Shown piece after piece: positions 1 to 64,000 of a DNA stretch of 64,000 bases. Below the pieces are notes generated by a model. The model saw only the letters and a program-made list of their open reading frames with translations, was not told where the DNA came from and searched no databases. Source of the stretch: Pedosphaera parvula Ellin514. Its GTDB lineage: Bacteria; Verrucomicrobiota; Verrucomicrobiia; Limisphaerales; Pedosphaeraceae. The translations under genes were made by a program, and so were the position numbers. The stretch lies in contig NZ_ABOX02000012.1 in the NCBI RefSeq assembly GCF_000172555.1, forward strand, positions 1-64,000, written 5' to 3'. Every line of letters begins with the position of its first letter. Position 1 is the first letter of the stretch.

Positions 1-1
1 G

Positions 2-91
2 GAAGCAGCGCCACTGCTGGAAAAACTCCATATTCCTCTCAACGAGCCCGTCTTGACTCCGGTACCCAACAACGAGCTTAATTCCGAGTAG
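2..91 (+). CDS. C-terminal end of an unidentified protein (partial)
   Basis: An open frame enters from the left edge and ends with TAG at 89-91. The 29 visible residues finish with LNSE and are rich in Leu, Pro and Glu; they carry no motif I can assign. The end lies 12 bp from the stop codon of the SDR gene on the opposite strand, a normal convergent arrangement, which supports it being the tail of a real gene. The family cannot be told from this fragment. Confidence 0.4.
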   Translation, partial: EAAPLLEKLHIPLNEPVLTPVPNNELNSE

Positions 92-103
92 CTGATGCGC
101 CGT

Positions 104-874
104 TTAATATTTGGTGACGTTTTGCGTCATCCCTCCATCGATGTAGTAGGTGCTCCCAGTCACATAATCCGCTTCATCGCTCGCCAGAAATAAAGCCACG
201 TTGGCTACCTCCTCGGATGTGCCGAAGCGACGCAAAGGAATATCGCTGGTGGCCTTCTTCATGGCTTCCGGATCGTCGAGCACACTTTGATTGATGGGAG
301 TTGCAATGGCTCCAGGAGCTATGTTGTTTACATTAATTTTGTGCGGAGCCAGTTCAATGGCATTGTTGCGCATCATCATCCGAATGCCGCCTTTGGTGAC
401 ACAGTAAGGAGTGTATTCGGGCAGGGGGATATCCTCGTGCACGGAAGAGATGTAAATAATTTTGCCTCCCTGGCCTTGTTTCACCATTTGCCGCGCAGCA
501 ATCTGGGTGAATACGAACGCTCCATACAGGTTCACCGAAAGCACCTTGTTCCATTCTTCATCGGTCACCTCAATGAAAGGTCGCTTGATCTCGATCCCCG
601 CATTGCTCACCGCAATATCCAGGCGTCCGCACTTCTGCACCATCTCCTGGATCATTCTCTCAACGTCGCTTCGCTTGCTGACATCTCCTTCCACTGGAAT
701 TACATTCGGCCCCATCTTCGCAGCCGCTGCCTGGGCTCCTTTTGCATCCAGTTTGCCTCCCAGGCGGTAGTTCATTCCCACCTGCGCTCCCTCAGCAGCA
801 AAGCGCTCGCATATGGACTTGCCAATACCGCTGCTGGTTCCACTCACGATCGCGACTTTTCCCTTTAATCTCAT
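104..874 (-). CDS. SDR family NAD(P)-dependent oxidoreductase
   Basis: Classical short-chain dehydrogenase of about 256 residues, predicted to be cytosolic and to oxidise or reduce a hydroxyl/keto group with NAD(P). From the start MRLKGKVAIVSG, the Rossmann glycine motif SGTSSGIG is near residue 8, the NAG motif near 90, the catalytic Ser in ISS, and the Y-x-x-x-K pair in YCVTK. The C-terminus ASDEADYVTGSTYYIDGG is typical of glucose 1-dehydrogenase/FabG-like members. The frame can extend to 910, but the longer start adds residues that do not resemble the family, so 874 is preferred. The first motif position is Ser where most members have Thr (TGxxxGxG). The substrate is unknown; glucose-dehydrogenase-like is the nearest guess. 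It is divergent from the ribonuclease gene. Confidence 0.88.
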   Translation of the reverse strand: MRLKGKVAIVSGTSSGIGKSICERFAAEGAQVGMNYRLGGKLDAKGAQAAAAKMGPNVIPVEGDVSKRSDVERMIQEMVQKCGRLDIAVSNAGIEIKRPFIEVTDEEWNKVLSVNLYGAFVFTQIAARQMVKQGQGGKIIYISSVHEDIPLPEYTPYCVTKGGIRMMMRNNAIELAPHKINVNNIAPGAIATPINQSVLDDPEAMKKATSDIPLRRFGTSEEVANVALFLASDEADYVTGSTYYIDGGMTQNVTKY

Positions 875-980
875 AATTGTTTCCTTCGTAAACAGTCCAC
901 TATAACACAATCTTTGCCGTGAGCCATTGTTCCGATTATTTTGGGTTGCCAGCTCCGGTTTGCTCCAATCAAATGGTCAC

Positions 981-2434
981 ATGTCTAATCCGTCGTTTGA
1001 TCTAAAGGCCAGGGCTCATCAAGCCATGATTGAGGCTGGCTTTCAACCAGATTTTACCCTGCAGATTGCGAATGAAATTCAGAGTTTGCGGCAAACGCAA
1101 AATCAACCTTCGGTTAAACCTTTGAAGGATTTACGTTCGCTCCTTTGGTCCTCAATCGATAATACCGAATCTCGTGACCTGGATCAAATTGAGTTCGCCG
1201 AAAAGTTGCCGGACGGCACCATAAACCTCCGCGTGGCCATCGCAGACGTGGATACAAGCATTCCAAGAGGGACGGCGACCGACGCTCACGCAGCACTGAA
1301 CACAACCTCTGTCTATACAGGGGTGCGAACCTTTCCCATGTTGCCACCGGAGTTCTCCACAGATTTGACTTCGCTGGTGGGAAATCAGGATCGGCTTTCC
1401 ATCATCATTGAAATGCATGTGGGTGCGTCTGGAGAAGTCAACTGTTACGATGTTTACTGTGCCCAGGTCCGAAATTTTGGAAAACTGAATTATGCAGGTG
1501 TGGGCCCATGGTTGGAGGGAAAAACCCCAATCCCAAAGGAAGTGGCGGATGTGCCGGGTCTGGAGCAGCAATTGAAACTGCAATTCGAAGTTTCCAAACG
1601 CCTACGAACCCTGCGTTCACAAAAGGGGGCTTTGACATTCGGCAGTACCGAAGCTGTACCGGTCGTTAAAGATGGCGCGGTGACCGATTTGAAAGTCAGG
1701 CAGCATAATGTCGCGCATGACATTATTGAAAGCTTCATGGTGGCTGCGAATGTGGCCATGGCCCAGCACCTGAAGGAAAATGCCTGCATGTCCATCCAGC
1801 GCGTGGTGCGAACCCCAAAACGGTGGGATCGCATTCAGGCGATAGCCGTGCAATTCCAGGTGCATCTGCCCGACGTGCCAGACCCGAAAGCTCTGGCTGA
1901 CTTTTTGTTGGACCGCCAAGCCGCTGATCCGGATCATTTTCAAGACCTTTCCCTGTCGATCGTAAAGCTGCTCGGGCCGGGGGAGTATGTGCTGGAAAAA
2001 ACGGGTGTTCAACAGGAAGGCCATTTCGGTCTGGCGGTGAATGATTACACTCATTCAACAGCCCCCAATCGTCGCTTCGCCGATTTGGTTACCCAGCGCC
2101 TTCTGAAGGCTGCTGCGGCCGGCCATCTGGTCCTTATTCCGAAGCTGAACTGCTGGAGCTTGCTGCCACTGCACGGAACGCGAAATGCCGCACGAAAGTG
2201 GAACGCTGATGCGAAGATGTCGCTGCGGACCTGCTCCGTAACCGGATCGGTGAAACCTTCGAGGGCGTGGTAACCGGCGCGGCTCCAAAAGGGACCTACG
2301 TCAGGCTTTTGAAATTTCCTGCTGAAGGCCGGGTCGTGCAGGGGATGCAGGGCATCGACGTTGGGGACAAATTGAAAGTGCAACTACTTTCGGTCGATTT
2401 AAATCAAGGTTTTATCGACTTTGCGCGCCGATAA
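981..2434 (+). CDS. RNB-domain exoribonuclease (RNase II/R family), frame broken near the 3' end
   Basis: Predicted 3'-5' exoribonuclease. The RNB catalytic core is clear: ESRDLDQIEFAE carries the metal-binding aspartates, followed by RVAIADVD, PMLPPEF and HFGLAVNDYTH...RRFADLVTQR. There are no N-terminal cold-shock domains, so this is a compact RNB protein of roughly 480 residues. After about 2130 the reading frame changes several times. The expected continuation YSEAELLELAATA is in a second frame from 2138, VER and LMR fall in different frames near 2180-2200, and the S1-like tail IGETFEGVVTGAAPKG runs to a TAA at 2432-2434. As read, translation stops early at 2273. Clustered indels like these recur across the window, so sequencing error is likelier than decay. 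The start is taken at ATG 981 (MSNPSFDLKARAHQ) rather than the upstream 927. Confidence 0.75.
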
Positions 2435-2448
2435 TCCTGAGAGCCCGC

Positions 2449-3078
2449 CTATTCCACCAACTGATGTTGGATGGCGTAGTGCATTAATTCAGCATTATTC
2501 TTCATCCCCATCTTTTCCAGGATGCGAGTGCGGTAGGTGCTGATGGTTTTAACGCTCAAAGAAAGTTCCTTGGCAATTTCACTGACAATCTTGCCGGAAG
2601 CGATAAGTCGTAATACCTGGAATTCGCGGTCCGAAAGTAATTCCTGCGGCGGCTTCTGTGTGTCGGCTGAGAGATAGGAGGCAAGTTTTTCAGCCAGACC
2701 GGTGCTCACATAACGCCCCCCGGCGAGGACTTTTTTCATGGCTCCAACCAATTCTTCGGGTGCGCTTTCCTTGGTCATGTAGCCCGAGGCACCCCTTTTT
2801 AGCACGCGCACGGCAAATTGGTTTTCTGGATGCATGCTCAATACCAGCACTGGCAACCTGGGTGAGGATTTTTTAATCTCGCGCAGGACTTCCAGTCCGC
2901 TGCGGCCTGGCATGGTGATGTCCAGGATAACCACATCCCACGTCTCTTTCCAAACCTTGTTCAATGCTTCCTGGGCATTGCGGGCTTCACCGAAGGTTGC
3001 CTTCTTATATTCATCGGCGAGGATTTGTTTCAACCCATGTCGCACTACCGCGTGATCGTCTGCTATGAGAATTCTCAT
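2449..3078 (-). CDS. NarL/FixJ-family response regulator
   Basis: A 209-residue two-domain DNA-binding response regulator. The receiver domain (1-120) has the acidic pair ADD near residue 6, phospho-acceptor Asp53 in VVILDITMPG, a Ser in VLSMH and Lys in YMTKES. The C-terminal LuxR-type helix-turn-helix (about 145-205) reads LSDREFQVLRLIASGK and KTISTYRTRILEKMG. Its ATG at 3078 lies inside the 3' end of the upstream HisKA_3 kinase gene. HisKA_3 kinases normally pair with NarL regulators, so the two are very likely cognate. Its targets are unknown; the divergent NRPS cluster is one candidate. Confidence 0.93.
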   Translation of the reverse strand: MRILIADDHAVVRHGLKQILADEYKKATFGEARNAQEALNKVWKETWDVVILDITMPGRSGLEVLREIKKSSPRLPVLVLSMHPENQFAVRVLKRGASGYMTKESAPEELVGAMKKVLAGGRYVSTGLAEKLASYLSADTQKPPQELLSDREFQVLRLIASGKIVSEIAKELSLSVKTISTYRTRILEKMGMKNNAELMHYAIQHQLVE

Positions 3079-4201
3079 GGTGAGGATGTTGCTGTTGGTG
3101 ACGCTTGTTGGTCCGGGTTGCTGGAAGTGGCAACGGGATTGAGACTATCACCCTGGTGCCCTTTTTGGGGACCCCGGTGATGACGACTTCACCGCCTAAA
3201 AGCGATGCCCGCTCACGCATTCCCAACAGCCCAATGGACTTGAAATTTGAAATCTGTTCCTTGGTAATGCCCCTGCCGTTGTCTTTTACCTCCAAAATAA
3301 GCCGATTATTTTCCTCCCTCAAGTTCACGTCCACCCGGGTCGCATGTGCATGACGAACCACATTGGTGAGGGTTTCCTGGAAAATGCGGAAAAACACTGT
3401 ATTCAGATCCTCATCCAGTACCGTGTGGTCCAGGGAACTGCTAATTTTGCAATGGATGCCGGTTCGACTTTGAAGTTCATTTGCCTGCCATTCAATGGCT
3501 GCCACTAGGCCTAGATGGTCGAGAATCCCGGGGCGCAGTTCCGTGGAAATGCGGCGCACCGTCTGAATGGTTTCGTCGATGTGCGCCGACATGTCCCTGG
3601 CTTTGTTCAAAACCGGGGTCATTTCCTTCGGCAGGCGATGGGCCAGCCACGAAAGGTCGATCTTCAATCCGGTTAGCGCTTGTCCCAGTTCATCATGGAC
3701 TGCTCGCGAAATGCGGATGCGCTCTTCTTCGCGGATTTCCTGTAAATAGATTGATAGAGCCCGCAATTGTTCGTGGGATTGACGCAGTTGTTCTACTGCG
3801 CGTTTGCGCTCTGAACGCTCCTTTGATTCACGTAACGCTCGCGTGACTGCAGGAGCCAGCCGGGCCAGGCGCAGCTTGAGCACATAATCCGTTGCGCCAT
3901 TCTTCAACGTTTCAATGGCAACTTCTTCGCCCATTGTTCCCGTAACGAAAATAAATGGAACATCCGGGCATTTTTTTTGAGCAATTGACAACGCGGTATA
4001 ACCATCGAAGGAAGGCAGCGCATAATCGGAAAGGATCACGTCCGGCACCTCCTTATCGATTGCTTCCATGTAATCTTCGCTGGTTTCCACACGCTGAAAT
4101 GTGAAAATGAAGCCATCCTTCCGGAGCGCATGCTTGATCAATTCAGCATCCGTAGCATCATCCTCAACTAGTAAAATACGAATCTGTTTTTTCACGCGCA
4201 A
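3011..4201 (-). CDS. REC-HisKA_3-HATPase sensor kinase (NarX/DegS-type)
   Basis: Soluble 396-residue kinase with no membrane segment. An N-terminal receiver domain (residues 7-125) has Asp59 in VILSDYALPSFDG. A short coiled linker leads to the HisKA_3 dimerisation domain, EERIRISRAVHDELGQ with phospho-His169, then a HATPase_c domain (about 270-365) with NVVRHAHA, DNGRGI and GLLGMRERASLLGG. An N-terminal receiver means it probably takes input from another kinase, perhaps the neighbouring PAS kinase. The last 25 or so residues (rich in His, Arg, Ser) are read through the start of the NarL regulator, a 68-bp overlap. In the +1 frame the gene would instead end with a TGA that overlaps the regulator's ATG as ATGA, so a one-base error near the 3' end is possible. 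Confidence 0.9.
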   Translation of the reverse strand: MRVKKQIRILLVEDDATDAELIKHALRKDGFIFTFQRVETSEDYMEAIDKEVPDVILSDYALPSFDGYTALSIAQKKCPDVPFIFVTGTMGEEVAIETLKNGATDYVLKLRLARLAPAVTRALRESKERSERKRAVEQLRQSHEQLRALSIYLQEIREEERIRISRAVHDELGQALTGLKIDLSWLAHRLPKEMTPVLNKARDMSAHIDETIQTVRRISTELRPGILDHLGLVAAIEWQANELQSRTGIHCKISSSLDHTVLDEDLNTVFFRIFQETLTNVVRHAHATRVDVNLREENNRLILEVKDNGRGITKEQISNFKSIGLLGMRERASLLGGEVVITGVPKKGTRVIVSIPLPLPATRTNKRHQQQHPHHENSHSRRSRGSATWVETNPRR

Positions 4202-4438
4202 AAATAAGCAATTAGCGTCTCATTCACAAATTTGACCATTTGGATGTGTTTAAATCAGGGCGAAAGCCTCTCCTTCTGATTAGGCAACGGCCGAAACCGC
4301 TGGTCGAAAGCGTGGGCTGAAGGCAATTCGACGATTGCATGGTAAACGCTGCAGCAGCGATTGCAAGCCGTTTCAAAGCCGCAATGCCTGAATATATCCT
4401 GACTTCATTCAACTGGTGGTGATGGCATTCAATAGACT

Positions 4439-6742
4439 TCACTCAATAACCTTTTTTGGAAGAGTGAAATAAAACGTTGCGCCCGCATTAATTTCCCCTT
4501 CGGCCCAGGTGCGCCCGCCATGCCTATGAATAATTCTGCGCACATTGGCCAGACCCACGCCCGTCCCTTCGAATTCAGCGGCCCTGTGCAAACGTTGGAA
4601 AACGCCAAACAACTTGTCGGCATATCGCATGTCAAAGCCGACACCATTATCGCGAACGAATACCACATTATCGTCCTCCTCCGGAAAGGAACCGATTTCG
4701 ACGCGGGCCTTCTTTTGGTTGCGACTGTATTTGAGTGCATTATCAATCAAGTTCATGAAGACCTGACGCAACATTTCAGGGTCACCTTCAACTGTGGGAA
4801 GGTCGCCGATCGCCCATTCAATTGCGCGGCCTTTCATATCGCCTTGCAAGTGCCGGGCGGCATCCTGCACCAACGTGGCGAGGTTAACCTGACGCTTATT
4901 CATCTTCACGCGCGACATTCGCGAAAATCCCAACAAATCATCAATCAGCTTGGCCATTTGCTTTGCGGAATCGGCGATGGTTTGAAGATGCTGGCGGCTC
5001 TCCTCGTCCAGTTTTTCCAGGGCAGTGGTTTGAAGTATATCTACAAACCCATCTATATGGCGCAACGGTGCGCGAAGGTCGTGTGAAACCGAATAGCTGA
5101 AGGCTTCCAACTCCTTATTGGCGGCTTCCAATTGTGCTGTTCTTTCCGCCACTCGCTGTTCCAATTCAGTGTTCCAGCGCGCCACCTGTTCCTCATGCTG
5201 TTTTCGTTCCGTGACGTCCCTGGCCACCTTTAAAAAGCCGGTAATTGTATCGGCGGCATCCTTCACTGCCGTGACTGTCCAGATGGCATAATAACTCGAA
5301 CCATCCTTTCGTTGGCACCATCCTTCGTTTTGGATTCTTCCTTCCATTGCAGCTCGTTCCAGTTCCTTTGCCGCCTCCTTTTTGGCCTTCTTATTATCGG
5401 GTTCGCAATGATTAACAACTTTGCTCAAAACCTCATCTGCGCCAAGGCCGGTAATTCGTTCGGCTCCCTCGTTCCAGCTCGTTACGCGTCCATCCTTGTC
5501 GAGCATATAAATGGCGTAGTCCTTGACGCTTTCCACGGCCAGTCGAAAACGTTCCTCGCTTTTGCGAAGATCCTCTTCACTTCGTTTGAGCTCGGAAATA
5601 TCAAGGGCGATGACCTGGATCACCGGGTTCTCAAAATCCTTTTCAAATACAAGCGGCGTGGCGCCAACCATTACGTCCACGGGCCTTCCATCAAATCCGA
5701 CCCAGATTTCTTCCAAAAAAGGCACGATTTTGCCTGCATGCAGCGATTCAATGCGTTTTTCCACGGCCGCCCAGCAATCTGGATGGATGAAGTCGCGAAT
5801 TGATCTGCCAAGCATTTGCTGGAGATCTTTTGCGCCCAGCATTTTTGCCGCTGTCGAATTGCTAAAAATCACGCGTCCACCGCTGTGCACGAGTACCCCG
5901 CATGGGGAAAATTCAACCAGTAATCGATACCGCTCTTCACTTTTTTGCAATGCTTCCTCAGCCTTTGCCTGCTCGGTCACATCACGTGTTACGGTGCTGA
6001 AGCCATTGATTTTTCCCGAACCATCCCGCACTGGGGTAATGCTCCAACTGGCACAGAACCGGGTTCCGTCCTTGCGAACGCACCATCCCTGATGTTTCGT
6101 AGTGCCTTCTATCGGCGAGCGCCTTAAAAGAGATTCGGGAATGCGGCTTTCGGCATCTTCCCCGCTAAAAAATACGGAAAATGGTTTGCCGATAACTTCC
6201 TCGGCCTGGTAGCCCTTCATGCGTTCTGCCCCCGCATTCCAGCTTGCCACGCGGCCTTCAATGTCCAGCATGTAGATCGCGTAATCAGTTACATTTTCGA
6301 TTAATGCCCGAAGCTGTTCCTCGCTCTTTCGTAGCGCGGCTTCAGCCTGCTTTCTGCGAATCCGTTCCTCCTTCTCACGTAATACCCGTCGAACAGCCGG
6401 TGCGAGATCATTGATTCGGTGCTTCAGGACGTAGTCGCTGGCTCCCATTTTGAGATTGTCCAGAATATTTTCCTCACCGAGCGAACTCGTAAAGAAAATG
6501 AACGGGATGTCAGGTGATTTCTCTCTCGCCAGCTGTAAAGCTGCCGATCCGTCGAAGTCCGGAAGCGCATGATCTGAAATAATCAGATCAGGCGTATTCT
6601 TTTGTAATTCATTGAGAAAGGCCGAACGCGTTACCACTCTTTTTAAAGAAAAAGGAATATCTCCTTCTTTAAGAGCACGATTTGCCAGGGTAACATCCCT
6701 GGCCTCATCCTCCAGCATCAAAATGCGAATTTCGTTTTTCAC
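4439..6742 (-). CDS. REC-PAS-PAS-PAS-HisKA-HATPase sensor histidine kinase
   Basis: Soluble 767-residue kinase. The receiver domain (5-125) has Asp57 in LIISDHALPDFDG. Three PAS domains follow at roughly 145-265, 270-395 and 400-520, each closing with a PAC-type run such as GFSTVTRDVTEQ. A coiled coil (ELEQRVAERTAQLEAANKEL) leads to HisKA with His554 in SVSHDLRAPLRH and a C-terminal HATPase_c domain with NLIDNALKYS, DNGVGF and GTGVGLANVRRI. The kinase module is of the type common in phytochrome-like proteins, but there is no GAF/PHY chromophore domain. PAS1 and PAS3 are similar and may have duplicated. It lies upstream of the REC-HisKA_3 kinase on the same strand, across a 237-bp gap. The input signal cannot be told from sequence. 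Confidence 0.93.
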   Translation of the reverse strand: MKNEIRILMLEDEARDVTLANRALKEGDIPFSLKRVVTRSAFLNELQKNTPDLIISDHALPDFDGSAALQLAREKSPDIPFIFFTSSLGEENILDNLKMGASDYVLKHRINDLAPAVRRVLREKEERIRRKQAEAALRKSEEQLRALIENVTDYAIYMLDIEGRVASWNAGAERMKGYQAEEVIGKPFSVFFSGEDAESRIPESLLRRSPIEGTTKHQGWCVRKDGTRFCASWSITPVRDGSGKINGFSTVTRDVTEQAKAEEALQKSEERYRLLVEFSPCGVLVHSGGRVIFSNSTAAKMLGAKDLQQMLGRSIRDFIHPDCWAAVEKRIESLHAGKIVPFLEEIWVGFDGRPVDVMVGATPLVFEKDFENPVIQVIALDISELKRSEEDLRKSEERFRLAVESVKDYAIYMLDKDGRVTSWNEGAERITGLGADEVLSKVVNHCEPDNKKAKKEAAKELERAAMEGRIQNEGWCQRKDGSSYYAIWTVTAVKDAADTITGFLKVARDVTERKQHEEQVARWNTELEQRVAERTAQLEAANKELEAFSYSVSHDLRAPLRHIDGFVDILQTTALEKLDEESRQHLQTIADSAKQMAKLIDDLLGFSRMSRVKMNKRQVNLATLVQDAARHLQGDMKGRAIEWAIGDLPTVEGDPEMLRQVFMNLIDNALKYSRNQKKARVEIGSFPEEDDNVVFVRDNGVGFDMRYADKLFGVFQRLHRAAEFEGTGVGLANVRRIIHRHGGRTWAEGEINAGATFYFTLPKKVIE

Positions 6743-7556
6743 CAGTAAAGGGATTCCACTATAAAAACTCGAAAGTAGACGAGCGAGTCCCCACGTCCAA
6801 TGGGGTGAAGACCTACAAAATCTCTACGTATCATGATTAACAACTCAGTTTAGCACGGTTTTATCAATCTGTCTCTTATTCACATACTTAGTCGCTCTTT
6901 AGGGAGCAGTCGAAATGTTTTATCCGGGTAAATCATTCCGGCACAGACACGGTTAACCCACGCCATGTATCAAAGTAGTAGTATTAAAATCTTCGCCCAT
7001 TCGTTTTATCATTGGGTTCTTTACTCCTGCAGCTGTGCGGTATTCACCTACTTACGATTTCACTATTCCGTCAGTAGCATTTGACCACGATTATGGTGAG
7101 TAAAGCTTCATTGGACCCAACATCGCTCGGTTACTGGCGGAGTCAACAGATTTGCTTTTATCGTAAGGGGATGCGTCGCCCGGCTGCTTTGGCAGGACCC
7201 GGCGACTGCCTTGCAATCAGGAGTGATCATCTGTTCAGGGCTTCTGTTTTGCCGCCGCCAGGACATTTGGGAAAGCTAAATAGCGGAAGAGACAAGGAGG
7301 GAAAGTGAACGGCAGAGCCAATCTGGGTTTATCGAAAGAGCCAATATCTGCTTATCCACTAGAATGTTCATGAGCTCTTCCCAAAGTATGCGGCTGGAAA
7401 TCTGCCTGATGAACTCGGAGCATTTTTTCCCTCTGCTTGGCTTTTGCAGCCGGCAGGAGGGAATCATTCTCCGACGAAGATGCCGTTTGAGAAACTGGCT
7501 GCCGGATTTATTAACCTATCCCAGGTTGCCGGCTCGGGATTGCAATCAACTACCTC
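6743..7556. other. Intergenic region between divergent kinase and NRPS genes
   Basis: About 815 bp lie between the kinase start and the NRPS start. No convincing gene is present: the longest frame (7081-7308, 75 residues) has no family resemblance and no ribosome-binding site. The region must hold the promoters of both divergent transcripts, but I could not settle on a clear -35/-10 pair. A strong imperfect hairpin lies at 7175-7206. The length leaves room for a long 5' leader on the NRPS mRNA. Confidence 0.6.
7175..7206 (+). promoter_or_regulatory. Imperfect hairpin in the NRPS leader region
   Basis: GTCGCC (7175-7180) pairs with GGCGAC (7201-7206). Inside it GG pairs with CC, and CTGC pairs with GCAG around a TTTG loop, giving about 12 base pairs broken by a C-C mismatch and a 2-nt bulge. 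No U-run follows, so it is not a simple terminator. It sits 350 bp upstream of the NRPS start. It could be an operator or mRNA leader element, or have no role. Confidence 0.25.
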
Positions 7557-10500
7557 TTGAACAATAAAATGTTACTAGAAAACGAACTGGCTTCCGGGCA
7601 ACCAGAAGCTTCAACCCAAAAACCAACTCTTCTTGAAAGACGTTTGCAAGGTGTTGGAAAAGGTAACGCCAGGGCCTCCTCGATTCCACGTCGTTTGAAG
7701 CCAAATCACATTGACCTCGCGTTTGCCCAGCAACGATTGTGGTTTCTCGACCAGCTGACTCCCGAAAGTCCGCTCTACAATTTTCCCACCGCCTTCCGGT
7801 TGGCTGGGAACCTGGATGTATTGGCTCTTCAGCGGTCCCTCGATGCAATCGTTGCGAGACATGAGGCCTTGCGCACACGATTTGTTTCGGTGGAGGGAAC
7901 TCCCGTGCAGGTAATCAGCGACATTTCAGCCGTGGATTTACCGCTGGTGGATTTAACGAAAACTCTACCCAGTTTGCGGGAGGCCGAAGCCCAACGCCTG
8001 ATGATCGTCGAAGCCCGGCGCCCTTTCAATTTATCCCAGGATACCATGATGCGGGCTCTGCTTATCAAGTTGGACTCTGCAGGGCACATCCTGGTGGTCA
8101 CCATCCATCACATTGCAACCGATGCATGGTCGATGGGGATATTTTTCAGAGAACTCTCCACTCTATATGCCGCGAATTGTTCTGGAACAAGCGCAGACCT
8201 GCCTGAACTGAAAATTCAGTATGCCGATTACGCAGTCTGGCAACGTGAATGGTTGACGGGTGACGTGCTGGCCAAACAAGCCGGCTATTGGAAGAATCGA
8301 CTTGCAGGTGCAAAGGATTTCCTGGAATTGCCCACCGATCGGCCGCGTCCCCTGGTGCAGAGCTTTCGTGGGGGCACCCAGTCCTACATTATCCGGCCTG
8401 AACTCGTTGAGGGACTGAAACAGCTTGGCCGAAAATCCGGGGCAACACTTTTCATGACTCTGCTGGCGGCTTTCAAGACGCTGCTCTATCGCTATTCCGG
8501 GCAGGAAGACATTTTGGTCGGCTCGCCCATTGCGGGCAGAAGCCGGGTGGAAACAGAGCAATCCATAGGTTTTTTTGTTAATACTTTGGTTTTGCGGACG
8601 GATGTTTCGGGCAACCCGACTTTCAAAGAATTGCTTGGAAGAGTGAAGGATGTCGCGCTGGGCGCCTTTGCTCATCAAGACATGCCTTTCGATAGACTGG
8701 TGGAAGAGTTGCATCCCGAACGGAATTCCAGCTATGCGCCATTCGTGCAAACGATGTTCGTGTTTCAAAATTCACCCTCGGAAAGTTTGAGGTTGCCACA
8801 ACTCAATGTCATCCCGCTGGAGATTAGAGGTGAAACTTCAAAATTCGATCTCTCGTTATTTATCGAGGAACGCGAACATGGGTTGACTGCAAGTTTTGAA
8901 TACAGTGTCAGTCTTTTTGATGATTCATCGATAACCAGGATGTGGGGGCATTTCCAAACCCTGCTCGAGGAAATCATCCATAACCCTGAACAGCGAATTT
9001 CGAAACTTCGGCTGCTCACCAATTTGGAAAGGCAGCAACTCCTAAATGATTGGACCAATACAACCACGGATTATCCCGCCAACAAATGCATTCAGGACCT
9101 GTTTGAGGAGCAAGTTCGATTAACGCCTCACGCTGTCGCACTTAAATTTGAGCTGCAACATTTGACCTACGCTGAGTTGAACGAGCGATCCAATAAGCTG
9201 GCGCACCATCTTGCATCAGCGGGTGTGCGGACTGGCAGCATTGTTGGTGTTTTGATGGACCGGTCTCTCGAACTGATCATAGGCCTTATGGGTATCCTGA
9301 AAGCGGGCGGAGCATATGCAGCCTTGGATCCGTCTTCACCCATGGAGCGTTTGGAGCTGATGCTGGAGGATCTGAACTCCCCGGTTGTGCTAACACGATC
9401 TACCACGGCAGCGCTGCTCCCGAAAAGCAGCAGTTCGGAGAAAACAATTCGCCCGAGGTTGATCTGTCTGGATGAAGATTGGCCTGCCATTGAGAAGGAA
9501 AGCGGCGAAAATCCCGTTTGCGAAACTAATCCGGAAAGCATCGCTTACATTTGTTTTACTTCAGGCTCCACCGGAAGACCCAAGGGAGTATGCATTCCTC
9601 ATCGTGGGGTGGTGCGTTTGGTGCGCAACACTGAGTATATCACGCTGGGTCCGGAGGACCGGATGGCACAGTGCGCCACTGTGTCCTTTGATGCGGCGAC
9701 CTTCGAGGTGTGGGGCGGGTTGTTAAATGGAGGCCAGGTGCATATTTTCTCGCGGGAAAGCATGTTGACGCCCCAGCGATTTGCGGCCGAATTGGAGGCC
9801 TTCAGGATCACGACATTGTTTTTGACCACTGCGCTTTTCAACCAGCTGGTGGCGGAAGTGCCCCGGGGATTTGCGGCCTTAAAGAATGTGCTCTTTGGCG
9901 GGGAAGCTGTGGATCCTGGAGCGGTGCGGAAGGTGCTGCAGACAGGCAGACCCCGGCGGCTCCTGCATGTATATGGGCCGACGGAATGCACGACCTTTGC
10001 GACGTGGAAATTGGTGGAGAGCGTGGAGGAAGGGGCATTGACGGTGCCAATTGGCCGGCCGATTTCCAACACGACGGCCTATATCCTGGATGGAGAGCGA
10101 GAGCCGGTGCCGGTGGGGGTGACGGGGGAGATTTACTTGGGTGGGGACGGGCTGGCGCGGGATTACCTGCTGAGTCCGGCCCTGACGGCAGAGCGCTTTG
10201 TGCACAATCCCTTTGGTAAGGTGGCCGGAGGGCGGTTGTATCGGACGGGGGATTTGGGCCGGTATCTGGCCAGTGGGGAAATTGAATTTATTGGGCGGGT
10301 GGACCATCAGGTGAAGGTGCGTGGCTTCCGGATTGAACCCGGGGAGATTGAGGCGGTTCTGGCACGGCACCCGGGGGTGCAGCAGTGCGTGGTCAATGCG
10401 CATCAAGGCAGAGATGGCAGTAAACAGCTAACTGCCTACTTCGTGCCACACTCTCAACCAGGACCGGGTTCAACCGAGTTGCGCAGGCACCTGAGAGAAA

Positions 10501-13500
10501 AACTTCCTGAATACATGGTCCCGTCGGCTTTCGTCACCATGGAGGCAATTCCGCTGAATCAAAACGGAAAGGTGGATCGCCGGTCCCTTCCTGCTCCTGA
10601 AACCGGCAGAGACAGATCGGAAAAAAAATATTTAGGACCGCGCGATTCAGTTGAAAAGGAACTTATCGGCATCTGGGAATCTGTTTTGGGTATTCAACCG
10701 ATTGGGATTGAAGATCGATTTTTTGATTTGGGTGGCCACTCACTGCTTGCGGTACGACTTTTGGCGCAGATAGAAAAGAAATTTAACAAAAGACTTCCGG
10801 TTTCAGTGGTGTTTCAAGCTCCGACTGTGAGCCAGCTGGCAGGCTATGTTCGGGATGAGAAGACACCCGAGCCGAGTTCTTCCATCGTTGCGATTCAGCC
10901 GCGCGGAAGCAAACCAGCCCTGTTTTTTGTGCATGGTGTCGGTGGCGGTATGTTCTGGGGCTACACAAACCTCGCACGGAGTTTGGGGCTCGATCAACCG
11001 GTTTACGCGCTCAAGTCTCGATCCATGGATGGGCAGCAGGAATTCAAATCCATCGAAGAAATGGCGGCGCAGTATGTTGCTGATATACGCGCTTTTCAGC
11101 CGAAAGGACCTTATCATCTTGGGGGCTACTGTTTCGGTGGGAATGTTGCCTATGAAATGGCACGCCAGTTATGCGCCCAGGGAGAGAAAGTGGCAATGTT
11201 GGCGTTACTGAACTGCGCACCACCCAATTCTACTTATACCTGTGTCAAATGGACACCGAAGATCGCGCTCAAGTTCATACGCAATGTGGGATACCTGATT
11301 GTCCGGTCACTTGGGTGGGGAGCTCAGCAGCGAAATGAATTTCTGCGTTGGAAAGCAGCGCTGATCAGGCGAAGAATGGCACGTTTTTTCAGGCTTACAG
11401 GTGAAAGTGCCAAACGCATCAACGTGGAAGACATGGTGGATTTGTCAGCTTTCCCCAAAGACCAAAAGGAAATTTGGGAAACGCATATCCATGCGCTCAT
11501 AGAATTTTTCCCGAAGCCCTACGCCGGCAAAGCCACGCTGTTCCGTAGTCGGGGACATCAATTGTTTTGTTCTTATGACAATCAGTATGGCTGGGATGAG
11601 TTTGCCAGCGAAGTGGAAGTTCATGTGGTTCCCGGTGCGCACGAAAGCATTTTGGAGGAACCGCACGTGCGGGAAGTGGCGGAAAACATAAAGGCGTGTC
11701 TATTGAAAATGCAAATCCCTGAATTGGTTTCGGCCTCGGCGGCCTCAGCGGCGAAAAAGATATCGACTGCACCCGTTGGCAGCTCGCCGATGTGTAATGA
11801 TACCGAGTCAAATTATCCGGCAGAAATGTGCATCCATCAGTTGTTTGAAGAACAGGTGAAGAGGACTCCGGATGCGAGTGCTGTCATTTTTGGCGAACAA
11901 CAGTTGACTTACCGCGAACTAAACACGTCTGCAAACAAGCTTGCCCACCACCTGCAATCCCTGGGAGTGAGTTCAGACGTGCCGGTCGGATTATGCCTGG
12001 AACGTTCGATCGAACTGGTTACTGCCATTTTGGGCATTCTGAAGGCAGGCGGCGCCTATGTGCCACTCGATCCCGCATACCCAAAGGAACGACTGGCCAT
12101 GATGCTGGACGATTCGCGAGCACCGGTGCTCGTTACCCAGGAGAAGCTGCTCATCACATTGCCTGATCACAAATGCCAGGTGGTTTGTATCGACAAGACA
12201 TTGCCGACTGCCTTCATGGAACAAAATCCAGTCAGCACCGCGGTTCCAGGGAGCCTTGCCTATGTAATCTATACTTCCGGCTCAACGGGTAAACCGAAAG
12301 GCGTGGCCATGGGCCATCGTCCTTTGGTCAATCTCATCTGGTGGCAACTGAAGTCTTCTACGATGGGCAAGGGTGACAAGACGTTGCAGTTTGCCTCCCC
12401 CAGTTTTGATGTTTCTTTTCAGGAGATTTTTTCGACATGGTGTTCTGGCGGTGTGCTAATGTTGATTGATGAAGAAGTTCGGCATGATCCACCGAAATTG
12501 CTGCGTTTTATTCGTGAACAAAAAGTAAACCGCCTCTATTTACCTTTCATCGCACTGCATCAATTGGCCGAATCAGTGACGGAAGAGGATTTACTTCCAG
12601 AGAGTTTGAGAGAGGTCATCACTGCGGGTGAACAGCTACGCATCACCGGCAAAATCACAACTCTTTTCGAAAAGCTAACGAATTGCACGTTGCACAATCA
12701 TTACGGGCCTTCGGAAAGTCATGTGGTGACCGCTTACACCCTGCCGGGTACCCCCGGCCAATGGCCGGCTTTGCCTCCGATTGGAAAACCGATAGCGAAC
12801 ACACAGATCCATTTATTGGACGATCAGTTTCAGCCGGTGGTTGCTGGCGAACCCGGTGAGCTTTACATCGGCGGTGTTTGTCTGGCCCGCGGGTATTTGC
12901 ATCAGGCGCATTTAACATCGGAACGCTTCATTGCTGATCCCACGGCGCTGGAGCAGGGTGCGCGGCTTTATAAAACCGGAGATTTGGCGCGCCTGCTTCC
13001 CGATGGCAACATTGAGTTCCTGGGCCGCGTAGACCACCAGGTGAAGATTCGTGGTTATCGCGTTGAGCTAAGCGAAGTGGAGAATGTCCTTGGAAAGCAT
13101 CCCGCCGCCAGAGAATGTGTAGTTTCAGCCAGAGAAGATGTTCCGGGGCAAAAACGCCTTGTCGGATACCTTGTCCTTCAGCCTGGTCAAAATGTAACCG
13201 TGAAGGATTTGCGGGACTTTTTGCAATCGGAATTGCCTGATTACATGGTGCCCTCGGCATATGTGATTCTTGATTCACTCCCCCTGACACCGAGCGGCAA
13301 GGTAAACCGCATGGCTCTGCCGGAACCAGACCAAGGCCGTCCAGAACTCGGAGCCGAGTATGTTGCTCCTGGAAATGCGACAGAAGAGCGCATTGCGGCA
13401 ATCTGGTCAGAGGTCCTGAACTTGAAGAAAATCGGTGTGCGGGACAATTTTTTTGAACTGGGCGGCCATTCCCTGCTTGTGGCGCAGGTGGTTTCCCGCA

Positions 13501-16500
13501 TTCGACAGACATTCAAAGTGGAACTGCCTTTGTCCAGTCTGTTTGACGCGCCGAGCATTGCCAGTTTGGCGGCGGGAATTGAGGCCGGAACCTGGAACCA
13601 GGGAGGCATGGCGGCGCCCCCAATTAAACCAACCGAGAAAAAGACCAACGCTCCGCTCTCCTTTTCGCAGCGGCGGCTCTGGTTCATAGATCGATTGGAA
13701 CCGGGCAGTCACGCCTACAATGTTCCTCTGGCCATCCGTCTCGAAGGCACTCTGAATGTCGCCGCGCTGGAACAAAGCCTGAATAAAATCATTGAACGTC
13801 ACGAGGCCCTGCGCACCACGATTTCGTTTGTGGACGGAAGTCTTGCACAGGTAACCACTCCACACCTGAAGCTGGCGCTGGCCATAACAGATTTGCGGAA
13901 ACTGGATGAAGCCGACCGCGATGCTCACGCCAAAATGGTTATCGAAGAGGATGCGCGAAAGCCTTTTGACCTGGAGCGTGGCCCGCTGATCCGTGGCACT
14001 CTGGTAAAGTTGGATGATGTGAGAAATGAGTTGTTGGTGGTCATGCACCATATCATTTCAGATGGTTGGTCACTCGGGCTTATTCTTACGGAACTGGATT
14101 TGTTTTATACCGCCTTCACTTCAGGAAAAACAGTTCCCGCACCGCCAGAACTGACCGTCCAATATGTTGATTACGCAGTTTGGCAAAATCAGTGGATGCA
14201 GGGCGAGGTGCTGGAGAAGGAAGTCACTTTTTGGCGGGAGAGATTGGCCGGTGCTCCGAGTGCCATTGAACTGCCCGGTGACCACATGGAGGATTCTGAA
14301 CCGGGTGCCAAATGCGGACTGCATCAAGTGATTCTGCCCGGAGAACTCACCGATTCGTTGAGCAGCCTGAGCCGCCGGGAAGGAACAACCCCTTTCATGG
14401 TTTTGACAGCGGCCCTGGCTACCACTTTGCACAAATGGTCGCAGCAATCTGATCTGGTTATTGGAACAGTGGTGGCGGGGAGAAATCAGAAGGAAATTGA
14501 AGATGTCATCGGCTGTTTCATGAATTTTGTGCCGGTTCGCATAAAGGTGGCTGAACAAAAAACCAGCAGCGAGTTTCTTAAAGATGTTAAACATGCGGTT
14601 CTCGAAGCCCACGCCCACCAGGACTGCCCATTTGAGAAGATTGTGGAAGCAATCAATCCTGAGCGAAAGACAGCCCAGAACCCGTTGTATAATGTTGGGC
14701 TTTTGTTTCAGAACTTTCCGGGCGGCGCATTTAATGCCGCCGGTCTAAAGGCAGAGATGATGCAGGTCGATTTGCAGGCAGCCCTGTTGGATTTGCGGTT
14801 TATAGCCGAGGAGACAGCTGGCGGCTTTGCGATTGCTTGTGAGTATAAAATGCCACTGTTCGAACCCGCCACGATTCAGCATCTGCTGAATTATTTCTGC
14901 AAGAATCTGGAAACTCTAACGAGGGAGCCCCAAAGGAAGATCGCGGAAATAGAAAAATCCCAGGATCTGACGGCCCAGATTAAGGCGGCAAAGGCCAGAC
15001 AGAATCGTCAAACGATTTGCATTGCAGCAACGTTTACTGCCGAACCGCTCGAAGAGGGGCTCAAATACTGGATGAAGGAATTGGGAATACCGGCGGCGGT
15101 TGAGTTTGCGGGTTATAACCAGGTTTTCCAGGAGTTGTTGAATCCGGGGAGTTCACTCGCTCTGAATCAAAATGGCTTGAACGCGATCCTGATCCGGTTG
15201 GAAGACTGGGCCAGGTTCGAGGGAGTGGAGGAATCTTCGTCGTCCTCAGGGGACCAGCGAGTCGAGCGTAGTGTGGATGAATTGACCATGGCATTGAAAG
15301 CGGCTTCGGCACGGCATGCCACTCCCTACCTTGTCTGTTTGTGCCCAGGCTCGGCGAATATTGCCGCTCAACCCGAGCGGGCCGAGTTCTATCGCCAAAT
15401 GGAGACGAGGCTTGCCGGAGAACTGCACCGCATTCCGGGTGTACATTTAACGACCTTTGAGGAAATCGCCAAACTTTATCCGGTTGAAGAGTATAATGAT
15501 CCTCAAGCTGAGGAACTGGGACATATTCCATACACAACTTCATTTTTCACAGCATTGAGTACGATCATTGCGCGCAGGTTCCATGCGTTGAAGCGCGCGG
15601 CTTATAAGGTCATTGTGTTGGATTGTGACAATACACTGTGGTCTGGAGTGGCGGGGGAGGACGGTCCTGACGGGATACAACTGGGTGAGGCACGTTTCGC
15701 GCTGCAAGAATTTATGCGCAAACAGGGAGAGGCCGGCATGCTTCTGTGCCTTTGTAGCAAAAACGAGCAGGAGGATGTTGCGGCTGTCTTTGAACAACGA
15801 CGTGAAATGCCGCTCAAACGCGAACATTTTACTGCCTCGCGCATTAACTGGCTGCCCAAATCCGAAAACATCCGCTCCCTGGCTGATGAATTGAAGTTGG
15901 GATTGGAGAGCTTCATCTTTGTTGACGATAATCCGGTGGAATGCGCAGAGGTGGAGTCTCACTGCCCGGAAGTAATGACCTTGCTCCTGCCGGCTGAGTC
16001 CGGGCAAATTCCGAAATTTCTGGAGCACTGCTGGGTGTTTGATCATTTGAAATTATCCACTGAGGATAAGCACCGAACAGCAATGTATCGCCAGGAGAAG
16101 GAACGGGAACAATTCCGCGAGCAGTCGCTCGGTCTTCAAGATTTCCTCGCCGGGCTGGAGCTGCGTGTCGAAATCACGGATTTAACCAGCAACCAGGTTA
16201 CGCGTGCCGCACAACTGACGTTGCGAACGAACCAGTTCAACATGACGACGCGCCGGCGCACGGAAAGTGATCTGCAAAGCATGTGGCGGCAGGGAAAGAG
16301 TGGTGTGCTCACGGTAAGCGTCCGGGATCGTTTTGGTGATTATGGCCTGGTAGGCTTGATAATCCACGAAGCGGCTGGGAATGCGATAAAGGTGGATACT
16401 TTCCTTCTGAGTTGCCGGGTATTGGGCAGGGGAGTGGAATATCAGATGGTTGTTCGACTCGGGAGACTCGCTTTGGCGAAGGGACTTGACTGGGTTGACT

Positions 16501-17243
16501 TCCACTTTATTCCCAGCGAGAAGAACAAACCTGCATTTAATTTCCTGGAAACTGTGGGAGCCCGGTTTCGACAGCCTACAAACGGAGGCTATATATATCG
16601 ATTTCCTGCCGAGTTTGCTGCAGGAATTGTTTTCACACCGGAAGTTGCAGAAAAGCAGCAGCCTGCCAAAGCTTCTTTCACCGCCGAACACGTGAAAGTG
16701 AAGAGTTCAACTTCGGAACGAAGGGTCAAGTTTACCTGTTGTCGTGAGATCGCGCTGGCGGCAAACGATGTGAGCCAGATCCAACAGGCGATGGCGGCAA
16801 AGTCTCGCACGCGCTCCCGGGATCGCAAGACTTACAGTGCGCCCACTACCGAGACAGAACGCATGCTCAGCAAGATTTGGGAGGAACTCCTGCGTGTGGA
16901 CAAGGTTGGAATCCATGACAACTTTTTTGAATTGGGAGGACATTCTCTTCTCGCAGTCAGACTTTTTGCCCAGGTGGAAAAACTGACCGGCAAGAAGCTG
17001 CCCCTGGTAACCCTGTTTCAGAATTCAACCGTAAAGCAGCTGGCTGATGTATTGTGCCAGAACTCGGGGGTATTCCCGTTCGTCAGTTGTGCCAATCCAC
17101 AAGGTTCCAAACCTCCTCTCTCTCGTTCACGGAGCCGGGGGGGACGTGCTCTGGGGATATGCCAATTTAGCGCCCCATCTCGGCGCGGATCAGGCCGTGT
17201 ATGGAATCAAATCCAGGGCCTTGAACGGAGCCGAGGAATTTAA
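7557..17243 (+). CDS. Nonribosomal peptide synthetase C-A-T-TE-A-T-C-FkbH-T (thioesterase end in another frame)
   Basis: Giant multimodular synthetase, 3228 residues as read, probably about 3470 with its final thioesterase. Domains: C1 (40-480; HHIATDAWS, His185); A1 (510-1010; FTSGSTGRPKG at 667, YRTGDLG, NGKVDR); T1 (GGHSLL, Ser1062); TE1 (1100-1390; GGYCFGGN, Cys1192); A2 (1425-1930; YTSGSTGKPKG at 1572); T2 (Ser1972); C2 (2031-2460; HHIISDGWS, His2165); an FkbH-like HAD/GNAT domain (2486-3020; LDCDNTLWSG with Asp2689 and Asp2691); T3 (Ser3130). By hand alignment to GrsA the A1 pocket reads about D-A-F-F-L-G-V-T-F, like Ile/Val-type codes, and A2 about D-V-Q-Y-I-A-H-V-V, like proline codes. 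FkbH proteins take a glyceryl unit from 1,3-bisphosphoglycerate and load it on a carrier. There is no C domain between TE1 and A2, so two assembly lines appear fused. The start is TTG 7557 or ATG 7569; neither has a clear ribosome-binding site. The frame is lost after about 17065. Confidence 0.92.
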   Translation: MNNKMLLENELASGQPEASTQKPTLLERRLQGVGKGNARASSIPRRLKPNHIDLAFAQQRLWFLDQLTPESPLYNFPTAFRLAGNLDVLALQRSLDAIVARHEALRTRFVSVEGTPVQVISDISAVDLPLVDLTKTLPSLREAEAQRLMIVEARRPFNLSQDTMMRALLIKLDSAGHILVVTIHHIATDAWSMGIFFRELSTLYAANCSGTSADLPELKIQYADYAVWQREWLTGDVLAKQAGYWKNRLAGAKDFLELPTDRPRPLVQSFRGGTQSYIIRPELVEGLKQLGRKSGATLFMTLLAAFKTLLYRYSGQEDILVGSPIAGRSRVETEQSIGFFVNTLVLRTDVSGNPTFKELLGRVKDVALGAFAHQDMPFDRLVEELHPERNSSYAPFVQTMFVFQNSPSESLRLPQLNVIPLEIRGETSKFDLSLFIEEREHGLTASFEYSVSLFDDSSITRMWGHFQTLLEEIIHNPEQRISKLRLLTNLERQQLLNDWTNTTTDYPANKCIQDLFEEQVRLTPHAVALKFELQHLTYAELNERSNKLAHHLASAGVRTGSIVGVLMDRSLELIIGLMGILKAGGAYAALDPSSPMERLELMLEDLNSPVVLTRSTTAALLPKSSSSEKTIRPRLICLDEDWPAIEKESGENPVCETNPESIAYICFTSGSTGRPKGVCIPHRGVVRLVRNTEYITLGPEDRMAQCATVSFDAATFEVWGGLLNGGQVHIFSRESMLTPQRFAAELEAFRITTLFLTTALFNQLVAEVPRGFAALKNVLFGGEAVDPGAVRKVLQTGRPRRLLHVYGPTECTTFATWKLVESVEEGALTVPIGRPISNTTAYILDGEREPVPVGVTGEIYLGGDGLARDYLLSPALTAERFVHNPFGKVAGGRLYRTGDLGRYLASGEIEFIGRVDHQVKVRGFRIEPGEIEAVLARHPGVQQCVVNAHQGRDGSKQLTAYFVPHSQPGPGSTELRRHLREKLPEYMVPSAFVTMEAIPLNQNGKVDRRSLPAPETGRDRSEKKYLGPRDSVEKELIGIWESVLGIQPIGIEDRFFDLGGHSLLAVRLLAQIEKKFNKRLPVSVVFQAPTVSQLAGYVRDEKTPEPSSSIVAIQPRGSKPALFFVHGVGGGMFWGYTNLARSLGLDQPVYALKSRSMDGQQEFKSIEEMAAQYVADIRAFQPKGPYHLGGYCFGGNVAYEMARQLCAQGEKVAMLALLNCAPPNSTYTCVKWTPKIALKFIRNVGYLIVRSLGWGAQQRNEFLRWKAALIRRRMARFFRLTGESAKRINVEDMVDLSAFPKDQKEIWETHIHALIEFFPKPYAGKATLFRSRGHQLFCSYDNQYGWDEFASEVEVHVVPGAHESILEEPHVREVAENIKACLLKMQIPELVSASAASAAKKISTAPVGSSPMCNDTESNYPAEMCIHQLFEEQVKRTPDASAVIFGEQQLTYRELNTSANKLAHHLQSLGVSSDVPVGLCLERSIELVTAILGILKAGGAYVPLDPAYPKERLAMMLDDSRAPVLVTQEKLLITLPDHKCQVVCIDKTLPTAFMEQNPVSTAVPGSLAYVIYTSGSTGKPKGVAMGHRPLVNLIWWQLKSSTMGKGDKTLQFASPSFDVSFQEIFSTWCSGGVLMLIDEEVRHDPPKLLRFIREQKVNRLYLPFIALHQLAESVTEEDLLPESLREVITAGEQLRITGKITTLFEKLTNCTLHNHYGPSESHVVTAYTLPGTPGQWPALPPIGKPIANTQIHLLDDQFQPVVAGEPGELYIGGVCLARGYLHQAHLTSERFIADPTALEQGARLYKTGDLARLLPDGNIEFLGRVDHQVKIRGYRVELSEVENVLGKHPAARECVVSAREDVPGQKRLVGYLVLQPGQNVTVKDLRDFLQSELPDYMVPSAYVILDSLPLTPSGKVNRMALPEPDQGRPELGAEYVAPGNATEERIAAIWSEVLNLKKIGVRDNFFELGGHSLLVAQVVSRIRQTFKVELPLSSLFDAPSIASLAAGIEAGTWNQGGMAAPPIKPTEKKTNAPLSFSQRRLWFIDRLEPGSHAYNVPLAIRLEGTLNVAALEQSLNKIIERHEALRTTISFVDGSLAQVTTPHLKLALAITDLRKLDEADRDAHAKMVIEEDARKPFDLERGPLIRGTLVKLDDVRNELLVVMHHIISDGWSLGLILTELDLFYTAFTSGKTVPAPPELTVQYVDYAVWQNQWMQGEVLEKEVTFWRERLAGAPSAIELPGDHMEDSEPGAKCGLHQVILPGELTDSLSSLSRREGTTPFMVLTAALATTLHKWSQQSDLVIGTVVAGRNQKEIEDVIGCFMNFVPVRIKVAEQKTSSEFLKDVKHAVLEAHAHQDCPFEKIVEAINPERKTAQNPLYNVGLLFQNFPGGAFNAAGLKAEMMQVDLQAALLDLRFIAEETAGGFAIACEYKMPLFEPATIQHLLNYFCKNLETLTREPQRKIAEIEKSQDLTAQIKAAKARQNRQTICIAATFTAEPLEEGLKYWMKELGIPAAVEFAGYNQVFQELLNPGSSLALNQNGLNAILIRLEDWARFEGVEESSSSSGDQRVERSVDELTMALKAASARHATPYLVCLCPGSANIAAQPERAEFYRQMETRLAGELHRIPGVHLTTFEEIAKLYPVEEYNDPQAEELGHIPYTTSFFTALSTIIARRFHALKRAAYKVIVLDCDNTLWSGVAGEDGPDGIQLGEARFALQEFMRKQGEAGMLLCLCSKNEQEDVAAVFEQRREMPLKREHFTASRINWLPKSENIRSLADELKLGLESFIFVDDNPVECAEVESHCPEVMTLLLPAESGQIPKFLEHCWVFDHLKLSTEDKHRTAMYRQEKEREQFREQSLGLQDFLAGLELRVEITDLTSNQVTRAAQLTLRTNQFNMTTRRRTESDLQSMWRQGKSGVLTVSVRDRFGDYGLVGLIIHEAAGNAIKVDTFLLSCRVLGRGVEYQMVVRLGRLALAKGLDWVDFHFIPSEKNKPAFNFLETVGARFRQPTNGGYIYRFPAEFAAGIVFTPEVAEKQQPAKASFTAEHVKVKSSTSERRVKFTCCREIALAANDVSQIQQAMAAKSRTRSRDRKTYSAPTTETERMLSKIWEELLRVDKVGIHDNFFELGGHSLLAVRLFAQVEKLTGKKLPLVTLFQNSTVKQLADVLCQNSGVFPFVSCANPQGSKPPLSRSRSRGGRALGICQFSAPSRRGSGRVWNQIQGLERSRGI

Positions 17244-17964
17244 ATCCCTCGAGGACATGGCTTCTTTCTATATCGAGCAAATACGTTTGGTGCAAAAGGA
17301 AGGACCGTATTATCTCGGTGGATACTGTTTCGGAGGAAACGTTGCCTATGAGATGGCCCGGCAGTTGGAGGAGCAGGGCGAGGAAGTGGCACTGCTGGCC
17401 CTCCTCGACGCCGCGCCTTCAAACCGTGGCTATGAACAGGTGCCGTGGTGGAAACCGGCATATGGATTTCGCTTTGCCCAAAATTTCTCTTTTTGGTTGG
17501 ACGATTTCTTCAAGTCCAAACCCGAGGAACGACGCGAATTTGTATTACGCAAGGCAAGGTCATTAGGACGGAAATTCCTTAAGAAGATATTCCGATCTGG
17601 CGCGGGCCAGCCACAGGTTGACTTGGAGGAAGTCATTGACCTTACCAAATTTCCCCAGCACGAACTGCGTCTCTGGCAGCTTCATCTGGATGCTTTGGTG
17701 CGGCATGTATCCAAGCCCTATGCTGGGAAGGTTACCCTATTCCGCACCCGGGGCCAGCCGCTATTCTGTTCTCTCGATGATGATTTTTGCTGGGGCGCAC
17801 TGGTGGGCGCACTGGAAATACGAAGAATCCCCGGCTCTCACGAAAGCATCTTTATGGAGCCGGATGTTAAGGAACTGGCCAATGAACTGAAGGCATGTCT
17901 TGTGGAAACCTGCTCTCAAACCACTGCTGAAAAGAAAGAAAACCTGGAACTGACTGTTGTATGA
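17047..17964 (+). CDS. C-terminal thioesterase domain of the NRPS (frame-shifted continuation)
   Basis: Type I thioesterase (alpha/beta hydrolase) of about 270 residues. LVHGAGGDVLWGYANLAPHLG is followed by the nucleophile elbow GGYCFGGN, a helical lid, and the catalytic-type His in PGSHESI. It closely resembles TE1 within the same synthetase and also has Cys in the nucleophile position. Matching it to TE1 shows that the residues joining it to T3 are spread over two frames between 17065 and 17125 (YSRSSVVPI in this frame, PQGSKPPL in the other), so at least three small indels lie there. It is therefore most likely the last domain of one protein running 7557-17964, not a separate gene; the ATG at 17047 falls inside the T3 domain. 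It would release the product of the A2-T2-C2-FkbH-T3 half. It overlaps the exporter start as ATGA. Confidence 0.85.
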   Translation: MYCARTRGYSRSSVVPIHKVPNLLSLVHGAGGDVLWGYANLAPHLGADQAVYGIKSRALNGAEEFKSLEDMASFYIEQIRLVQKEGPYYLGGYCFGGNVAYEMARQLEEQGEEVALLALLDAAPSNRGYEQVPWWKPAYGFRFAQNFSFWLDDFFKSKPEERREFVLRKARSLGRKFLKKIFRSGAGQPQVDLEEVIDLTKFPQHELRLWQLHLDALVRHVSKPYAGKVTLFRTRGQPLFCSLDDDFCWGALVGALEIRRIPGSHESIFMEPDVKELANELKACLVETCSQTTAEKKENLELTVV

Positions 17965-19625
17965 ATTTGATTAAGTTTTTATTACGAACCTGTAGAGGGA
18001 TGATTATCATAACTACGCTAACTGCACTCTTGAGCGGTGCTTGTAACGCGGCCTTGATTGCCCTGGTCAACACTTCCCTAAATAATGCCAAATGGTCCGT
18101 GGCCGTTCTGGTCGGAGGGTTTGTGGCCCTGGTATTGGGGAAAACGATCACGAACATTTTGTCACAAGTGCTGCTCGCTCGATTTGCGCAGGGTGCCGTA
18201 AGCGGCTTGAGGCGCGATCTGACCAAAAGAATTCTTGGAGTGCCCCTGCGCCAGGTCGAAAGCATTGGCACTCATCGCATTCTGGTTGCCCTTACCGATG
18301 ACGTGTTCAATATCACCCAGGCGCTGCTGGCCATACCTATTATCACAGTGAATGTAGCGATCCTCGTGGGAGGAGCGGTTTATCTGGGGCTGCTATCCTG
18401 GAAAATCTTGCTGGGGATTGGCGTGCTCGTGGTCTTCGGAGGCATCAGTTATCGAATCATGATGACGAGCGCTTTCAAAAGCCTGAATGCAGCGCGTGAG
18501 GAGGAGGACAAACTCTTTAGCTATTTCCGGGCGCTTACGGATGGAATCAAGGAACTGAAGCTGCATCGAAGTCGGCGCAAAGTGTTCCTTGCGGAAAACA
18601 TTCACGACACCACGGAAACCTTCCAGAAATATAATGTGGAAGCCGAATGCCGCTTCATTTATGCGCAAAATTGGAATCACCTCCTGTTTTATCTATTGGT
18701 GGGATGTGTTTTGTTTATGATGCCCAAAATGGGGCAGGTAAGTCATGCCGCAATGACTGGATACGTAATCACCATTCTTTACTTGATGGGGCCACTCGCG
18801 GGAGTGATGGGCAGTATGTCGCTTTTTGGCAGGGCGAGCATTGCGCTTCAAAAGGTGGAAGAGCTTGGGTTGTCACTGGCAGCCGCCTCCACCGAAGAGG
18901 CTGTCATCAATAAAACTGAACGCGAAGTTCCATTTCGCAGTTTGGAATTGATCAACGTGCAACATGCCTACCGGCATGAGAAAGAGGATACCAACTTTGT
19001 GCTGGGGCCAATCGATCTAAAGTTTGGCCCTGGGGAACTGGTTTTTCTCGTCGGTGGCAATGGCAGTGGCAAATCCACCTTGGCCAAGATTGTAACCGGC
19101 CTCTATTTTCCTGAAGTCGGCGAGATTCGTTGGAATGGCAAACGGGTGGACAATTCGAATCGCGATGATTACCGCCAACTGTTTTCAGCCATTTTCTCTG
19201 ATTTCTACCTGTTCGATAATCTAATGGGCTTGAACCGGCCTGATCTGGATGCAAAAGCGAAGGAATATCTCGTCCAGTTACACCTGGATCATAAGATTTC
19301 CGTCAAAGACGGCAAGCTCTCCACTACTTCGGTATCGCAAGGTCAACGCAAACGGCTGGCATTGCTTACAGCTTATTTGGAAGACCGGCCATTTTATCTC
19401 TTTGACGAATGGGCATCAGACCAGGATCCCTTGTTCAAGGACGTGTTCTACACCCGCTTGCTGCCGGAGCTTAAAGCGAGGGGAAAAACCTGTTTCGTTA
19501 TTACTCATGACGACAAGTATTTCTATATGGCTGACCGCGTGATCAAGCTCGATTACGGCAAGATGGAGCATTTAAATCAATTAGATGGTGAGGCTCTGGG
19601 AACGTTGATTCCGGCAACCCGCTAA
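17961..19625 (+). CDS. Cyclic-peptide-type ABC exporter (SyrD/PvdE/YojI family)
   Basis: A 554-residue half-transporter fused to its ATPase, in the inner membrane, presumed to export the NRPS product. Six hydrophobic segments fill residues 1-310. The nucleotide-binding domain has Walker A GGNGSGKST near 365-373, the signature VSQGQRKRLAL (the S-x-GQ-x-KRLAL form typical of the cyclic peptide exporter family) and Walker B YLFDEWASDQDP. The family's D-E-W-A-x-D-Q-D-P sequence is diagnostic. The start overlaps the thioesterase stop codon by four bases (ATGA), so translation is probably coupled and both belong to one operon. No periplasmic or outer-membrane partner is encoded next to it. Confidence 0.93.
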   Translation: MNLIKFLLRTCRGMIIITTLTALLSGACNAALIALVNTSLNNAKWSVAVLVGGFVALVLGKTITNILSQVLLARFAQGAVSGLRRDLTKRILGVPLRQVESIGTHRILVALTDDVFNITQALLAIPIITVNVAILVGGAVYLGLLSWKILLGIGVLVVFGGISYRIMMTSAFKSLNAAREEEDKLFSYFRALTDGIKELKLHRSRRKVFLAENIHDTTETFQKYNVEAECRFIYAQNWNHLLFYLLVGCVLFMMPKMGQVSHAAMTGYVITILYLMGPLAGVMGSMSLFGRASIALQKVEELGLSLAAASTEEAVINKTEREVPFRSLELINVQHAYRHEKEDTNFVLGPIDLKFGPGELVFLVGGNGSGKSTLAKIVTGLYFPEVGEIRWNGKRVDNSNRDDYRQLFSAIFSDFYLFDNLMGLNRPDLDAKAKEYLVQLHLDHKISVKDGKLSTTSVSQGQRKRLALLTAYLEDRPFYLFDEWASDQDPLFKDVFYTRLLPELKARGKTCFVITHDDKYFYMADRVIKLDYGKMEHLNQLDGEALGTLIPATR

Positions 19626-19771
19626 CGGAACACTCCAAGGGTTAAATAATAACTCCTGCCTATCATTGAAGGCCCGAGTGTGAACGTGTCCGGCGGGTAG
19701 TTGTTCTTAAACTGAAGCGAGTAGTCTGTGACAAACTTTTGAGTAAACGGTGAACCGCTTTGTACCGGAAT
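19622..19771 (-). pseudogene. Remnant C-terminus resembling an outer-membrane beta-barrel
   Basis: Reading the minus strand gives an open stretch of 49 codons ending in TAG at 19622-19624, with the sequence FVTDYSLQFKNNYPPDTFTL and then GRSYYLTLGVFR at the C-terminus. Alternating polar and hydrophobic residues with a terminal aromatic are typical of the last strands of TonB-dependent receptors and other outer-membrane barrels. A TGA lies directly upstream, and the preceding beta-like stretch (MDVYAVSQGVEFRYK) is in another frame, so the gene is truncated and decayed or interrupted by indels. It abuts the exporter stop tail to tail. The rest of 19772-19891 shows no gene. Assignment to TonB receptors is tentative. 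Confidence 0.35.
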
Positions 19772-19891
19772 TCAACGCCTTGAGAGACAGCGTACACGTC
19801 CATGAAGTTACATGCAACGATGCTGCATCTCCTTTCCAATGGACGGATGTGCTCGGAAAAGTCGAGTACACCCGGCTGGCTTGAACAATTA

Positions 19892-20926
19892 TTATTTGGC
19901 TTTAATTTGAGTCCAAATCTCGTCGTAAATACGAGTTTTACCACCAAGATCTTCGAGGAATTCGAGTTTCGCTTTCACCTCTGTCGAAGGATAAATAGCG
20001 GGGTTTTTCAAGTCGGGAACCGGGATGAAGGCCATGGCCGCCTTATTCGGTGAGGCAAATTGAGTGTATCCCGAGAGTTGAGCCCCAATTCTTGCATCGA
20101 GCATGAAGTTAATGAATTTCTCCGCCAGCTCACGATGGGGTGCTTGCGCGGGAATCGCCAGATTATCGAGCCAGATCTGACTGCCCTCCTTGGGAATAAA
20201 GAAAATGGTATCCTTGTCATCGGTCATGCCACGGACACCTTCACCGCTATAGGCGATGGCGACCCGGGCACTCTTGCCAAGCACCTTGTTCTTTGCGCCT
20301 ACGCTCCCTTCAAATCCGGTGGAACGTTTCTTGGCCTCGATGATGAGATCGCGCGCCTCCTTCAATTGTTTAGGATCGGTCGAGTTAAGGCTGTAACCCT
20401 TGTATTTGAGAGCGGCGCCAACCATGTCACGAACGGAATCGATCAGGATAAAGGAACCGGCTTGTTGTTTTGGATCGAAGAGCAATCCCCACGTCGGCGT
20501 GAAAGGTTGGTCTTTGGATTGCCGGGCGAAAATGCCGACCGTGCCCCACTGATACGCAGCCGTGTATTTGTTTCCCCGATCAAAGGGCGGATTGGCGAAT
20601 GTTTCATCGAGATTTTTGAGATTGGGAATGTGTTCGTGGCGCAATGGAACGAGCAATCCCAGCTTTACCATGGCTGGAATCATATGGTCCGGCGGCACGA
20701 CAACGTCATAGAGCGAAGCGCCGCCGCCCTGCATTTTGGCAAGCATGCTTTCCGCTTCCTCATAGAGGTCGATGTTGACCTTGCAATCAAACTGCTTTTC
20801 AAACTGGGTGACGATCTTGGGATCGATGTATTCGCTCCAGATAAAAAGGTTTAGTTTTTGTTGCTCTGCGAAGCCGGAATAGGCCGCAAGCAGCGTCGTG
20901 ATGGCAATGATCAGGTATCTCTTCAT
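19892..20926 (-). CDS. potD: Spermidine/putrescine-type ABC transporter substrate-binding protein
   Basis: Periplasmic binding protein of 344 residues in the PotD/PotF family. A signal peptide (MKRYLIIAITTLLAAYSGFA) is followed by the family start LNLFIWSEYIDPKIVTQFEK, then YDVVVPPDHMI, AAYQWGTVGIF and AIAYSGEG. The initiation codon is taken as ATG 20926; the frame also has a TTG at 20929. It is the last gene of a potA-B-C-D operon on the minus strand, 11 bp after potC. Polyamine specificity is inferred from family and gene order; related members bind other cationic ligands. Confidence 0.9.
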   Translation of the reverse strand: MKRYLIIAITTLLAAYSGFAEQQKLNLFIWSEYIDPKIVTQFEKQFDCKVNIDLYEEAESMLAKMQGGGASLYDVVVPPDHMIPAMVKLGLLVPLRHEHIPNLKNLDETFANPPFDRGNKYTAAYQWGTVGIFARQSKDQPFTPTWGLLFDPKQQAGSFILIDSVRDMVGAALKYKGYSLNSTDPKQLKEARDLIIEAKKRSTGFEGSVGAKNKVLGKSARVAIAYSGEGVRGMTDDKDTIFFIPKEGSQIWLDNLAIPAQAPHRELAEKFINFMLDARIGAQLSGYTQFASPNKAAMAFIPVPDLKNPAIYPSTEVKAKLEFLEDLGGKTRIYDEIWTQIKAK

Positions 20927-20937
20927 CAATTTTATAA

Positions 20938-21732
20938 TTATGTCGATTTTCTGTTGCGTTGCAACAGGGTTGCAATAATCGTGCCGAGAATGGAGGCGAG
21001 AACGATCAAGGTGGAGAGGGCATTTATATCCGGAGTGATGCCACGTTTCACCGAGGAATAGATGAAAATGGGCAGGGTGGTGGAGCCTGGCCCGCTGGTA
21101 AAAAAGCTCACCACAAAGTCGTCGAGACTAAGGGTGAACGCGAGCATGGCGCCCGCAACGATGCCAGGGATGATGAGTGGAAAGGTTATATGCAGGAATG
21201 TCTGCCACTCGTTGGCTCCAAGATCGTGAGCGGCCTCCTCAAGTGCCGGATCGAGCCCGATGAGTCGTGAACGAACCACGATGGCGACGAAGGGAATCTG
21301 AAAGGTTACGTGTGCCAGGATCATGGTAGTAAGGCCCAGTTCAAACAGGCCAAGCCATTTTCTTATCAGGGAATAAAACAGCAACAGGGAGATCGCCATG
21401 ATGATGTCTGGTATAAACACCGGAACATATAAGAACCAGTTGAGCAGGCTCTTGCCTGGAAAACGGAACCGATTCAATCCGTAACCGAGCATGGTGCCGA
21501 GCACGGTGGAGATCAACGTGCTAAATACCGCGAGCAGCAACGTGTTTTTGGTGGCTGAAAGTGCGAGCGAGTTTTCCCACAGCGTGGCATACCATTGAGT
21601 GGTGAATCCGCTCCAGCCCGCGCCAAATCGGGCGGCGTTGAAGGAGTAAACAATTACTATGGCCAAAGGCGCGTAAAGAAACAGGTACAACAGACCTGCC
21701 ACGATGCTTAGAGGTATTGAGGTGCGTTTCAC
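20938..21732 (-). CDS. potC: Polyamine-type ABC transporter permease (PotC)
   Basis: Inner-membrane permease of about 264 residues with six hydrophobic segments. The EAA-type coupling loop reads LEEAAHDLGANEWQTFLHITFP. A GTG start at 21730-21732 overlaps the potB stop as GTGA, a usual sign of translational coupling; the longer frame up to 21837 only reads back through the end of potB. It pairs with PotB to form the channel of the importer. Confidence 0.9.
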   Translation of the reverse strand: MKRTSIPLSIVAGLLYLFLYAPLAIVIVYSFNAARFGAGWSGFTTQWYATLWENSLALSATKNTLLLAVFSTLISTVLGTMLGYGLNRFRFPGKSLLNWFLYVPVFIPDIIMAISLLLFYSLIRKWLGLFELGLTTMILAHVTFQIPFVAIVVRSRLIGLDPALEEAAHDLGANEWQTFLHITFPLIIPGIVAGAMLAFTLSLDDFVVSFFTSGPGSTTLPIFIYSSVKRGITPDINALSTLIVLASILGTIIATLLQRNRKST

Positions 21733-22706
21733 AGCAGTGTTGGCTCTCCTTTCCCCTGGCTTTTGCGGGCATACAGCCAAAGTCCCATCATCACGAGGCC
21801 GAGCGCCACGAAAGCAATGGCTGATCCGAAAGGCCAATCGCGGCTCTGCCCAAATTGTTGCTGAATGGCATTGCCGAGCATCACGGTTTTGGCGCCTCCG
21901 AGCAGGTCTGGGATGACAAACTGACCGGTCGCAGGAAGCAAAACAAGAATCATGCCTGCAAATAAACCCGGCATGATTTGGGGCAGCAGGGCGTGGCGGA
22001 ATACCTGAATCCGATTGGCACCCAAATCCATGGCAGCTTCAGCCAGACTCCAATCCAACTTTTCCACGGATGTATAGAGCGGCAGAACCAGGAACGGCAG
22101 GTAATCACAAATCATCCCAATGCCAACGGCGAAAGTGCTTGGTTGGAGTGGTTCATCAACTTTGCCAATGCCGATTGCGTGAACAAACTGAGTGATCCAA
22201 CTTTCGGGCGCCAGCAGAATCTGCCACGCGTAGGTGCGAATGAGCAGGTTGGTCCAGAATGGAATTACCACCAGGGTGAGGGCCGGAGTTTTGAATCGCG
22301 CCGGCAAACGGGCGATAAAGAACGCGAGCGGCAACCCGGTGATGACACATGCCAGGGCAGTTCCGATACCAAGCGTCAGGCTGCGAAAGAGAATGATTGG
22401 ATACAAGGAATCAAATCCCAGCATGCCAAAACCAAGCAGTCGTTTATAATTTTCAATGGTGAATGGAAGTTCAATCTCACCATAATCACCGCGCGACATG
22501 AAGCTGATCGCGCCAATGGCAGCCAGGGGGACCAGGAGCAGAACCACCAACCACAGTGTTGCCGGACCGGCGGTAAAGGCGGCGCGGATAAAATGACCGG
22601 CGCGTGAGAGATGTTGTCCGAAATGGGTCTCGGAGGGTTTGGGATCAACAGAGGTATTCAATTTTTTATTCGTGAGATGCAGGAGTCTGTTAGTCTTCCA
22701 ATGCAA
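21729..22706 (-). CDS. potB: Polyamine-type ABC transporter permease (PotB)
   Basis: Inner-membrane permease of up to 325 residues with an N-terminal hydrophobic segment LWLVVLLLVPLAAIGAI and six membrane spans. The EAA loop is LAEAAMDLGANRIQVFRHALLP. The start is uncertain: TTG 22706 lies 17 bp inside the corrected end of potA, and a TTG at 22661 would begin after it. It lies between potA and potC, with a 4-bp GTGA overlap to the latter. Confidence 0.9.
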   Translation of the reverse strand: MHWKTNRLLHLTNKKLNTSVDPKPSETHFGQHLSRAGHFIRAAFTAGPATLWLVVLLLVPLAAIGAISFMSRGDYGEIELPFTIENYKRLLGFGMLGFDSLYPIILFRSLTLGIGTALACVITGLPLAFFIARLPARFKTPALTLVVIPFWTNLLIRTYAWQILLAPESWITQFVHAIGIGKVDEPLQPSTFAVGIGMICDYLPFLVLPLYTSVEKLDWSLAEAAMDLGANRIQVFRHALLPQIMPGLFAGMILVLLPATGQFVIPDLLGGAKTVMLGNAIQQQFGQSRDWPFGSAIAFVALGLVMMGLWLYARKSQGKGEPTLL

Positions 22707-23875
22707 TCAAAGAACTGGATGGCAAATGAACCACGAGTGTTTGGCCAGCTTGGAGTCCTTGATGCCCCGGACGGGAGTTCAGACTGCAGGCATTGAGCCT
22801 GTGTTCTCCAATTCGCAAGTGATATTGAGTTTCGGCTCCCGCTGTAGACAAGATCCTCAACGCGGGCGGTGAAATGATTCGATGCAGGTATGATGTCTGC
22901 ACGAATGAGAGCCACTTTTTCCGGCCGGATGGCAAGCGTAATTTTATCTCCGATACGAAGGTCGCGAGAGGCATTGGTGACATCAAGATTCAGGTTGCCA
23001 ATGGAGGTTTCCACGGTGGCAATTGATTCGTGCAAAGCCTTGACTGGCCCTTCAAGCAGATTGCAGGAGCCGAGAAACTGGGCGACGAAGCGTGTGTTTG
23101 GACGTTCATAGATCTCTTCAACTCCGTCGAGTTGCTCAATTTTACCCTTGTTCATAACGGCAATGCGGTCACTCATCACCAGAGCTTCCTCCTGATCGTG
23201 TGTGACAAAGACAAACGTAATGCCGAGGCGCCGTTGAAGTTGATGTAATTCAATCTGCAATTGTTTGCGCAGCTTGAGATCCAGAGCCCCGAGCGGTTCA
23301 TCAAGCAGCAACACTTCGGGCTCATTCACCACTGCCCGGGCAAGCGCAACACGTTGTTTCTGGCCGCCCGAGAGTTGGGCGGGTTTGCGATCAACAAATT
23401 CTGTGATCTGCACTTGTTCCATAATCCGGTCGACGCGCCGGGAAATGTCAGCCGCGGAAAAGTTCTTCATGCGCAGACCAAAGGCAACGTTGTCGCGTAC
23501 CGTCATATGTGGGAACAATGCGTATGATTGAAACACGGTATTCACCGGGCGTTTGTGGGCGGGAACGTTCGTGACGTCCTTTCCGGCAATTCTGAGGGTG
23601 CCATCGTCCGGGAGATCCAGCCCGGCGATCAGGCGCAGCAGGGTGGTTTTGCCGCATCCCGATGGACCGAGCAGCGAAAAGAATTCGCCCTTGCGAATTT
23701 CCACCGAGACATGAGAGAGGGCTTCGACTTTTCCAAAACGGCGAACCAAACTTTCCGCTTGAATGGCAAAAACCTCCGGTTCTTTTCCGGACTGTTTTTC
23801 AGCTCCGGAAACATATGGGACCGCTAACTTTTCTTGCACTGTGCGGACATGTAACAAAGTGCACGCGGAATGCAA
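22690..23875 (-). CDS. potA: Polyamine-type ABC transporter ATP-binding protein, one-base frameshift near the C-terminus
   Basis: Cytoplasmic ATPase of the importer, about 390 residues. Walker A is GPSGCGKTT, the signature [14 protein letters not shown], Walker [13 protein letters not shown], and the switch His lies in [12 protein letters not shown]-terminal TOBE-like domain contains [10 protein letters not shown]. Near 22840 the frame shifts: VEDLVYSG should continue as [16 protein letters not shown], which lies in the neighbouring frame and ends with TAA at 22690-22692. A run of three C at 22839-22841 where two are expected would explain it. As read the frame instead runs out of phase to 22658. 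The start is uncertain, since the first 35 residues before [12 protein letters not shown] are not conserved in the family. Confidence 0.88.
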
Positions 23876-24267
23876 TAGAATTTATAAAAAAATTTCGCAG
23901 AATGGAAATTAAACTTCGGCAGTCATGCCTGCCTGGATAGTTTGGCGGATTTTTACCGGCAAGTTCAGTCGTCAGATTTACATTTATATCCGACCTTTTA
24001 GTCGTGCGAATTAATGCGAAAACCATTTTCTGCTCGTGGGAATGTTACTGGTATAACTCCATAAGGCCGGAGCATCTGGCCGATTTTTCCTCAACGAAGA
24101 GACGATCCAGGCGAGAGCTAGGAGAGACTTGAGCTAATGACTGTCATGAAATGTGACAAATATTGGAAATTTACCTTGGAAAAGTGGGGTTTATAATGGA
24201 GACTACCAAGGTTTGGCTTGATTACCATGCATTTACGTCATGGTATTAGGCTTGCTAACTGACTTAC
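23876..24267. other. Intergenic region between divergent potA and a response regulator gene
   Basis: About 390 bp, fairly AT-rich, without a credible coding frame. It separates two divergent genes and should hold both promoters. One candidate promoter facing the response regulator is at 24170-24197. No repeat or RNA gene was recognised. Confidence 0.5.
24170..24197 (+). promoter_or_regulatory. Candidate sigma-70-type promoter for the response regulator
   Basis: TTTACC at 24170-24175 (4 of 6 to the -35 consensus) is followed after 16 bp by a perfect TATAAT at 24192-24197. A start near 24204 would give a leader of about 65-70 nt. The -10 match is strong, but this is inspection only. Confidence 0.35.
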
Positions 24268-24699
24268 GTGCAAATGCAGCCTCATGTAATTTTGATAGTG
24301 GATGATCTGGAATCGGATCGTCGGCTGCTGGAGCTTGCTTTCCAAAAATCGACGCAGTTGCGAATTGGTGGCTTGCTTGAGAATGGCGAGCAAACCATGG
24401 ATTACCTTAAAGGCACAGGACCATACGCAGACCGTGAGAAGTATCCCTTTCCTGAGGTTGTCATTCTAAATTATAGAATGCCACGGATTTCCGGGGTGGA
24501 GGTGCTGGAATGGTTGCGGACGCAGGCTCTGCCGCCACTTAAAGTCATGGTGATTTCTGGATCGCTCGATGCTGAGAATAAGCGACGCGTGCTTGAGCTT
24601 GGCGCCTGGTGTTACTTTGAGAAGCCGATGGAGTTGACAGGTTGGAGCGAAATGGCGCGATACGTGGAGAACATTTTGAGCGGCTCAGAGCAGGGTTGA
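24268..24699 (+). CDS. Single-domain response regulator with Asn in place of the phospho-acceptor Asp
   Basis: A 143-residue protein of the Rcp1-like stand-alone receiver type. The fold landmarks are present: ILIVDDLESDRRL with the acidic pair near residues 12-13, the switch Ser in VMVISGS, and Lys in YFEKPME. At the phosphorylation site, however, the motif reads VVILNYRMP: Asn68 replaces the usual Asp, encoded by AAT. It should therefore not be phosphorylated in the normal way, and may act as a pseudo-receiver or constitutively folded partner. The start is GTG 24268 or ATG 24274; neither has a clear ribosome-binding site. It precedes the DUF1800 gene with a 94-bp gap. Confidence 0.88.
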   Translation: MQMQPHVILIVDDLESDRRLLELAFQKSTQLRIGGLLENGEQTMDYLKGTGPYADREKYPFPEVVILNYRMPRISGVEVLEWLRTQALPPLKVMVISGSLDAENKRRVLELGAWCYFEKPMELTGWSEMARYVENILSGSEQG

Positions 24700-24793
24700 T
24701 GCTGCCCGGCTTGGGGCGTTGTAATGAGTACTGAGGTGAGTCTGACTCGACTCCGTCCCATCTGGTACAAGCCCTGGCATCTGACGACGGGTC

Positions 24794-26380
24794 GTGTTCT
24801 GGAGCGATAAGTTTCAAATTTTGGTAGGGGGATTGCTGGACATCACTTTACGGCTGAAACCTTATTGGCGATTCGTTCGTCTTAGTTGGTATATGCTAAA
24901 GCCGATCTCCAAAAAGAAATGGGATTTTAACGCAGCCGCCCACTTGCTGAATCGGGCTGGATTTGGAGGCGCACCTGCGGAAATTGAGCATTTAACCAAG
25001 CTTGGACCGACTCAGGCAGTAATATCGTTCGTGGATTATGAAAGTAATACTGAGAGTGTCACACCGCCGGAATGGGCAAAGCCAGATCCTGGCCGTGTGG
25101 ACCGATACATGGAGATTCGCAAAGCGGAACCCAGCAAGCGCCAGGAATTGATTCGCGAGGAGCAAAGAACTCAACGTCAGCACGTGGTCGAGCTTAAGTA
25201 TTGGTGGTTGAAGCGCATGGCAGAGGGGCCGCGGCCGTTGCAGGAGAAAATGACGCTGTTCTGGCACGGCCATTTTGCCACGAGCGTGGAAAAGGTAAAA
25301 GACGCCTATCTGATGTGGAAGCAGAACGAGCTTTTTCGGGAGCAGGCCACGGGGAATTGGTTGAAGTTGCTCGTTGCGGTCGCCAAAGACCCGGCGATGC
25401 TAATCTGGCTGGACCAGGCGCAAAGTCGCAAGGAGCATCCCAATGAAAATTTTGCCCGCGAAGTAATGGAGTTGTTTACCTTGGGCGAGGGGCATTATAC
25501 CGAAAAAGATATTACGGAGGCGGCTCGTGCGTTGACTGGATGGACTTACGACCGAATTAACCAGCAGTTTGAAGAGCGTTCGCGGCTGCACGATGGCGGG
25601 AGCAAAACTGTATTGGGCAAGGCTGGTGATTTGACGGGTGAGGATGTTTTGGAACAAATTGTCGCGCAACCTCAGGCGGCCAGGTTTATCACGGCGAAAA
25701 TCTGGAACTTCTTTGCCGGTCAAATGCCTTCCGAGGAGCTGACTACGGCGTTGGCGGATGTGTTCCGGAAATCGGGCAATAATTTCAAACCGCTGCTCAA
25801 GACCATTTTCCTAAGTGAGGAATTTTATGCTGAGACCATCGTTCGGAACCAGGTGAAAAGTCCGGTTCAATGGCTGGTTGGGAGCGTTCGAATTCTTCAG
25901 CGGGAGTTGCCGCCACCCTTTGTATGTTTTGGATTAACTAAAAATTTGGGGCAGGATTTATTCCAACCGCCCAACGTCAAGGGTTGGGACGGCGGCTTGA
26001 GCTGGATAACCACGAACAATCTGTTGGCGCGTTACAACGAGGCGGCAGTGCTGGTGCAAGGCGATCTTTCGATGGTCCGGGGAATTAATCTGGCGGCCAA
26101 CCCAAATGCAGGTGGTGCTGCTGGAAAAGGGTTCATGGACCGGATGGCCAATATGAAGTTGCGGCCGGTGGACGCGGAAAAGCTGCTCTCCGCTGAAGAG
26201 CGTGCGAGCAAGGAGAAACTGGTTGCGGCCCTTGAAAAAAGATTGTTGCAGACTCGATTGCGAGGCAAGCAGGAGGCAACTTTGAAGGATTATTTGGATG
26301 GCCAGGCCACGCTGGATGACAGCGTGATTTTAAATACCATTCGACTCATCATGAGCACGCCAGAGTATCAATTGACTTAA
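24794..26380 (+). CDS. DUF1800 domain-containing protein
   Basis: Up to 528 residues, with DUF1800 covering most of it. Recognisable stretches are AAAHLLNRAGFGG near the N-terminus, EKMTLFWHGHFAT, NENFAREVMELFTLGEGHYTE, EAARALTGW and NVKGWDGG. The GTG at 24794 adds 33 residues before MLKPISKKKWDF, so ATG 24893 is an equally good start. The family is abundant in Verrucomicrobiota and Planctomycetota and nearly always sits next to a DUF1501 gene, as here; its biochemical function is unknown. A Tat-exported DUF1501 partner suggests both act at or beyond the inner membrane. Confidence 0.9.
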   Translation: MFWSDKFQILVGGLLDITLRLKPYWRFVRLSWYMLKPISKKKWDFNAAAHLLNRAGFGGAPAEIEHLTKLGPTQAVISFVDYESNTESVTPPEWAKPDPGRVDRYMEIRKAEPSKRQELIREEQRTQRQHVVELKYWWLKRMAEGPRPLQEKMTLFWHGHFATSVEKVKDAYLMWKQNELFREQATGNWLKLLVAVAKDPAMLIWLDQAQSRKEHPNENFAREVMELFTLGEGHYTEKDITEAARALTGWTYDRINQQFEERSRLHDGGSKTVLGKAGDLTGEDVLEQIVAQPQAARFITAKIWNFFAGQMPSEELTTALADVFRKSGNNFKPLLKTIFLSEEFYAETIVRNQVKSPVQWLVGSVRILQRELPPPFVCFGLTKNLGQDLFQPPNVKGWDGGLSWITTNNLLARYNEAAVLVQGDLSMVRGINLAANPNAGGAAGKGFMDRMANMKLRPVDAEKLLSAEERASKEKLVAALEKRLLQTRLRGKQEATLKDYLDGQATLDDSVILNTIRLIMSTPEYQLT

Positions 26381-26396
26381 CGCGGAAGGAAAATTT

Positions 26397-27746
26397 ATGA
26401 GCAAAGAGATATCATTGCACACTCGACGGGAATTTCTGCGAACCACGGTGCTGGGCGGAGCCCTGTCATGGACGGTTCCAGCTTTCCTGGCAAACACATT
26501 CTCCACCTTGCAGGCGGATGCCGCGGATTCGGCGACACAAATCGCGACGGGAAAGGATTCGACCATCCTCGTGATTTTGCAAATGGCTGGCGGGAATGAT
26601 GGACTAAACACCGTCGTTCCATTTGCTGACGATCATTACCACAAAGCCAGGCCAAGGATTGGGTTGGGCGCGAAGGAGGTGCTTAAGCTGAATGATGAGG
26701 TTGGCCTGCATCCAAGTTTGACCGGGTTCAAGGAGCTTTATGACAGTGGCAGCCTGGCAGTAATTCAAGGCATTGGTTATCCGAATCCGAATCGGTCACA
26801 CTTCAGATCCACGGAAATTTGGCAGACCGCGAGTGATTCGGAAAAGTTCGAGAAATATGGCTGGTTGGGGCGTTATTTTGACAATGCCTGCGCCGGTTCT
26901 GATCCGACTGTGGGGATTAATATCGGCCGGCAGATGCCGCAAGCTTTTGCGGCCAGGCATCCGATGGGAGTGAGCCTCGATAATCCGGAGAGTTACCGTT
27001 TTATCAGTTCCGAAAAAGGAAAGCGAAACGAGATGACAGCAAGTGAGGAATCGTATCGCAAGTTGAATCAGCCAGACGAGGCAGGAATGATGGCGGGAGA
27101 AGCTGACGGAAACTCGGGTGGCAGTATTGGCTCGATCAGTGGAACGGTGCATCATGCCGGCTCGGCTCTGGACTTTCTGGAGCGGACGGCGATGGATGCC
27201 CAGATCAGCTCTGATAAGATTCGGGAGATCAGCAAGCGCGTGGAGAACAAGGCGAATTACCCGCAGTCACAACTGGGCACGTCCTTGAAGATGGTGGCTA
27301 GACTGATTGGCGGGAGTTTGCCGACCCGGGTGTTTTATGTTTCGCAGGGTGGATACGATACGCACACGAACCAGCTCCAGGCGCATCAAAGGCTGTTGAA
27401 GGATCTGGGTGATTCAGTTAAGGCATTCACGGATGACATGAACGTCCAGGGAAATATGCAGCGTGTAATGGTAATGACCTTCAGTGAATTCGGACGTCGC
27501 GTGGCAGAGAATGCCAATAACGGAACCGACCATGGAGCGGCAGCGCCAATGTTCGTAATTGGAAACAAAGTAAAGGCGGGATTGCTCGGCAAATATCCGA
27601 GCCTTGCATCCGGTGATCTGGTAAATGGAGATGTTAAATACAATGTTGATTTCCGGTCAGTGTATGCCGGTCTGCTGGAAGGTTGGTTGAAAACGTCGAG
27701 TGAACCGGTTTTGGGACGGAAGTTTGAGCCGCTTATGTGTGTATAG
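26397..27746 (+). CDS. DUF1501 domain-containing protein with Tat signal
   Basis: A 449-residue protein with a twin-arginine signal (HTRREFLRTTVLGG at residues 8-21), so it is probably exported folded. DUF1501, an alkaline-phosphatase-fold family, is marked by LVILQMAGGNDGLNTVVP, GIGYPNPNRSHFRS, FYVSQGGYDTHTNQ, TFSEFGRRVAENANNGTDHG and FRSVYAGLLEGWL. The conserved Asp/His residues suggest metal-dependent hydrolase chemistry, but no activity is established. A ribosome-binding site (GGAAGGA) sits just upstream of the ATG. The 16-bp gap from the DUF1800 gene indicates one operon. Confidence 0.93.
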   Translation: MSKEISLHTRREFLRTTVLGGALSWTVPAFLANTFSTLQADAADSATQIATGKDSTILVILQMAGGNDGLNTVVPFADDHYHKARPRIGLGAKEVLKLNDEVGLHPSLTGFKELYDSGSLAVIQGIGYPNPNRSHFRSTEIWQTASDSEKFEKYGWLGRYFDNACAGSDPTVGINIGRQMPQAFAARHPMGVSLDNPESYRFISSEKGKRNEMTASEESYRKLNQPDEAGMMAGEADGNSGGSIGSISGTVHHAGSALDFLERTAMDAQISSDKIREISKRVENKANYPQSQLGTSLKMVARLIGGSLPTRVFYVSQGGYDTHTNQLQAHQRLLKDLGDSVKAFTDDMNVQGNMQRVMVMTFSEFGRRVAENANNGTDHGAAAPMFVIGNKVKAGLLGKYPSLASGDLVNGDVKYNVDFRSVYAGLLEGWLKTSSEPVLGRKFEPLMCV

Positions 27747-27787
27747 CCGGCTCTTAGCGGAACAAGAGTGAGCAGGTCAATGGATTT

Positions 27788-28579
27788 CTAAGCCGTTTCC
27801 TTTTCGAGCTTTTTCCCACGACGAGTGCGGAAGAGAACGTCCGCAATATTGCGGATGAACTGTTCATCGGTAATGCCATCCGTGGCCTCAGGAGGAAATC
27901 CGGACTTTTCGCGGAAATGAGCGGCGATTTCGCCAAGTAATTCAATGCGCGCCTTGGGATCAAATTCATCGCGACGCAGCAGTGCTTGAATGACAAGACT
28001 TGCTTCCATGGGGGTGACACGCTGGCGAAGCCGTGCTTCCAGATGGGGATATTGCCTCAGCGAATTGAACTTACCGGTAAGTAGCTGATCCAGATCCGGT
28101 TCACTTATTCTTGGATTGCGAATGACGACCGTATTGGCTGCAAAATCACCGAGGCGCTGAGTCTTTTTGTTCAGCACACAAGCAACACCGCCAACAAAGT
28201 AGAAAACCGGCAGGGAATCAACAAAGCGAAGCAGATTTCTGATCACCACCTGATGGAATTGGAGGCGCATCCCCTCGGCATCGACCACGCGCAATCGAAG
28301 AACTCGCTTGCCAATGGTTTGCCCCCGCCAAAGCCATTCCAAAGTAATGCCGTATCCGATGGAAAGAACGAAATAAGCGAGGGCGAGGAGGGCTCCGGCG
28401 ATATCGGCACTCAGCACCTGCAGCACATTGAGAACAAATCCGAGAACTGTCATCGCTGCCGATATGGCAGCCAGATCGATGATCCAAGCCATAAAACGAC
28501 TAACCGGACTGGCGAGTAGTTGAGAGAAAACAATCCCTTCCGGCGTTTTGATCAGGAGCGTATTGGTTTTGCCTGGCAT
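27788..28579 (-). CDS. RDD family membrane protein
   Basis: A 263-residue protein with an N-terminal RDD domain (residues 10-150): PVSRFMAWIIDLAAI with the Arg-x4-Asp signature, several membrane spans, then TIGKRVLRLRVVDAEG and KKTQRLGDFAANTVV. The C-terminal 110 residues are soluble and charged. It is the last gene of the long minus-strand membrane operon, 9 bp after the SpoIIM-like gene. RDD function is poorly known; some members have been linked to ion transport, but nothing here proves it. Confidence 0.88.
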   Translation of the reverse strand: MPGKTNTLLIKTPEGIVFSQLLASPVSRFMAWIIDLAAISAAMTVLGFVLNVLQVLSADIAGALLALAYFVLSIGYGITLEWLWRGQTIGKRVLRLRVVDAEGMRLQFHQVVIRNLLRFVDSLPVFYFVGGVACVLNKKTQRLGDFAANTVVIRNPRISEPDLDQLLTGKFNSLRQYPHLEARLRQRVTPMEASLVIQALLRRDEFDPKARIELLGEIAAHFREKSGFPPEATDGITDEQFIRNIADVLFRTRRGKKLEKETA

Positions 28580-28587
28580 GGTCTGAA

Positions 28588-29616
28588 TTATCGGGATGGC
28601 GGCGGCGACGGTATTGTTCCGGATTCAACGGCATTTTTCCCGGATTTTGACAGATAGAAATAGAGAAGAACAAGCTCCACGCAACCAAAGACAATCTTGA
28701 TCGAGTAAGGTATGACTGGTTGATGATACTGCGAGAGAAAGGCCTCAATGAAACCCGCCCAGATCAGCATCAAGCCGACACCGAAGATCAGGGTAACCAA
28801 ATCACGTGAGACCGCTCGCAATCTTTCGCTCATCGAATTGCGCCGGCCCCAGCCGATCAACGCAAATGCCAGGATGAATCCCGCCTGGCCGGCAATAAGA
28901 ATGGCGGGAATTTCGATCACACCATGAGGCATAAGCCAGCCAAGGAGGAATTTGGTTTGGCCAGCCCGGATATAATCCACGGCAACCGCACCCAGGATTA
29001 TGCCGTTATAGAAAAGCATGATGATGGTGCCCACGCCCCAAGTCATGCCCAAGGACATCGTAAGGATGGATACCCTCGTGTTATGCGTCATGAGTTCCGC
29101 GGAAAATGAAGTCTTCACACCTTCGAGCCGGTCATTCTTGGCTGATTCCTCACGCGCCACCCGTTCAGAAGGATCGCCCTGCAGATGCGAAAAGGGCATG
29201 AACACGTGTTTGGAACCGGGATCGAGGGCAATGGCAAATCCTCCAAAAGCACAACCAGCCATGGTAATGGCAAGAGAGAGGTGAAAAGCCCTGACATGAC
29301 GACGGAAGGTCTGGGGCAGGGTCTGGAAAAACCATTTCAGAAGTGAAATGCGGCCCTGCTTTTCACGAGTCTCGTGGATTTCGCCGTAAGCACGGGCGAC
29401 GAGATTTTCGAGATAACGCCTGGTTTCCGGCTCAGAGGAGAACGTGGTGATTTTGGCAAGATCAGCCGCTGTGCGTTCGAAAAGATAATGGAAATGCTTC
29501 AACTTCTCCAGATCCATGCGCCGATGCGGGTCGGCTTCCAGTCCGTCGAGAATGGCTTCCAGCTCGGTCCAGTAGGCCCGTTCGCCAGCGATGAAGCGTT
29601 CAAGGTTGATAATCAC
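28588..29616 (-). CDS. Stage II sporulation protein M-like (SpoIIM/DUF95) membrane protein
   Basis: A 342-residue integral membrane protein. A helical cytoplasmic N-terminus (1-105; FIAGERAYWTELEAIL) is followed by SpoIIM-type membrane segments, including FHLSLAITMAGCAFGG, GTIIMLFYNGIILGAV and WLMPHGVIEIPAILIAGQAG. The H-G-x-x-E motif is the family's most conserved site. The host need not sporulate: these homologues occur with RDD and MoxR/DUF58 genes in many non-sporulating bacteria. Its start overlaps the DUF58 stop by four bases (ATGA). Confidence 0.87.
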   Translation of the reverse strand: MIINLERFIAGERAYWTELEAILDGLEADPHRRMDLEKLKHFHYLFERTAADLAKITTFSSEPETRRYLENLVARAYGEIHETREKQGRISLLKWFFQTLPQTFRRHVRAFHLSLAITMAGCAFGGFAIALDPGSKHVFMPFSHLQGDPSERVAREESAKNDRLEGVKTSFSAELMTHNTRVSILTMSLGMTWGVGTIIMLFYNGIILGAVAVDYIRAGQTKFLLGWLMPHGVIEIPAILIAGQAGFILAFALIGWGRRNSMSERLRAVSRDLVTLIFGVGLMLIWAGFIEAFLSQYHQPVIPYSIKIVFGCVELVLLYFYLSKSGKNAVESGTIPSPPPSR

Positions 29617-31007
29617 AGGAGTTGCCTTTGTTTAACGCCAAGATACTGCGAAACCAGTTGTGAACTCATCCTTTCATTTTCCAGGAGCGAGAAGCGAACG
29701 CCGCGACGTTTTAAAACCTTTTCCAGTTCACGCAAATTGTTCCAGAGCAGATGGCCTCCCAATTGCTGATAGATGTCATCCGTTGAGGTTACATTCGGAC
29801 GTGAGAACAATGAAGCGACGCCAGGTGGTTGAATCATGTTCACCAGGATCAAATGTTGCCTGCAGATTAAATCCATATTGCGAACAAAACTCTGGGCCAG
29901 CAAAGGATCATCCAGCGCAGTCAGGAAAACCAACAGCGCGCGGCGCCGAAGTCGCAGACGGATAAAACTGCTGAGTTCGTCAAAGTCCGGGGTTACTGAT
30001 TGCGGCTGAAGCGTGTAAAGCGCATCGCGACAGGCGTTGTAATGAGCATTGCCATTGCGGGCCCGGAGGAATGTGCCGACCTTGTCAGAGAAGGTCAGAA
30101 GGCCGAAGAGATCACCTTGTTTTTCCGCTGCCAGGCCAAGAACAAGTGCCGCGGTAACGAAACGTTCCAGCATGGAGGTTTCACCGACAAGCGTCTCCCC
30201 GGTGGTCATGTTCGCGGGCACTACTCCAGAAGCGGAAATTAAAGTGCGTGCCGAGGGCTGGAGTCGCGAACTAAGTCGGGAGGAATCAATGATGACGTAG
30301 ATTTCCTGGGTTCGTTCCACTTGAAAGATCTTGGTTACGGGACGACCACGTTTGGCAGTGGCTTTCCAGTGGATTTCGTCGTACCCGTCGCCAGGGATGT
30401 ATTCGCGGAGTTTCTCAAAGTCCCTGCCTTTTCCGATTTGACGCTGGGCATGGATGCCAATGGCACCGCGGTTCATGAACAGCGCTGCCAAGCTCTTTCT
30501 TTCGGTGAGGAGGTTTGGATAAACGCGAATTTCAGATGGGGTTGGCAACTGACGACGGATACCCCAGAAACCGAGAGGAGAGATACCTTCCACAAATGAG
30601 GAATGGAGCCTGTAGTTTCCGCGCCTGATTGGCTGGCAACTCCAGGTCATTCGTGACCACTCCTCGTCCTTTGGCAAATTGACCTCCATTTCCTCCAGTG
30701 GAGAATGAATCTCCCGGGGAAAGGGCAAGCCCAGGCGCAGGCGACGGGGTTTCCGCGAATTGTTTTTTATGCGGATTTCAATCTTTGCGTCGCGATCTTT
30801 GGACATGCGCACGATCAGGGGAAGTTGAAGTTCGATTCCTGCCAGGCTGTTTCGTCCAAGCAGAGCATCCAGCAGGGCGGCCAGGATCATGGCTGCGATG
30901 AGCACAAACGAGAAGGGGGCGGCGGATTTCTCAACGGCTCCCAGCAGAGAAAACGGAAGCACGATCAACGCCACCCACAACAATAATCTGGAACGCGGAA
31001 CTATCAT
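29613..31007 (-). CDS. DUF58 domain-containing protein (vWA-like, MoxR partner)
   Basis: A 464-residue protein with two N-terminal membrane segments, then an Ig-like region, then DUF58 with the core GRDFEKLREYIPGDGYDEIHWKATAKRGRPVTK written here as GRDFEKLREYIPGD ... IHWKATAKRG. A vWA-like fold follows, with YVIIDSSRL and GLLTFSDKV. DUF58 proteins are regular partners of MoxR AAA ATPases, whose gene overlaps this one by four bases. The likely role is membrane-linked complex assembly or chaperoning; the substrate is unknown. Confidence 0.9.
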   Translation of the reverse strand: MIVPRSRLLLWVALIVLPFSLLGAVEKSAAPFSFVLIAAMILAALLDALLGRNSLAGIELQLPLIVRMSKDRDAKIEIRIKNNSRKPRRLRLGLPFPREIHSPLEEMEVNLPKDEEWSRMTWSCQPIRRGNYRLHSSFVEGISPLGFWGIRRQLPTPSEIRVYPNLLTERKSLAALFMNRGAIGIHAQRQIGKGRDFEKLREYIPGDGYDEIHWKATAKRGRPVTKIFQVERTQEIYVIIDSSRLSSRLQPSARTLISASGVVPANMTTGETLVGETSMLERFVTAALVLGLAAEKQGDLFGLLTFSDKVGTFLRARNGNAHYNACRDALYTLQPQSVTPDFDELSSFIRLRLRRRALLVFLTALDDPLLAQSFVRNMDLICRQHLILVNMIQPPGVASLFSRPNVTSTDDIYQQLGGHLLWNNLRELEKVLKRRGVRFSLLENERMSSQLVSQYLGVKQRQLL

Positions 31008-31963
31008 CTCGGCACAGCAATCTGCTGCAGAATCTGTTGGATGACCTCGGGAATGCCGAGACCTTCAATTTCGAATTCCGGCCGAAGAATAACACGGTGT
31101 TCCAGTACCGGCACTGCCATAGATTTGATGTCGTCGGGAGTGACGAAGTCTCGGCTCGAGATGGCAGCGTAAGCGCGGCAAGCCATCATCAGCGATTGAG
31201 TGGCACGAGGGCCGGCACCGACCAGAATGCTTTCGTGCTGGCGGGTGGCCCGGACAATATCAACCAGATAAGCGGTCAACTCGTCCCGCATGACAATGCC
31301 GGCGAGTTGTTGGCGCAGTTCGACCAGGTCCTCGGGTTTGATAACCGCTTTTACGGCTCCGCTATTCAAAACTGATTCCGGTGATTCCTTGCCCATGCTG
31401 CGTTGTGCAAGGGCCAGTTCCTCGGCGCGATCGGGAGCCTTCATGATAATCTTCAACATGAAGCGATCTTTTTGGGCTTCCGGCAAAGGATACGTGCCTT
31501 CGTATTCGATGGGATTTTGTGTCGCGAACACCGCGAAATTAACTGGCAGCGGATACGTCGTTTGATCGATGGTCACGGTTCGTTCCTGCATGGCCTGGAG
31601 CAAGGCGGATTGGGTCTTGGCCGGAGCACGATTAATTTCGTCAGCCAATAGAAAGGAACTGAATACCGGGCCTTTGATGAGCGAAAACTCATTGCGCTGC
31701 AGGTTGAAGACGTTTGTGCCGGTGATATCGGCCGGCATCAGGTCGGGTGTAAATTGGATGCGGGAAAAGTCGCTGCCCAGCACATGCGCGATAGTGCGTA
31801 CCAGCAAGGTTTTGGCGACACCGGGCACGCCTTCAATAAGCGCATGTTGTCCGGTGAAGATGGCGATAAGCGCTTTTTCCACGACGTCATGCTGCCCAAT
31901 AATGACCTTGGCTACTTCCTGTCGCGCCTGTGCGAGCACTTCTTTTAGATGATCGGTATTCAT
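31004..31963 (-). CDS. MoxR family AAA+ ATPase
   Basis: A 319-residue cytosolic ATPase. Walker A GVPGVAKT lies near residue 48, Walker B FLLADEINRAPAKTQ near 110, then the sensor-1 region FAVFATQNPIEYEGTYPLPEAQ and the C-terminal lid with GAGPRATQSL. ATG 31963 (MNTDHLKEVLAQ) is preferred over 32020, because the longer form reads back through the end of the DUF4350 gene. It lies 4 bp from that gene and overlaps DUF58 by 4 bp. MoxR proteins act as chaperone-like ATPases in maturing protein complexes, working with DUF58/vWA partners. Confidence 0.93.
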   Translation of the reverse strand: MNTDHLKEVLAQARQEVAKVIIGQHDVVEKALIAIFTGQHALIEGVPGVAKTLLVRTIAHVLGSDFSRIQFTPDLMPADITGTNVFNLQRNEFSLIKGPVFSSFLLADEINRAPAKTQSALLQAMQERTVTIDQTTYPLPVNFAVFATQNPIEYEGTYPLPEAQKDRFMLKIIMKAPDRAEELALAQRSMGKESPESVLNSGAVKAVIKPEDLVELRQQLAGIVMRDELTAYLVDIVRATRQHESILVGAGPRATQSLMMACRAYAAISSRDFVTPDDIKSMAVPVLEHRVILRPEFEIEGLGIPEVIQQILQQIAVPR

Positions 31964-31967
31964 GTTC

Positions 31968-33299
31968 TTAGGTATTTGATTTGGGTTCGGCGTCAACAGT
32001 CCGCAAACCACGATTCTCATTCAATATGCGGCAAATCTCCAAATAGGTTTTAACCGGGTTACGCTGGTTTTCGGGCAGACTACTCTCGGCATTGATGAAT
32101 TCAGTAACCCGCTGAAGTCTGGCTTCAGCAAATTTATCTTTGGGCTGGGATTTTTTCCATTCGGCCTGGCAAATTTTTATCAGGTCGCGCGCATTGATGT
32201 TTCGGCGAAGCAGGTTGACGAAACCGGCGCCGGAATCCTTTCCTGCTACATAAGCCTCGGCGCTGGAGGTCTCGTGAATTGGAACCAGGCTGAAGGAATT
32301 TTTCCAAATGAATAGGCCAGCCAATAGCAGCAGGCCGAGGACTAAACCATGGAGATGGTATTGTCGCATGAGAGTGGCAACTCCGGCGTCCTGGGTTATG
32401 CCCAAATGCGCCTCATCGAATACGACTTCATGGGCGGGACCAATCAACCAGGCAAGGAGCTCTGCGTGACGTTCTTTTTGCAGAGCTTCGTTGCTCAGAA
32501 AATAGGAATCCGTGGAGAACACCACCGACCCGGGACCGAACTTACGTTCAATCAGCACCGGGCTGTTGCCCTGGCTATACACGGTATGCCACGAGCTGGG
32601 CAAATTTGTAAACACGAGTCCACTATGCCAGGAGATGGATTTTGGTAACGAAGGTTCTTCGTCGTTCACGACGGTAACTGGTTCATAGGCGCCCTCGTTT
32701 TGAACTAAGGGCTTGAATTTGAATTCCACGCCCCAACGCTCCTTCAGGGAAACGTTGCGGTAAGAGAGGCCGAGTTCGTCATCATATTTTTTGGGTTTTT
32801 TGGCGTGCTTATCATGCTTGGATTCGGAGGTATCCTTATCCTTATCCTCTGGTTTGGAATCCGAAGGCTGCTCTTTCTTCGAATCAGATTTCGTCTGCTT
32901 CTGACCGTCTCGTTTATAAACCGACTCGTAAGGCTTTTCCGTCTCAGGAAAGAAAGCAACCACAAGGCGGCCGCCACGCATCAAAAACGATTGAATTTCA
33001 TTGAAGGTGGACTGGGGAATTTCAGCCCAGTCACTGCTGCTGCCGGCTAGATGAAGGTAAGCAACATTTCTGCCGGTGGGCAGTTCATCGGTGGTCGTAT
33101 AATCGCGTCGAACTGAAAGAGCGGGAACTCTTTCCAAACTTTCATAGTAGGCGCTCGTGCCCAGGGGATCAGGACGTAATGATGAATATTCGGGATAAAC
33201 ATCGCCCCCTTCGAAGCGCAGTTTAAAAAGCTGAGCGATGCCCAACAGAAAAGTCAGAGCGCAGACGAGGAGGATGATGAGGGTGAATTTCCGGTTCAT
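31968..33299 (-). CDS. DUF4350 domain-containing membrane protein
   Basis: A 443-residue protein with one N-terminal membrane anchor (LIILLVCALTFLLGIAQLF) and a second span near residue 335 (GLVLGLLLLAGLFIWKN). Between them is a DUF4350-type domain: YPEYSSLRPDPLGTSAYYESL, then FLMRGGRLVVAFFP, and FSTDSYFLSNEAL. A very charged Lys/Asp/Ser/Glu insert of about 45 residues interrupts the domain around 130-175 and is probably disordered. The ATG shares one base with the stop of the preceding DUF4129 gene (TGATG). It lies in the MoxR operon; the function is unknown. Confidence 0.85.
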   Translation of the reverse strand: MNRKFTLIILLVCALTFLLGIAQLFKLRFEGGDVYPEYSSLRPDPLGTSAYYESLERVPALSVRRDYTTTDELPTGRNVAYLHLAGSSSDWAEIPQSTFNEIQSFLMRGGRLVVAFFPETEKPYESVYKRDGQKQTKSDSKKEQPSDSKPEDKDKDTSESKHDKHAKKPKKYDDELGLSYRNVSLKERWGVEFKFKPLVQNEGAYEPVTVVNDEEPSLPKSISWHSGLVFTNLPSSWHTVYSQGNSPVLIERKFGPGSVVFSTDSYFLSNEALQKERHAELLAWLIGPAHEVVFDEAHLGITQDAGVATLMRQYHLHGLVLGLLLLAGLFIWKNSFSLVPIHETSSAEAYVAGKDSGAGFVNLLRRNINARDLIKICQAEWKKSQPKDKFAEARLQRVTEFINAESSLPENQRNPVKTYLEICRILNENRGLRTVDAEPKSNT

Positions 33300-34987
33300 C
33301 AGACTCCTTTGATCCTTTCCACATATGAGGCGAATTGATTAACGAGTTCCGGGTTGACCTCATGCATGCCGTACCAGGAGCGGTCGAAAACTAAAACCGT
33401 CTCACCAAAAATCAACAAGAGGTCAGGGAGTGAATGACCGCGACGACGGAGTTCGCGCTCGTAATCGCGATTCGATTTAAATTTCGCGATGGTGATGAGG
33501 TTGCGGGCAGCGAGATGCGCGAGGCTGGCGAAATAAAAGGCCCGCATTGCAAGGCGCAGTTCACCGCGGGCGAGCAATTCGCGGCCCAGCTTGATCCAGC
33601 CATCCTCCGGCAGTTGTTCAGCGCCGACATTTTCATCAGCGAGGTCAGGCGTGGAAGGAATGGCTTCGCTGTTCACCGTAACGGGAGTGAACTGGCGCTT
33701 TTGAAAAACCCGGACCAGTAAGATCACCAATGCCACGGCGACCACTATCAGAAGCACTGTCAGAAATACCTTAAGGGGAGCACTCCAATCGGAGCTGCCC
33801 GACTTGTGTTGAACGTCCACTTTGCGGTTATTAAACCAACGATCCCATAAATCGCGCGCCCAATTCCGAATGCTAACAGCCCATCCTTTGATGCTGTGGA
33901 TGACTTTATCAAGAAAGCGGCCGATGGGGCCTTTGGATTCTGTGTCATCCTCAACAACCTTTTTACGGGGCATTCGCCAGGTGTATTTGGTTTGCTTGAT
34001 TACTTCCTGGATTGCCTGGTCGAGTTTTGGCGCAGGGATGCCCGGAGTGGTAATAGCAGGTTTGGAAACATCCTTTGGGATTGCGGGTTCCTGCTGGGCC
34101 CGCAGGGTAGTTGCAGACAGCAACGAAGCGACCAGGAGCATGATGGCAACGACAGTCGAAGCGGTCGGCGAGAATTGTTTCAACTCTGCTTTCAGGTCGA
34201 GCCCGGACTGCAGGGATTCACCATAGAAACAACGGAGGAGGTAGCAGGCTTTTATGAGCGGGTCCAGGCAAAGATAGGTGAACCCGAATACGGCCGCAAA
34301 AAACGTGGTGTTCAACATGCTCATGGTGCTCTGCGTATAAATTGATTCAATCCCGAGCAGCATTTTAACAAGGCTGGGAAGCATGAGCGTGACTGTCATC
34401 AAATTCAAAAAGAGGAAGAAGCCAAAGGCAAACAGGATTATGAGGAGGACGATATTTTCAGAAGGCCAGAGGGTGGATTGACGCCAGGAACGTTTTAGAA
34501 CGGTCTTGATTTCATCCGACTCTCCGTCACCCAAAACAGCGGCATTCTGGTAAAACGCATAGCACCAGATGAAAGGGATGCCGATGGGGATGAGGGCCAG
34601 CGGTAAGAGCAGCAGCCCGGAAGGTTGAATGATTGTCTGGACCAGGAGAATTCGCACAATCCGTCTAAACGTCCAGGGCGGTTGAGGCTGGGACGATATC
34701 TGTGCCCGGAGTGCGTGGAGAAAGAGCGTTTGCCAGAACTTCATCCAGAGGAAAAGTGCGGTCACGCCGAGCGCAGCTTCGACTGTATGATGTGAGGCGA
34801 AGGGACTGCGGCTCATATCGGCCCAGAAATAAAGCAGACCGAGAACAAAGGGAAGGGCACCAATATAATAGATCGCCAGGGTGGAGCCCGGGCTCATTCG
34901 CAGGAGGTGCACTGCTTCTTCGATTATCTCGAGAGACCCTCGACCACGTGCGCGTTTTTTAAATGGCTTCATTTTGAATCCAGCCAT
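33299..34987 (-). CDS. Multi-spanning membrane protein with C-terminal DUF4129
   Basis: About 562 residues from MAGFKMKPFKKRARG; a longer frame to 35092 is possible but reads through the upstream gene. The N-terminal half has at least six membrane spans. A cytoplasmic or periplasmic linker (330-430) is rich in basic and aromatic residues. A seventh span lies near 440, and the C-terminal 120 residues match DUF4129: LRLAMRAFYFASLAHLAARN, NRDYERELRRR and FDRSWYGMHEV. DUF4129 is a standing member of MoxR-DUF58 operons and is also found near transglutaminase-like genes. Its start overlaps the zinc-finger protein gene by 19 bp. Confidence 0.82.
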   Translation of the reverse strand: MAGFKMKPFKKRARGRGSLEIIEEAVHLLRMSPGSTLAIYYIGALPFVLGLLYFWADMSRSPFASHHTVEAALGVTALFLWMKFWQTLFLHALRAQISSQPQPPWTFRRIVRILLVQTIIQPSGLLLLPLALIPIGIPFIWCYAFYQNAAVLGDGESDEIKTVLKRSWRQSTLWPSENIVLLIILFAFGFFLFLNLMTVTLMLPSLVKMLLGIESIYTQSTMSMLNTTFFAAVFGFTYLCLDPLIKACYLLRCFYGESLQSGLDLKAELKQFSPTASTVVAIMLLVASLLSATTLRAQQEPAIPKDVSKPAITTPGIPAPKLDQAIQEVIKQTKYTWRMPRKKVVEDDTESKGPIGRFLDKVIHSIKGWAVSIRNWARDLWDRWFNNRKVDVQHKSGSSDWSAPLKVFLTVLLIVVAVALVILLVRVFQKRQFTPVTVNSEAIPSTPDLADENVGAEQLPEDGWIKLGRELLARGELRLAMRAFYFASLAHLAARNLITIAKFKSNRDYERELRRRGHSLPDLLLIFGETVLVFDRSWYGMHEVNPELVNQFASYVERIKGV

Positions 34988-35295
34988 TTTGTTTTCCAAA
35001 TGGTGCCTTCGTGGAAGGAAGTTGGAATTGAAGCCAGGCTGTCGCCTATCAGAAAAAATACGAACCAAAGCATCACCACACTGAGGAGGCAAAAGGCCCA
35101 GCGCATGAGAGTGGCGAAGACGCGGCGTTGCGTCACGGGTGTGGTCTCAAGCTTTTTGAGGCAGGAAGCGCAGATGACCCGGTCGTCGTGCTCAGTAATG
35201 CATTCACGGCAAAAGAACTGGCGACATTGCGGACAACGTGCGGCGGCCTCACGAAGGCTGTGATTGAAGCACCGTTGTTGAGCCAGGGTTTGCAT
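34969..35295 (-). CDS. Small B-box-type zinc-binding membrane protein
   Basis: A 108-residue protein with an N-terminal zinc-binding domain: Cys9, His12, Cys21, Cys24, Cys29, Cys32, His36, Cys42 and Cys45 (CPQCRQFFCRECITEH, then CASCLKK), spaced like a B-box finger. One membrane span follows at about 68-88 (FCLLSVVMLWFVFFLIG). It is tucked between the DUF4129 gene and the next open frame of the operon. Bacterial B-box/membrane proteins are common in this phylum without known function; protein-protein contact is the likeliest role. Confidence 0.75.
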   Translation of the reverse strand: MQTLAQQRCFNHSLREAAARCPQCRQFFCRECITEHDDRVICASCLKKLETTPVTQRRVFATLMRWAFCLLSVVMLWFVFFLIGDSLASIPTSFHEGTIWKTKWLDSK

Positions 35296-35313
35296 GGTTT
35301 CTTAAGCTTTTCG

Positions 35314-35916
35314 TCAAATGGTTGCGGGCGGTGGTTCCACCGGAGGTTCGATGAAAGCCAGCATATCGGAAGCGATTGGAGGAGCGGAGAAGTTTTCCTC
35401 ACCAGGCGGTTTTGCGAGTTCCTGCATGCGGGAGGAAGCTTCCTCAGGCGTCAGTTCACCACCTTGAGCTTGAGCGATCAATGGTTGCAAGCGGGCGAGG
35501 ACCTTGCGTGCCCGTGGCAAACGGCCCAGGGAACCGAGGGTTTCAATTTGAACGGCGGTTTTGAGGGTGCAAACGCAGGTGGCGCCCCGGAGAAGATTGA
35601 TTACGAGTATGATGAGGAAAAAACCTCCAATAGAGCTGTAGAGGATGGTTCCATCTCCACTGAAAAGAATGGCCGCCGTGGCCAGCAAGGCAATCAATCC
35701 CGCAAGGACATAACTAATGATCTTGGCTGTGGCAGTTTTTCGAAGAGTAATAGCCTGGATGTCCTTGAAGAAAAACCTTTTGTAATCTTCGGAGAAGCCG
35801 ATATTTGAAACCCGCAGCAGGTGATCCTTTGCCAAATAGAGTTTGGAGTAGACGAAAATGCCCGGCGCACTTATTCCGGGTAGCTTTTTATATTCTTTTT
35901 CTTTCACGCCGGGCAT
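35314..35916 (-). CDS. Hypothetical two-span membrane protein
   Basis: 200 residues. The N-terminal part (20-62; VYSKLYLAKDHLLRVSN, YKRFFFKDIQAITLRKT) has the beta-strand rhythm of a PH-like domain. Two hydrophobic segments follow at about 65-85 and 92-110. The C-terminal 80 residues are soluble, with SLGRLPRARKVLARLQPLI and a proline-rich end. I do not recognise a named family. Its place within the operon, 11 bp from the next gene and 18 bp from the zinc-finger gene, supports a membrane role shared with its neighbours. Confidence 0.75.
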   Translation of the reverse strand: MPGVKEKEYKKLPGISAPGIFVYSKLYLAKDHLLRVSNIGFSEDYKRFFFKDIQAITLRKTATAKIISYVLAGLIALLATAAILFSGDGTILYSSIGGFFLIILVINLLRGATCVCTLKTAVQIETLGSLGRLPRARKVLARLQPLIAQAQGGELTPEEASSRMQELAKPPGEENFSAPPIASDMLAFIEPPVEPPPATI

Positions 35917-35927
35917 CGTTAATAAAG

Positions 35928-36524
35928 TTATTTGGAAGTCATTTTAGAACCAATTAGCGCGTAAATCAGGAACCCCCAACCCACCAAAGTAAGGGTGGAG
36001 ATAACGATCGCGAGTATATATCGAATTTTGGACCGCCGCACAATGCTGGTGGGAGAGTTCCAGTACCGAATGGCGACAAAGAGGGATAAACCAGCGGTAA
36101 TAAAAGAAACATATAAGCCGCAAAGAGTAAGCGGAGCCAGGGACAACAGGAGGGCGAGGCTGTCGTATCTCGTTCGGTGATTCTCAAGGGATTTTATCTT
36201 TCCCTTGGTTTTGCCGCTTTCCAGGCAGCCAGGGCAGAGGTGCTGTCCATTTAGTTCACAGTCGCACAAAGCGCAGAGAAAGCGTCCGCAGGCATCGCAA
36301 GGGAGAGCGGCGCGCTTTTCCGGATGGTAGAAACAACTGGCTTCGGTTTCCTCGATAATGGTTTCAGCTTCCTTACCCTCAAAGGCACGGCGGAACAGTG
36401 CAGGAAACACCTGCACCTGGATGGGAGTGCCGCAGTTGGGGCAGGGTACAAAGCGACCCAGATTGAAGACATCGGTCAATAAGAACGCGTTGCAATTGCT
36501 GCAGGAAACCAGGGAAGTGTTCAT
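35928..36524 (-). CDS. Zinc-ribbon/B-box membrane protein
   Basis: 198 residues. Two Cys pairs at the N-terminus (Cys8, Cys11, Cys28, Cys31: CSNCN, CPNCGTPI) look like a zinc ribbon. A B-box-like cluster follows near 63-100 (CFYHPEKRAALPCDACGRF, CALCDCELNG, CPGC). The C-terminal 90 residues hold two or three membrane spans (LLLSLAPLTLCGLYVSFITAG, ILAIVISTLTLVGWGF). It is a second zinc-finger membrane protein in the same operon, related in layout to the one at 34969-35295. Specific function unknown. Confidence 0.78.
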   Translation of the reverse strand: MNTSLVSCSNCNAFLLTDVFNLGRFVPCPNCGTPIQVQVFPALFRRAFEGKEAETIIEETEASCFYHPEKRAALPCDACGRFLCALCDCELNGQHLCPGCLESGKTKGKIKSLENHRTRYDSLALLLSLAPLTLCGLYVSFITAGLSLFVAIRYWNSPTSIVRRSKIRYILAIVISTLTLVGWGFLIYALIGSKMTSK

Positions 36525-36531
36525 CGTGACT

Positions 36532-37335
36532 TTACTTATGGATCACACGGGTGCTGCAGATACGATCGTGCAGCGCGCGTTTTTCATCATCGAAAGCGGC
36601 GATGATATAACCAATAGAACACGTTAATCCGCTCAGGATCTTACCAAAGTATCTTCCGAACGCCTTAGCATAGGAAACTTTGCTGCCATCTGGATTAACC
36701 ACCTGAAGACGACAGGCCATTTTTCCCAGGGTGGAACCATATTTACCGATCATGAAAACTTCGTAACCTATGCCGATAGCCAGTTCCGCCGCCAAGACGA
36801 CAAAGGTCAGGACAATTGAAGCTGCGTTCGCTGAGTGGCCAGCACCAGTGGTGGCGGCTGTGCCTACACCGAGAACGAGATTTAAAATTACGTTCACGAC
36901 GGAAAGAATGATGATGTCGATGATATAAGCTGCCGCGCGAATCCAAAAGCCGGCGTAGTGCATCGATATTGCGCCGTAACCAGTGTTTAAGGCGACGCCT
37001 TCGCTGAGTTTTTGAACAAAGATCGGTTTGCATTTGGCGCAAACGCGGGCATTACCGTAGGAGATGGTGTGGTCGGCAGGAAAAATGCCGCCGCATTCAA
37101 CGCAAACGACTTCGTTGCCCGCAATCGGAGGCGCGGCCACGATGGGAGGAGCCGATGGTGGCGACTCCATCCGCAGGCCGGGGGGGTGAATGGAACTATA
37201 CGGTTGCCAGTTGGACATACTTTCGTTCCAAACGAGCGTGTCAGGAGTGATCTTGCCGCTAGTGACAAGAGAATTGAGCCCGGCATCGTCCACGGGGCCC
37301 GCTTGCTGTCCTGCGTCAACGTAATACCAGTTCAT
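36532..37335 (-). CDS. GYF_2-RDD fusion membrane protein, first gene of the operon
   Basis: 267 residues. The N-terminus (1-50) is a GYF_2 domain: MNWYYVDAGQQAGPVDDAGL and TLVWNESMSNWQPYS. A Cys4 zinc ribbon follows (VCVECGGIFPADHTI ... CAKCKPIF). The C-terminal half is an RDD domain: GFWIRAAAYIIDIIILSVVN, KYGSTLGKMACRLQVV and ALHDRICSTRVI. The R-x4-D signature is preserved. It is preceded by AAGGA, about 13 nt upstream of the ATG. This second RDD gene and the one at 27788 bracket the operon. Confidence 0.85.
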   Translation of the reverse strand: MNWYYVDAGQQAGPVDDAGLNSLVTSGKITPDTLVWNESMSNWQPYSSIHPPGLRMESPPSAPPIVAAPPIAGNEVVCVECGGIFPADHTISYGNARVCAKCKPIFVQKLSEGVALNTGYGAISMHYAGFWIRAAAYIIDIIILSVVNVILNLVLGVGTAATTGAGHSANAASIVLTFVVLAAELAIGIGYEVFMIGKYGSTLGKMACRLQVVNPDGSKVSYAKAFGRYFGKILSGLTCSIGYIIAAFDDEKRALHDRICSTRVIHK

Positions 37336-37850
37336 AGTCAGTTTAGGTCCTTCGCTTGGAGCCAGGATTGTTCCCCCTGGTCTTCCATCAAGGGTGGTTA
37401 CCCTCCCAATTAAATCAGTGAAATTCTGCTAAGTTCGTTTCGACTTTTCAAGCAGGTAATTATTTCTGAACTGTCTCAAAAACAGACAGTTGCAATGACG
37501 GTTTTTGAGAGCGGAATTGGCGCGTGAAGCTTGAAACCCAGTTCATCCTCCTCGAGTCAAAAAAATCAGAATAGTTGCCTGAACCGCTCGGCAAAAAACG
37601 AATTATTTGCCAGCAGCTTGTGATTTGAAAACATTATGCTAATGACCTAACGCGTAAGGAAAAGTAATCTTGAAAAAAACTTCATTCTGGGTCTTGCCAG
37701 TTTGGTAATTATCTGAGAAAAATATAACCGTTCGGGCGACAGAACGTTTCTTCAGCGGGATTCCCCATCCCCACCTCCTTGGCGTCTGTTGCCCGAATAT
37801 TTTTTTGTAAGGAGAGAAACAAGGACCACTGTCACCCCGAAGCAGCCAAA
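37336..37850. other. Intergenic region upstream of the membrane operon
   Basis: About 515 bp, AT-rich, with no full gene. It probably carries the promoter of the ten-gene minus-strand operon. A small hairpin, AGGGT (37391-37395) with ACCCT (37400-37404), lies close to the operon start. A 12-codon TTG frame at 37670-37708 has a good AAGGA site but ends at once. No RNA gene was recognised. Confidence 0.5.
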
Positions 37851-38381
37851 CTAGGAACTAAGAGGCCCGTGCTGCTTGCGGTTGTGGAAAGCAGTGATGG
37901 CATCCTGGATTTCAGCAAGGAGCCTGCCAACGTTGCTCATGTAGGGAAGAATCACCAGAGTTTTCTTTGAGGTGTTAATTGAAATCGTGCCGTAGTCCAG
38001 CAGACGACCCGACCAGGATTGTTGGAGTGAGGCGGATTGGAGCTCTGAGAGCTCCACCTGGCCCGAGCGGCGGAAGAGCAGTCCGGTGGCATAAACAAAT
38101 TGCACACTCGTCAAAACAATTTTGCATCGTAGATAAGAGCCCAGGGCCATGAAAAAAAAGATCGATATCGGTAAGGCAGCGAGGGCAAGTAATATCCAGG
38201 CTACAGAGTGGGGCAGGTGGGAATGAGATCTCCCAGCAAGTCTTTCGACGGCCAGACTGAGCAGCAGCAGGGGCGTGCTGAGGAGCAGTCCGGCCAGTAG
38301 CGGAAGGATGAAAAACGCCCGATGCATCCTTTGTCGAAGGATGATTCTTTCGCCATCGAGCTTTAACATCGGTGTAGGCAT
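37851..38381 (-). CDS. Bacterial PH-domain membrane protein (bPH2/DUF304-like)
   Basis: 176 residues with two N-terminal membrane spans (FFILPLLAGLLLSTPLLLL and VAWILLALAALPISIFFFM). A bPH2-type pleckstrin-homology-like domain follows: LRCKIVLTSVQFVYATGLLFRR, then VELSELQSASLQQSWSGRLL and YGTISINTSKK. The spacing Y-G-T-I-x-I is usual for the family. It lies 515 bp before the membrane operon in the same direction but is probably a separate unit. The function of such proteins is mostly unknown. Confidence 0.82.
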   Translation of the reverse strand: MPTPMLKLDGERIILRQRMHRAFFILPLLAGLLLSTPLLLLSLAVERLAGRSHSHLPHSVAWILLALAALPISIFFFMALGSYLRCKIVLTSVQFVYATGLLFRRSGQVELSELQSASLQQSWSGRLLDYGTISINTSKKTLVILPYMSNVGRLLAEIQDAITAFHNRKQHGPLSS

Positions 38382-38679
38382 GCTATTCGTGGTTGCACCA
38401 CGAGCTTCCAGTATTACAGGAAAGGCGAAGGGTTACAAATCCAAATGAAATCAGTGGGCAGCACTGACACGCATGGCAACTGCGCCGAAGCCGTTCGTCG
38501 TGCGAAAACCAGAATAAGAAGAAAGATTGGTGTCAGGGGATTTTCATTTGACGTGTTGCTTTTCTGCTTCCGTGTAAGGCACAATATTTGGGAGAAATCG
38601 GTTTAGGATGGATGATCTTCTGTTCTTGGTGGACGATTTTGTTTGAACAATAACCATGCAACTTCCATTGTAGTTGTCT

Positions 38680-39540
38680 ATGAGAATCGGACGGACCAAT
38701 GGGGGGCGGGGCGTCGGTGAAACTAATGCAGATCGGAGGGTTGAAAGCCGTTCCGTCGGACAAAGCAGGGTAGCCTTTACCCTAATCGAGTTACTGGTGG
38801 TAATTGCCATCATCGCCATACTGGCTGCATTGTTGCTGCCAAGCCTTGCTGCGGCCAAAGAGAAAGGCAGGCGGGCGGCTTGCATGTCCAACCTGCGACA
38901 ATTTGGAATCAGCATCAGCCTTTACAGTGACGATAACCAGTCTCAATTGCCCGAAACCGTAGTCAATCGCAACTTCGGCAACCGTTATCCAACCGCTATT
39001 TTCTTCTACAGCAGCGACGGTTCGCAATATTTTAATGTGCAGGCGATGGCGCCATATATTCCGGGCGTGAACACGAACACTTTTGAAGTTGGGAGCATCT
39101 GGTGGTGTCCGAGTGCGCGGGTGGATTATCAGAAGGCTCAGGTCAAAATGGCTGTGCAACAGGAAGGATATTTCCTCCCTTCCTATTCGTATTTCGGGCG
39201 GGTGGGACGATGGAAACCTGGCGACGCCAGCCACCCTGAGGATATTGTCGACAATGGACTGCGTGCCGACAAACTTATGATGACCGATTCACTCTTTTAT
39301 TGGTGGGTCACCCAAGCATGGTTTTATAATCACGGCAGTCGAGGGTCTTCTTATCATCAACTCTCAGCCCCGGGGCAACATGATCCGGGTCCCCCTGCGT
39401 TCACAGGGTTGAATGAACTTTTTGGAGATGGGAGCGTGGTCTGGAAGTCCGTCCATAAATTCGATCTCCCCAATCTTAATTCCAGCAGCACTTCGGTTGG
39501 AGCAGTCCATGGTACTTATTCTGATACCAGCTTTTATTAG
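38680..39540 (+). CDS. Type II secretion/pseudopilin-like protein (prepilin N-terminus, DUF1559-style)
   Basis: 286 residues. A prepilin leader ends at RVA before [13 protein letters not shown], so cleavage would fall between Ala and Phe (Gly is commoner at -1). The hydrophobic helix with Glu5 is classical for class III pilin signals. Following it is [16 protein letters not shown], the hallmark of the very large family of secreted pilin-like proteins in Verrucomicrobiota and Planctomycetota. The C-terminal part carries the [11 protein letters not shown] turn typical of the H-x9-DG end. The leader before the cleavage site is long (about 32 residues). ATG 38680 is preferred over TTG 38674; no clear ribosome-binding site is seen. 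It probably forms or decorates an extracellular or secretion pseudopilus. Confidence 0.88.
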
Positions 39541-39587
39541 CTGTGTCGATGCTGTCAAGTGCCGGAGGTTTTGTCGGCACCCAGAAT

Positions 39588-40013
39588 TCACAGTATTGCG
39601 GGCGGTTCCGGTGTGGAAAAGCGGGCGCGGATTTCGGGGGTGACATCGGCGGGTTTGCCGGTTTGGGCGTCGATGGGGCACCAGACGGTGCGGGCGCTAA
39701 CGAGACAACGTCGGTCGGCAGCGCGGAGGATTTCAGTGTGACGATCGAAGCGATAGTGTGAGGCGGCGCCGACCCAGGTGCGGGCGATGATGCGGTCCTG
39801 GAGAAAGGCGGGGCGTTTGTAATCAATTTCATGGCGCACGACGACCCACAGGAGATTGGCTTGTTCAGCAGGAGAGGCGGCGGATTGCCAGTGAGCAATG
39901 GCGACGTCTTGTATCCAGCGGACGTAGACGACGTTGTTGACATGACCAAGTTGGTCGATATCTGCATCCTGAACCAGGATGGGCAGTTCGAAAGGTTCCG
40001 TGGTCGGATTCAT
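39588..40013 (-). CDS. Acyl-CoA thioesterase, hot-dog fold (YbgC/4HBT type)
   Basis: 141 residues, a single hot-dog domain. The signature VQDADIDQLGHVNNVVYVRWIQD has the catalytic Asp and the G-H-V-N-N-x-x-Y motif, written here as LGHVNNVVYVRW. RHEIDYKRPAFLQD and TEILRAADRRCLVSARTVWC complete the domain. It probably hydrolyses acyl-CoA thioesters in the cytosol; the substrate is unknown. The gene stands alone, convergent with the pseudopilin gene. Confidence 0.88.
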   Translation of the reverse strand: MNPTTEPFELPILVQDADIDQLGHVNNVVYVRWIQDVAIAHWQSAASPAEQANLLWVVVRHEIDYKRPAFLQDRIIARTWVGAASHYRFDRHTEILRAADRRCLVSARTVWCPIDAQTGKPADVTPEIRARFSTPEPPAIL

Positions 40014-40137
40014 TCAGCTAAGGGAGTTAACCACTAATCAACGAGAATGAACACGAATTTTGAACCCATGCGGACTAAGCAGCTTCAATGGGCACTGGCC
40101 ACAAATCCGGCATAAGTCCTGCCTGCCAAAAAAGGTC

Positions 40138-40509
40138 ATGTTTTTATTCATTCCATTTATTATTGCAGGCGGAGTTATGTGGTTTGTTGCCCACCAGATG
40201 GCACCTATCGGTTACCAAGTATCACTTTCTCGCGCTGTGTGTACGATAATTCTTATGGGAGTGTGCAACTTTGTGACAAAGGTGTTTCTCGCCCCGGTTA
40301 TTGGCAATTGGTACGTCGTCGCTTACTTTCTCGCCTGCACGCTGCTGGCCATGACCCTTCTACGGCTAAAATTTTGGCGCTCGGTCCTGGTAGTGCTTAT
40401 TTATCTAGCTGTCTGGACCGTCGGCTACGTAGCGTTAGGATTCAATTCAAACAGCCATCAAGCACACCAGTCAACCGGGCAGACGAGACCATCCACAAGT
40501 AATTTGTAA
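40138..40509 (+). CDS. Small hypothetical membrane protein
   Basis: A 123-residue protein from MFLFIPFIIAGGVMWFV with four predicted membrane spans (around 3-20, 30-50, 58-75 and 80-100) and a polar C-terminal tail rich in Gln, Ser and Thr. The frame extends upstream to 40060, but those residues look non-coding. No family is recognised. Convincing hydrophobic periodicity and an undisturbed frame support a real gene, but there is no neighbour that explains it. Confidence 0.55.
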   Translation: MFLFIPFIIAGGVMWFVAHQMAPIGYQVSLSRAVCTIILMGVCNFVTKVFLAPVIGNWYVVAYFLACTLLAMTLLRLKFWRSVLVVLIYLAVWTVGYVALGFNSNSHQAHQSTGQTRPSTSNL

Positions 40510-40568
40510 GAATTTCATTTTCATGAACAAGTGGCCCGGTCGAATAACCAAAGCGTGTGCGAGGACCG

Positions 40569-43500
40569 TTACTGCCCTCGCGAGGGAATGGTGAAGTAGA
40601 ACGTTGCGCCTTTTTCCACCGCTCCATCAGCCCAAATGCGCCCACCGTGACGTTGGATGATTCGTTGCACGGTAGTGAGACCGATACCAGTGCCGGGAAA
40701 TTCCTCAGTTCCGTGCAGGCGTTGGAATGCGCTAAAGAGCCTGCCCACATTCTGAGGGTCAAACCCGGCACCATCATCGCGCACATAAAATACGGTCTCG
40801 CCATCGAAATTGTCGGTGCCAAATTCAATCCTCGCCTGCCGATGTTTACTGGTATATTTCCAGGCGTTGCCGAGCAAATTTTGCAAAACCGAGCGTAGAA
40901 GGTCCGGATCTCCTTCTGCGCTGAGGCCGGGGGCAATCACAAACCGGGCCACCCGTTGCGGCTCGGACTCCTGCAATTCCCTGGCGATGGTGTTCGCCAT
41001 GGCACTTAGGTCGACAGGCCGGCGTTGAATCCGCGAGCGAGTGATGTGCGAGAGATTGAGCAACCCCCGGATGAGCAGGTCCATTCGCTCCGCGGCTGTG
41101 CAGATATAATTGAGGTAATCGCAGGCTTCGGAATCGAGCCTGGCCGCATATTCCTCCTTTAAGAGCTTGCTGAATCCGTCGATGGTGCGGAGTGGCGACC
41201 GCAGGTCGTGGGAGGCAGAATAGCTGAAGGTCTCCAATTCCCGATTGGCCGCGGCCAGTTCCGCGGTGCGTTCCGTCACACGTTTTTCCAAGTCCACATT
41301 AAGTCGATTGATTTCCGCTTCGGCATGCTTGCGCGCCGTAATGTCCACAATGTTTACCAGCAAGTAGTGCTTCCCATTGATTTCATACTGCGACAACGAC
41401 ACCTCGGCAGGCAGGGGTTCACCATCCAGACGATGGCCAACCATCTCGAGGCGATCCACATGGGCCGGTGCGAGCCAAGGCATCCAGCATTTTTTGCCGC
41501 TCCTCCAGAGAGATCATTCCCGATTTCCAAGGAGGTATGACCCACCATTTGATCGAAGGAAGTGCCATGCATGAGCCGCAGCAGAGCCTCGTTGATTTCA
41601 ATGAGGCGGCCGGTTTCAAGCTCGCTTACGCAGAGCGCCACCGGACTTCCCCGGAAAATAGTCTCGAACTTTTGCTCGGAACGGTAAAGCGCCTCCTCGG
41701 CCTGCTTGCGTTCAGTGTTGTCCTGGACGGTGCCGCGCAGCTTCACAATCCGGCCATCGGGAGCGCGTTGCGCTTCGCCGCGGGTCGTAACCCAGGCCCG
41801 CCCGCCGTCGGCGCGAATCATCTCCAGCTCAAGTTCATAAGGCATTCCTGTTTGCAAGGCTCGTTCGACAAACGGCCGGAGGCGCTGCAGGCTCTCTGCA
41901 GTATATACCGTTTGCAATTCACTGAATTTTGGCGGGGAGGACGCCGGATCGCGCCCATTGATTCTGCACAACTCTTCTGACCAGGTTACAACGTCAAGCT
42001 CCGGATCCCACGACCAGTTGCCCACCTTGGCAATACGTTGGGCTTCAGTCAGTTCGTGCCTGCTCTCGCTCAGGGCTTCCTCGCCCCGTTTGCGATCGGT
42101 GATGTCTTGAGCGGTGCCGCGCAATTTTACGATTCGACCAGTGGCGTCCCGCTGCGCTTCTCCACGAGCAATTATCCATCCTCTTTCGCCGTTATCACGG
42201 ATAAACTCCAGATCTAGTTCGTACGGTGTTCCTCTTTGCAGGGCTTGTTCCACCGCCGCATTGAGCCGTTCCCAGCCTTGAGGAGTGTAATGGCGTTGTA
42301 GTTCCCTGTAACTGGGAGTGGGCATCGCCGGATCCAGGCCAGAGATGCGATATAACTCTTCCGACCAGGTGACACGATCAGTCTCCGGATCCCACGTCCA
42401 ATTGCCGACCTTGGCGATCCGTTGTGCCTCACTCAGTTCCTGTCTGCTCTCCCGCAATGCTTCTTCAGCCCGTTTGCGTTCGGTGATGTCGTTGGCAAGG
42501 CCGAGGAAGCCCATAATACTCCCTTGCGAATCGCGCAGAGCGGTCACGGAAAGCAGGACGGGAAAGGAGGAGCCGTCCTTGCGACGGTACAACCATTCGT
42601 ATTCATTGGGCAAGTTGCGCCGCGCACGGGCAACAAAAACCTCAAACCCGGGCTCTATTGGAATACCAAGTTCTGCTGAAAAAATTCTGGCGCGTTCAGC
42701 CATTTCATCCGGATGGTGGAAAACGGTGGGCGTTACTTTACCGACACACTCTTCAGCGGAATAACCCAGTGCCCGTTCCCCGGCGGGGTTGATGCTGGTA
42801 ATAATTCCCTGCGCGTTGGTTGAGATTACGGTGTAGGTCGTGTTATTGAGAATGGCGCTTTGGAGCTCTGCCAGGCGACGCACCTGTTCTTCGGCTTGCC
42901 GGCGTTCCTCCCGTCCGCGCATGGCCATAATGCCATATGCCAGATCACTGGCGAGCTCCATCAAAACGCCCACTTCCCGGGCATGGAACGCATCCGGCGT
43001 CATGGCATAAATAACTAAAGCGCCAAATACCCGGCCATTGCCAGCCAGAGGCAGTCCGATGGCAGAGGCATAACCGCGCCGCATCGCGTCTGCTCTCCAA
43101 GGCGCGAATCTAACGGATGTTTGGATATCTTCAACAATATGGGGCTGGCCCGAACGTATTGCAGTCGCGGCGGGACCCCATCCCATTTCAGTGTCAGCCC
43201 ACGTAACCCTGAGGGTGTTTAAATATCCATCCTCGAAGCCACGTTGAGCAACCGGACGCACCGTCTTGCCGTGATCATCTTCAGCAAAACCAATCCAAAC
43301 AGAGGGGTAACCTCCTATATCGACGATAATGCGGCAGATGCCAAACATGAGATCAGCTTCGCTGACGGCGCGAACCACATGCTGGTTGCATTCGCTGAGG
43401 ATGTGGAAGAGGCGGTTGGTCTGCTTTAGTTGTTCATTGGCGATTTTAAGTTCGTGAGTTCGTTCCTCCACTCGTTGCTCCATCTCACCGTGGGCTTTTC

Positions 43501-44677
43501 GCAATGCCTCGTCCACCCGCTTGCGTTCGGTGATGTCCTGAACTGTGCCTCGCAGTCTCACGATCGTGCCATTGACATCGCGTTGCGCCTCGCCACGAGC
43601 GATGACCCATATCCGCTGGTTATCGCTGCGGATCATCTCCAACTCGAGTTCATAAGCCGCGCCGCTTTGCAAGGCCCTTTCCGCCACTGCAGTCAGTCGC
43701 TTCCAGCTTTCAGCGGTGAATTGGCGGGATTGTTCCCGGAAACTGGGGGCGGGCGAGGCTGGATCGCGACCAACCATTCGGTACAGCTCTTCCGACCAGG
43801 TTACAACATCGGTCTCCGGCTCCCACACCCAACTACCCACTCGGGCAAGGCGCTGTGCCTCGTTGAGTTCCTGTCTGCTCTCGCGTAACGCTTCCTCCGC
43901 CCGCCGGCGCTCGGTGACGTCGCGGAAGGTCCAGATTCGACCGTAGTGTTTTCCGTTTCTGTCAATAACGGGGGAGGAATATCGATCGAACACCTTGCCG
44001 TTTTTCAGCTCGATTTCATCTCGGCTCACTTCGTTCGGGTGGGAATAAAGGTAATTGACCTTTTCGACGAACTGTTCCGGATACCTGACCTGGTTCATAA
44101 CGAACCGGATCTGGACCTTGTCATCGGGATCATCGGCAATCGACTGGGGAATTTCCCACATATCGCTTATTCGCTGATTTTGGAGAATTTTTTTCCCCTG
44201 GCTGTTGACGACCAGAATCCCGTCGATGGAATGGTGCACCTGGGCTTCAAGAAAGGCTGTCTTGTAATGTAGCTCTTCCTCCACCCGCTTGCGTTCGGTG
44301 ATGTCCAGGCAACTGCCAACCCATTCGCTGATTTTGCCATCCTCGGTTAATACCGGGACACCTCGCGCGCAGACGGAGCGATATTTGCCGTCGTGCCGTC
44401 GTAAACGGTATTCCGCATCATAGACGGAGCGCGTCTTGATGGCTTGCGCGTAAATCCTTGCGACGCGCTCACGGTCATCGGGGTGCAAAGCATTCATCCA
44501 GCCAAAACCTCTGGCCTCTTCCCTGGTCTGTCCGGTGAATGTCCGCCAGGTGGTATTGGATTGGTCATCAGTCATGTTGCCCAAAGCATCCATGACCCAG
44601 ACGATCTGCCCGGTCGCGATGCCCAGCGACTGATAGCGCTCTTCACTGAGACTCATTTGAGCATTCTTTGAGAGCAT
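40569..44677 (-). CDS. Multi-PAS/GAF sensor histidine kinase, interrupted by frameshifts near 41470-41515
   Basis: A soluble kinase of about 1360 residues if the frame is repaired. The first frame (41354-44677) holds PAS1, PAS2, PAS3, a GAF domain (FHILSECNQHVVRAVSEADLM to ELASDLAYGIMAM), PAS4, PAS5, PAS6 and the start of PAS7. PAS3, PAS5 and PAS6 are close copies (each with TWSEELYR-like and RGEAQRD-like text). In PAS7 the frame moves: SLEIG should run on to MISLEERQKMLDALARTG in a second frame, then AHVDRLEMVGHRLDGEPL in a third, which goes on to 40569. That last frame has the coiled coil ELAAANRELETF, HisKA SASHDLRSPLRT and HATPase_c with NLLGNAWKYTS, DDGAGF and GTGIGLTTVQRI. The two changes 40 bp apart fit sequencing error. 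There is no membrane segment; the cognate regulator is unknown. Confidence 0.87.
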
Positions 44678-45416
44678 GTTTGGCCTACATCCTTACTCGA
44701 ACCCTCGCATTCTTCAGGCGATCACAAGTTTTCTTTTGAGAGGAAATAATCGCCGGTGATTAGCGCCAGAGATGGTAGCCTCTTGATAATAAATAACTTG
44801 TGAATGAGTCTATTTGGACTCATCTGGTTTACCCATTTAACCTGAATAAAGATAACCTTTCTTGCATACTTGAAAACCTCCAGAGACCAAATTACCAAAG
44901 AGCGCTACTTTTTTTGACGCTTGTTAGGTAGTGTCACCAAACAGCGGGTGTTATGAGCCCCAGTCCAATTAACTCACGATCTGAGAATGCTCTTCACGGC
45001 CTAATTTGCAACTCCGAAATTGATCAAGCGGAAGACTGGATTTAATGCCCCAGACGACCTCCGATATTCCTGATTACAATTGACGCTTGATGGGTGGGAC
45101 GGCAGCAAGGGCAACTGGTTTTTGATGTCGATTTTTAAGGTTTGAAAGCGGGTAAGATTGATTTGAGATCGAGGATGTTCGAGAGGCAATCAAACAGGAA
45201 GATTGATTATGCGCCGTGATAACTGATGGACTGCGTTGCCAAAACTTGCCGGTTTCGCCTCGCCGGGGTGCAGAGCCGATCAAGTCCATGTCGCAAAGAA
45301 TTGATGAAGGATTAGTAAGGCAACGGCAGCTACCGGCAGTTAATGGCAGCACAAAGTTTTTTTATGAGACAAGAAATGGGAGTCGGGTATTGAAGCGAGA
45401 AGCGAGAGAGTTTTAA
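44678..45416. other. Intergenic region between the PAS kinase and tilS
   Basis: About 740 bp between divergent genes, with no credible gene. A perfect 7-bp inverted repeat, ATGAGTC (44804-44810) and GACTCAT (44817-44823), lies 130 bp upstream of the kinase and might be an operator. Minus-strand frames at 45001-45352 lack family features. No tRNA-like or other structured RNA was recognised. Confidence 0.5.
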
Positions 45417-46790
45417 ATGAAGTCGATGAGTCCAGATTTAATGGAACGGGTGGAGCAGGTGATCGAGGCCAGGCAATTATTTGGTCGCGGGGAGAGGATT
45501 TTGGTTGGGGTGTCGGGCGGGTTGGACTCGATGGTTTTGTTGGAAGTGTTGTCTGAACTGGCTTCGAAGCATGACTGGACGCTGGCGGTGGCGCATTTGA
45601 ATCATTCTCTGCGCGGGAGGAGCAGTGATGCGGATGAACGGCTGGTGCGGAGGACGGCGGAGCGGTTGGGTTGCCAATGTGTGGTGGAGCGGGCGGAGGT
45701 GAGAAAGTTCGGTCGCAAAGCCGGGTTGTCGTTGGAGATGGCAGCGCGGCGGTTGCGGCATGAGTTTTTGGCCAGGTCAGCGCGGAAATTGGGAATAAAG
45801 GTGGTGGCGCTGGCGCATCATGCCGATGACCAAGTGGAGTTGTTTCTGCTCCGGTTGCTGAGAGGGGCGAGTAGTGAGGGTTTGGCAGGAATGGATTGGA
45901 AGGTGGCATCGCCGGTGGATAAGGGATTGGGTTTGGTGAGGCCGTTGTTGGAGGTGAGGAAGTCGGAATTGGAGGGATTCGCGCAACAGGAGGGTGTGAA
46001 GTTTCGCAAAGATGCGACGAATGAAAGTCAGGAGATTTTGAGAAATCGGGTGCGGCATGAATTAGTGCCACTGTTGAATGGGTATCAACCGGCACTTGGC
46101 AAAGTGATCATGCGTCAGATGGAGATTTTGGGCGCGGAGGGAGATTTTATCGATGAGGTGGCTGGTAATTGGTTAAGGAAGAAGGACGGACTGTTTGGTA
46201 ACCTGGCGGTCGCGGTGCAGCGGAGAGTTATATATAGGCAGCTACTCGAATTGGGTGTGGCAGGGGATTTTGAACTGGTGGAGAAGCTAAGATTAAGGGC
46301 GAGTCGTCCCGTGACCGTGTCGAAGGACATGGTGGTTACAAGGGATGAGGCGGGAGTGGTCAAAACCAGACAGATTGAAAGGATGGGATTCAATTCGGGG
46401 CAAATAGAGATCAATTTAAGTCGAGAGAATGAGATCATTTGGGATGGAGTAAGGGTATATTGGGCGTTCGAGAGCATGGGCAAAAAGTTCGAAGTGCCTC
46501 AAGCGGAGGCAGGAAGAGAGTTTTTGGACTTGGAAAAAGTAGGTAAACAGGTGATTTTGAGGCATTGGCGGGCAGGGGACCGGTTTTGGCCGATTGGCAT
46601 GAGAGGTGCGGTAAAATTACAAGACTTTTTCACTAATCAGAAGGTTCTGAAGGAAAAAAGACGAAAGTTGATTCTTGCAACAACACTTGACGGGGAAATC
46701 TTCTGGGTAGAAGGTTTGCGGCTCGGGGAACGTTTCAAGCTCGACAAAGGCACTGAGTGCCGGTTGAAATGGAGCTGGGACAGGTTATAG
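45417..46790 (+). CDS. tilS: tRNA(Ile)-lysidine synthetase
   Basis: A 457-residue enzyme that modifies C34 of the CAU-anticodon tRNA-Ile to lysidine with ATP and lysine, so that it reads AUA. The P-loop is SGGLDS at residues 33-38, followed by VAHLNHSLRGRSSDADE, then VALAHHADDQVELFLLRLLRGAS and LVRPLLEVRK. The C-terminal TilS domain (about 375-455) has VILRHWRAGDRFWPIG and KLQDFF. It is essential in most bacteria. Starts at 45417 and 45426 are both possible. The coding strand is unusually G-rich, which creates a long proline-rich antisense frame that is not a gene. It lies 66 bp upstream of ftsH, the usual tilS-ftsH pairing. Confidence 0.95.
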   Translation: MKSMSPDLMERVEQVIEARQLFGRGERILVGVSGGLDSMVLLEVLSELASKHDWTLAVAHLNHSLRGRSSDADERLVRRTAERLGCQCVVERAEVRKFGRKAGLSLEMAARRLRHEFLARSARKLGIKVVALAHHADDQVELFLLRLLRGASSEGLAGMDWKVASPVDKGLGLVRPLLEVRKSELEGFAQQEGVKFRKDATNESQEILRNRVRHELVPLLNGYQPALGKVIMRQMEILGAEGDFIDEVAGNWLRKKDGLFGNLAVAVQRRVIYRQLLELGVAGDFELVEKLRLRASRPVTVSKDMVVTRDEAGVVKTRQIERMGFNSGQIEINLSRENEIIWDGVRVYWAFESMGKKFEVPQAEAGREFLDLEKVGKQVILRHWRAGDRFWPIGMRGAVKLQDFFTNQKVLKEKRRKLILATTLDGEIFWVEGLRLGERFKLDKGTECRLKWSWDRL

Positions 46791-46855
46791 TTCCCGCAGT
46801 TGCCAGCCTGGGCCTCTCATGCTAGCTTGGCACCAACACCAATATAAGTAAGCAA

Positions 46856-48886
46856 ATGTCAGACGATAACAGAACAAACGAAGACGATCGCCAGAAGAAG
46901 AATGGCGATTTTAAAATGCCATCCCGGAATTGGATCATCTGGATCGCCATTATTTGCAGCGTGCTGCTCGTTGTCCTGCTGAAGGACAAAATGGAGACTC
47001 AGGGAGATTTCATTAGCCAACACAAGTTCAGTGGACTGGTGCAATCCAATATGATTGCAAAAGCCACCATCAAACACAGCCCGCAATCTTCAGAACTAAA
47101 AGAAATAACGGGCACTTATCATCCTCTGGACAAAGAAGGAAAGGTTGACACGAATAGTGTGTTGCCTTTTCGTGCGCGAGTTTTAATCACGCCGGAGCAG
47201 GAAAGTGAAGTGCTAAACAAGAGCGAGAAATTTGAGCCACAGGAAGCCAATACCGTATTGTTGGGTTTCCTTTGGAGCGTGCTGCCAATCCTGCTCATCG
47301 CGAGTTTGATTTGGTTTTTCTTTATCCGGCAGATCAAAATGGCCGGCAAGGGAGCTTTGAGCTTTGGCAAGAGCAAGGCCCGCATGTTGGCCAAGGAAAA
47401 AAACAAGACCACCTTCAAGGATGTGGCCGGTATCGAAGAGGCGAAGGAAGAAGTTTCGGAACTCGTGGAATTTCTGAAAGATCCCAAGAAATTTCAGAAG
47501 CTCGGTGGGCGCATCCCAAAAGGCGTATTGATGGTTGGCTCTCCTGGAACTGGCAAAACGCTCCTCGCCAAGGCAATTGCTGGCGAAGCAGACGCGGCAT
47601 TCTTTAGCATTAGCGGTTCGGACTTCGTTGAAATGTTTGTGGGCGTTGGCGCGAGCCGCGTGCGCGACATGTTCGAACAAGCTCGCAAAAACACGCCGTG
47701 CCTGATCTTTATTGACGAAATCGATGCCGTGGGCCGCAGTCGTGGTCATGGGCTTGGCGGTGGGAACGATGAGCGTGAGCAGACACTCAATGCGTTGCTC
47801 GTGGAGATGGATGGTTTCGATACGCAAGAGGGTATCATCATCATCGCTGCGACGAATCGTCCTGATGTGTTGGACCCTGCACTCCTGCGTCCAGGACGGT
47901 TTGATCGGCAGATCACGGTGAATTTGCCGGATGTGCGCGGACGTGAGGCAATTCTGAAGGTGCATGCCAAGAATGTTAAATTGGATCCAGGCGTAGACCT
48001 CGGCGTCATCGCGCGCGGAACTCCTGGTTATTCAGGCGCAGAGTTGGCCAATCTTTTGAATGAAGCCGCGTTATTGGCTGCACGGACTGGCCGGAAGGCT
48101 GTAGGAATGTTGGAGCTGGAAGAGGCTCGTGACAAGGTCCGCTGGGGACGTGAACGCCGCAGCATGGCGATGACCGACGAGGATAAGAAGTTTACCGCCT
48201 GGCATGAGGCAGGCCATGCGTTGGTGAATGTGATGCTTAAGCACACTCATCCGCTGCACAAGGTCACCATCATTCCGCGCGGACAGGCGTTGGGTTCCAC
48301 CATGTTTTTGCCTAAGGATGACATTCTGAATCGTCGTCGCAAAGAATTGTCCGATATCATTGCAGTAACAATGGCTGGTCGTATCGCTGAAGAAATTGTC
48401 TCCGAGGATATTTCCTCCGGGGCAATGGGCGACATTCAACAAGCCACTCAAATGGCCCGGGCGATGGTCACTCAGTGGGGTATGAGCGATACATTGGGCA
48501 TGGTTCAATATGGTGATTCGAGCGAATATGTATTCCTTGGTCGCGAAATGAGCCGCAGCAAAGATTACAGCGAACAGACGGCTCAAGAAATCGACACCGA
48601 AGTTCGTCGCATAATTGATCATGGTTTCAAAGTGGCAAAAGAGCTGATCGAAACCAATCGGGACAAGCTCGAATTGATTGCGAATGCGCTTTTGGAATTC
48701 GAGACGCTTGAAGGCGGTCAGGTAGAGGAAATCGTGCGTACTGGCAAGTTTACTGCGCCACCTCCAACACCAAAGGTTGAACCGCCATCAGGTGCGCAAG
48801 CTGCGACTCCGTTGCCGGAAGTTCCTCCCAAGCCGGTGCCTCCGCACCTGCCGGGATTAGGTTCGCCTGCACCAGCAGCCGCTTAA
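46856..48886 (+). CDS. ftsH: ATP-dependent zinc metalloprotease FtsH
   Basis: A 676-residue membrane-anchored AAA+ protease that degrades misfolded and regulatory proteins. Two membrane spans (about 24-44 and 140-160) flank a periplasmic domain. The AAA domain has Walker A GSPGTGKT near 228 (Ser instead of the common Pro), Walker [17 protein letters not shown], the second region of homology [20 protein letters not shown], and the pore motif [14 protein letters not shown]. The zinc site is HEAGH at about residue 450. The C-terminal tail of about 45 residues is Pro/Ala-rich and probably disordered. It is followed by a strong terminator, so it closes the tilS-ftsH unit. Confidence 0.97.
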
Positions 48887-48908
48887 ACGAAAACATATTC
48901 AAAACGCG

Positions 48909-48936
48909 AGTGCGGACAAATGTCCGCACTTTTGTT
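48909..48936 (+). terminator. Rho-independent terminator after ftsH
   Basis: AGTGCGGAC (from 48909) pairs with GTCCGCACT (ending 48930) around a short loop and is followed by TTTTGTTTT. The stem of nine GC-rich pairs and the T-run sit 23 bp after the ftsH stop. Confidence 0.85.
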
Positions 48937-49021
48937 TTGCCGGGTTAAAAATGAAGAAATGTAGTGCAATGGAAATGCTTGGCGGGATGGTTGCTGGATT
49001 GCCAGTGATTGACTGCAAGCC

Positions 49022-49763
49022 ATGGATTTTATTAGCTTGTCGCCAATGATTATTGCACCTTCGCTTTTAGCCGCGGACTTTGCCCGATTCGGGAGTGAAA
49101 CCGTCCGTGTCGATAAGAGCGGAGCAGATTGGCTCCATCTGGACATCATGGATGGCCATTTCGTCCCGAACATTTCTTTCGGTCCTCAGGTGGTGCGTAC
49201 GGTCCGGCCTTTCAGCAAGCTGTTTTTTGATGTGCACCTCATGTGCTCCAAGCCGGAAATTCTATTGGAACCGTTTGCAAAGGCCGGGGCGGATCAAATA
49301 AATGTTCACGTTGAACTCGGGGAACAAGTCACGCCTTTGCTTTTGGAAAAGTCCGAGCGCGTAGGAAAAAAAAGTTGGTTTGGCAGTTAATCCACCCACA
49401 GCCATCGGCATGGTGCAGCCTTATTTGGAACAAATTGATTCCCTCTTGGTAATGACTGTGAACCCCGGTTTCGGTGGACAGTCTTTCATTGCGGAAACTT
49501 TGCCTAAAATTCAACAGGCTTATGCATGGCGCCGCGATTTAAAGCTGAACTACCACATTGGTGTGGATGGCGGCATTAATTTCAAAACAGCTGCGGAATG
49601 TGCGCGCGTCGGAGCGGATGCCTTCATTAGCGGGACAGGAGTTTTTGGTGAACGAAGCCTCAAAGTCGCGGTTACCAAAATGCGTAGAATCGTAACTCAG
49701 AATGCACGAACCAACGATTTGGATTTTAATGATCAAGTAGTGTCCGCTGGACATGAGACTTAG
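49022..49763 (+). CDS. rpe: Ribulose-phosphate 3-epimerase, frameshift in an A-run
   Basis: A pentose-phosphate enzyme interconverting ribulose 5-phosphate and xylulose 5-phosphate, about 240 residues, TIM barrel. IIAPSLLAADFARFG, LHLDIMDGHFVPN, FDVHLMCSKPE, MTVNPGFGGQSF and HIGVDGGINFKTA cover the family motifs, including the metal-binding Asp and His residues. At 49366-49373 there are eight A where seven would keep the frame: VGKK should run on to VGLAVNPPTAIGMVQ, but as read it turns to SWFGS and stops at 49390, with the remainder open to 49763. A one-base homopolymer error is the natural explanation for so central a gene. The start is ATG 49022 or ATG 49046; the latter begins directly at the conserved part. 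The phosphohexomutase gene follows after 17 bp. Confidence 0.92.
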
Positions 49764-49780
49764 AACTGAATTTCTCAAAT

Positions 49781-51199
49781 ATGGGCAGGATAAAATTTGG
49801 CACGGATGGATGGCGCGCAGTAATCGCTGAAGATTTTACTTTTGCAAACCTTGACCGCGTCACCCAGGCGACAGCGGATTATTGGAAGGCCAATGCCGTT
49901 GCAGGCACTGAGCAGAAGGTCATAGTTGGATATGACCGCCGTTTTTTGTCCGATCAATTTGGTCGACGCGTGGCTGAGATTTTTGCCGGCAACGGTTATC
50001 AGGTGGTGTTAACCTCTGAACCGACACCCACGCCGGCAGTTTCATTCGCGGTCAAGGACCAGAAGGCGATTGGTGGTGTGATGATCACGGCCAGCCATAA
50101 TCCACCGGCATTCAATGGGTATAAATTGAAAGCCTTCTATGGTGGCCCTGCTGATCCAACGACCTGCTCGGACGTGGAGACCTTTATCGATCGCAATCCG
50201 GTCCAGGCACTGGATTTGGACAGCGCTGTAAAGCAGGGCAGGGCAGTCATCAACAATATTCGCGCCGCGCATTACAAGGCGATTAAGAAGTTGGTAAACT
50301 TCAAATTAATATCCAAATCAAAGCTGCGGTTTGCCCATGAAGCTCTGTTTGGAGTGGGAGCAGGATGCTTCGACGAATTGCTGGCCGGAACTACGTGCCG
50401 GGTTACCACGCTTAATGCCAACCATGATCCACTGTTTGGTGGAATCAACCCTGAACCAATCGCCAGGAATTATGTAAGGAGCGCTGCGTATTTGAAGAAG
50501 CATCCGCACGACATTTGCCTGGTAACAGATGGCGACGCGGATCGCGTTGGCGGCATGGATGGGAGGGGTAATTATCTTTCGACCCATCAGTTGATTTGCC
50601 TGTTGTTGCACCACTTTGTTGTAAACAGGAAAGGCAGGGGGCGCGTGGTTAAAGCTTTAACCACCACGTCCATGGTCGACAAAATGTGCGCTGCATACAA
50701 TCTGCCTCTGGTGGAGACTGGTGTCGGGTTCAAGTACATCTGTTCCGAGATGCTTAAAGGTGATGTGCTTCTTGGGGCTGAGGAGAGTGGCGGCATCGGT
50801 TTTCCCGGTCATATACCCGAGCGCGATGGCATTCTTGCCGGGTTGATGTTGCTGGAGCTCCTGGCTACGGAAAAAACATCCATCACCAAATTGATCGCAA
50901 ACCTGGAGAAACAGTTTGGTCCGCACCGCTACGGGCGAATCGACGCACACTTTCCTTTGGAAAAGCGCGCATCACTGATGGACTATTGCGCCAAAAATCC
51001 TCCTTCGAAACTGCTTAAGTCGCCGGTGGTAGACGTAAAAGCCTACGATGGCGTCAAGTTCGTGGCCCAGGATGGTTCCTGGTTGATGTTGCGCGGTTCG
51101 GGCACGGAACCGATTTTACGCATCTACGCAGAAGCAAGGACGGATGCGGATGCCCAGAAGCTTCTGCGCGCAGGTGTGGAAATCACCAGGAAGGTTTGA
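49781..51199 (+). CDS. Phosphoglucomutase/phosphomannomutase family protein (alpha-D-phosphohexomutase)
   Basis: A 472-residue cytosolic enzyme that moves phosphate between C1 and C6 of hexoses. Domain 1 starts IKFGTDGWRAVI and carries the phospho-Ser loop TASHNP with Ser105. The metal loop DGDADRVGG is near 250, the sugar-binding loop EESGGIGFPGHIPERDG near 340, and the phosphate-binding loop RGSGTEPILRIYAEA near the C-terminus. All catalytic elements are intact. Whether glucose or mannose 6-phosphate is preferred cannot be settled. Together with glgA 3.4 kb downstream it could supply glycogen synthesis. Confidence 0.93.
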   Translation: MGRIKFGTDGWRAVIAEDFTFANLDRVTQATADYWKANAVAGTEQKVIVGYDRRFLSDQFGRRVAEIFAGNGYQVVLTSEPTPTPAVSFAVKDQKAIGGVMITASHNPPAFNGYKLKAFYGGPADPTTCSDVETFIDRNPVQALDLDSAVKQGRAVINNIRAAHYKAIKKLVNFKLISKSKLRFAHEALFGVGAGCFDELLAGTTCRVTTLNANHDPLFGGINPEPIARNYVRSAAYLKKHPHDICLVTDGDADRVGGMDGRGNYLSTHQLICLLLHHFVVNRKGRGRVVKALTTTSMVDKMCAAYNLPLVETGVGFKYICSEMLKGDVLLGAEESGGIGFPGHIPERDGILAGLMLLELLATEKTSITKLIANLEKQFGPHRYGRIDAHFPLEKRASLMDYCAKNPPSKLLKSPVVDVKAYDGVKFVAQDGSWLMLRGSGTEPILRIYAEARTDADAQKLLRAGVEITRKV

Positions 51200-51413
51200 A
51201 ACCACGTTTAGGAATTTGAGGCAGAGGTTTTAAGTCGGAAAGTAGGAATAGAAATCCTGGAAAAGATTGCCGGACGCATTACGCCAATTAGGATCGGGGC
51301 GGTTTTAGAGCGAAAATTCCCCTTTCCTAATCCCCTAAGGTCGTTATCTTTTCGCGGAATCTCTGGGCAAGCACCCGGAATTGGTTTATTGTTTGATTTA
51401 AGAATTTAAACTG

Positions 51414-53204
51414 ATGGACGCTGCACATATTAGAAATTTCAGTATTATTGCCCATATCGACCATGGGAAAACCACGTTGTCAGACAGACTATTGCATCGG
51501 ACTGGGACGATTGCCACGCGGGACATGGAGGCACAGTTGCTTGACTCCATGGACTTGGAACGCGAGCGCGGCATCACCATCAAGGCGCATCCGGTTACAA
51601 TGACCTATGCCGCCAAGAATGGAGAAACCTATGAGTTAAATCTCATCGACACCCCAGGCCATGTTGACTTTTCTTATGAAGTCTCCCGCAGCCTGAGTGC
51701 CTGTGAAGGAGCGCTTTTAATTATTGATGCTGCTCAAGGTGTTGAAGCTCAGACCGTGGCCAATGTCCATTTGGCGATGAAGCAGAATCTCACCATCATC
51801 CCGGTCATCAATAAAATCGATTTGCCTCATGCCAACGTGGCCCAAGCCAAGGTGCAATTGGAAGACATTTTAGCGATACCCGGGGATTCCGCCATTCTGG
51901 CCAGCGCCAAGGAAGGTATCGGTATTGAAGAAATCCTCGAGGCCATTGTCGAGCGGATTCCAGCTCCCAAGCCTACTAATGCTCCTTCGTTGCAAGCACT
52001 TGGTTTCGATTCATTCTTTGACACCTATAAAGGTGTCGTCACGCATGTTCGGGTATTTAATGGCGAGCTTAAGGCCGGTATGACGGTCAAGTTGCTTCAC
52101 TCGGGCAAGAATGTTGAAGTGAAGGAAGTCGGCAGCTTTAATCCGAAACCGTACATTCGGGAAAAGCTTCTGGTTGGCGAAACTGGTTACTTCACTGCGA
52201 ACATCAAAAGTCCGAAAGACGTCAAGATGGGTGACACGCTGACTGATTCACGAAATCCTTCACCTGCATTGCCCGGGTTCAAAGAAATCCATCCCATGGT
52301 ATTCAGCGGCATATATCCGATCAATACCGCGGATTATGAGCATCTGAAAGCGAACCTCGCCAAACTGCAGCTCAATGATTCAGCCTTCGCATTTCAAGCT
52401 GAAAGCTCAGTCGCTCTAGGGTTTGGTTTTCGCTGCGGCTTTCTGGGATTGCTCCATCTTGAAATTGTTCAGGAACGCCTCCGTCGCGAGTACAACATGG
52501 ATATCATCGCGACTTATCCCAGCGTCGTGTATCGGGTCACAATGACCGATGGCACAGTTAAGGAAATTGATAATCCTGCGTTCCTCCCTGAGGCTAATTA
52601 CATTGAGAAGATTGAGGAGCCAATGGTCAAAGCCTTTATCATCTGTCCCAACGAATATATTGGCGATATGATGGCTCTGGTGTCCGAAAAGCGTGGCAAC
52701 CTGGATCACACGGAAACTCTTGATTCACGGCGCGTGATGCTGACTTCACTGCTTCCTTTGAATGAAATTCTCATCGACTTCCATGATCGTATCAAGAGTA
52801 TCACCCGCGGATTCGGCTCCATGGATTATGAGCATGCCACTTATTCGCAATCAAACATGGTGAAGTTGGATATGCTTGTGAATGGCGAATCAGTGGATGC
52901 TTTTTCCTGTATCGTGCATCGGGACAAGGCGGAGAGCAGGGGACGTGCGCTGGCTGCAAAGCTTAAGGAAGTCATCCCCACCCAGCAATATCAGGTCGCC
53001 ATCCAGGGCGCGATTGGTGGCAAGATAATCGCCCGCGAAACTGTTAGCGCCATGCGTAAAGATGTGACTGCAAAATGCTATGGCGGCGATATTTCCCGTA
53101 AGCGGAAATTGCTCGAAAAACAGAAGGAAGGTAAGAAGCGGATGAAATCTTTCGGTACTGTAAATATTCCTCAAGAGGCATTTATCGAGGTGCTAAAAGC
53201 CTAG
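51414..53204 (+). CDS. lepA: Elongation factor 4 (LepA)
   Basis: A 596-residue ribosome-associated GTPase that acts on stalled or mis-translocated ribosomes. G1 is AHIDHGKT (13-20), G2 ERERGITIKAHPV, G3 DTPGHVDF, G4 NKIDLP and G5 in LASAKEG. The C-terminal LepA-specific domain has GFGSMDYEHATY and KLDMLVNGESVDAFS, and ends with KRKLLEKQKEGKKRMK. Full length for the family. lepB follows after 23 bp, the classic lepA-lepB order. Confidence 0.97.
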   Translation: MDAAHIRNFSIIAHIDHGKTTLSDRLLHRTGTIATRDMEAQLLDSMDLERERGITIKAHPVTMTYAAKNGETYELNLIDTPGHVDFSYEVSRSLSACEGALLIIDAAQGVEAQTVANVHLAMKQNLTIIPVINKIDLPHANVAQAKVQLEDILAIPGDSAILASAKEGIGIEEILEAIVERIPAPKPTNAPSLQALGFDSFFDTYKGVVTHVRVFNGELKAGMTVKLLHSGKNVEVKEVGSFNPKPYIREKLLVGETGYFTANIKSPKDVKMGDTLTDSRNPSPALPGFKEIHPMVFSGIYPINTADYEHLKANLAKLQLNDSAFAFQAESSVALGFGFRCGFLGLLHLEIVQERLRREYNMDIIATYPSVVYRVTMTDGTVKEIDNPAFLPEANYIEKIEEPMVKAFIICPNEYIGDMMALVSEKRGNLDHTETLDSRRVMLTSLLPLNEILIDFHDRIKSITRGFGSMDYEHATYSQSNMVKLDMLVNGESVDAFSCIVHRDKAESRGRALAAKLKEVIPTQQYQVAIQGAIGGKIIARETVSAMRKDVTAKCYGGDISRKRKLLEKQKEGKKRMKSFGTVNIPQEAFIEVLKA

Positions 53205-53227
53205 GCCATCCAGGGTTGCCCACAATT

Positions 53228-54453
53228 ATGATTCCAAACTTGTTTGTCTCCAAGTCTGTACGGCAGGCAAAGGAAATGCTAAAGCAAGTGCGTAAAATAT
53301 TTAACGCACAGCGGGATATCCTTCCAGAGCCGGCTGTCTCAGGCATGGGAACTGCAATTCAGAATCTTCAAAATGCCGTGGCGCTCAAGGCAGACGAGGA
53401 CAATTTAAAGCAGCAGATGACCGGTTTGGAGGCTGCGGCAAATAAGTTTTTGAAGCCATATCCGAACGCCGGAATCCGGGAGAATGTGGAAGTGCTTTTA
53501 GTGGCCCTCGCCGTGGCAGTCGGGATTCGAACATTTTTCCTGCAACCATTTAAGATTCCGACTGGTTCAATGCAGCCCACGCTATTCGGTGTGACACCCT
53601 CGCCTTACACGCCAGCAGCGCGAAACATTCCTGATTTAAAGGTTCCGAATCGTTTTACCCGGCTCGCTGATTACTGGGTACACGGAGTTTCTTATTACGA
53701 TGAGGTTGCACCTGAAGACGGTGAACTCCAGGGTTTCAAGAAGCCGGTTAAGTTTCTATTGTTTAATCTCAAACAGGATTACGAGTTTAATAACAAGACT
53801 CACACGATTTGGTTTCCGGAAGATGAATTATTCAAGCGCGCTGGCTACCGAGTGAATGAAGTCAGCGGTGAGATCATCGATCCACCTCACATGAAGGCCG
53901 GCGAGCCAATTCTTCGCTGAAGGTTCTGGCTGGTGACCATTTATTTGTGGATCGTGTGAGCTACAATTTTCGCCATCCCACACGAGGCGAAATCATCGTT
54001 TTTGAGACCAAGGGAATCGAGCGAATGGACATCCGGCAACAAGGGGAATTTTACATAAAGCGCCTGGTGGTCTTGGGTGACGAAAAAGTTCGAATTGGTA
54101 ATGATCGTCACCTGGTGATTGACGGTAAACGCCTGGATGAGCACACACCGCATTTTGAGAACGTTTATTCATTCGATCCCAAGCAACCGCCGCAGGAAAG
54201 CCGCTATTCGGGTCATGTGAATCAGTTTGTTGCCAACGAATATGGATACACCTATCCATTGGCACCTCTATTTCCAGACGAATCTTCCGTCTATCAAGTT
54301 CCCTCAAACCATTATATGGTCATGGGCGATAATACCATGAACAGTTCAGATTCCCGTACTTGGGGCGACTTCACACGTACGAATGTGATTGGGAAATATC
54401 TTTTTGTGTATTGGCCAGTCAGCCCAAGATTCGGTTTCAATAACGTTCGATAA
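53228..54453 (+). CDS. lepB: Signal peptidase I, one-base frameshift in the middle
   Basis: An inner-membrane serine protease that removes signal peptides from secreted proteins, about 408 residues when repaired. A soluble N-terminal extension (1-85) precedes one membrane span (VEVLLVALAVAVGIRTFFL). The catalytic Ser is in IPTGSMQPTLFG, and the catalytic Lys is expected in FYIKRLVVLGDE, which is in the second frame. Box E is present as MGDNTMNSSDSRTWG. At 53916-53918 the frame breaks: AGEPILR should continue LKVLAGDHLFVDRV, which needs one more C (CGCCTG instead of CGCTG). As read it stops with TGA at 53918. An essential gene with a single missing base points to a sequence error. ATG 53228 is chosen over TTG 53216. 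Confidence 0.92.
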
Positions 54454-54562
54454 TCAAGGAGTCTAAGGCGCGATTGATTGATTCTCCTCCTAGCTGATAA
54501 TATACGCGCACAATGTTTGTTATATTTAATACAATCATCTTCAGAATCGGTTGGATGTGCAG

Positions 54563-56011
54563 TTACTGGTTTTGGCTAACCTTGTAAATGCGCTGATATT
54601 GCTGAACCGCGCGTTGCCACGAAAAATCGGCTTTCATTGCATTCTCACGATAATGCTCGAGCAATTCAGGTTCAAGGTAAAGCACCAGTGCCTTTCTCAT
54701 GGCTTTGGCAAGCACACGGGCTGAATATTCCATGAACTTTATTCCATCGGCATTTTCCGAATCTTCTGAGACGTCGATCACGCTATCATCCAAGCCTCCA
54801 GTGACACGCACGATTGGAGGCGTCCCGTATCGCAGGCTATACATCTGGTTCAGGCCACAAGGCTCGAATCTGGATGGCATCAGGTAAAAATCAGAACCTG
54901 CCTCAATTCGGTGGGACAATCCCTGATCGAAGCCGATTTTTGCAGCTACCTTGGTGGGATAGCGTCGGGCCAGGTCGAGGTAAGCCTTTTCATATCTCGG
55001 TGCGCCGCTGCCAAGGAGTACGAACTGCATCCTGGTGCTCAACATTTCCTCCAATGCACCCAACTGTATGTCCAATCCTTTCTGGTCAGCCAGACGTGTA
55101 ATGCTGCCGAACAATGGGATGGACGGTTCCACGGGTAGTCCAACCTCGCGTTGTAATTCAAGTTTGTTCTGAAGCTTGCCACCCAACTGCTGGATTGAGT
55201 AAGCGTGCCTGAGGTAGGAATTTCCTACAGTTTTCCATTCCTCGTAGTCAACACCGTTCAGGACGCCAAAAAGCGAATTCTGCCGTTTACGCAATAATCC
55301 ATCCAGACCACATCCGAACTCGGGAGTTGTAATCTCGCGCGCATAGCGTGGACTGACGGTGGTGATGACATCTGTATATGCGATCCCGGCCTTCAGGCAA
55401 TTCATACTGTTGTAGAATTCCACGCCGTTCGGATTAAAAAAATCGTAGGGCAGGTTGGTCAAGCTGTAATCTGCAGCAGGGAAAATTCCCTGGTAGGCAA
55501 GATTGTGAATGGTAAAGCAGGTGCGGGGCACATTCCCCCACCCTTCAGATAATTTTAGATGTTGAATGAGCAGTGGGACCAATCCAGTTTGCCAATCATT
55601 TGCATGCACTATTTCGGGTTGCCAGGGAAGGTAGCGTGCCATGTGTGTGACGGCTTTGGCGAAGAAGATAAAGCGCTCGGCGTTGTCCGGATAATCGATG
55701 CCGTGCTCCTGATACAACCCCGCACGCTGAAAGAATTCGGGCTGATGGACAAAGTAAATGGTCAGGTTGGGTGCAGGCTCAGCGATCCAAAGTTCTCCCT
55801 GTATTCGGCGACTGCCTACGAGTAGATCCATGTACCAGTCCGCCTTTTTGACATCCGGGTATTTTTCCAGAATGCCCCGATACAACGGAGTTACAACCCC
55901 CACTCGATTCCCGGAATGAGCGAGAGTCTTAGCCAATGCCCCGACCATATCAGCGAGCCCACCCGTTTTCGAATACGGATGGATCTCACTGCTCGCCAGC
56001 AGAATCTTCAT
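54563..56011 (-). CDS. glgA: Glycogen synthase (ADP-glucose type, GT5)
   Basis: A 482-residue GT-B glycosyltransferase that extends alpha-1,4-glucan from ADP-glucose. The N-terminal ADP-binding motif is KTGGLADMVGALAK (residues 15-28), then VHANDWQTGLVPLL, RTCFTIHNLAYQG and the C-terminal MPSRFEPCGLNQMYSLRYGTPPIVRVTGGLDDSV. The E-x7-E catalytic region (FEPCGLNQMYS) is intact. The family length is normal. The gene runs opposite to lepB; serS lies 71 bp upstream on the same strand. Confidence 0.96.
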   Translation of the reverse strand: MKILLASSEIHPYSKTGGLADMVGALAKTLAHSGNRVGVVTPLYRGILEKYPDVKKADWYMDLLVGSRRIQGELWIAEPAPNLTIYFVHQPEFFQRAGLYQEHGIDYPDNAERFIFFAKAVTHMARYLPWQPEIVHANDWQTGLVPLLIQHLKLSEGWGNVPRTCFTIHNLAYQGIFPAADYSLTNLPYDFFNPNGVEFYNSMNCLKAGIAYTDVITTVSPRYAREITTPEFGCGLDGLLRKRQNSLFGVLNGVDYEEWKTVGNSYLRHAYSIQQLGGKLQNKLELQREVGLPVEPSIPLFGSITRLADQKGLDIQLGALEEMLSTRMQFVLLGSGAPRYEKAYLDLARRYPTKVAAKIGFDQGLSHRIEAGSDFYLMPSRFEPCGLNQMYSLRYGTPPIVRVTGGLDDSVIDVSEDSENADGIKFMEYSARVLAKAMRKALVLYLEPELLEHYRENAMKADFSWQRAVQQYQRIYKVSQNQ

Positions 56012-56082
56012 GCAATTAACTTACCCGCAGATGCCCGCCAAACAAACTTTCACCATATCTTCCCTTTTGTCCCTGGGGTGCG

Positions 56083-57384
56083 TTAAGGCTTGATTGAATC
56101 AGCCCTTAAGTAAGGTTGTAATGGTGCTGGAATCGAGATGCTTCCGTCTGGTTGCTGGTGTGTTTCCACCAAAGCAACAAACAAACGCGCCAGGGCCGTG
56201 CCGCTACCGTTCAGAATATGTGGAAAGCGGTTTTCGCTCGTTTCTGTTTTGAAGCGCAGATTCATGCGGCGAGCCTGGAAGTCTTCACAATTCGAGCAGC
56301 TTGAAACTTCCAAATATTGTCCCTGCCCCGGTGCCCAAACTTCAATGTCATAGGTCTTGGCACTCGCAAAGCCCATATCACCCGTGCACAGATTGATGAC
56401 TCGATAATGGAGGTCTAACAGCTGCAACACTTTTTCAGCGTTGCCAACCATCTTTTCCAATTCTTCGTAGCCGACTTCCGGTCTGACCAGCTTGATCAAC
56501 TCCACCTTATCAAACTGATGGACACGAATCATTCCACGTGTGCCCAAGCCGGCTGCCCCGGCCTCAGCCCTGAAACATGGACTGTATGCGCAATAAAAAA
56601 TGGGCAGTTCCTTTTCGGCCAAAATTTCTCCCCGATGAATATTCGCCACCGGAGCCTCGGCAGTTGGCACGAGGTAGAGTGAACCTAAAGTACTATTGTC
56701 TTCACCTTCACGTACGGCATATGCCTGATCGACAAATTTCGGGAATTGTCCGACACCAACCATGCAATCCCGATTCACAATATACGGCGGTGAAACCTCA
56801 GTATAGCCATGTTGAGTCGTGTGCAGATCCAGCAGAAACTGAATCAACGCACGCTCCAGTCTGGCACCCCAGTTTGTATAAAGGAGAAATCCACTGCCGG
56901 AGAGTTTTGTCCCGCGCGCAAAATCCACCAGCTTCAGCCTTTCACACAATTCGATATGTGACTTGGGTTTAAATTCGTACGACAGCTTTTCCCCCCAGGT
57001 TCGGATTTCCGGATTTTCCTCCGCAGTTTTTCCAATGGCTACTGATTCGTGTGGGAGATTTGGAAGGCGTAATAAAATTTCATCGCGCGCTGTCTCGGCA
57101 GCCGCAGCTTGTTTATCCAGCTCGGCAATGCGATCTCCCAAATCGCGAGTCTCTTTTTTCTTTGCCTCGGCCTCGTCGAGTTTTTTTTGCCCCATTAACG
57201 CGCCGATTTCTTTGGAAACACGATTGCGTTGCGCCTTCAATCCTTCGACTTCCGCGAGCAACTTGCGACGTTGCTCATCGAATTTCAATACCTCGTCAAT
57301 CCGGGCTTCATCCCCTGCGTTCCGCGTGGCCAACCGCTGACGCACGAAATCCGGTCGCTCACGAATCAATTTAATATCCAGCAT
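56083..57384 (-). CDS. serS: Seryl-tRNA synthetase
   Basis: A 433-residue class II synthetase charging tRNA-Ser. The N-terminal tRNA-binding coiled coil (25-105) has KFDEQRRKLLAEVEGLKAQR. Motif 2 is FRAEAGAAGLGTRGMIRVHQFDKVEL, read here as CFRAEAG ... RVHQFDKVEL, and motif 3 is NGSGTALARLFVALVE. EVSSCSNCEDFQARRMNLR and TAEAPVANIHRGE are typical of SerRS. All motifs are intact. ATG 57384 fits the conserved MLDIKLIRERPDFVR start. Confidence 0.97.
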   Translation of the reverse strand: MLDIKLIRERPDFVRQRLATRNAGDEARIDEVLKFDEQRRKLLAEVEGLKAQRNRVSKEIGALMGQKKLDEAEAKKKETRDLGDRIAELDKQAAAAETARDEILLRLPNLPHESVAIGKTAEENPEIRTWGEKLSYEFKPKSHIELCERLKLVDFARGTKLSGSGFLLYTNWGARLERALIQFLLDLHTTQHGYTEVSPPYIVNRDCMVGVGQFPKFVDQAYAVREGEDNSTLGSLYLVPTAEAPVANIHRGEILAEKELPIFYCAYSPCFRAEAGAAGLGTRGMIRVHQFDKVELIKLVRPEVGYEELEKMVGNAEKVLQLLDLHYRVINLCTGDMGFASAKTYDIEVWAPGQGQYLEVSSCSNCEDFQARRMNLRFKTETSENRFPHILNGSGTALARLFVALVETHQQPDGSISIPAPLQPYLRADSIKP

Positions 57385-57764
57385 CGCGGGATTATATAAA
57401 CCAAGCCGGAGAGGGCAAGAGGGATGATTGCCCGCCGGGCCGAAAGCAAACGGAATCGATTAGAAAGCTACTATCGAACAAAATCCACCGGGGAAGCGGT
57501 AAATTACGGGGCTGGGCATCTCCCAAAAAGCTCGGTGAAATCAAGCAAATAATGGGGTGCTTTGCTTAGCTTTTACGTCATTGCTGCGCCCAAGAGATCC
57601 ATTTCAACAATGCTGCTAAGCATTCTCTTGCATATCCTTGCGCTTCGCACCTGCGTCTTTTCTATTTGGTTAAGAAATGGGAATTCGCATACAGGTGCAA
57701 CATTCCCAGCTGGAATGCATTTATCTGATTGAAAACTGACGCATCTGCCTCCAAATTGTGCCTC
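57385..57764. other. Intergenic region between divergent serS and leuD-like genes
   Basis: About 380 bp. A minus-strand frame overlapping 57573-57839 runs into leuD and has no family features. Several short GC-rich patches are visible, but no tRNA cloverleaf, T-box or terminator could be made out. Confidence 0.5.
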
Positions 57765-58319
57765 ATGCAATCTGTTTTTACCGGACCTGTTTATGTGGTG
57801 CGTGACAATATCGACACGGACCAAATCATTCCTGCACAATATTTGAATTTGGTGCCGACCATTGAGGAAGAGTACGTGAAGCTTGGCTCCTACGCTCTTT
57901 GCGGTTTGCCTGAGTCACTTTATTCAACTCGCTACGTTAAGGAAGGCCAGCTCGATAGCGAATATCCTATTGTGGTGGCGGGGCGAAATTTCGGCTGCGG
58001 CAGTTCTCGCGAGCATGCTCCTATTGCCATGGGCTCGGCTGCCTGCGAACTTGTTCTTGCGGAGAGTTTTGCCCGCATTTTCTTCCGCAATTGTGTGGCT
58101 ACCGGGGAGTTGTATCCTTGCGAGTGTAAAGATCGTCTCTGCGACATCCTTAAGACTGGGGATGTGGTTACGGTGGATTTGGATGCTGCAACCGTGAAAG
58201 TGAAGGAAACTGGCAAAGTATATTCCTTCAAAGCTCTCGGCGATGTCCGTCCTGTGGTCGATGCTGGCGGATTATTTAATTTTGCCCGCAAATCGGGGAT
58301 GATTGCCGCCCAGAGCTAA
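57765..58319 (+). CDS. leuD: 3-isopropylmalate dehydratase small subunit family (LeuD)
   Basis: 184 residues, the swivel domain of an aconitase-type dehydratase. It starts MQSVFTGPVYVVRDNIDTDQIIPAQYL, shown here as RDNIDTDQIIPAQY, and has the signature AGRNFGCGSSREHAPIAM, then ESFARIFFRNCVATGELYP. With the large subunit it would isomerise isopropylmalate in leucine synthesis. No large-subunit gene (leuC) is in the window, so it must be elsewhere, and a homoaconitase-like or other aconitase-family role is not excluded. The TTG frame at 57729 is longer, but the conserved part begins at ATG 57765. It overlaps the next gene's possible TTG start by 17 bp. Confidence 0.88.
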   Translation: MQSVFTGPVYVVRDNIDTDQIIPAQYLNLVPTIEEEYVKLGSYALCGLPESLYSTRYVKEGQLDSEYPIVVAGRNFGCGSSREHAPIAMGSAACELVLAESFARIFFRNCVATGELYPCECKDRLCDILKTGDVVTVDLDAATVKVKETGKVYSFKALGDVRPVVDAGGLFNFARKSGMIAAQS

Positions 58320-60330
58320 ATTCAATGCGCCCCAACTGCCTTTGGAGCGCACACAAACAAATACAGCATACACTTTGAAATTACTCCCCTGCCCTCGACT
58401 GGTTGATCGCCACGCAGGTACATATGTTCTGCCTGCGAGAGCCGTTTTGCACCTGGATGCCTCCTTGCCGAGAGACACGGTAATTCTTCCGGTTGCTGAG
58501 CGCCTGAAAGCGGCAGCACATCAAATTGGCAGCGAGCTCGAGTTGGTAAGCGGTCCACCCAAACATCCGCTTCTAGCGATACGTGCTGCGCAAGGCGGCA
58601 ATGCACCAAAGCGTTTGGGCGGCTATACTCTGCGCATTGATGGAAAAGGCATCCTCATTCAATATTTTGATGAAGAAGGTTTGCGCGCTTCGGTAGCCAC
58701 CATGCGGCAATTGATGCGCGAATTCGGTCGCCGCCTTCCGCATCTTATTATTCGGGATTATCCTGATTTTGCCAAACGTGGAGTGATGCTCGACATCTCG
58801 CGTGGCAAGGTGCCTCGCCTGGAAACATTAATGGAGTTGGTCAGCCATCTCGCAGACTTTAAGATAAACGAGTTTCAACTCTACACCGAACATACTTTTG
58901 CCTACCGCAATTATGAACCGGTTTGGCGGGGATGGGGTGCAATTACCGGCGAGGAGATTCTTAAGCTGGACGCTTTCTGTCGGCAGCTGGGTGTCGAACT
59001 GGTTCCAAATCAGAACTCATTCGGGCACCTACGATACTGGCTGAACTACCCCCCGCTGCACAAGTTGGCGGAAACCGACAAGCCTTGGCCGGATCATGGT
59101 GGTTCATTTTTGCGCTATCCCTCAACCCTGGCTCCAGAGCATCCGGGAACAATTCCTTTCCTCCGCGAATTGTACGATGAGTTGCTGCCACATTTTACCA
59201 GTAATCGAATCAATGTAGGTTGCGATGAAACGTGGGACTTGGGCCGGGGTCAGAGTAAAAGTCTCTGTGAAAAGCGAGGCAAAGGTCGTGTTTACGTCGA
59301 TTTTTTAAAAAAGATTTATACCGAGACCAGCTCGCGCAAAAAGCAAATGATGTTTTGGGGAGACATCATTCTTCATCATCCAGAACTTGTCCGTGAATTA
59401 CCAAAGGATCTGGTCGCACTGAATTGGGGCTACGAGGCGAATCATCCATTCGATCGCGAAGCAGGAGTTTTTGCCAAATCCAAAGTGCCTTTCTACGTTT
59501 GTCCCGGCACCTCCACCTGGATGACACTTTTAGGCAGACACGATAACGCCTATGCCAATTTGCAGTTGGCGGCGGAAGTTGGGAATAAACACGGCGCCAT
59601 TGGTTATCTCAACACTGATTGGGGGGATGGCGGTCACCCACAACCTCTGGCAGTAAGCTACCTGCCCTTTATCCTGGGCGCTGCTGTAAGTTGGTGCGCA
59701 CAGACTTTCAATGAAGCGCATCTGGTTCCGGTCGTAAACCGGGATGTGTTTGAAGATCAAACTGGAAGGGTTGGCCAGGCGGCCAATGCATTGGGTTTTG
59801 CCCATCGCAAGTTCAAATACACAGCACCTAATATCACGCCATTCGGCGCAGTAATTGCGGCCCCGCGTCCGGAAGATCGTGAACTCTTCTGCCGTGATGG
59901 CTTGAAATATTACGCTCGGATTTCCGCTAAACATATTCAAGCGGCCCTGGAGGAAGTTGAGGCGCAACGCAGCGTCCTGCACCGGTCTGCGCCCAAAACG
60001 AGGGCTGCCGACGTTTTAGCCACCGAGCTGGATTTTGCCGCACGCATGGCTGCGCAGTCCTGTAAATACATGCTCTGGCAGCAGGCCTTGGCAGTCGGCA
60101 AAACGGGCCAGGCTTCCATTCTGGCAAAGAGGGGCATCGCCGAACTGCGCCAACTCGACGAGGAATTTGATGCCTATTGGCCAGCGCGGAACAAAGGCTC
60201 AACAAAAACCTCCTCCATGTTCCTTAAATGGCGGGTCGAGGATTATCGTCGCGGCACTTTGCACTTCCCTCCGGAAGTCGCGGCGATGGAACGGCAATAT
60301 CCCGCCAATGACGTGCCCGAGGGAGAATGA
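58303..60330 (+). CDS. GH20-type glycoside hydrolase (beta-N-acetylhexosaminidase-like)
   Basis: Up to 675 residues without a signal peptide. An N-terminal alpha/beta domain (about 25-145; LGGYTLRIDGKGILIQYFDEEGLRASVATMRQL) resembles GH20b. A TIM barrel follows: RDYPDFAKRGVMLDISRGKVPRLETL, HLADFKINEFQLYTEHTFAY and NQNSFGHLRYWL. The putative catalytic Asp-Glu pair is in NVGCDETWDLG (Asp308, Glu309), where GH20 usually has G-G-D-E. The C-terminal part is helical. A likely role is release of N-acetylhexosamine residues, but relatives of this type are little studied. No ATG fits the beginning; TTG 58303, overlapping leuD by 17 bp, is the longest, and a TTG at 58375 is an alternative. Confidence 0.78.
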   Translation: MPPRAKFNAPQLPLERTQTNTAYTLKLLPCPRLVDRHAGTYVLPARAVLHLDASLPRDTVILPVAERLKAAAHQIGSELELVSGPPKHPLLAIRAAQGGNAPKRLGGYTLRIDGKGILIQYFDEEGLRASVATMRQLMREFGRRLPHLIIRDYPDFAKRGVMLDISRGKVPRLETLMELVSHLADFKINEFQLYTEHTFAYRNYEPVWRGWGAITGEEILKLDAFCRQLGVELVPNQNSFGHLRYWLNYPPLHKLAETDKPWPDHGGSFLRYPSTLAPEHPGTIPFLRELYDELLPHFTSNRINVGCDETWDLGRGQSKSLCEKRGKGRVYVDFLKKIYTETSSRKKQMMFWGDIILHHPELVRELPKDLVALNWGYEANHPFDREAGVFAKSKVPFYVCPGTSTWMTLLGRHDNAYANLQLAAEVGNKHGAIGYLNTDWGDGGHPQPLAVSYLPFILGAAVSWCAQTFNEAHLVPVVNRDVFEDQTGRVGQAANALGFAHRKFKYTAPNITPFGAVIAAPRPEDRELFCRDGLKYYARISAKHIQAALEEVEAQRSVLHRSAPKTRAADVLATELDFAARMAAQSCKYMLWQQALAVGKTGQASILAKRGIAELRQLDEEFDAYWPARNKGSTKTSSMFLKWRVEDYRRGTLHFPPEVAAMERQYPANDVPEGE

Positions 60331-60368
60331 GGCTGGCCTTGATTTCACTTGTGGACAATTAATTTATT

Positions 60369-61019
60369 GTGACTGACAATTTACTCATCGCGGATCTTCG
60401 TCGCGAATACACATTGGCTGGGCTACGTCGTGCTGACTTGGATCAGGATGCCATAAAGCAGTTTCAGAAATGGTTTCAGCAGGCGCTGGCAGGCAAGCTT
60501 ACCGAACCAAATGCCATGACGCTGGCAACTGCAAACAAGGAAGGCTTTCCGTCCGCAAGGATTGTCCTTCTAAAGGGCGTCGATGAACGTGGCTTCACTT
60601 TCTTCACCAACTACGAAAGTCGCAAAGGCCGCGAACTAACGGAAAATCCAAATGCCTCCCTGGTGCTTTATTGGCCAGAAATGGAAAGGCAGGTAAACAT
60701 TGCTGGAACAGTCACCCGAGTTTCACGCGAAGAATCTGCTCTATATTTCAACAGCCGCCCTAAAGGCAGCCGCCTAGCCGCCTGGGTTTCAGCTCAGAGC
60801 GAGGTCATTGAAAATCGTGCTGCGCTTGAGGAAAAGCTGACTTCCCTGAGTTCTCAACATGCCGGTGAAGAAGTTCCGTTGCCGCCTTTTTGGGGTGGTT
60901 ATTGCCTGAATCCTTCCCGCATTGAATTCTGGCAAGGCCGCCCCAATCGTCTTCACGACCGGTTCCGCTATCTCAGACAAGCTGATGGGCAGTGGACTAT
61001 TGACCGGCTAGCTCCGTAA
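60369..61019 (+). CDS. pdxH: Pyridoxamine 5'-phosphate oxidase
   Basis: A 216-residue FMN enzyme oxidising pyridoxine or pyridoxamine 5'-phosphate to pyridoxal 5'-phosphate. Family landmarks: MTLATANKEGFPSARIVLLKGVDERGFTFFTNY, shown here as PSARIVLLKGVDERGF, ESRKGRELTENP, FNSRPKGSRLAAWVS and the C-terminal FWQGRPNRLHDRFRY. The start is GTG 60369. The length is normal. It lies 38 bp after the GH20-type gene on the same strand. Confidence 0.95.
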   Translation: MTDNLLIADLRREYTLAGLRRADLDQDAIKQFQKWFQQALAGKLTEPNAMTLATANKEGFPSARIVLLKGVDERGFTFFTNYESRKGRELTENPNASLVLYWPEMERQVNIAGTVTRVSREESALYFNSRPKGSRLAAWVSAQSEVIENRAALEEKLTSLSSQHAGEEVPLPPFWGGYCLNPSRIEFWQGRPNRLHDRFRYLRQADGQWTIDRLAP

Positions 61020-61043
61020 ATCGTGGTCTCAAATGGGGGTGAT

Positions 61044-61646
61044 TTACGAATGCTTCCGGTTGGCAAGAAATCGACTCCAATCAATCTCAGTATCAATGTC
61101 GGCAAGCTCTCGTAAAACCTTCACCCGCAAGTTGATTTTCCTGGCCCGTTTCATTGTTTCCAAAAAAACCTGATTAGTACTCCATGCCATGTCTTCAAAA
61201 AGCTCCGGTTGCGTTTGGCTTAACCCTATCAACCAATATCCTCCATCATTTGCCGGGCCAATCACGAGTTCATGGGTTTCAAGTGCCGTCCACGCATCTC
61301 TAATGTCCTGAGCACTCAAATCAGGGCAGTCAGAACCAATGATCACAACTCTTTTCTTCCCTGAATTAAAAGCCGCTTCGAATGCTCTGTTTAGCCTTTT
61401 CCCAAGATCACCGGCGCCTTGAGGCACAAGAGCCCAGCCACTTCGTAGCCATGGCATGATTTGGTCTGCAGCGTTATCCGGGGTAAAACATAGGACAACC
61501 TGGTTTAATTCTGAAACGTGATCAATCACCGTTTCAACAAGCTGGCAATAGGCTGCACAGGCTGCCTCCGGGCCCAAGGTCGATGCAAGTCTGGTTTTTA
61601 CAAAACCGGGTTTCGGAGTTTTAAGAAAGATAATCAGATCACTCAT
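61044..61646 (-). CDS. DUF2064/TIGR04282-family glycosyltransferase-like protein
   Basis: 200 residues with a nucleotide-sugar-transferase-like fold. The N-terminus is IIFLKTPKPGFVKTRLASTLGPEAA, then LVPQGAGDLGKRLNRAF, VVIIGSDCPDLSAQDIRDAW and LVIGPANDGGYWLIGL. These match the family named for arsenosugar biosynthesis, where members transfer sugar-like groups; many homologues occur without arsenic genes, and none is seen here. The annotation is therefore family-level only. Its 3' end converges with pdxH, with a gap of 24 bp. Confidence 0.87.
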   Translation of the reverse strand: MSDLIIFLKTPKPGFVKTRLASTLGPEAACAAYCQLVETVIDHVSELNQVVLCFTPDNAADQIMPWLRSGWALVPQGAGDLGKRLNRAFEAAFNSGKKRVVIIGSDCPDLSAQDIRDAWTALETHELVIGPANDGGYWLIGLSQTQPELFEDMAWSTNQVFLETMKRARKINLRVKVLRELADIDTEIDWSRFLANRKHS

Positions 61647-61739
61647 GACTGCTCGCCAGGTTTAAAAAAATGTTGGCATTAGTTACAAGGACCCATCTTA
61701 AGTTTGGCCTGTTTTTTAAATTGAGTTGCTGAAAGCATA

Positions 61740-61766
61740 AAGGCGACGCCTGAGCGTCGCCTTTTG
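61740..61766 (-). terminator. Rho-independent terminator after gyrA (possibly bidirectional)
   Basis: AAGGCGACGC (61740-61749) pairs perfectly with GCGTCGCCTT (61754-61763) around CTGA. Read on the minus strand it follows the gyrA stop by about 20 bp and is trailed by TTTATG. On the plus strand it is trailed by TTGAT. Confidence 0.8.
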
Positions 61767-61785
61767 ATATCAAGCCAGGATTATC

Positions 61786-64000
61786 TCACTCCTGCTTTAA
61801 AGGTTCGATTGCATCGCCAGTTTCAGCTTCTTCCTTCTCTTCGCTGATCACCGGAGAGATAGCCTGCAATTTGTCTCCTGCCTCAAGGTTAATTAGTTTA
61901 ACACCTTGAGTGTTGCGGCCCGCCTCGCGAATGTCTTTGACAGAAATACGCACCATCTGACCAGCTTCGGTAATCAGCATGATTTCGTCATTATCCCTAA
62001 CTGTAAGCGCACCTACAACACCACCAGTCTTGTCATTCGTTTTCATGGTGATGATGCCCTTTCCGCCACGCGATTGAACCCGGTATTCTCCAAAATCCGT
62101 GCGTTTGCCAATCCCGTTTTCCCCAGCCACCAGCAATGTGGCATCAGGAACCAGCACGGCCAGAGCCACAACGGCATCGGTCTTTTCAAGGTTTATTCCG
62201 CGCACTCCGGTGGCGTTACGCCCCATCGAACGGACATTCGATTCGGCAAACCGAATACTCATTCCTTCGCGCGTGATAAGAACAACGTCCTCCCCCGGAT
62301 CACTAACCGTGCCGTCAGCCTCAACCTTGCTTCCCCGGGTCAGCTTCACATCAATCAGTGTATCGCCAGGTTCTATACTGATCGCAATGATTCCACCTTT
62401 GCGCACGTTAGCAAAATCGGCCAGAGACGTCTTCTTGACCGTGCCTTGCTGGGTGGCAAAGAACAGTTCTCCCGATTGAGTCCACGTCTGATCTTCCTTG
62501 TTCGGACCATTTTTGGAAACAATGCGAATCAGAGCCGCAATTTTCTCCTCAGCTTTCAATTCCAGCAAATTTGCTATGCTACGACCTTTGGAAGCGCGAG
62601 CCATGTCTGGAATCTCATGCACTCGCTCAACAAAGACGCGCCCACTGTTCGTGAAGAACATTAAATAATCGTGCGTGCCTGCTGAAAAGAGATGCTCAAT
62701 AAAATCGTCCTTGTCACCATCGGCAGCGGAACCCTCGCGGGTGGCCATTCCGATAACGCCCTTGCCGCCCCGCCGTTGGGCGCGATAAGAACTCACGTTC
62801 GTTCTCTTAATCAAACCGCCGTGAGTGATGGTGATGATTACGCCTTCATTGGTGATCAGGTCCTCAAGAGCCATCTCGCCCTCGTCAGGAACCAAGTCCG
62901 TCATGCGCGGAGTGGCATACTTTTCTTTAATCTCGCGCAACTCAGCCTTGATGATCTCGAGGACGCGTGATTCTTTTGCCAAAATGTCCAAAAGATCCTT
63001 GATCCTCTCGATTAATGCTGTGTATTCGGCTCTCACCTTGTCAATTTCCAAACCGGTGAGTTGATACAGGCGCAGATCCAGAATGGCATTTGCCTGTGCC
63101 TCACTAAAGGCATACCGACCATTGGTCAAACGCGCTTCGTCCCGAATTAGTATGCCAATTTGTTCGACCTGCTGTCGGTTGAAGTCAAAAGCGAGCAATT
63201 TAATTCTGGCTTCCTCGCGATTTGCCGAACTACGGATGATTCGAATGAATTCATCCATATTCGACAACGCGATCAAATAACCTTCCAAAGTCTCGGCCCG
63301 CTCCTCTGCCTTGCGCAGTTCGAAGCGGGTGCGGCGCATGATCACTTCACGCCGATGTTCGATGTACGCATTGATGAGGTCTTTAAGTCCGAGTGTCTTG
63401 GGCCGGCCGTGATCAATCGCGAGAGCGTTAACTGCAAAGCTGGATTCCAGCGAGGTGTGGTTATAGAGGTTGTTGATAACCACCTTCGGCGAAGCATCGC
63501 GCTTCAGCTCGATTACAATGCGCGTGTTTTCATCAGACTCATTGCGCAATGCGGAAATGTCACCAATGATCTTTTCGTTCACCAACTCGGCGATGCGTTC
63601 TTCCAGTTGCGCCGGGTTGACGTTGAATGGCACGGTACTGATGACAATCTGCTCACGTCCATTCTTGAGCTGTTCCACGTCCACCTTGCCGCGCATTTTG
63701 ATCTGTCCGCGGCCGGTTGCAAAATACTTTTTAATTCCTTCCAAACCGCAAACCATGCAGCCCGTCGGAAAATCGGGGCCTTTGATGTACTTCATCAATT
63801 GCGGAACTGTGATGGTGGGATCATCAATTTGAGCACAAATACCATCGATCACCTCACCAAGATTGTGAGGGGCCATGTTGGTTGCCATGCCGACGGCAAT
63901 GCCGGTGCCACCATTAACCAATAAATTCGGGAAGGCTGCTGGAAAGACAGTGGGCTCCTTGCTGGTCTCATCGTAGTTAGGGACAAAATCAACCGTGTCC
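61786..64000 (-). CDS. gyrA: DNA gyrase subunit A (5' part outside the window)
   Basis: The C-terminal ~738 residues of the gyrase/topoisomerase A subunit, which cuts and rejoins DNA during negative supercoiling. The frame is open to the right edge ([20 protein letters not shown] upstream of [13 protein letters not shown]), so the gene continues, and the catalytic Tyr region lies outside the window. Visible parts are the breakage-reunion core, the coiled coil ([20 protein letters not shown]) and the six-bladed C-terminal domain. [11 protein letters not shown] is the GyrA-box, which marks it as gyrase rather than ParC. The C-terminal tail is acidic. A terminator follows at 61740-61766. Confidence 0.97.

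Follow-up and report, generated by a model that had tools for sequence, protein, structure and literature searches.

A thioesterase-fold domain in a joining position within a fused NRPS-FkbH assembly line of Pedosphaera parvula

Described systems closest to the locus

In nonribosomal peptide synthetases (NRPSs), condensation (C) domains are the accepted joining units and thioesterase (TE) domains the accepted stops. We know of no internal TE that takes the position of the C domain linking two NRPS modules, and alpiniamide was the only relevant case returned by our literature search for internal or inter-module thioesterases. A search on NRPSs of P. parvula brought up a paper on lasonolide. Like the internal TEs of burkholderic acid and oocydin, the alpiniamide TE lies inside the line, right before an NRPS module; the alpiniamide TE uses a Cys (PMC6113372). 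These TEs differ from ours in belonging to trans-AT PKS modules, and have proposed roles in editing or branching.

Three further groups of TEs resemble the internal domain described here, TE1. ObiF of the obafluorin pathway (C-A-PCP-TE-MLP-A; PMC6668435) also has an internal Cys-type TE followed by an A domain with no C domain between them, but its C-terminal A domain loads a separate carrier. The TEs of ObiF and SulM share the Cys nucleophile with TE1; in those two, position II holds the Asp and the His lies 30 residues further on (PMC11298585), whereas TE1 has an Asn at position I. AB3403, an Acinetobacter C-A-T-TE protein, also has a Cys nucleophile and is close to TE1 in fold, but its TE is terminal and has an Asp at position I (same source). 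Finally, the iterative TEs of GrsB, EntF and Vlm are comparable for attack on the TE-bound chain by a carrier-bound nucleophile, shown for GrsB, whose TE ligates through such a nucleophile and sets a precedent for reverse transfer (PMC11735501). They sit at the end of their proteins and link copies of one unit, whereas TE1 would join two different modules mid-protein.

The sequence-only reading of this DNA associated FkbH domains mainly with polyketide and tetronate systems. This proved too narrow, as FkbH domains are already known in the NRPS lines of vioprolide and cystomanamide, where, as here, FkbH takes the place of the A domain in an NRPS module (PMC8949500). The vioprolide C domain makes a glycerate ester, and we propose the same for the second C domain of our locus. 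Compared by published description only, those lines are linear and esterify a fatty acyl group early, whereas the module here (C-FkbH-T-TE) is the last of its line and comes after an internal TE and an A-T pair.

A ten-domain gene and its relatives in the order

The window, a stretch of 64,000 nucleotides from the soil verrucomicrobium P. parvula Ellin514 (contig NZ_ABOX02000012.1), contains on its forward strand an NRPS gene (7557..17964) with the order C-A-T-TE-A-T-C-FkbH-T-TE, as assigned from Pfam, NCBIfam and orthologues. By Pfam, the frame at 7557-17243 holds two condensation, two AMP-binding, three carrier and one thioesterase stretch, and the second thioesterase lies in a shifted frame (17047-17964). 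Frame 1 stops at 17243 and the TE2 frame is open from 17047; in the window copy, the break before TE2 falls near 17.1 kb, within a run rich in CT. A possible alternative start to the TTG at 7557 is an in-frame ATG twelve bases further in. Both C domains, FkbH, both TEs and all three carriers (T1, 10632..10871; T2, 13377..13601; T3, 16797..17036; each found by Pfam and an LGGHSL motif) show the expected motifs, and the C, A and T domains look like those of usual NRPSs except that C1 (7692..9056, boundaries approximate; PF00668, motif and tree) reads HHIATDA vs HHxxxDG. What breaks the rule of a linear NRPS, a C domain before every A-T pair after the first, is the gap between TE1 and A2, about 20 residues without a C domain.

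The same ten domains occur in one open frame in a Pedosphaera metagenome-assembled genome (G001) and in two further genomes (G002 and G005), at 3486, 3488 and 3489 aa, respectively. The fused architecture is therefore independent of our repair of the window copy, and we rejected both an assembly artefact and two separate genes. These results confirm the ten-domain architecture. They also bear out part of the sequence-only reading, which had given this domain order and a head-to-tail fusion and had named separate genes on resequencing as its refutation: the domain scan returns the same order, each homologue is one gene, and stand-alone C-A-T-TE proteins with a TE of the TE1 clade match the first half.

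Matches were found in 38 of the 320 genomes of the order, many as short loci or in genomes that we did not open, and counts of fused genomes are thus lower bounds. A separate listing of loci gave the best 80 of 469, and none of 13 stretches from a search with a single protein was confirmed. Among the genomes opened, a TE1-type TE followed by an A domain occurs in at least 12 genomes from 5 families, and a sixth family (G051) has a Ser-Asp-His version. Other families of the order carry expanded forms of 4557-4776 aa. In all 13 T-TE-A junctions measured, TE and A are separated by 8-75 residues that hold no C domain; one of the 13 (L180) is of the Ser-Asp-His type. Eleven genomes have both a TE1-type TE and an A-T-C(-A-T-C)-FkbH half, with the A domain directly following the TE; nine of these are in one frame, while G007 is divided between contigs and the TE-A junction of G512 is read across an ambiguous base. 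We considered G512 as an unfused form and rejected this, as the break is at the ambiguous base and the other frame reads through the TE end. Of the TE in G651, only the end lies on the contig.

Residues, clades and folds of the two thioesterases

TE1 (10887..11741) and the terminal TE2 (17092..17916, forward strand, other frame) both match PF00975, and the predicted model of TE1 (pLDDT 82.9, with PDB matches) has the alpha/beta-hydrolase fold. The catalytic positions of TE1 are Cys (11130-11132), Asn (11211-11213) and His (11640-11642), and those of TE2 are Cys-Asp-His. In our TE tree, from which 6 of 92 TEs were excluded as fragments, near-duplicates or misaligned, the two domains mark related clades that are new here: a TE1 clade with Cys-Asn-His in 22 of 23 members, and a TE2 clade with Cys-Asp/Glu-His that is terminal in all 20. 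The TE1 Cys and His are kept in 18/18 aligned members and the acid slot is almost always occupied by the Asn, indicating that TE1 is constrained rather than decayed.

In 10 of the 23 rows, the TE1-clade domain is the end of a stand-alone protein, and in three of five such loci the next gene on the same strand encodes 567-613 aa, the size of the exporter described below (judged by length only). A TE of this type can thus act as a normal terminator, terminal TEs too can carry the Asn in the acid slot, and TE1 itself, from its clade, looks like a former chain terminator.

Position I, where TE2 has its Asp, offers no catalytic Asp or Glu in TE1. There is also no Asp 28-31 residues before the TE1 His; 21 residues ahead of that His is D233, which is near-invariant, by sequence alignment rather than in three dimensions. 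Because the position-II Asp is absent at the aligned place, we set aside an ObiF-like beta-lactone as the default reading of TE1. Given D233, such a reading may nevertheless hold, and TE2 too might form a beta-lactone.

Among the fold matches listed, the best solved structure for TE1 is the AB3403 TE (Z 27.0), and others include the bifunctional epimerising TEs 7crn and NocB (6ojd), the oocydin branching TE (7r0x, Z 24.4), and the TEs of EntF and Vlm2. The epimerising and branching structures, together with the internal Cys-TE of alpiniamide, whose role is unclear (PMC6113372), would fit TE1 as an in-line editing, epimerising or branching domain that neither releases nor joins, with the chain getting to T2 some other way or through a partner enzyme. 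We consider this improbable: there is no C domain between T1 and T2 for the transfer, and fold matches do not fix function, as TE1 is matched equally well or better by two terminal TEs, those of EntF and AB3403.

Possible joining of the two halves

The specificity codes are DAFFLGVTFK for A1 (9087..10616; Pfam), which we take to be Val/Ile-like, and DVQYIAHVVK for A2 (11802..13346; Pfam), presumably Pro-like. Read in this way, the codes agree with the aliphatic and proline-like pockets proposed from sequence.

The second half continues with C2 (13632..14981, HHIISDG; Pfam, motif and tree), which belongs to a 17-row clade of the C-domain tree in which 16 rows are directly ahead of FkbH, though 13 of 29 pre-FkbH C domains fall outside it. 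This tree omits domains with fewer than ~380 aligned residues and holds no C domains of known type, such that starter or elongation type is read from neighbours. FkbH, with its N-terminal part (14997..16586; alignment and tree, the latter without domains of fewer than 280 aligned residues), scores 308.1 bits against TIGR01686 (NCBIfam cut-off 146.65). Its DxDxT-type motif, DCDNTLW (15621-15641), is intact, with D210, C211, D212 and T214 invariant in 7/7, and T3 comes next. FkbH domains of this family load glycerate from 1,3-bisphosphoglycerate, and the FkbH part here probably adds a glycerate unit. The sequence-only reading was to be refuted if FkbH and C2 catalytic residues proved inactive or missing in homologues; the FkbH and C2 motifs are present. 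Matches to FkbH were also seen on three viral contigs.

The exporter next to the gene (17961..19625, forward strand) is, as had been proposed, of the SyrD/PvdE type, matching the cyclic peptide export ABC transporter family TIGR01194 at 503.5 bits (NCBIfam cut-off 286.2). It overlaps the NRPS gene by 4 bases, and an ABC exporter with the same overlap is found at L064, L065 and L028.

Tentatively, at somewhat below an even chance, we read the locus as a single-protein NRPS in which the terminal TE of the first line has turned into a coupler between two segments. C1-A1-T1 would make an acyl- or aminoacyl-Val/Ile thioester, whose chain would be taken onto the TE1 Cys. A2 would load T2 with proline, whose free amine would then attack in place of water and bring the chain onto T2, from which C2 would pass it to a hydroxyl of the FkbH-loaded glyceryl unit on T3, forming an ester. 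The product could be an aminoacyl-glycerate or a longer acyl-peptidyl-glycerate. TE2 would free it through hydrolysis or cyclisation, and the exporter next door would move it out of the cytoplasm.

The 13 junctions that lack a C domain, the direct TE-A order in the 11 genomes with both halves and the conserved TE1 residues speak for this coupling, as do two relatives. G652 encodes C-A-T-TE-A-T-TE-A-T followed by an ABC exporter. Its only C domain is the one at the start, and therefore only its TEs could join the later A-T pairs within that protein; the order is hard to read as separate lines. A motif search did not find HHxxxD in its single C domain, and the 50 of 58 kb of contig covered contain no FkbH and no final TE. 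Unless the chain is handed on to it, the last A-T-TE of G051, which reads C-A-T-TE-A(Pro)-T-TE, would do no more than activate a single residue and release it.

Several observations run against TE1 coupling. The clade is terminal in the stand-alone proteins described above, and in G652 no release domain is visible beyond the last T, nor does its C domain show HHxxxD. At locus L193 of G026, a C domain comes after the TE1-clade TE, with the C-FkbH-T-TE part on another contig, and a coupler is unneeded there. Two of these observations, the terminal TEs and the C domain after the TE in G026, favour instead two independent lines set end to end, as does the resemblance of A2-T2 to a normal A-T starter module. 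TE1 would then free an acyl- or aminoacyl-Val/Ile, and the second half would make a prolyl-glycerate ester, as in the sequence-only reading, with the products joined later or used separately. We regard this as doubtful, since the arrangements in G652 (TE-A-T-TE-A-T) and G051 (TE-A-T-TE) would hold useless single-residue lines, and since in none of the 11 genomes that carry both halves, of which G007 and G512 are in pieces, did the A-T-C-FkbH half stand as a gene of its own.

The position of C1 also argues against TE1 coupling. In the C-domain tree, C1 falls among those of C-A-T-TE proteins, and its neighbours belong to proteins that come after another NRPS protein, yet the window, G001 and G005 have no NRPS gene upstream. 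This would suit a looped line with a reaction order unlike the domain order, in which prolyl-T2 starts C1 to give Pro-Val on T1 for release by TE1, while T2 also feeds C2; at G056 L186, a C-A(Pro-like)-T protein stands directly ahead of C-A(Val-like)-T-TE. Such a loop seems quite improbable to us, as G002, G015 and G049 have their own upstream C-A-T protein that could feed C1, and G652 has too few C domains for it.

If TE1 does couple the halves, the arrangement suggests that a chain-ending domain was reused to join two parts of an assembly line. More broadly, and with a little less assurance, the Cys-Asn-His class may be a TE-fold domain that forms peptide bonds where a C domain would otherwise do so, with a single use in the FkbH lines and two consecutive uses in G652, representing a second joining solution that evolved from a terminator. 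A conserved stop domain in a joining position, in tandem in one relative, makes the TE as inter-module ligase directly testable. If true, it would add a fusion point for synthetase engineering and correct product predictions that end the chain at the first TE. The locus also adds a probable glycerate-ester line in Verrucomicrobiota; our literature search for papers combining Verrucomicrobi- with FkbH found none.

A combination of TE1 and the start of A2 also matched 1595 plasmid records, any of which may have a TE next to an A domain. Of the 25 plasmid matches listed, judged by span, H40 covers 2.0 kb and the other 24 cover 2.58-2.72 kb, which fits an A-T-TE order.

Gene organization and spread of the domain order

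Within the window, the NRPS is divided between two overlapping frames, with C1-A1-T1-TE1-A2-T2-C2-FkbH-T3 encoded at 7557-17243 and the terminal thioesterase TE2 at 17047-17964. The reading frame of this copy is broken, by a sequencing error or a real mutation, within a CT-rich stretch around 17.1 kb (near 17100-17160), and intact relatives lack the break: the same ten-domain order occupies one frame in a member of the same genus (G001, 3486 aa) and in two further relatives (G002, 3488 aa; G005, 3489 aa), and is spread over separate contigs in G007. The genome itself comprises 7,410,698 bases in 102 contigs, and the window is the beginning of contig 12. An exporter gene (17961-19625) overlaps the NRPS gene by 4 bases and matches the cyclic peptide export model TIGR01194 (503.5 bits, cut-off 286.2).

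Several other genes lie nearby. A response regulator and two histidine kinases (2449-6742, reverse strand) are divergent from and adjoin the NRPS gene, an ABC importer operon (solute-binding protein, two permeases and an ATPase; 19892-23875, reverse strand) lies 3′ of the exporter, and a DUF1800 and DUF1501 gene pair follows at 24794-27746 (forward strand). Near the G005 NRPS and exporter, one protein matches an N-acyl amino acid synthase (FeeM; locus L028, 3854-5593, reverse strand).

FkbH matches occur in 20 of the 58 genomes searched (our own plus 57 relatives). A longer form, C-A-T-TE-A-T-C-A-T-C-FkbH-T-TE, stands in one frame in G015 (4557 aa) and G049 (4661 aa), both from other families of the order; G464 has it too, truncated where the contig stops, as does G645, in which C2 was detected as two pieces. 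A separate C-A-T protein is encoded just 5′ of the NRPS in G015 and G049, as also in G002. Two genomes show other arrangements: TE-A-T-C-FkbH-T-C-A-T-TE in G651, where the contig start cuts the 5′ side, and T-TE and A-T-C-FkbH-T-TE in G512, each in its own frame, with an ambiguous base at the junction. Across the phylum (387 genomes, own included), we found an FkbH match at 1e-100 in 10 and a TE1 match at 1e-40 in 3. Among the best 80 of 469 named FkbH loci from all bacteria (many of these 80 are truncated by contig ends), a TE followed by an A domain occurs in 3, all recorded as Verrucomicrobia; a C domain precedes FkbH in 22, FkbH-T-TE is found in 26 and C-FkbH-T-TE in 5.

Two thioesterase clades

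In our TE tree, the internal thioesterase TE1 and TE2 belong to two different clades. The TE1 clade (23 rows, SH-aLRT 97) has a Cys-Asn-His triad in 22 members and Cys-Asp-His in one (L185), and its TE is followed by an A domain in 11 rows, a C domain in one (L193), the ambiguous base of G512 in one and the protein end in 10. Members of the TE2 clade (20 rows, SH-aLRT 98) are all terminal; alongside Cys, 12 have Asp and 8 have Glu. The latter, Cys-Glu-His terminal TEs, are L166-L169, L181, L182, L190 and L191; three more (L174-L176) lie in a neighbouring group. When we searched 320 genomes of the order, our own among them, with TE1, 38 gave a match at E <= 1e-40, and among the matching genomes opened, a TE1-type TE leads directly into an A domain in 12, from 5 families.

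Across 18 aligned TE1 rows, Cys84 and His254 never vary and Asn111 is nearly invariant (at least 90%). AlphaFold models place Asn111 of TE1 and Asp121 of TE2 immediately behind the strand that comes after the nucleophile helix, a place that the SulM paper (PMC11298585) calls position I. ObiF1 and SulM instead carry their Asp 30 residues ahead of the His, at position II (for SulM, PMC11298585). TE1 has no Asp at this spacing, although D233, which is near-invariant, stands 21 residues ahead of its His. The predicted TE1 structure also matches the TEs of EntF, AB3403 and NocB (Z about 24-27).

A possible relay through TE1

Only 20 residues, and no C domain, separate TE1 from A2, so a chain on T1 could reach T2 only via TE1, via another protein, or not at all. 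The case that weighs most in choosing between a relay and two independent lines fused end to end is the second protein of G652 (L178, G652:C81:15001-35000, 4514-16429), which reads KS-AT-T-C-A-T-TE-A-T-TE-A-T with Cys-Asn-His in both internal TEs. If the lines were independent, two of its A-T pairs would be left without a partner. Its gene is followed 3′ by an ABC exporter (Pfam match only), a methyltransferase and a phosphopantetheinyl transferase, and the 50 kb that were read of its 58-kb contig showed neither FkbH nor a further TE. The order TE-A(Pro)-T-TE in G051, from a sixth family and with a Ser-Asp-His TE before the A domain, bears on the choice likewise. In the GrsB TE, as described in PMC11735501, a carrier-bound amine attacks the TE-bound chain, also with mixed monomers, and a small bound chain is thought to favour ligation. 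These two orders, together with this known chemistry, lead us to favour the relay. We infer a route in which TE1 would pass the first-half chain to T2 and C2 would then form an ester on glyceryl-T3, with the glycerate unit and the amino acids likewise predicted.

Several observations speak against this route. TE1-type domains can be ordinary terminators, since they close stand-alone proteins in 10 of the 23 clade rows; three of these proteins (L184, L186 and L192) are followed by a same-strand gene of 613, 575 and 567 aa, and at L187 and L188 a gene on the opposite strand comes next. In G026 a C domain follows the TE1-type TE, and the C-FkbH-T-TE part sits on a different contig, preceded by a C-A-A-T frame. 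Also counting against the relay, C1 clusters with the C domains found in C-A-T-TE proteins, and three of those proteins (L184, L186 and L188) follow another NRPS gene, whereas C1 has no evident donor: the upstream sequence seen, 7.5 kb in the window, 5.5 kb in G001 and 11 kb in G005, holds no NRPS gene. In G652, no release domain was seen after the last T and the HHxxxD pattern was not found in its C domain, which likewise speaks against a relay.

Domain motifs and relation to known systems

The condensation motifs are HHIATDA in C1 and HHIISDG in C2, LGGHSL is present in all three T domains, and GGYCFGG in both TEs. The FkbH motif DCDNTLW is also found; D210, C211, D212 and T214 are invariant in 7/7 aligned sequences, and 97 of 105 FkbH domains have Cys between the two Asp. 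At the GrsA pocket positions, A1 reads DAFFLGVTFK and A2 DVQYIAHVVK. Same-family orthologues (L064, L065, L028 and L196) have DALWLGGTFK or DAWWLGGTFK followed by DVQF(I/V)A(H/Q)VVK, codes that we take to be Val-like for the first A domain and Pro-like for the second. The A domain after TE is not always Pro-like, as codes in other families are mostly D(I/V)EN... or DLFN....

In the additional C domain that the longer forms have in their middle, HHxxxD was found in one of four genomes (L179) and not by pattern in L031, L034 or L177. The C2 clade of the C-domain tree (17 rows) contains C2 and 15 other C domains preceding FkbH, and takes in Acidobacteriota and Aquimarina records; the remaining 13 of the 29 pre-FkbH C domains fall elsewhere.

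NRPS lines that contain FkbH, and a C domain that forms a glycerate ester, are already known (PMC8949500). Internal TEs are known from trans-AT PKS lines, including alpiniamide, where the TE has a Cys triad and a role described as unclear (PMC6113372), and a paper on a branching-acylation TE is cited by title within PMC11260071. Because our search of the available papers for internal or inter-module TEs within NRPSs gave nothing closer than the trans-AT PKS cases, we read the architecture as a variant of known system types.

Our own genome encodes three further FkbH domains (G000:C82:5424-6407, G000:C50:53103-54062 and G000:C48:6108-7061). It also has a second NRPS cluster (G000:C2:130001-158000; L188, L202), which ends in a stand-alone C-A-T-TE protein with a TE1-type Cys-Asn-His TE. 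Among the best 80 of the 469 named loci (L064-L143), 21 have FkbH-T-TE proteins without a C domain before FkbH (for example L070, L074, L075, L096, L102, L106 and L118); these are mostly ~1000 aa, come mainly from cyanobacteria and Planctomycetales, and carry a GGMCAGG Cys TE in 11 of 21.
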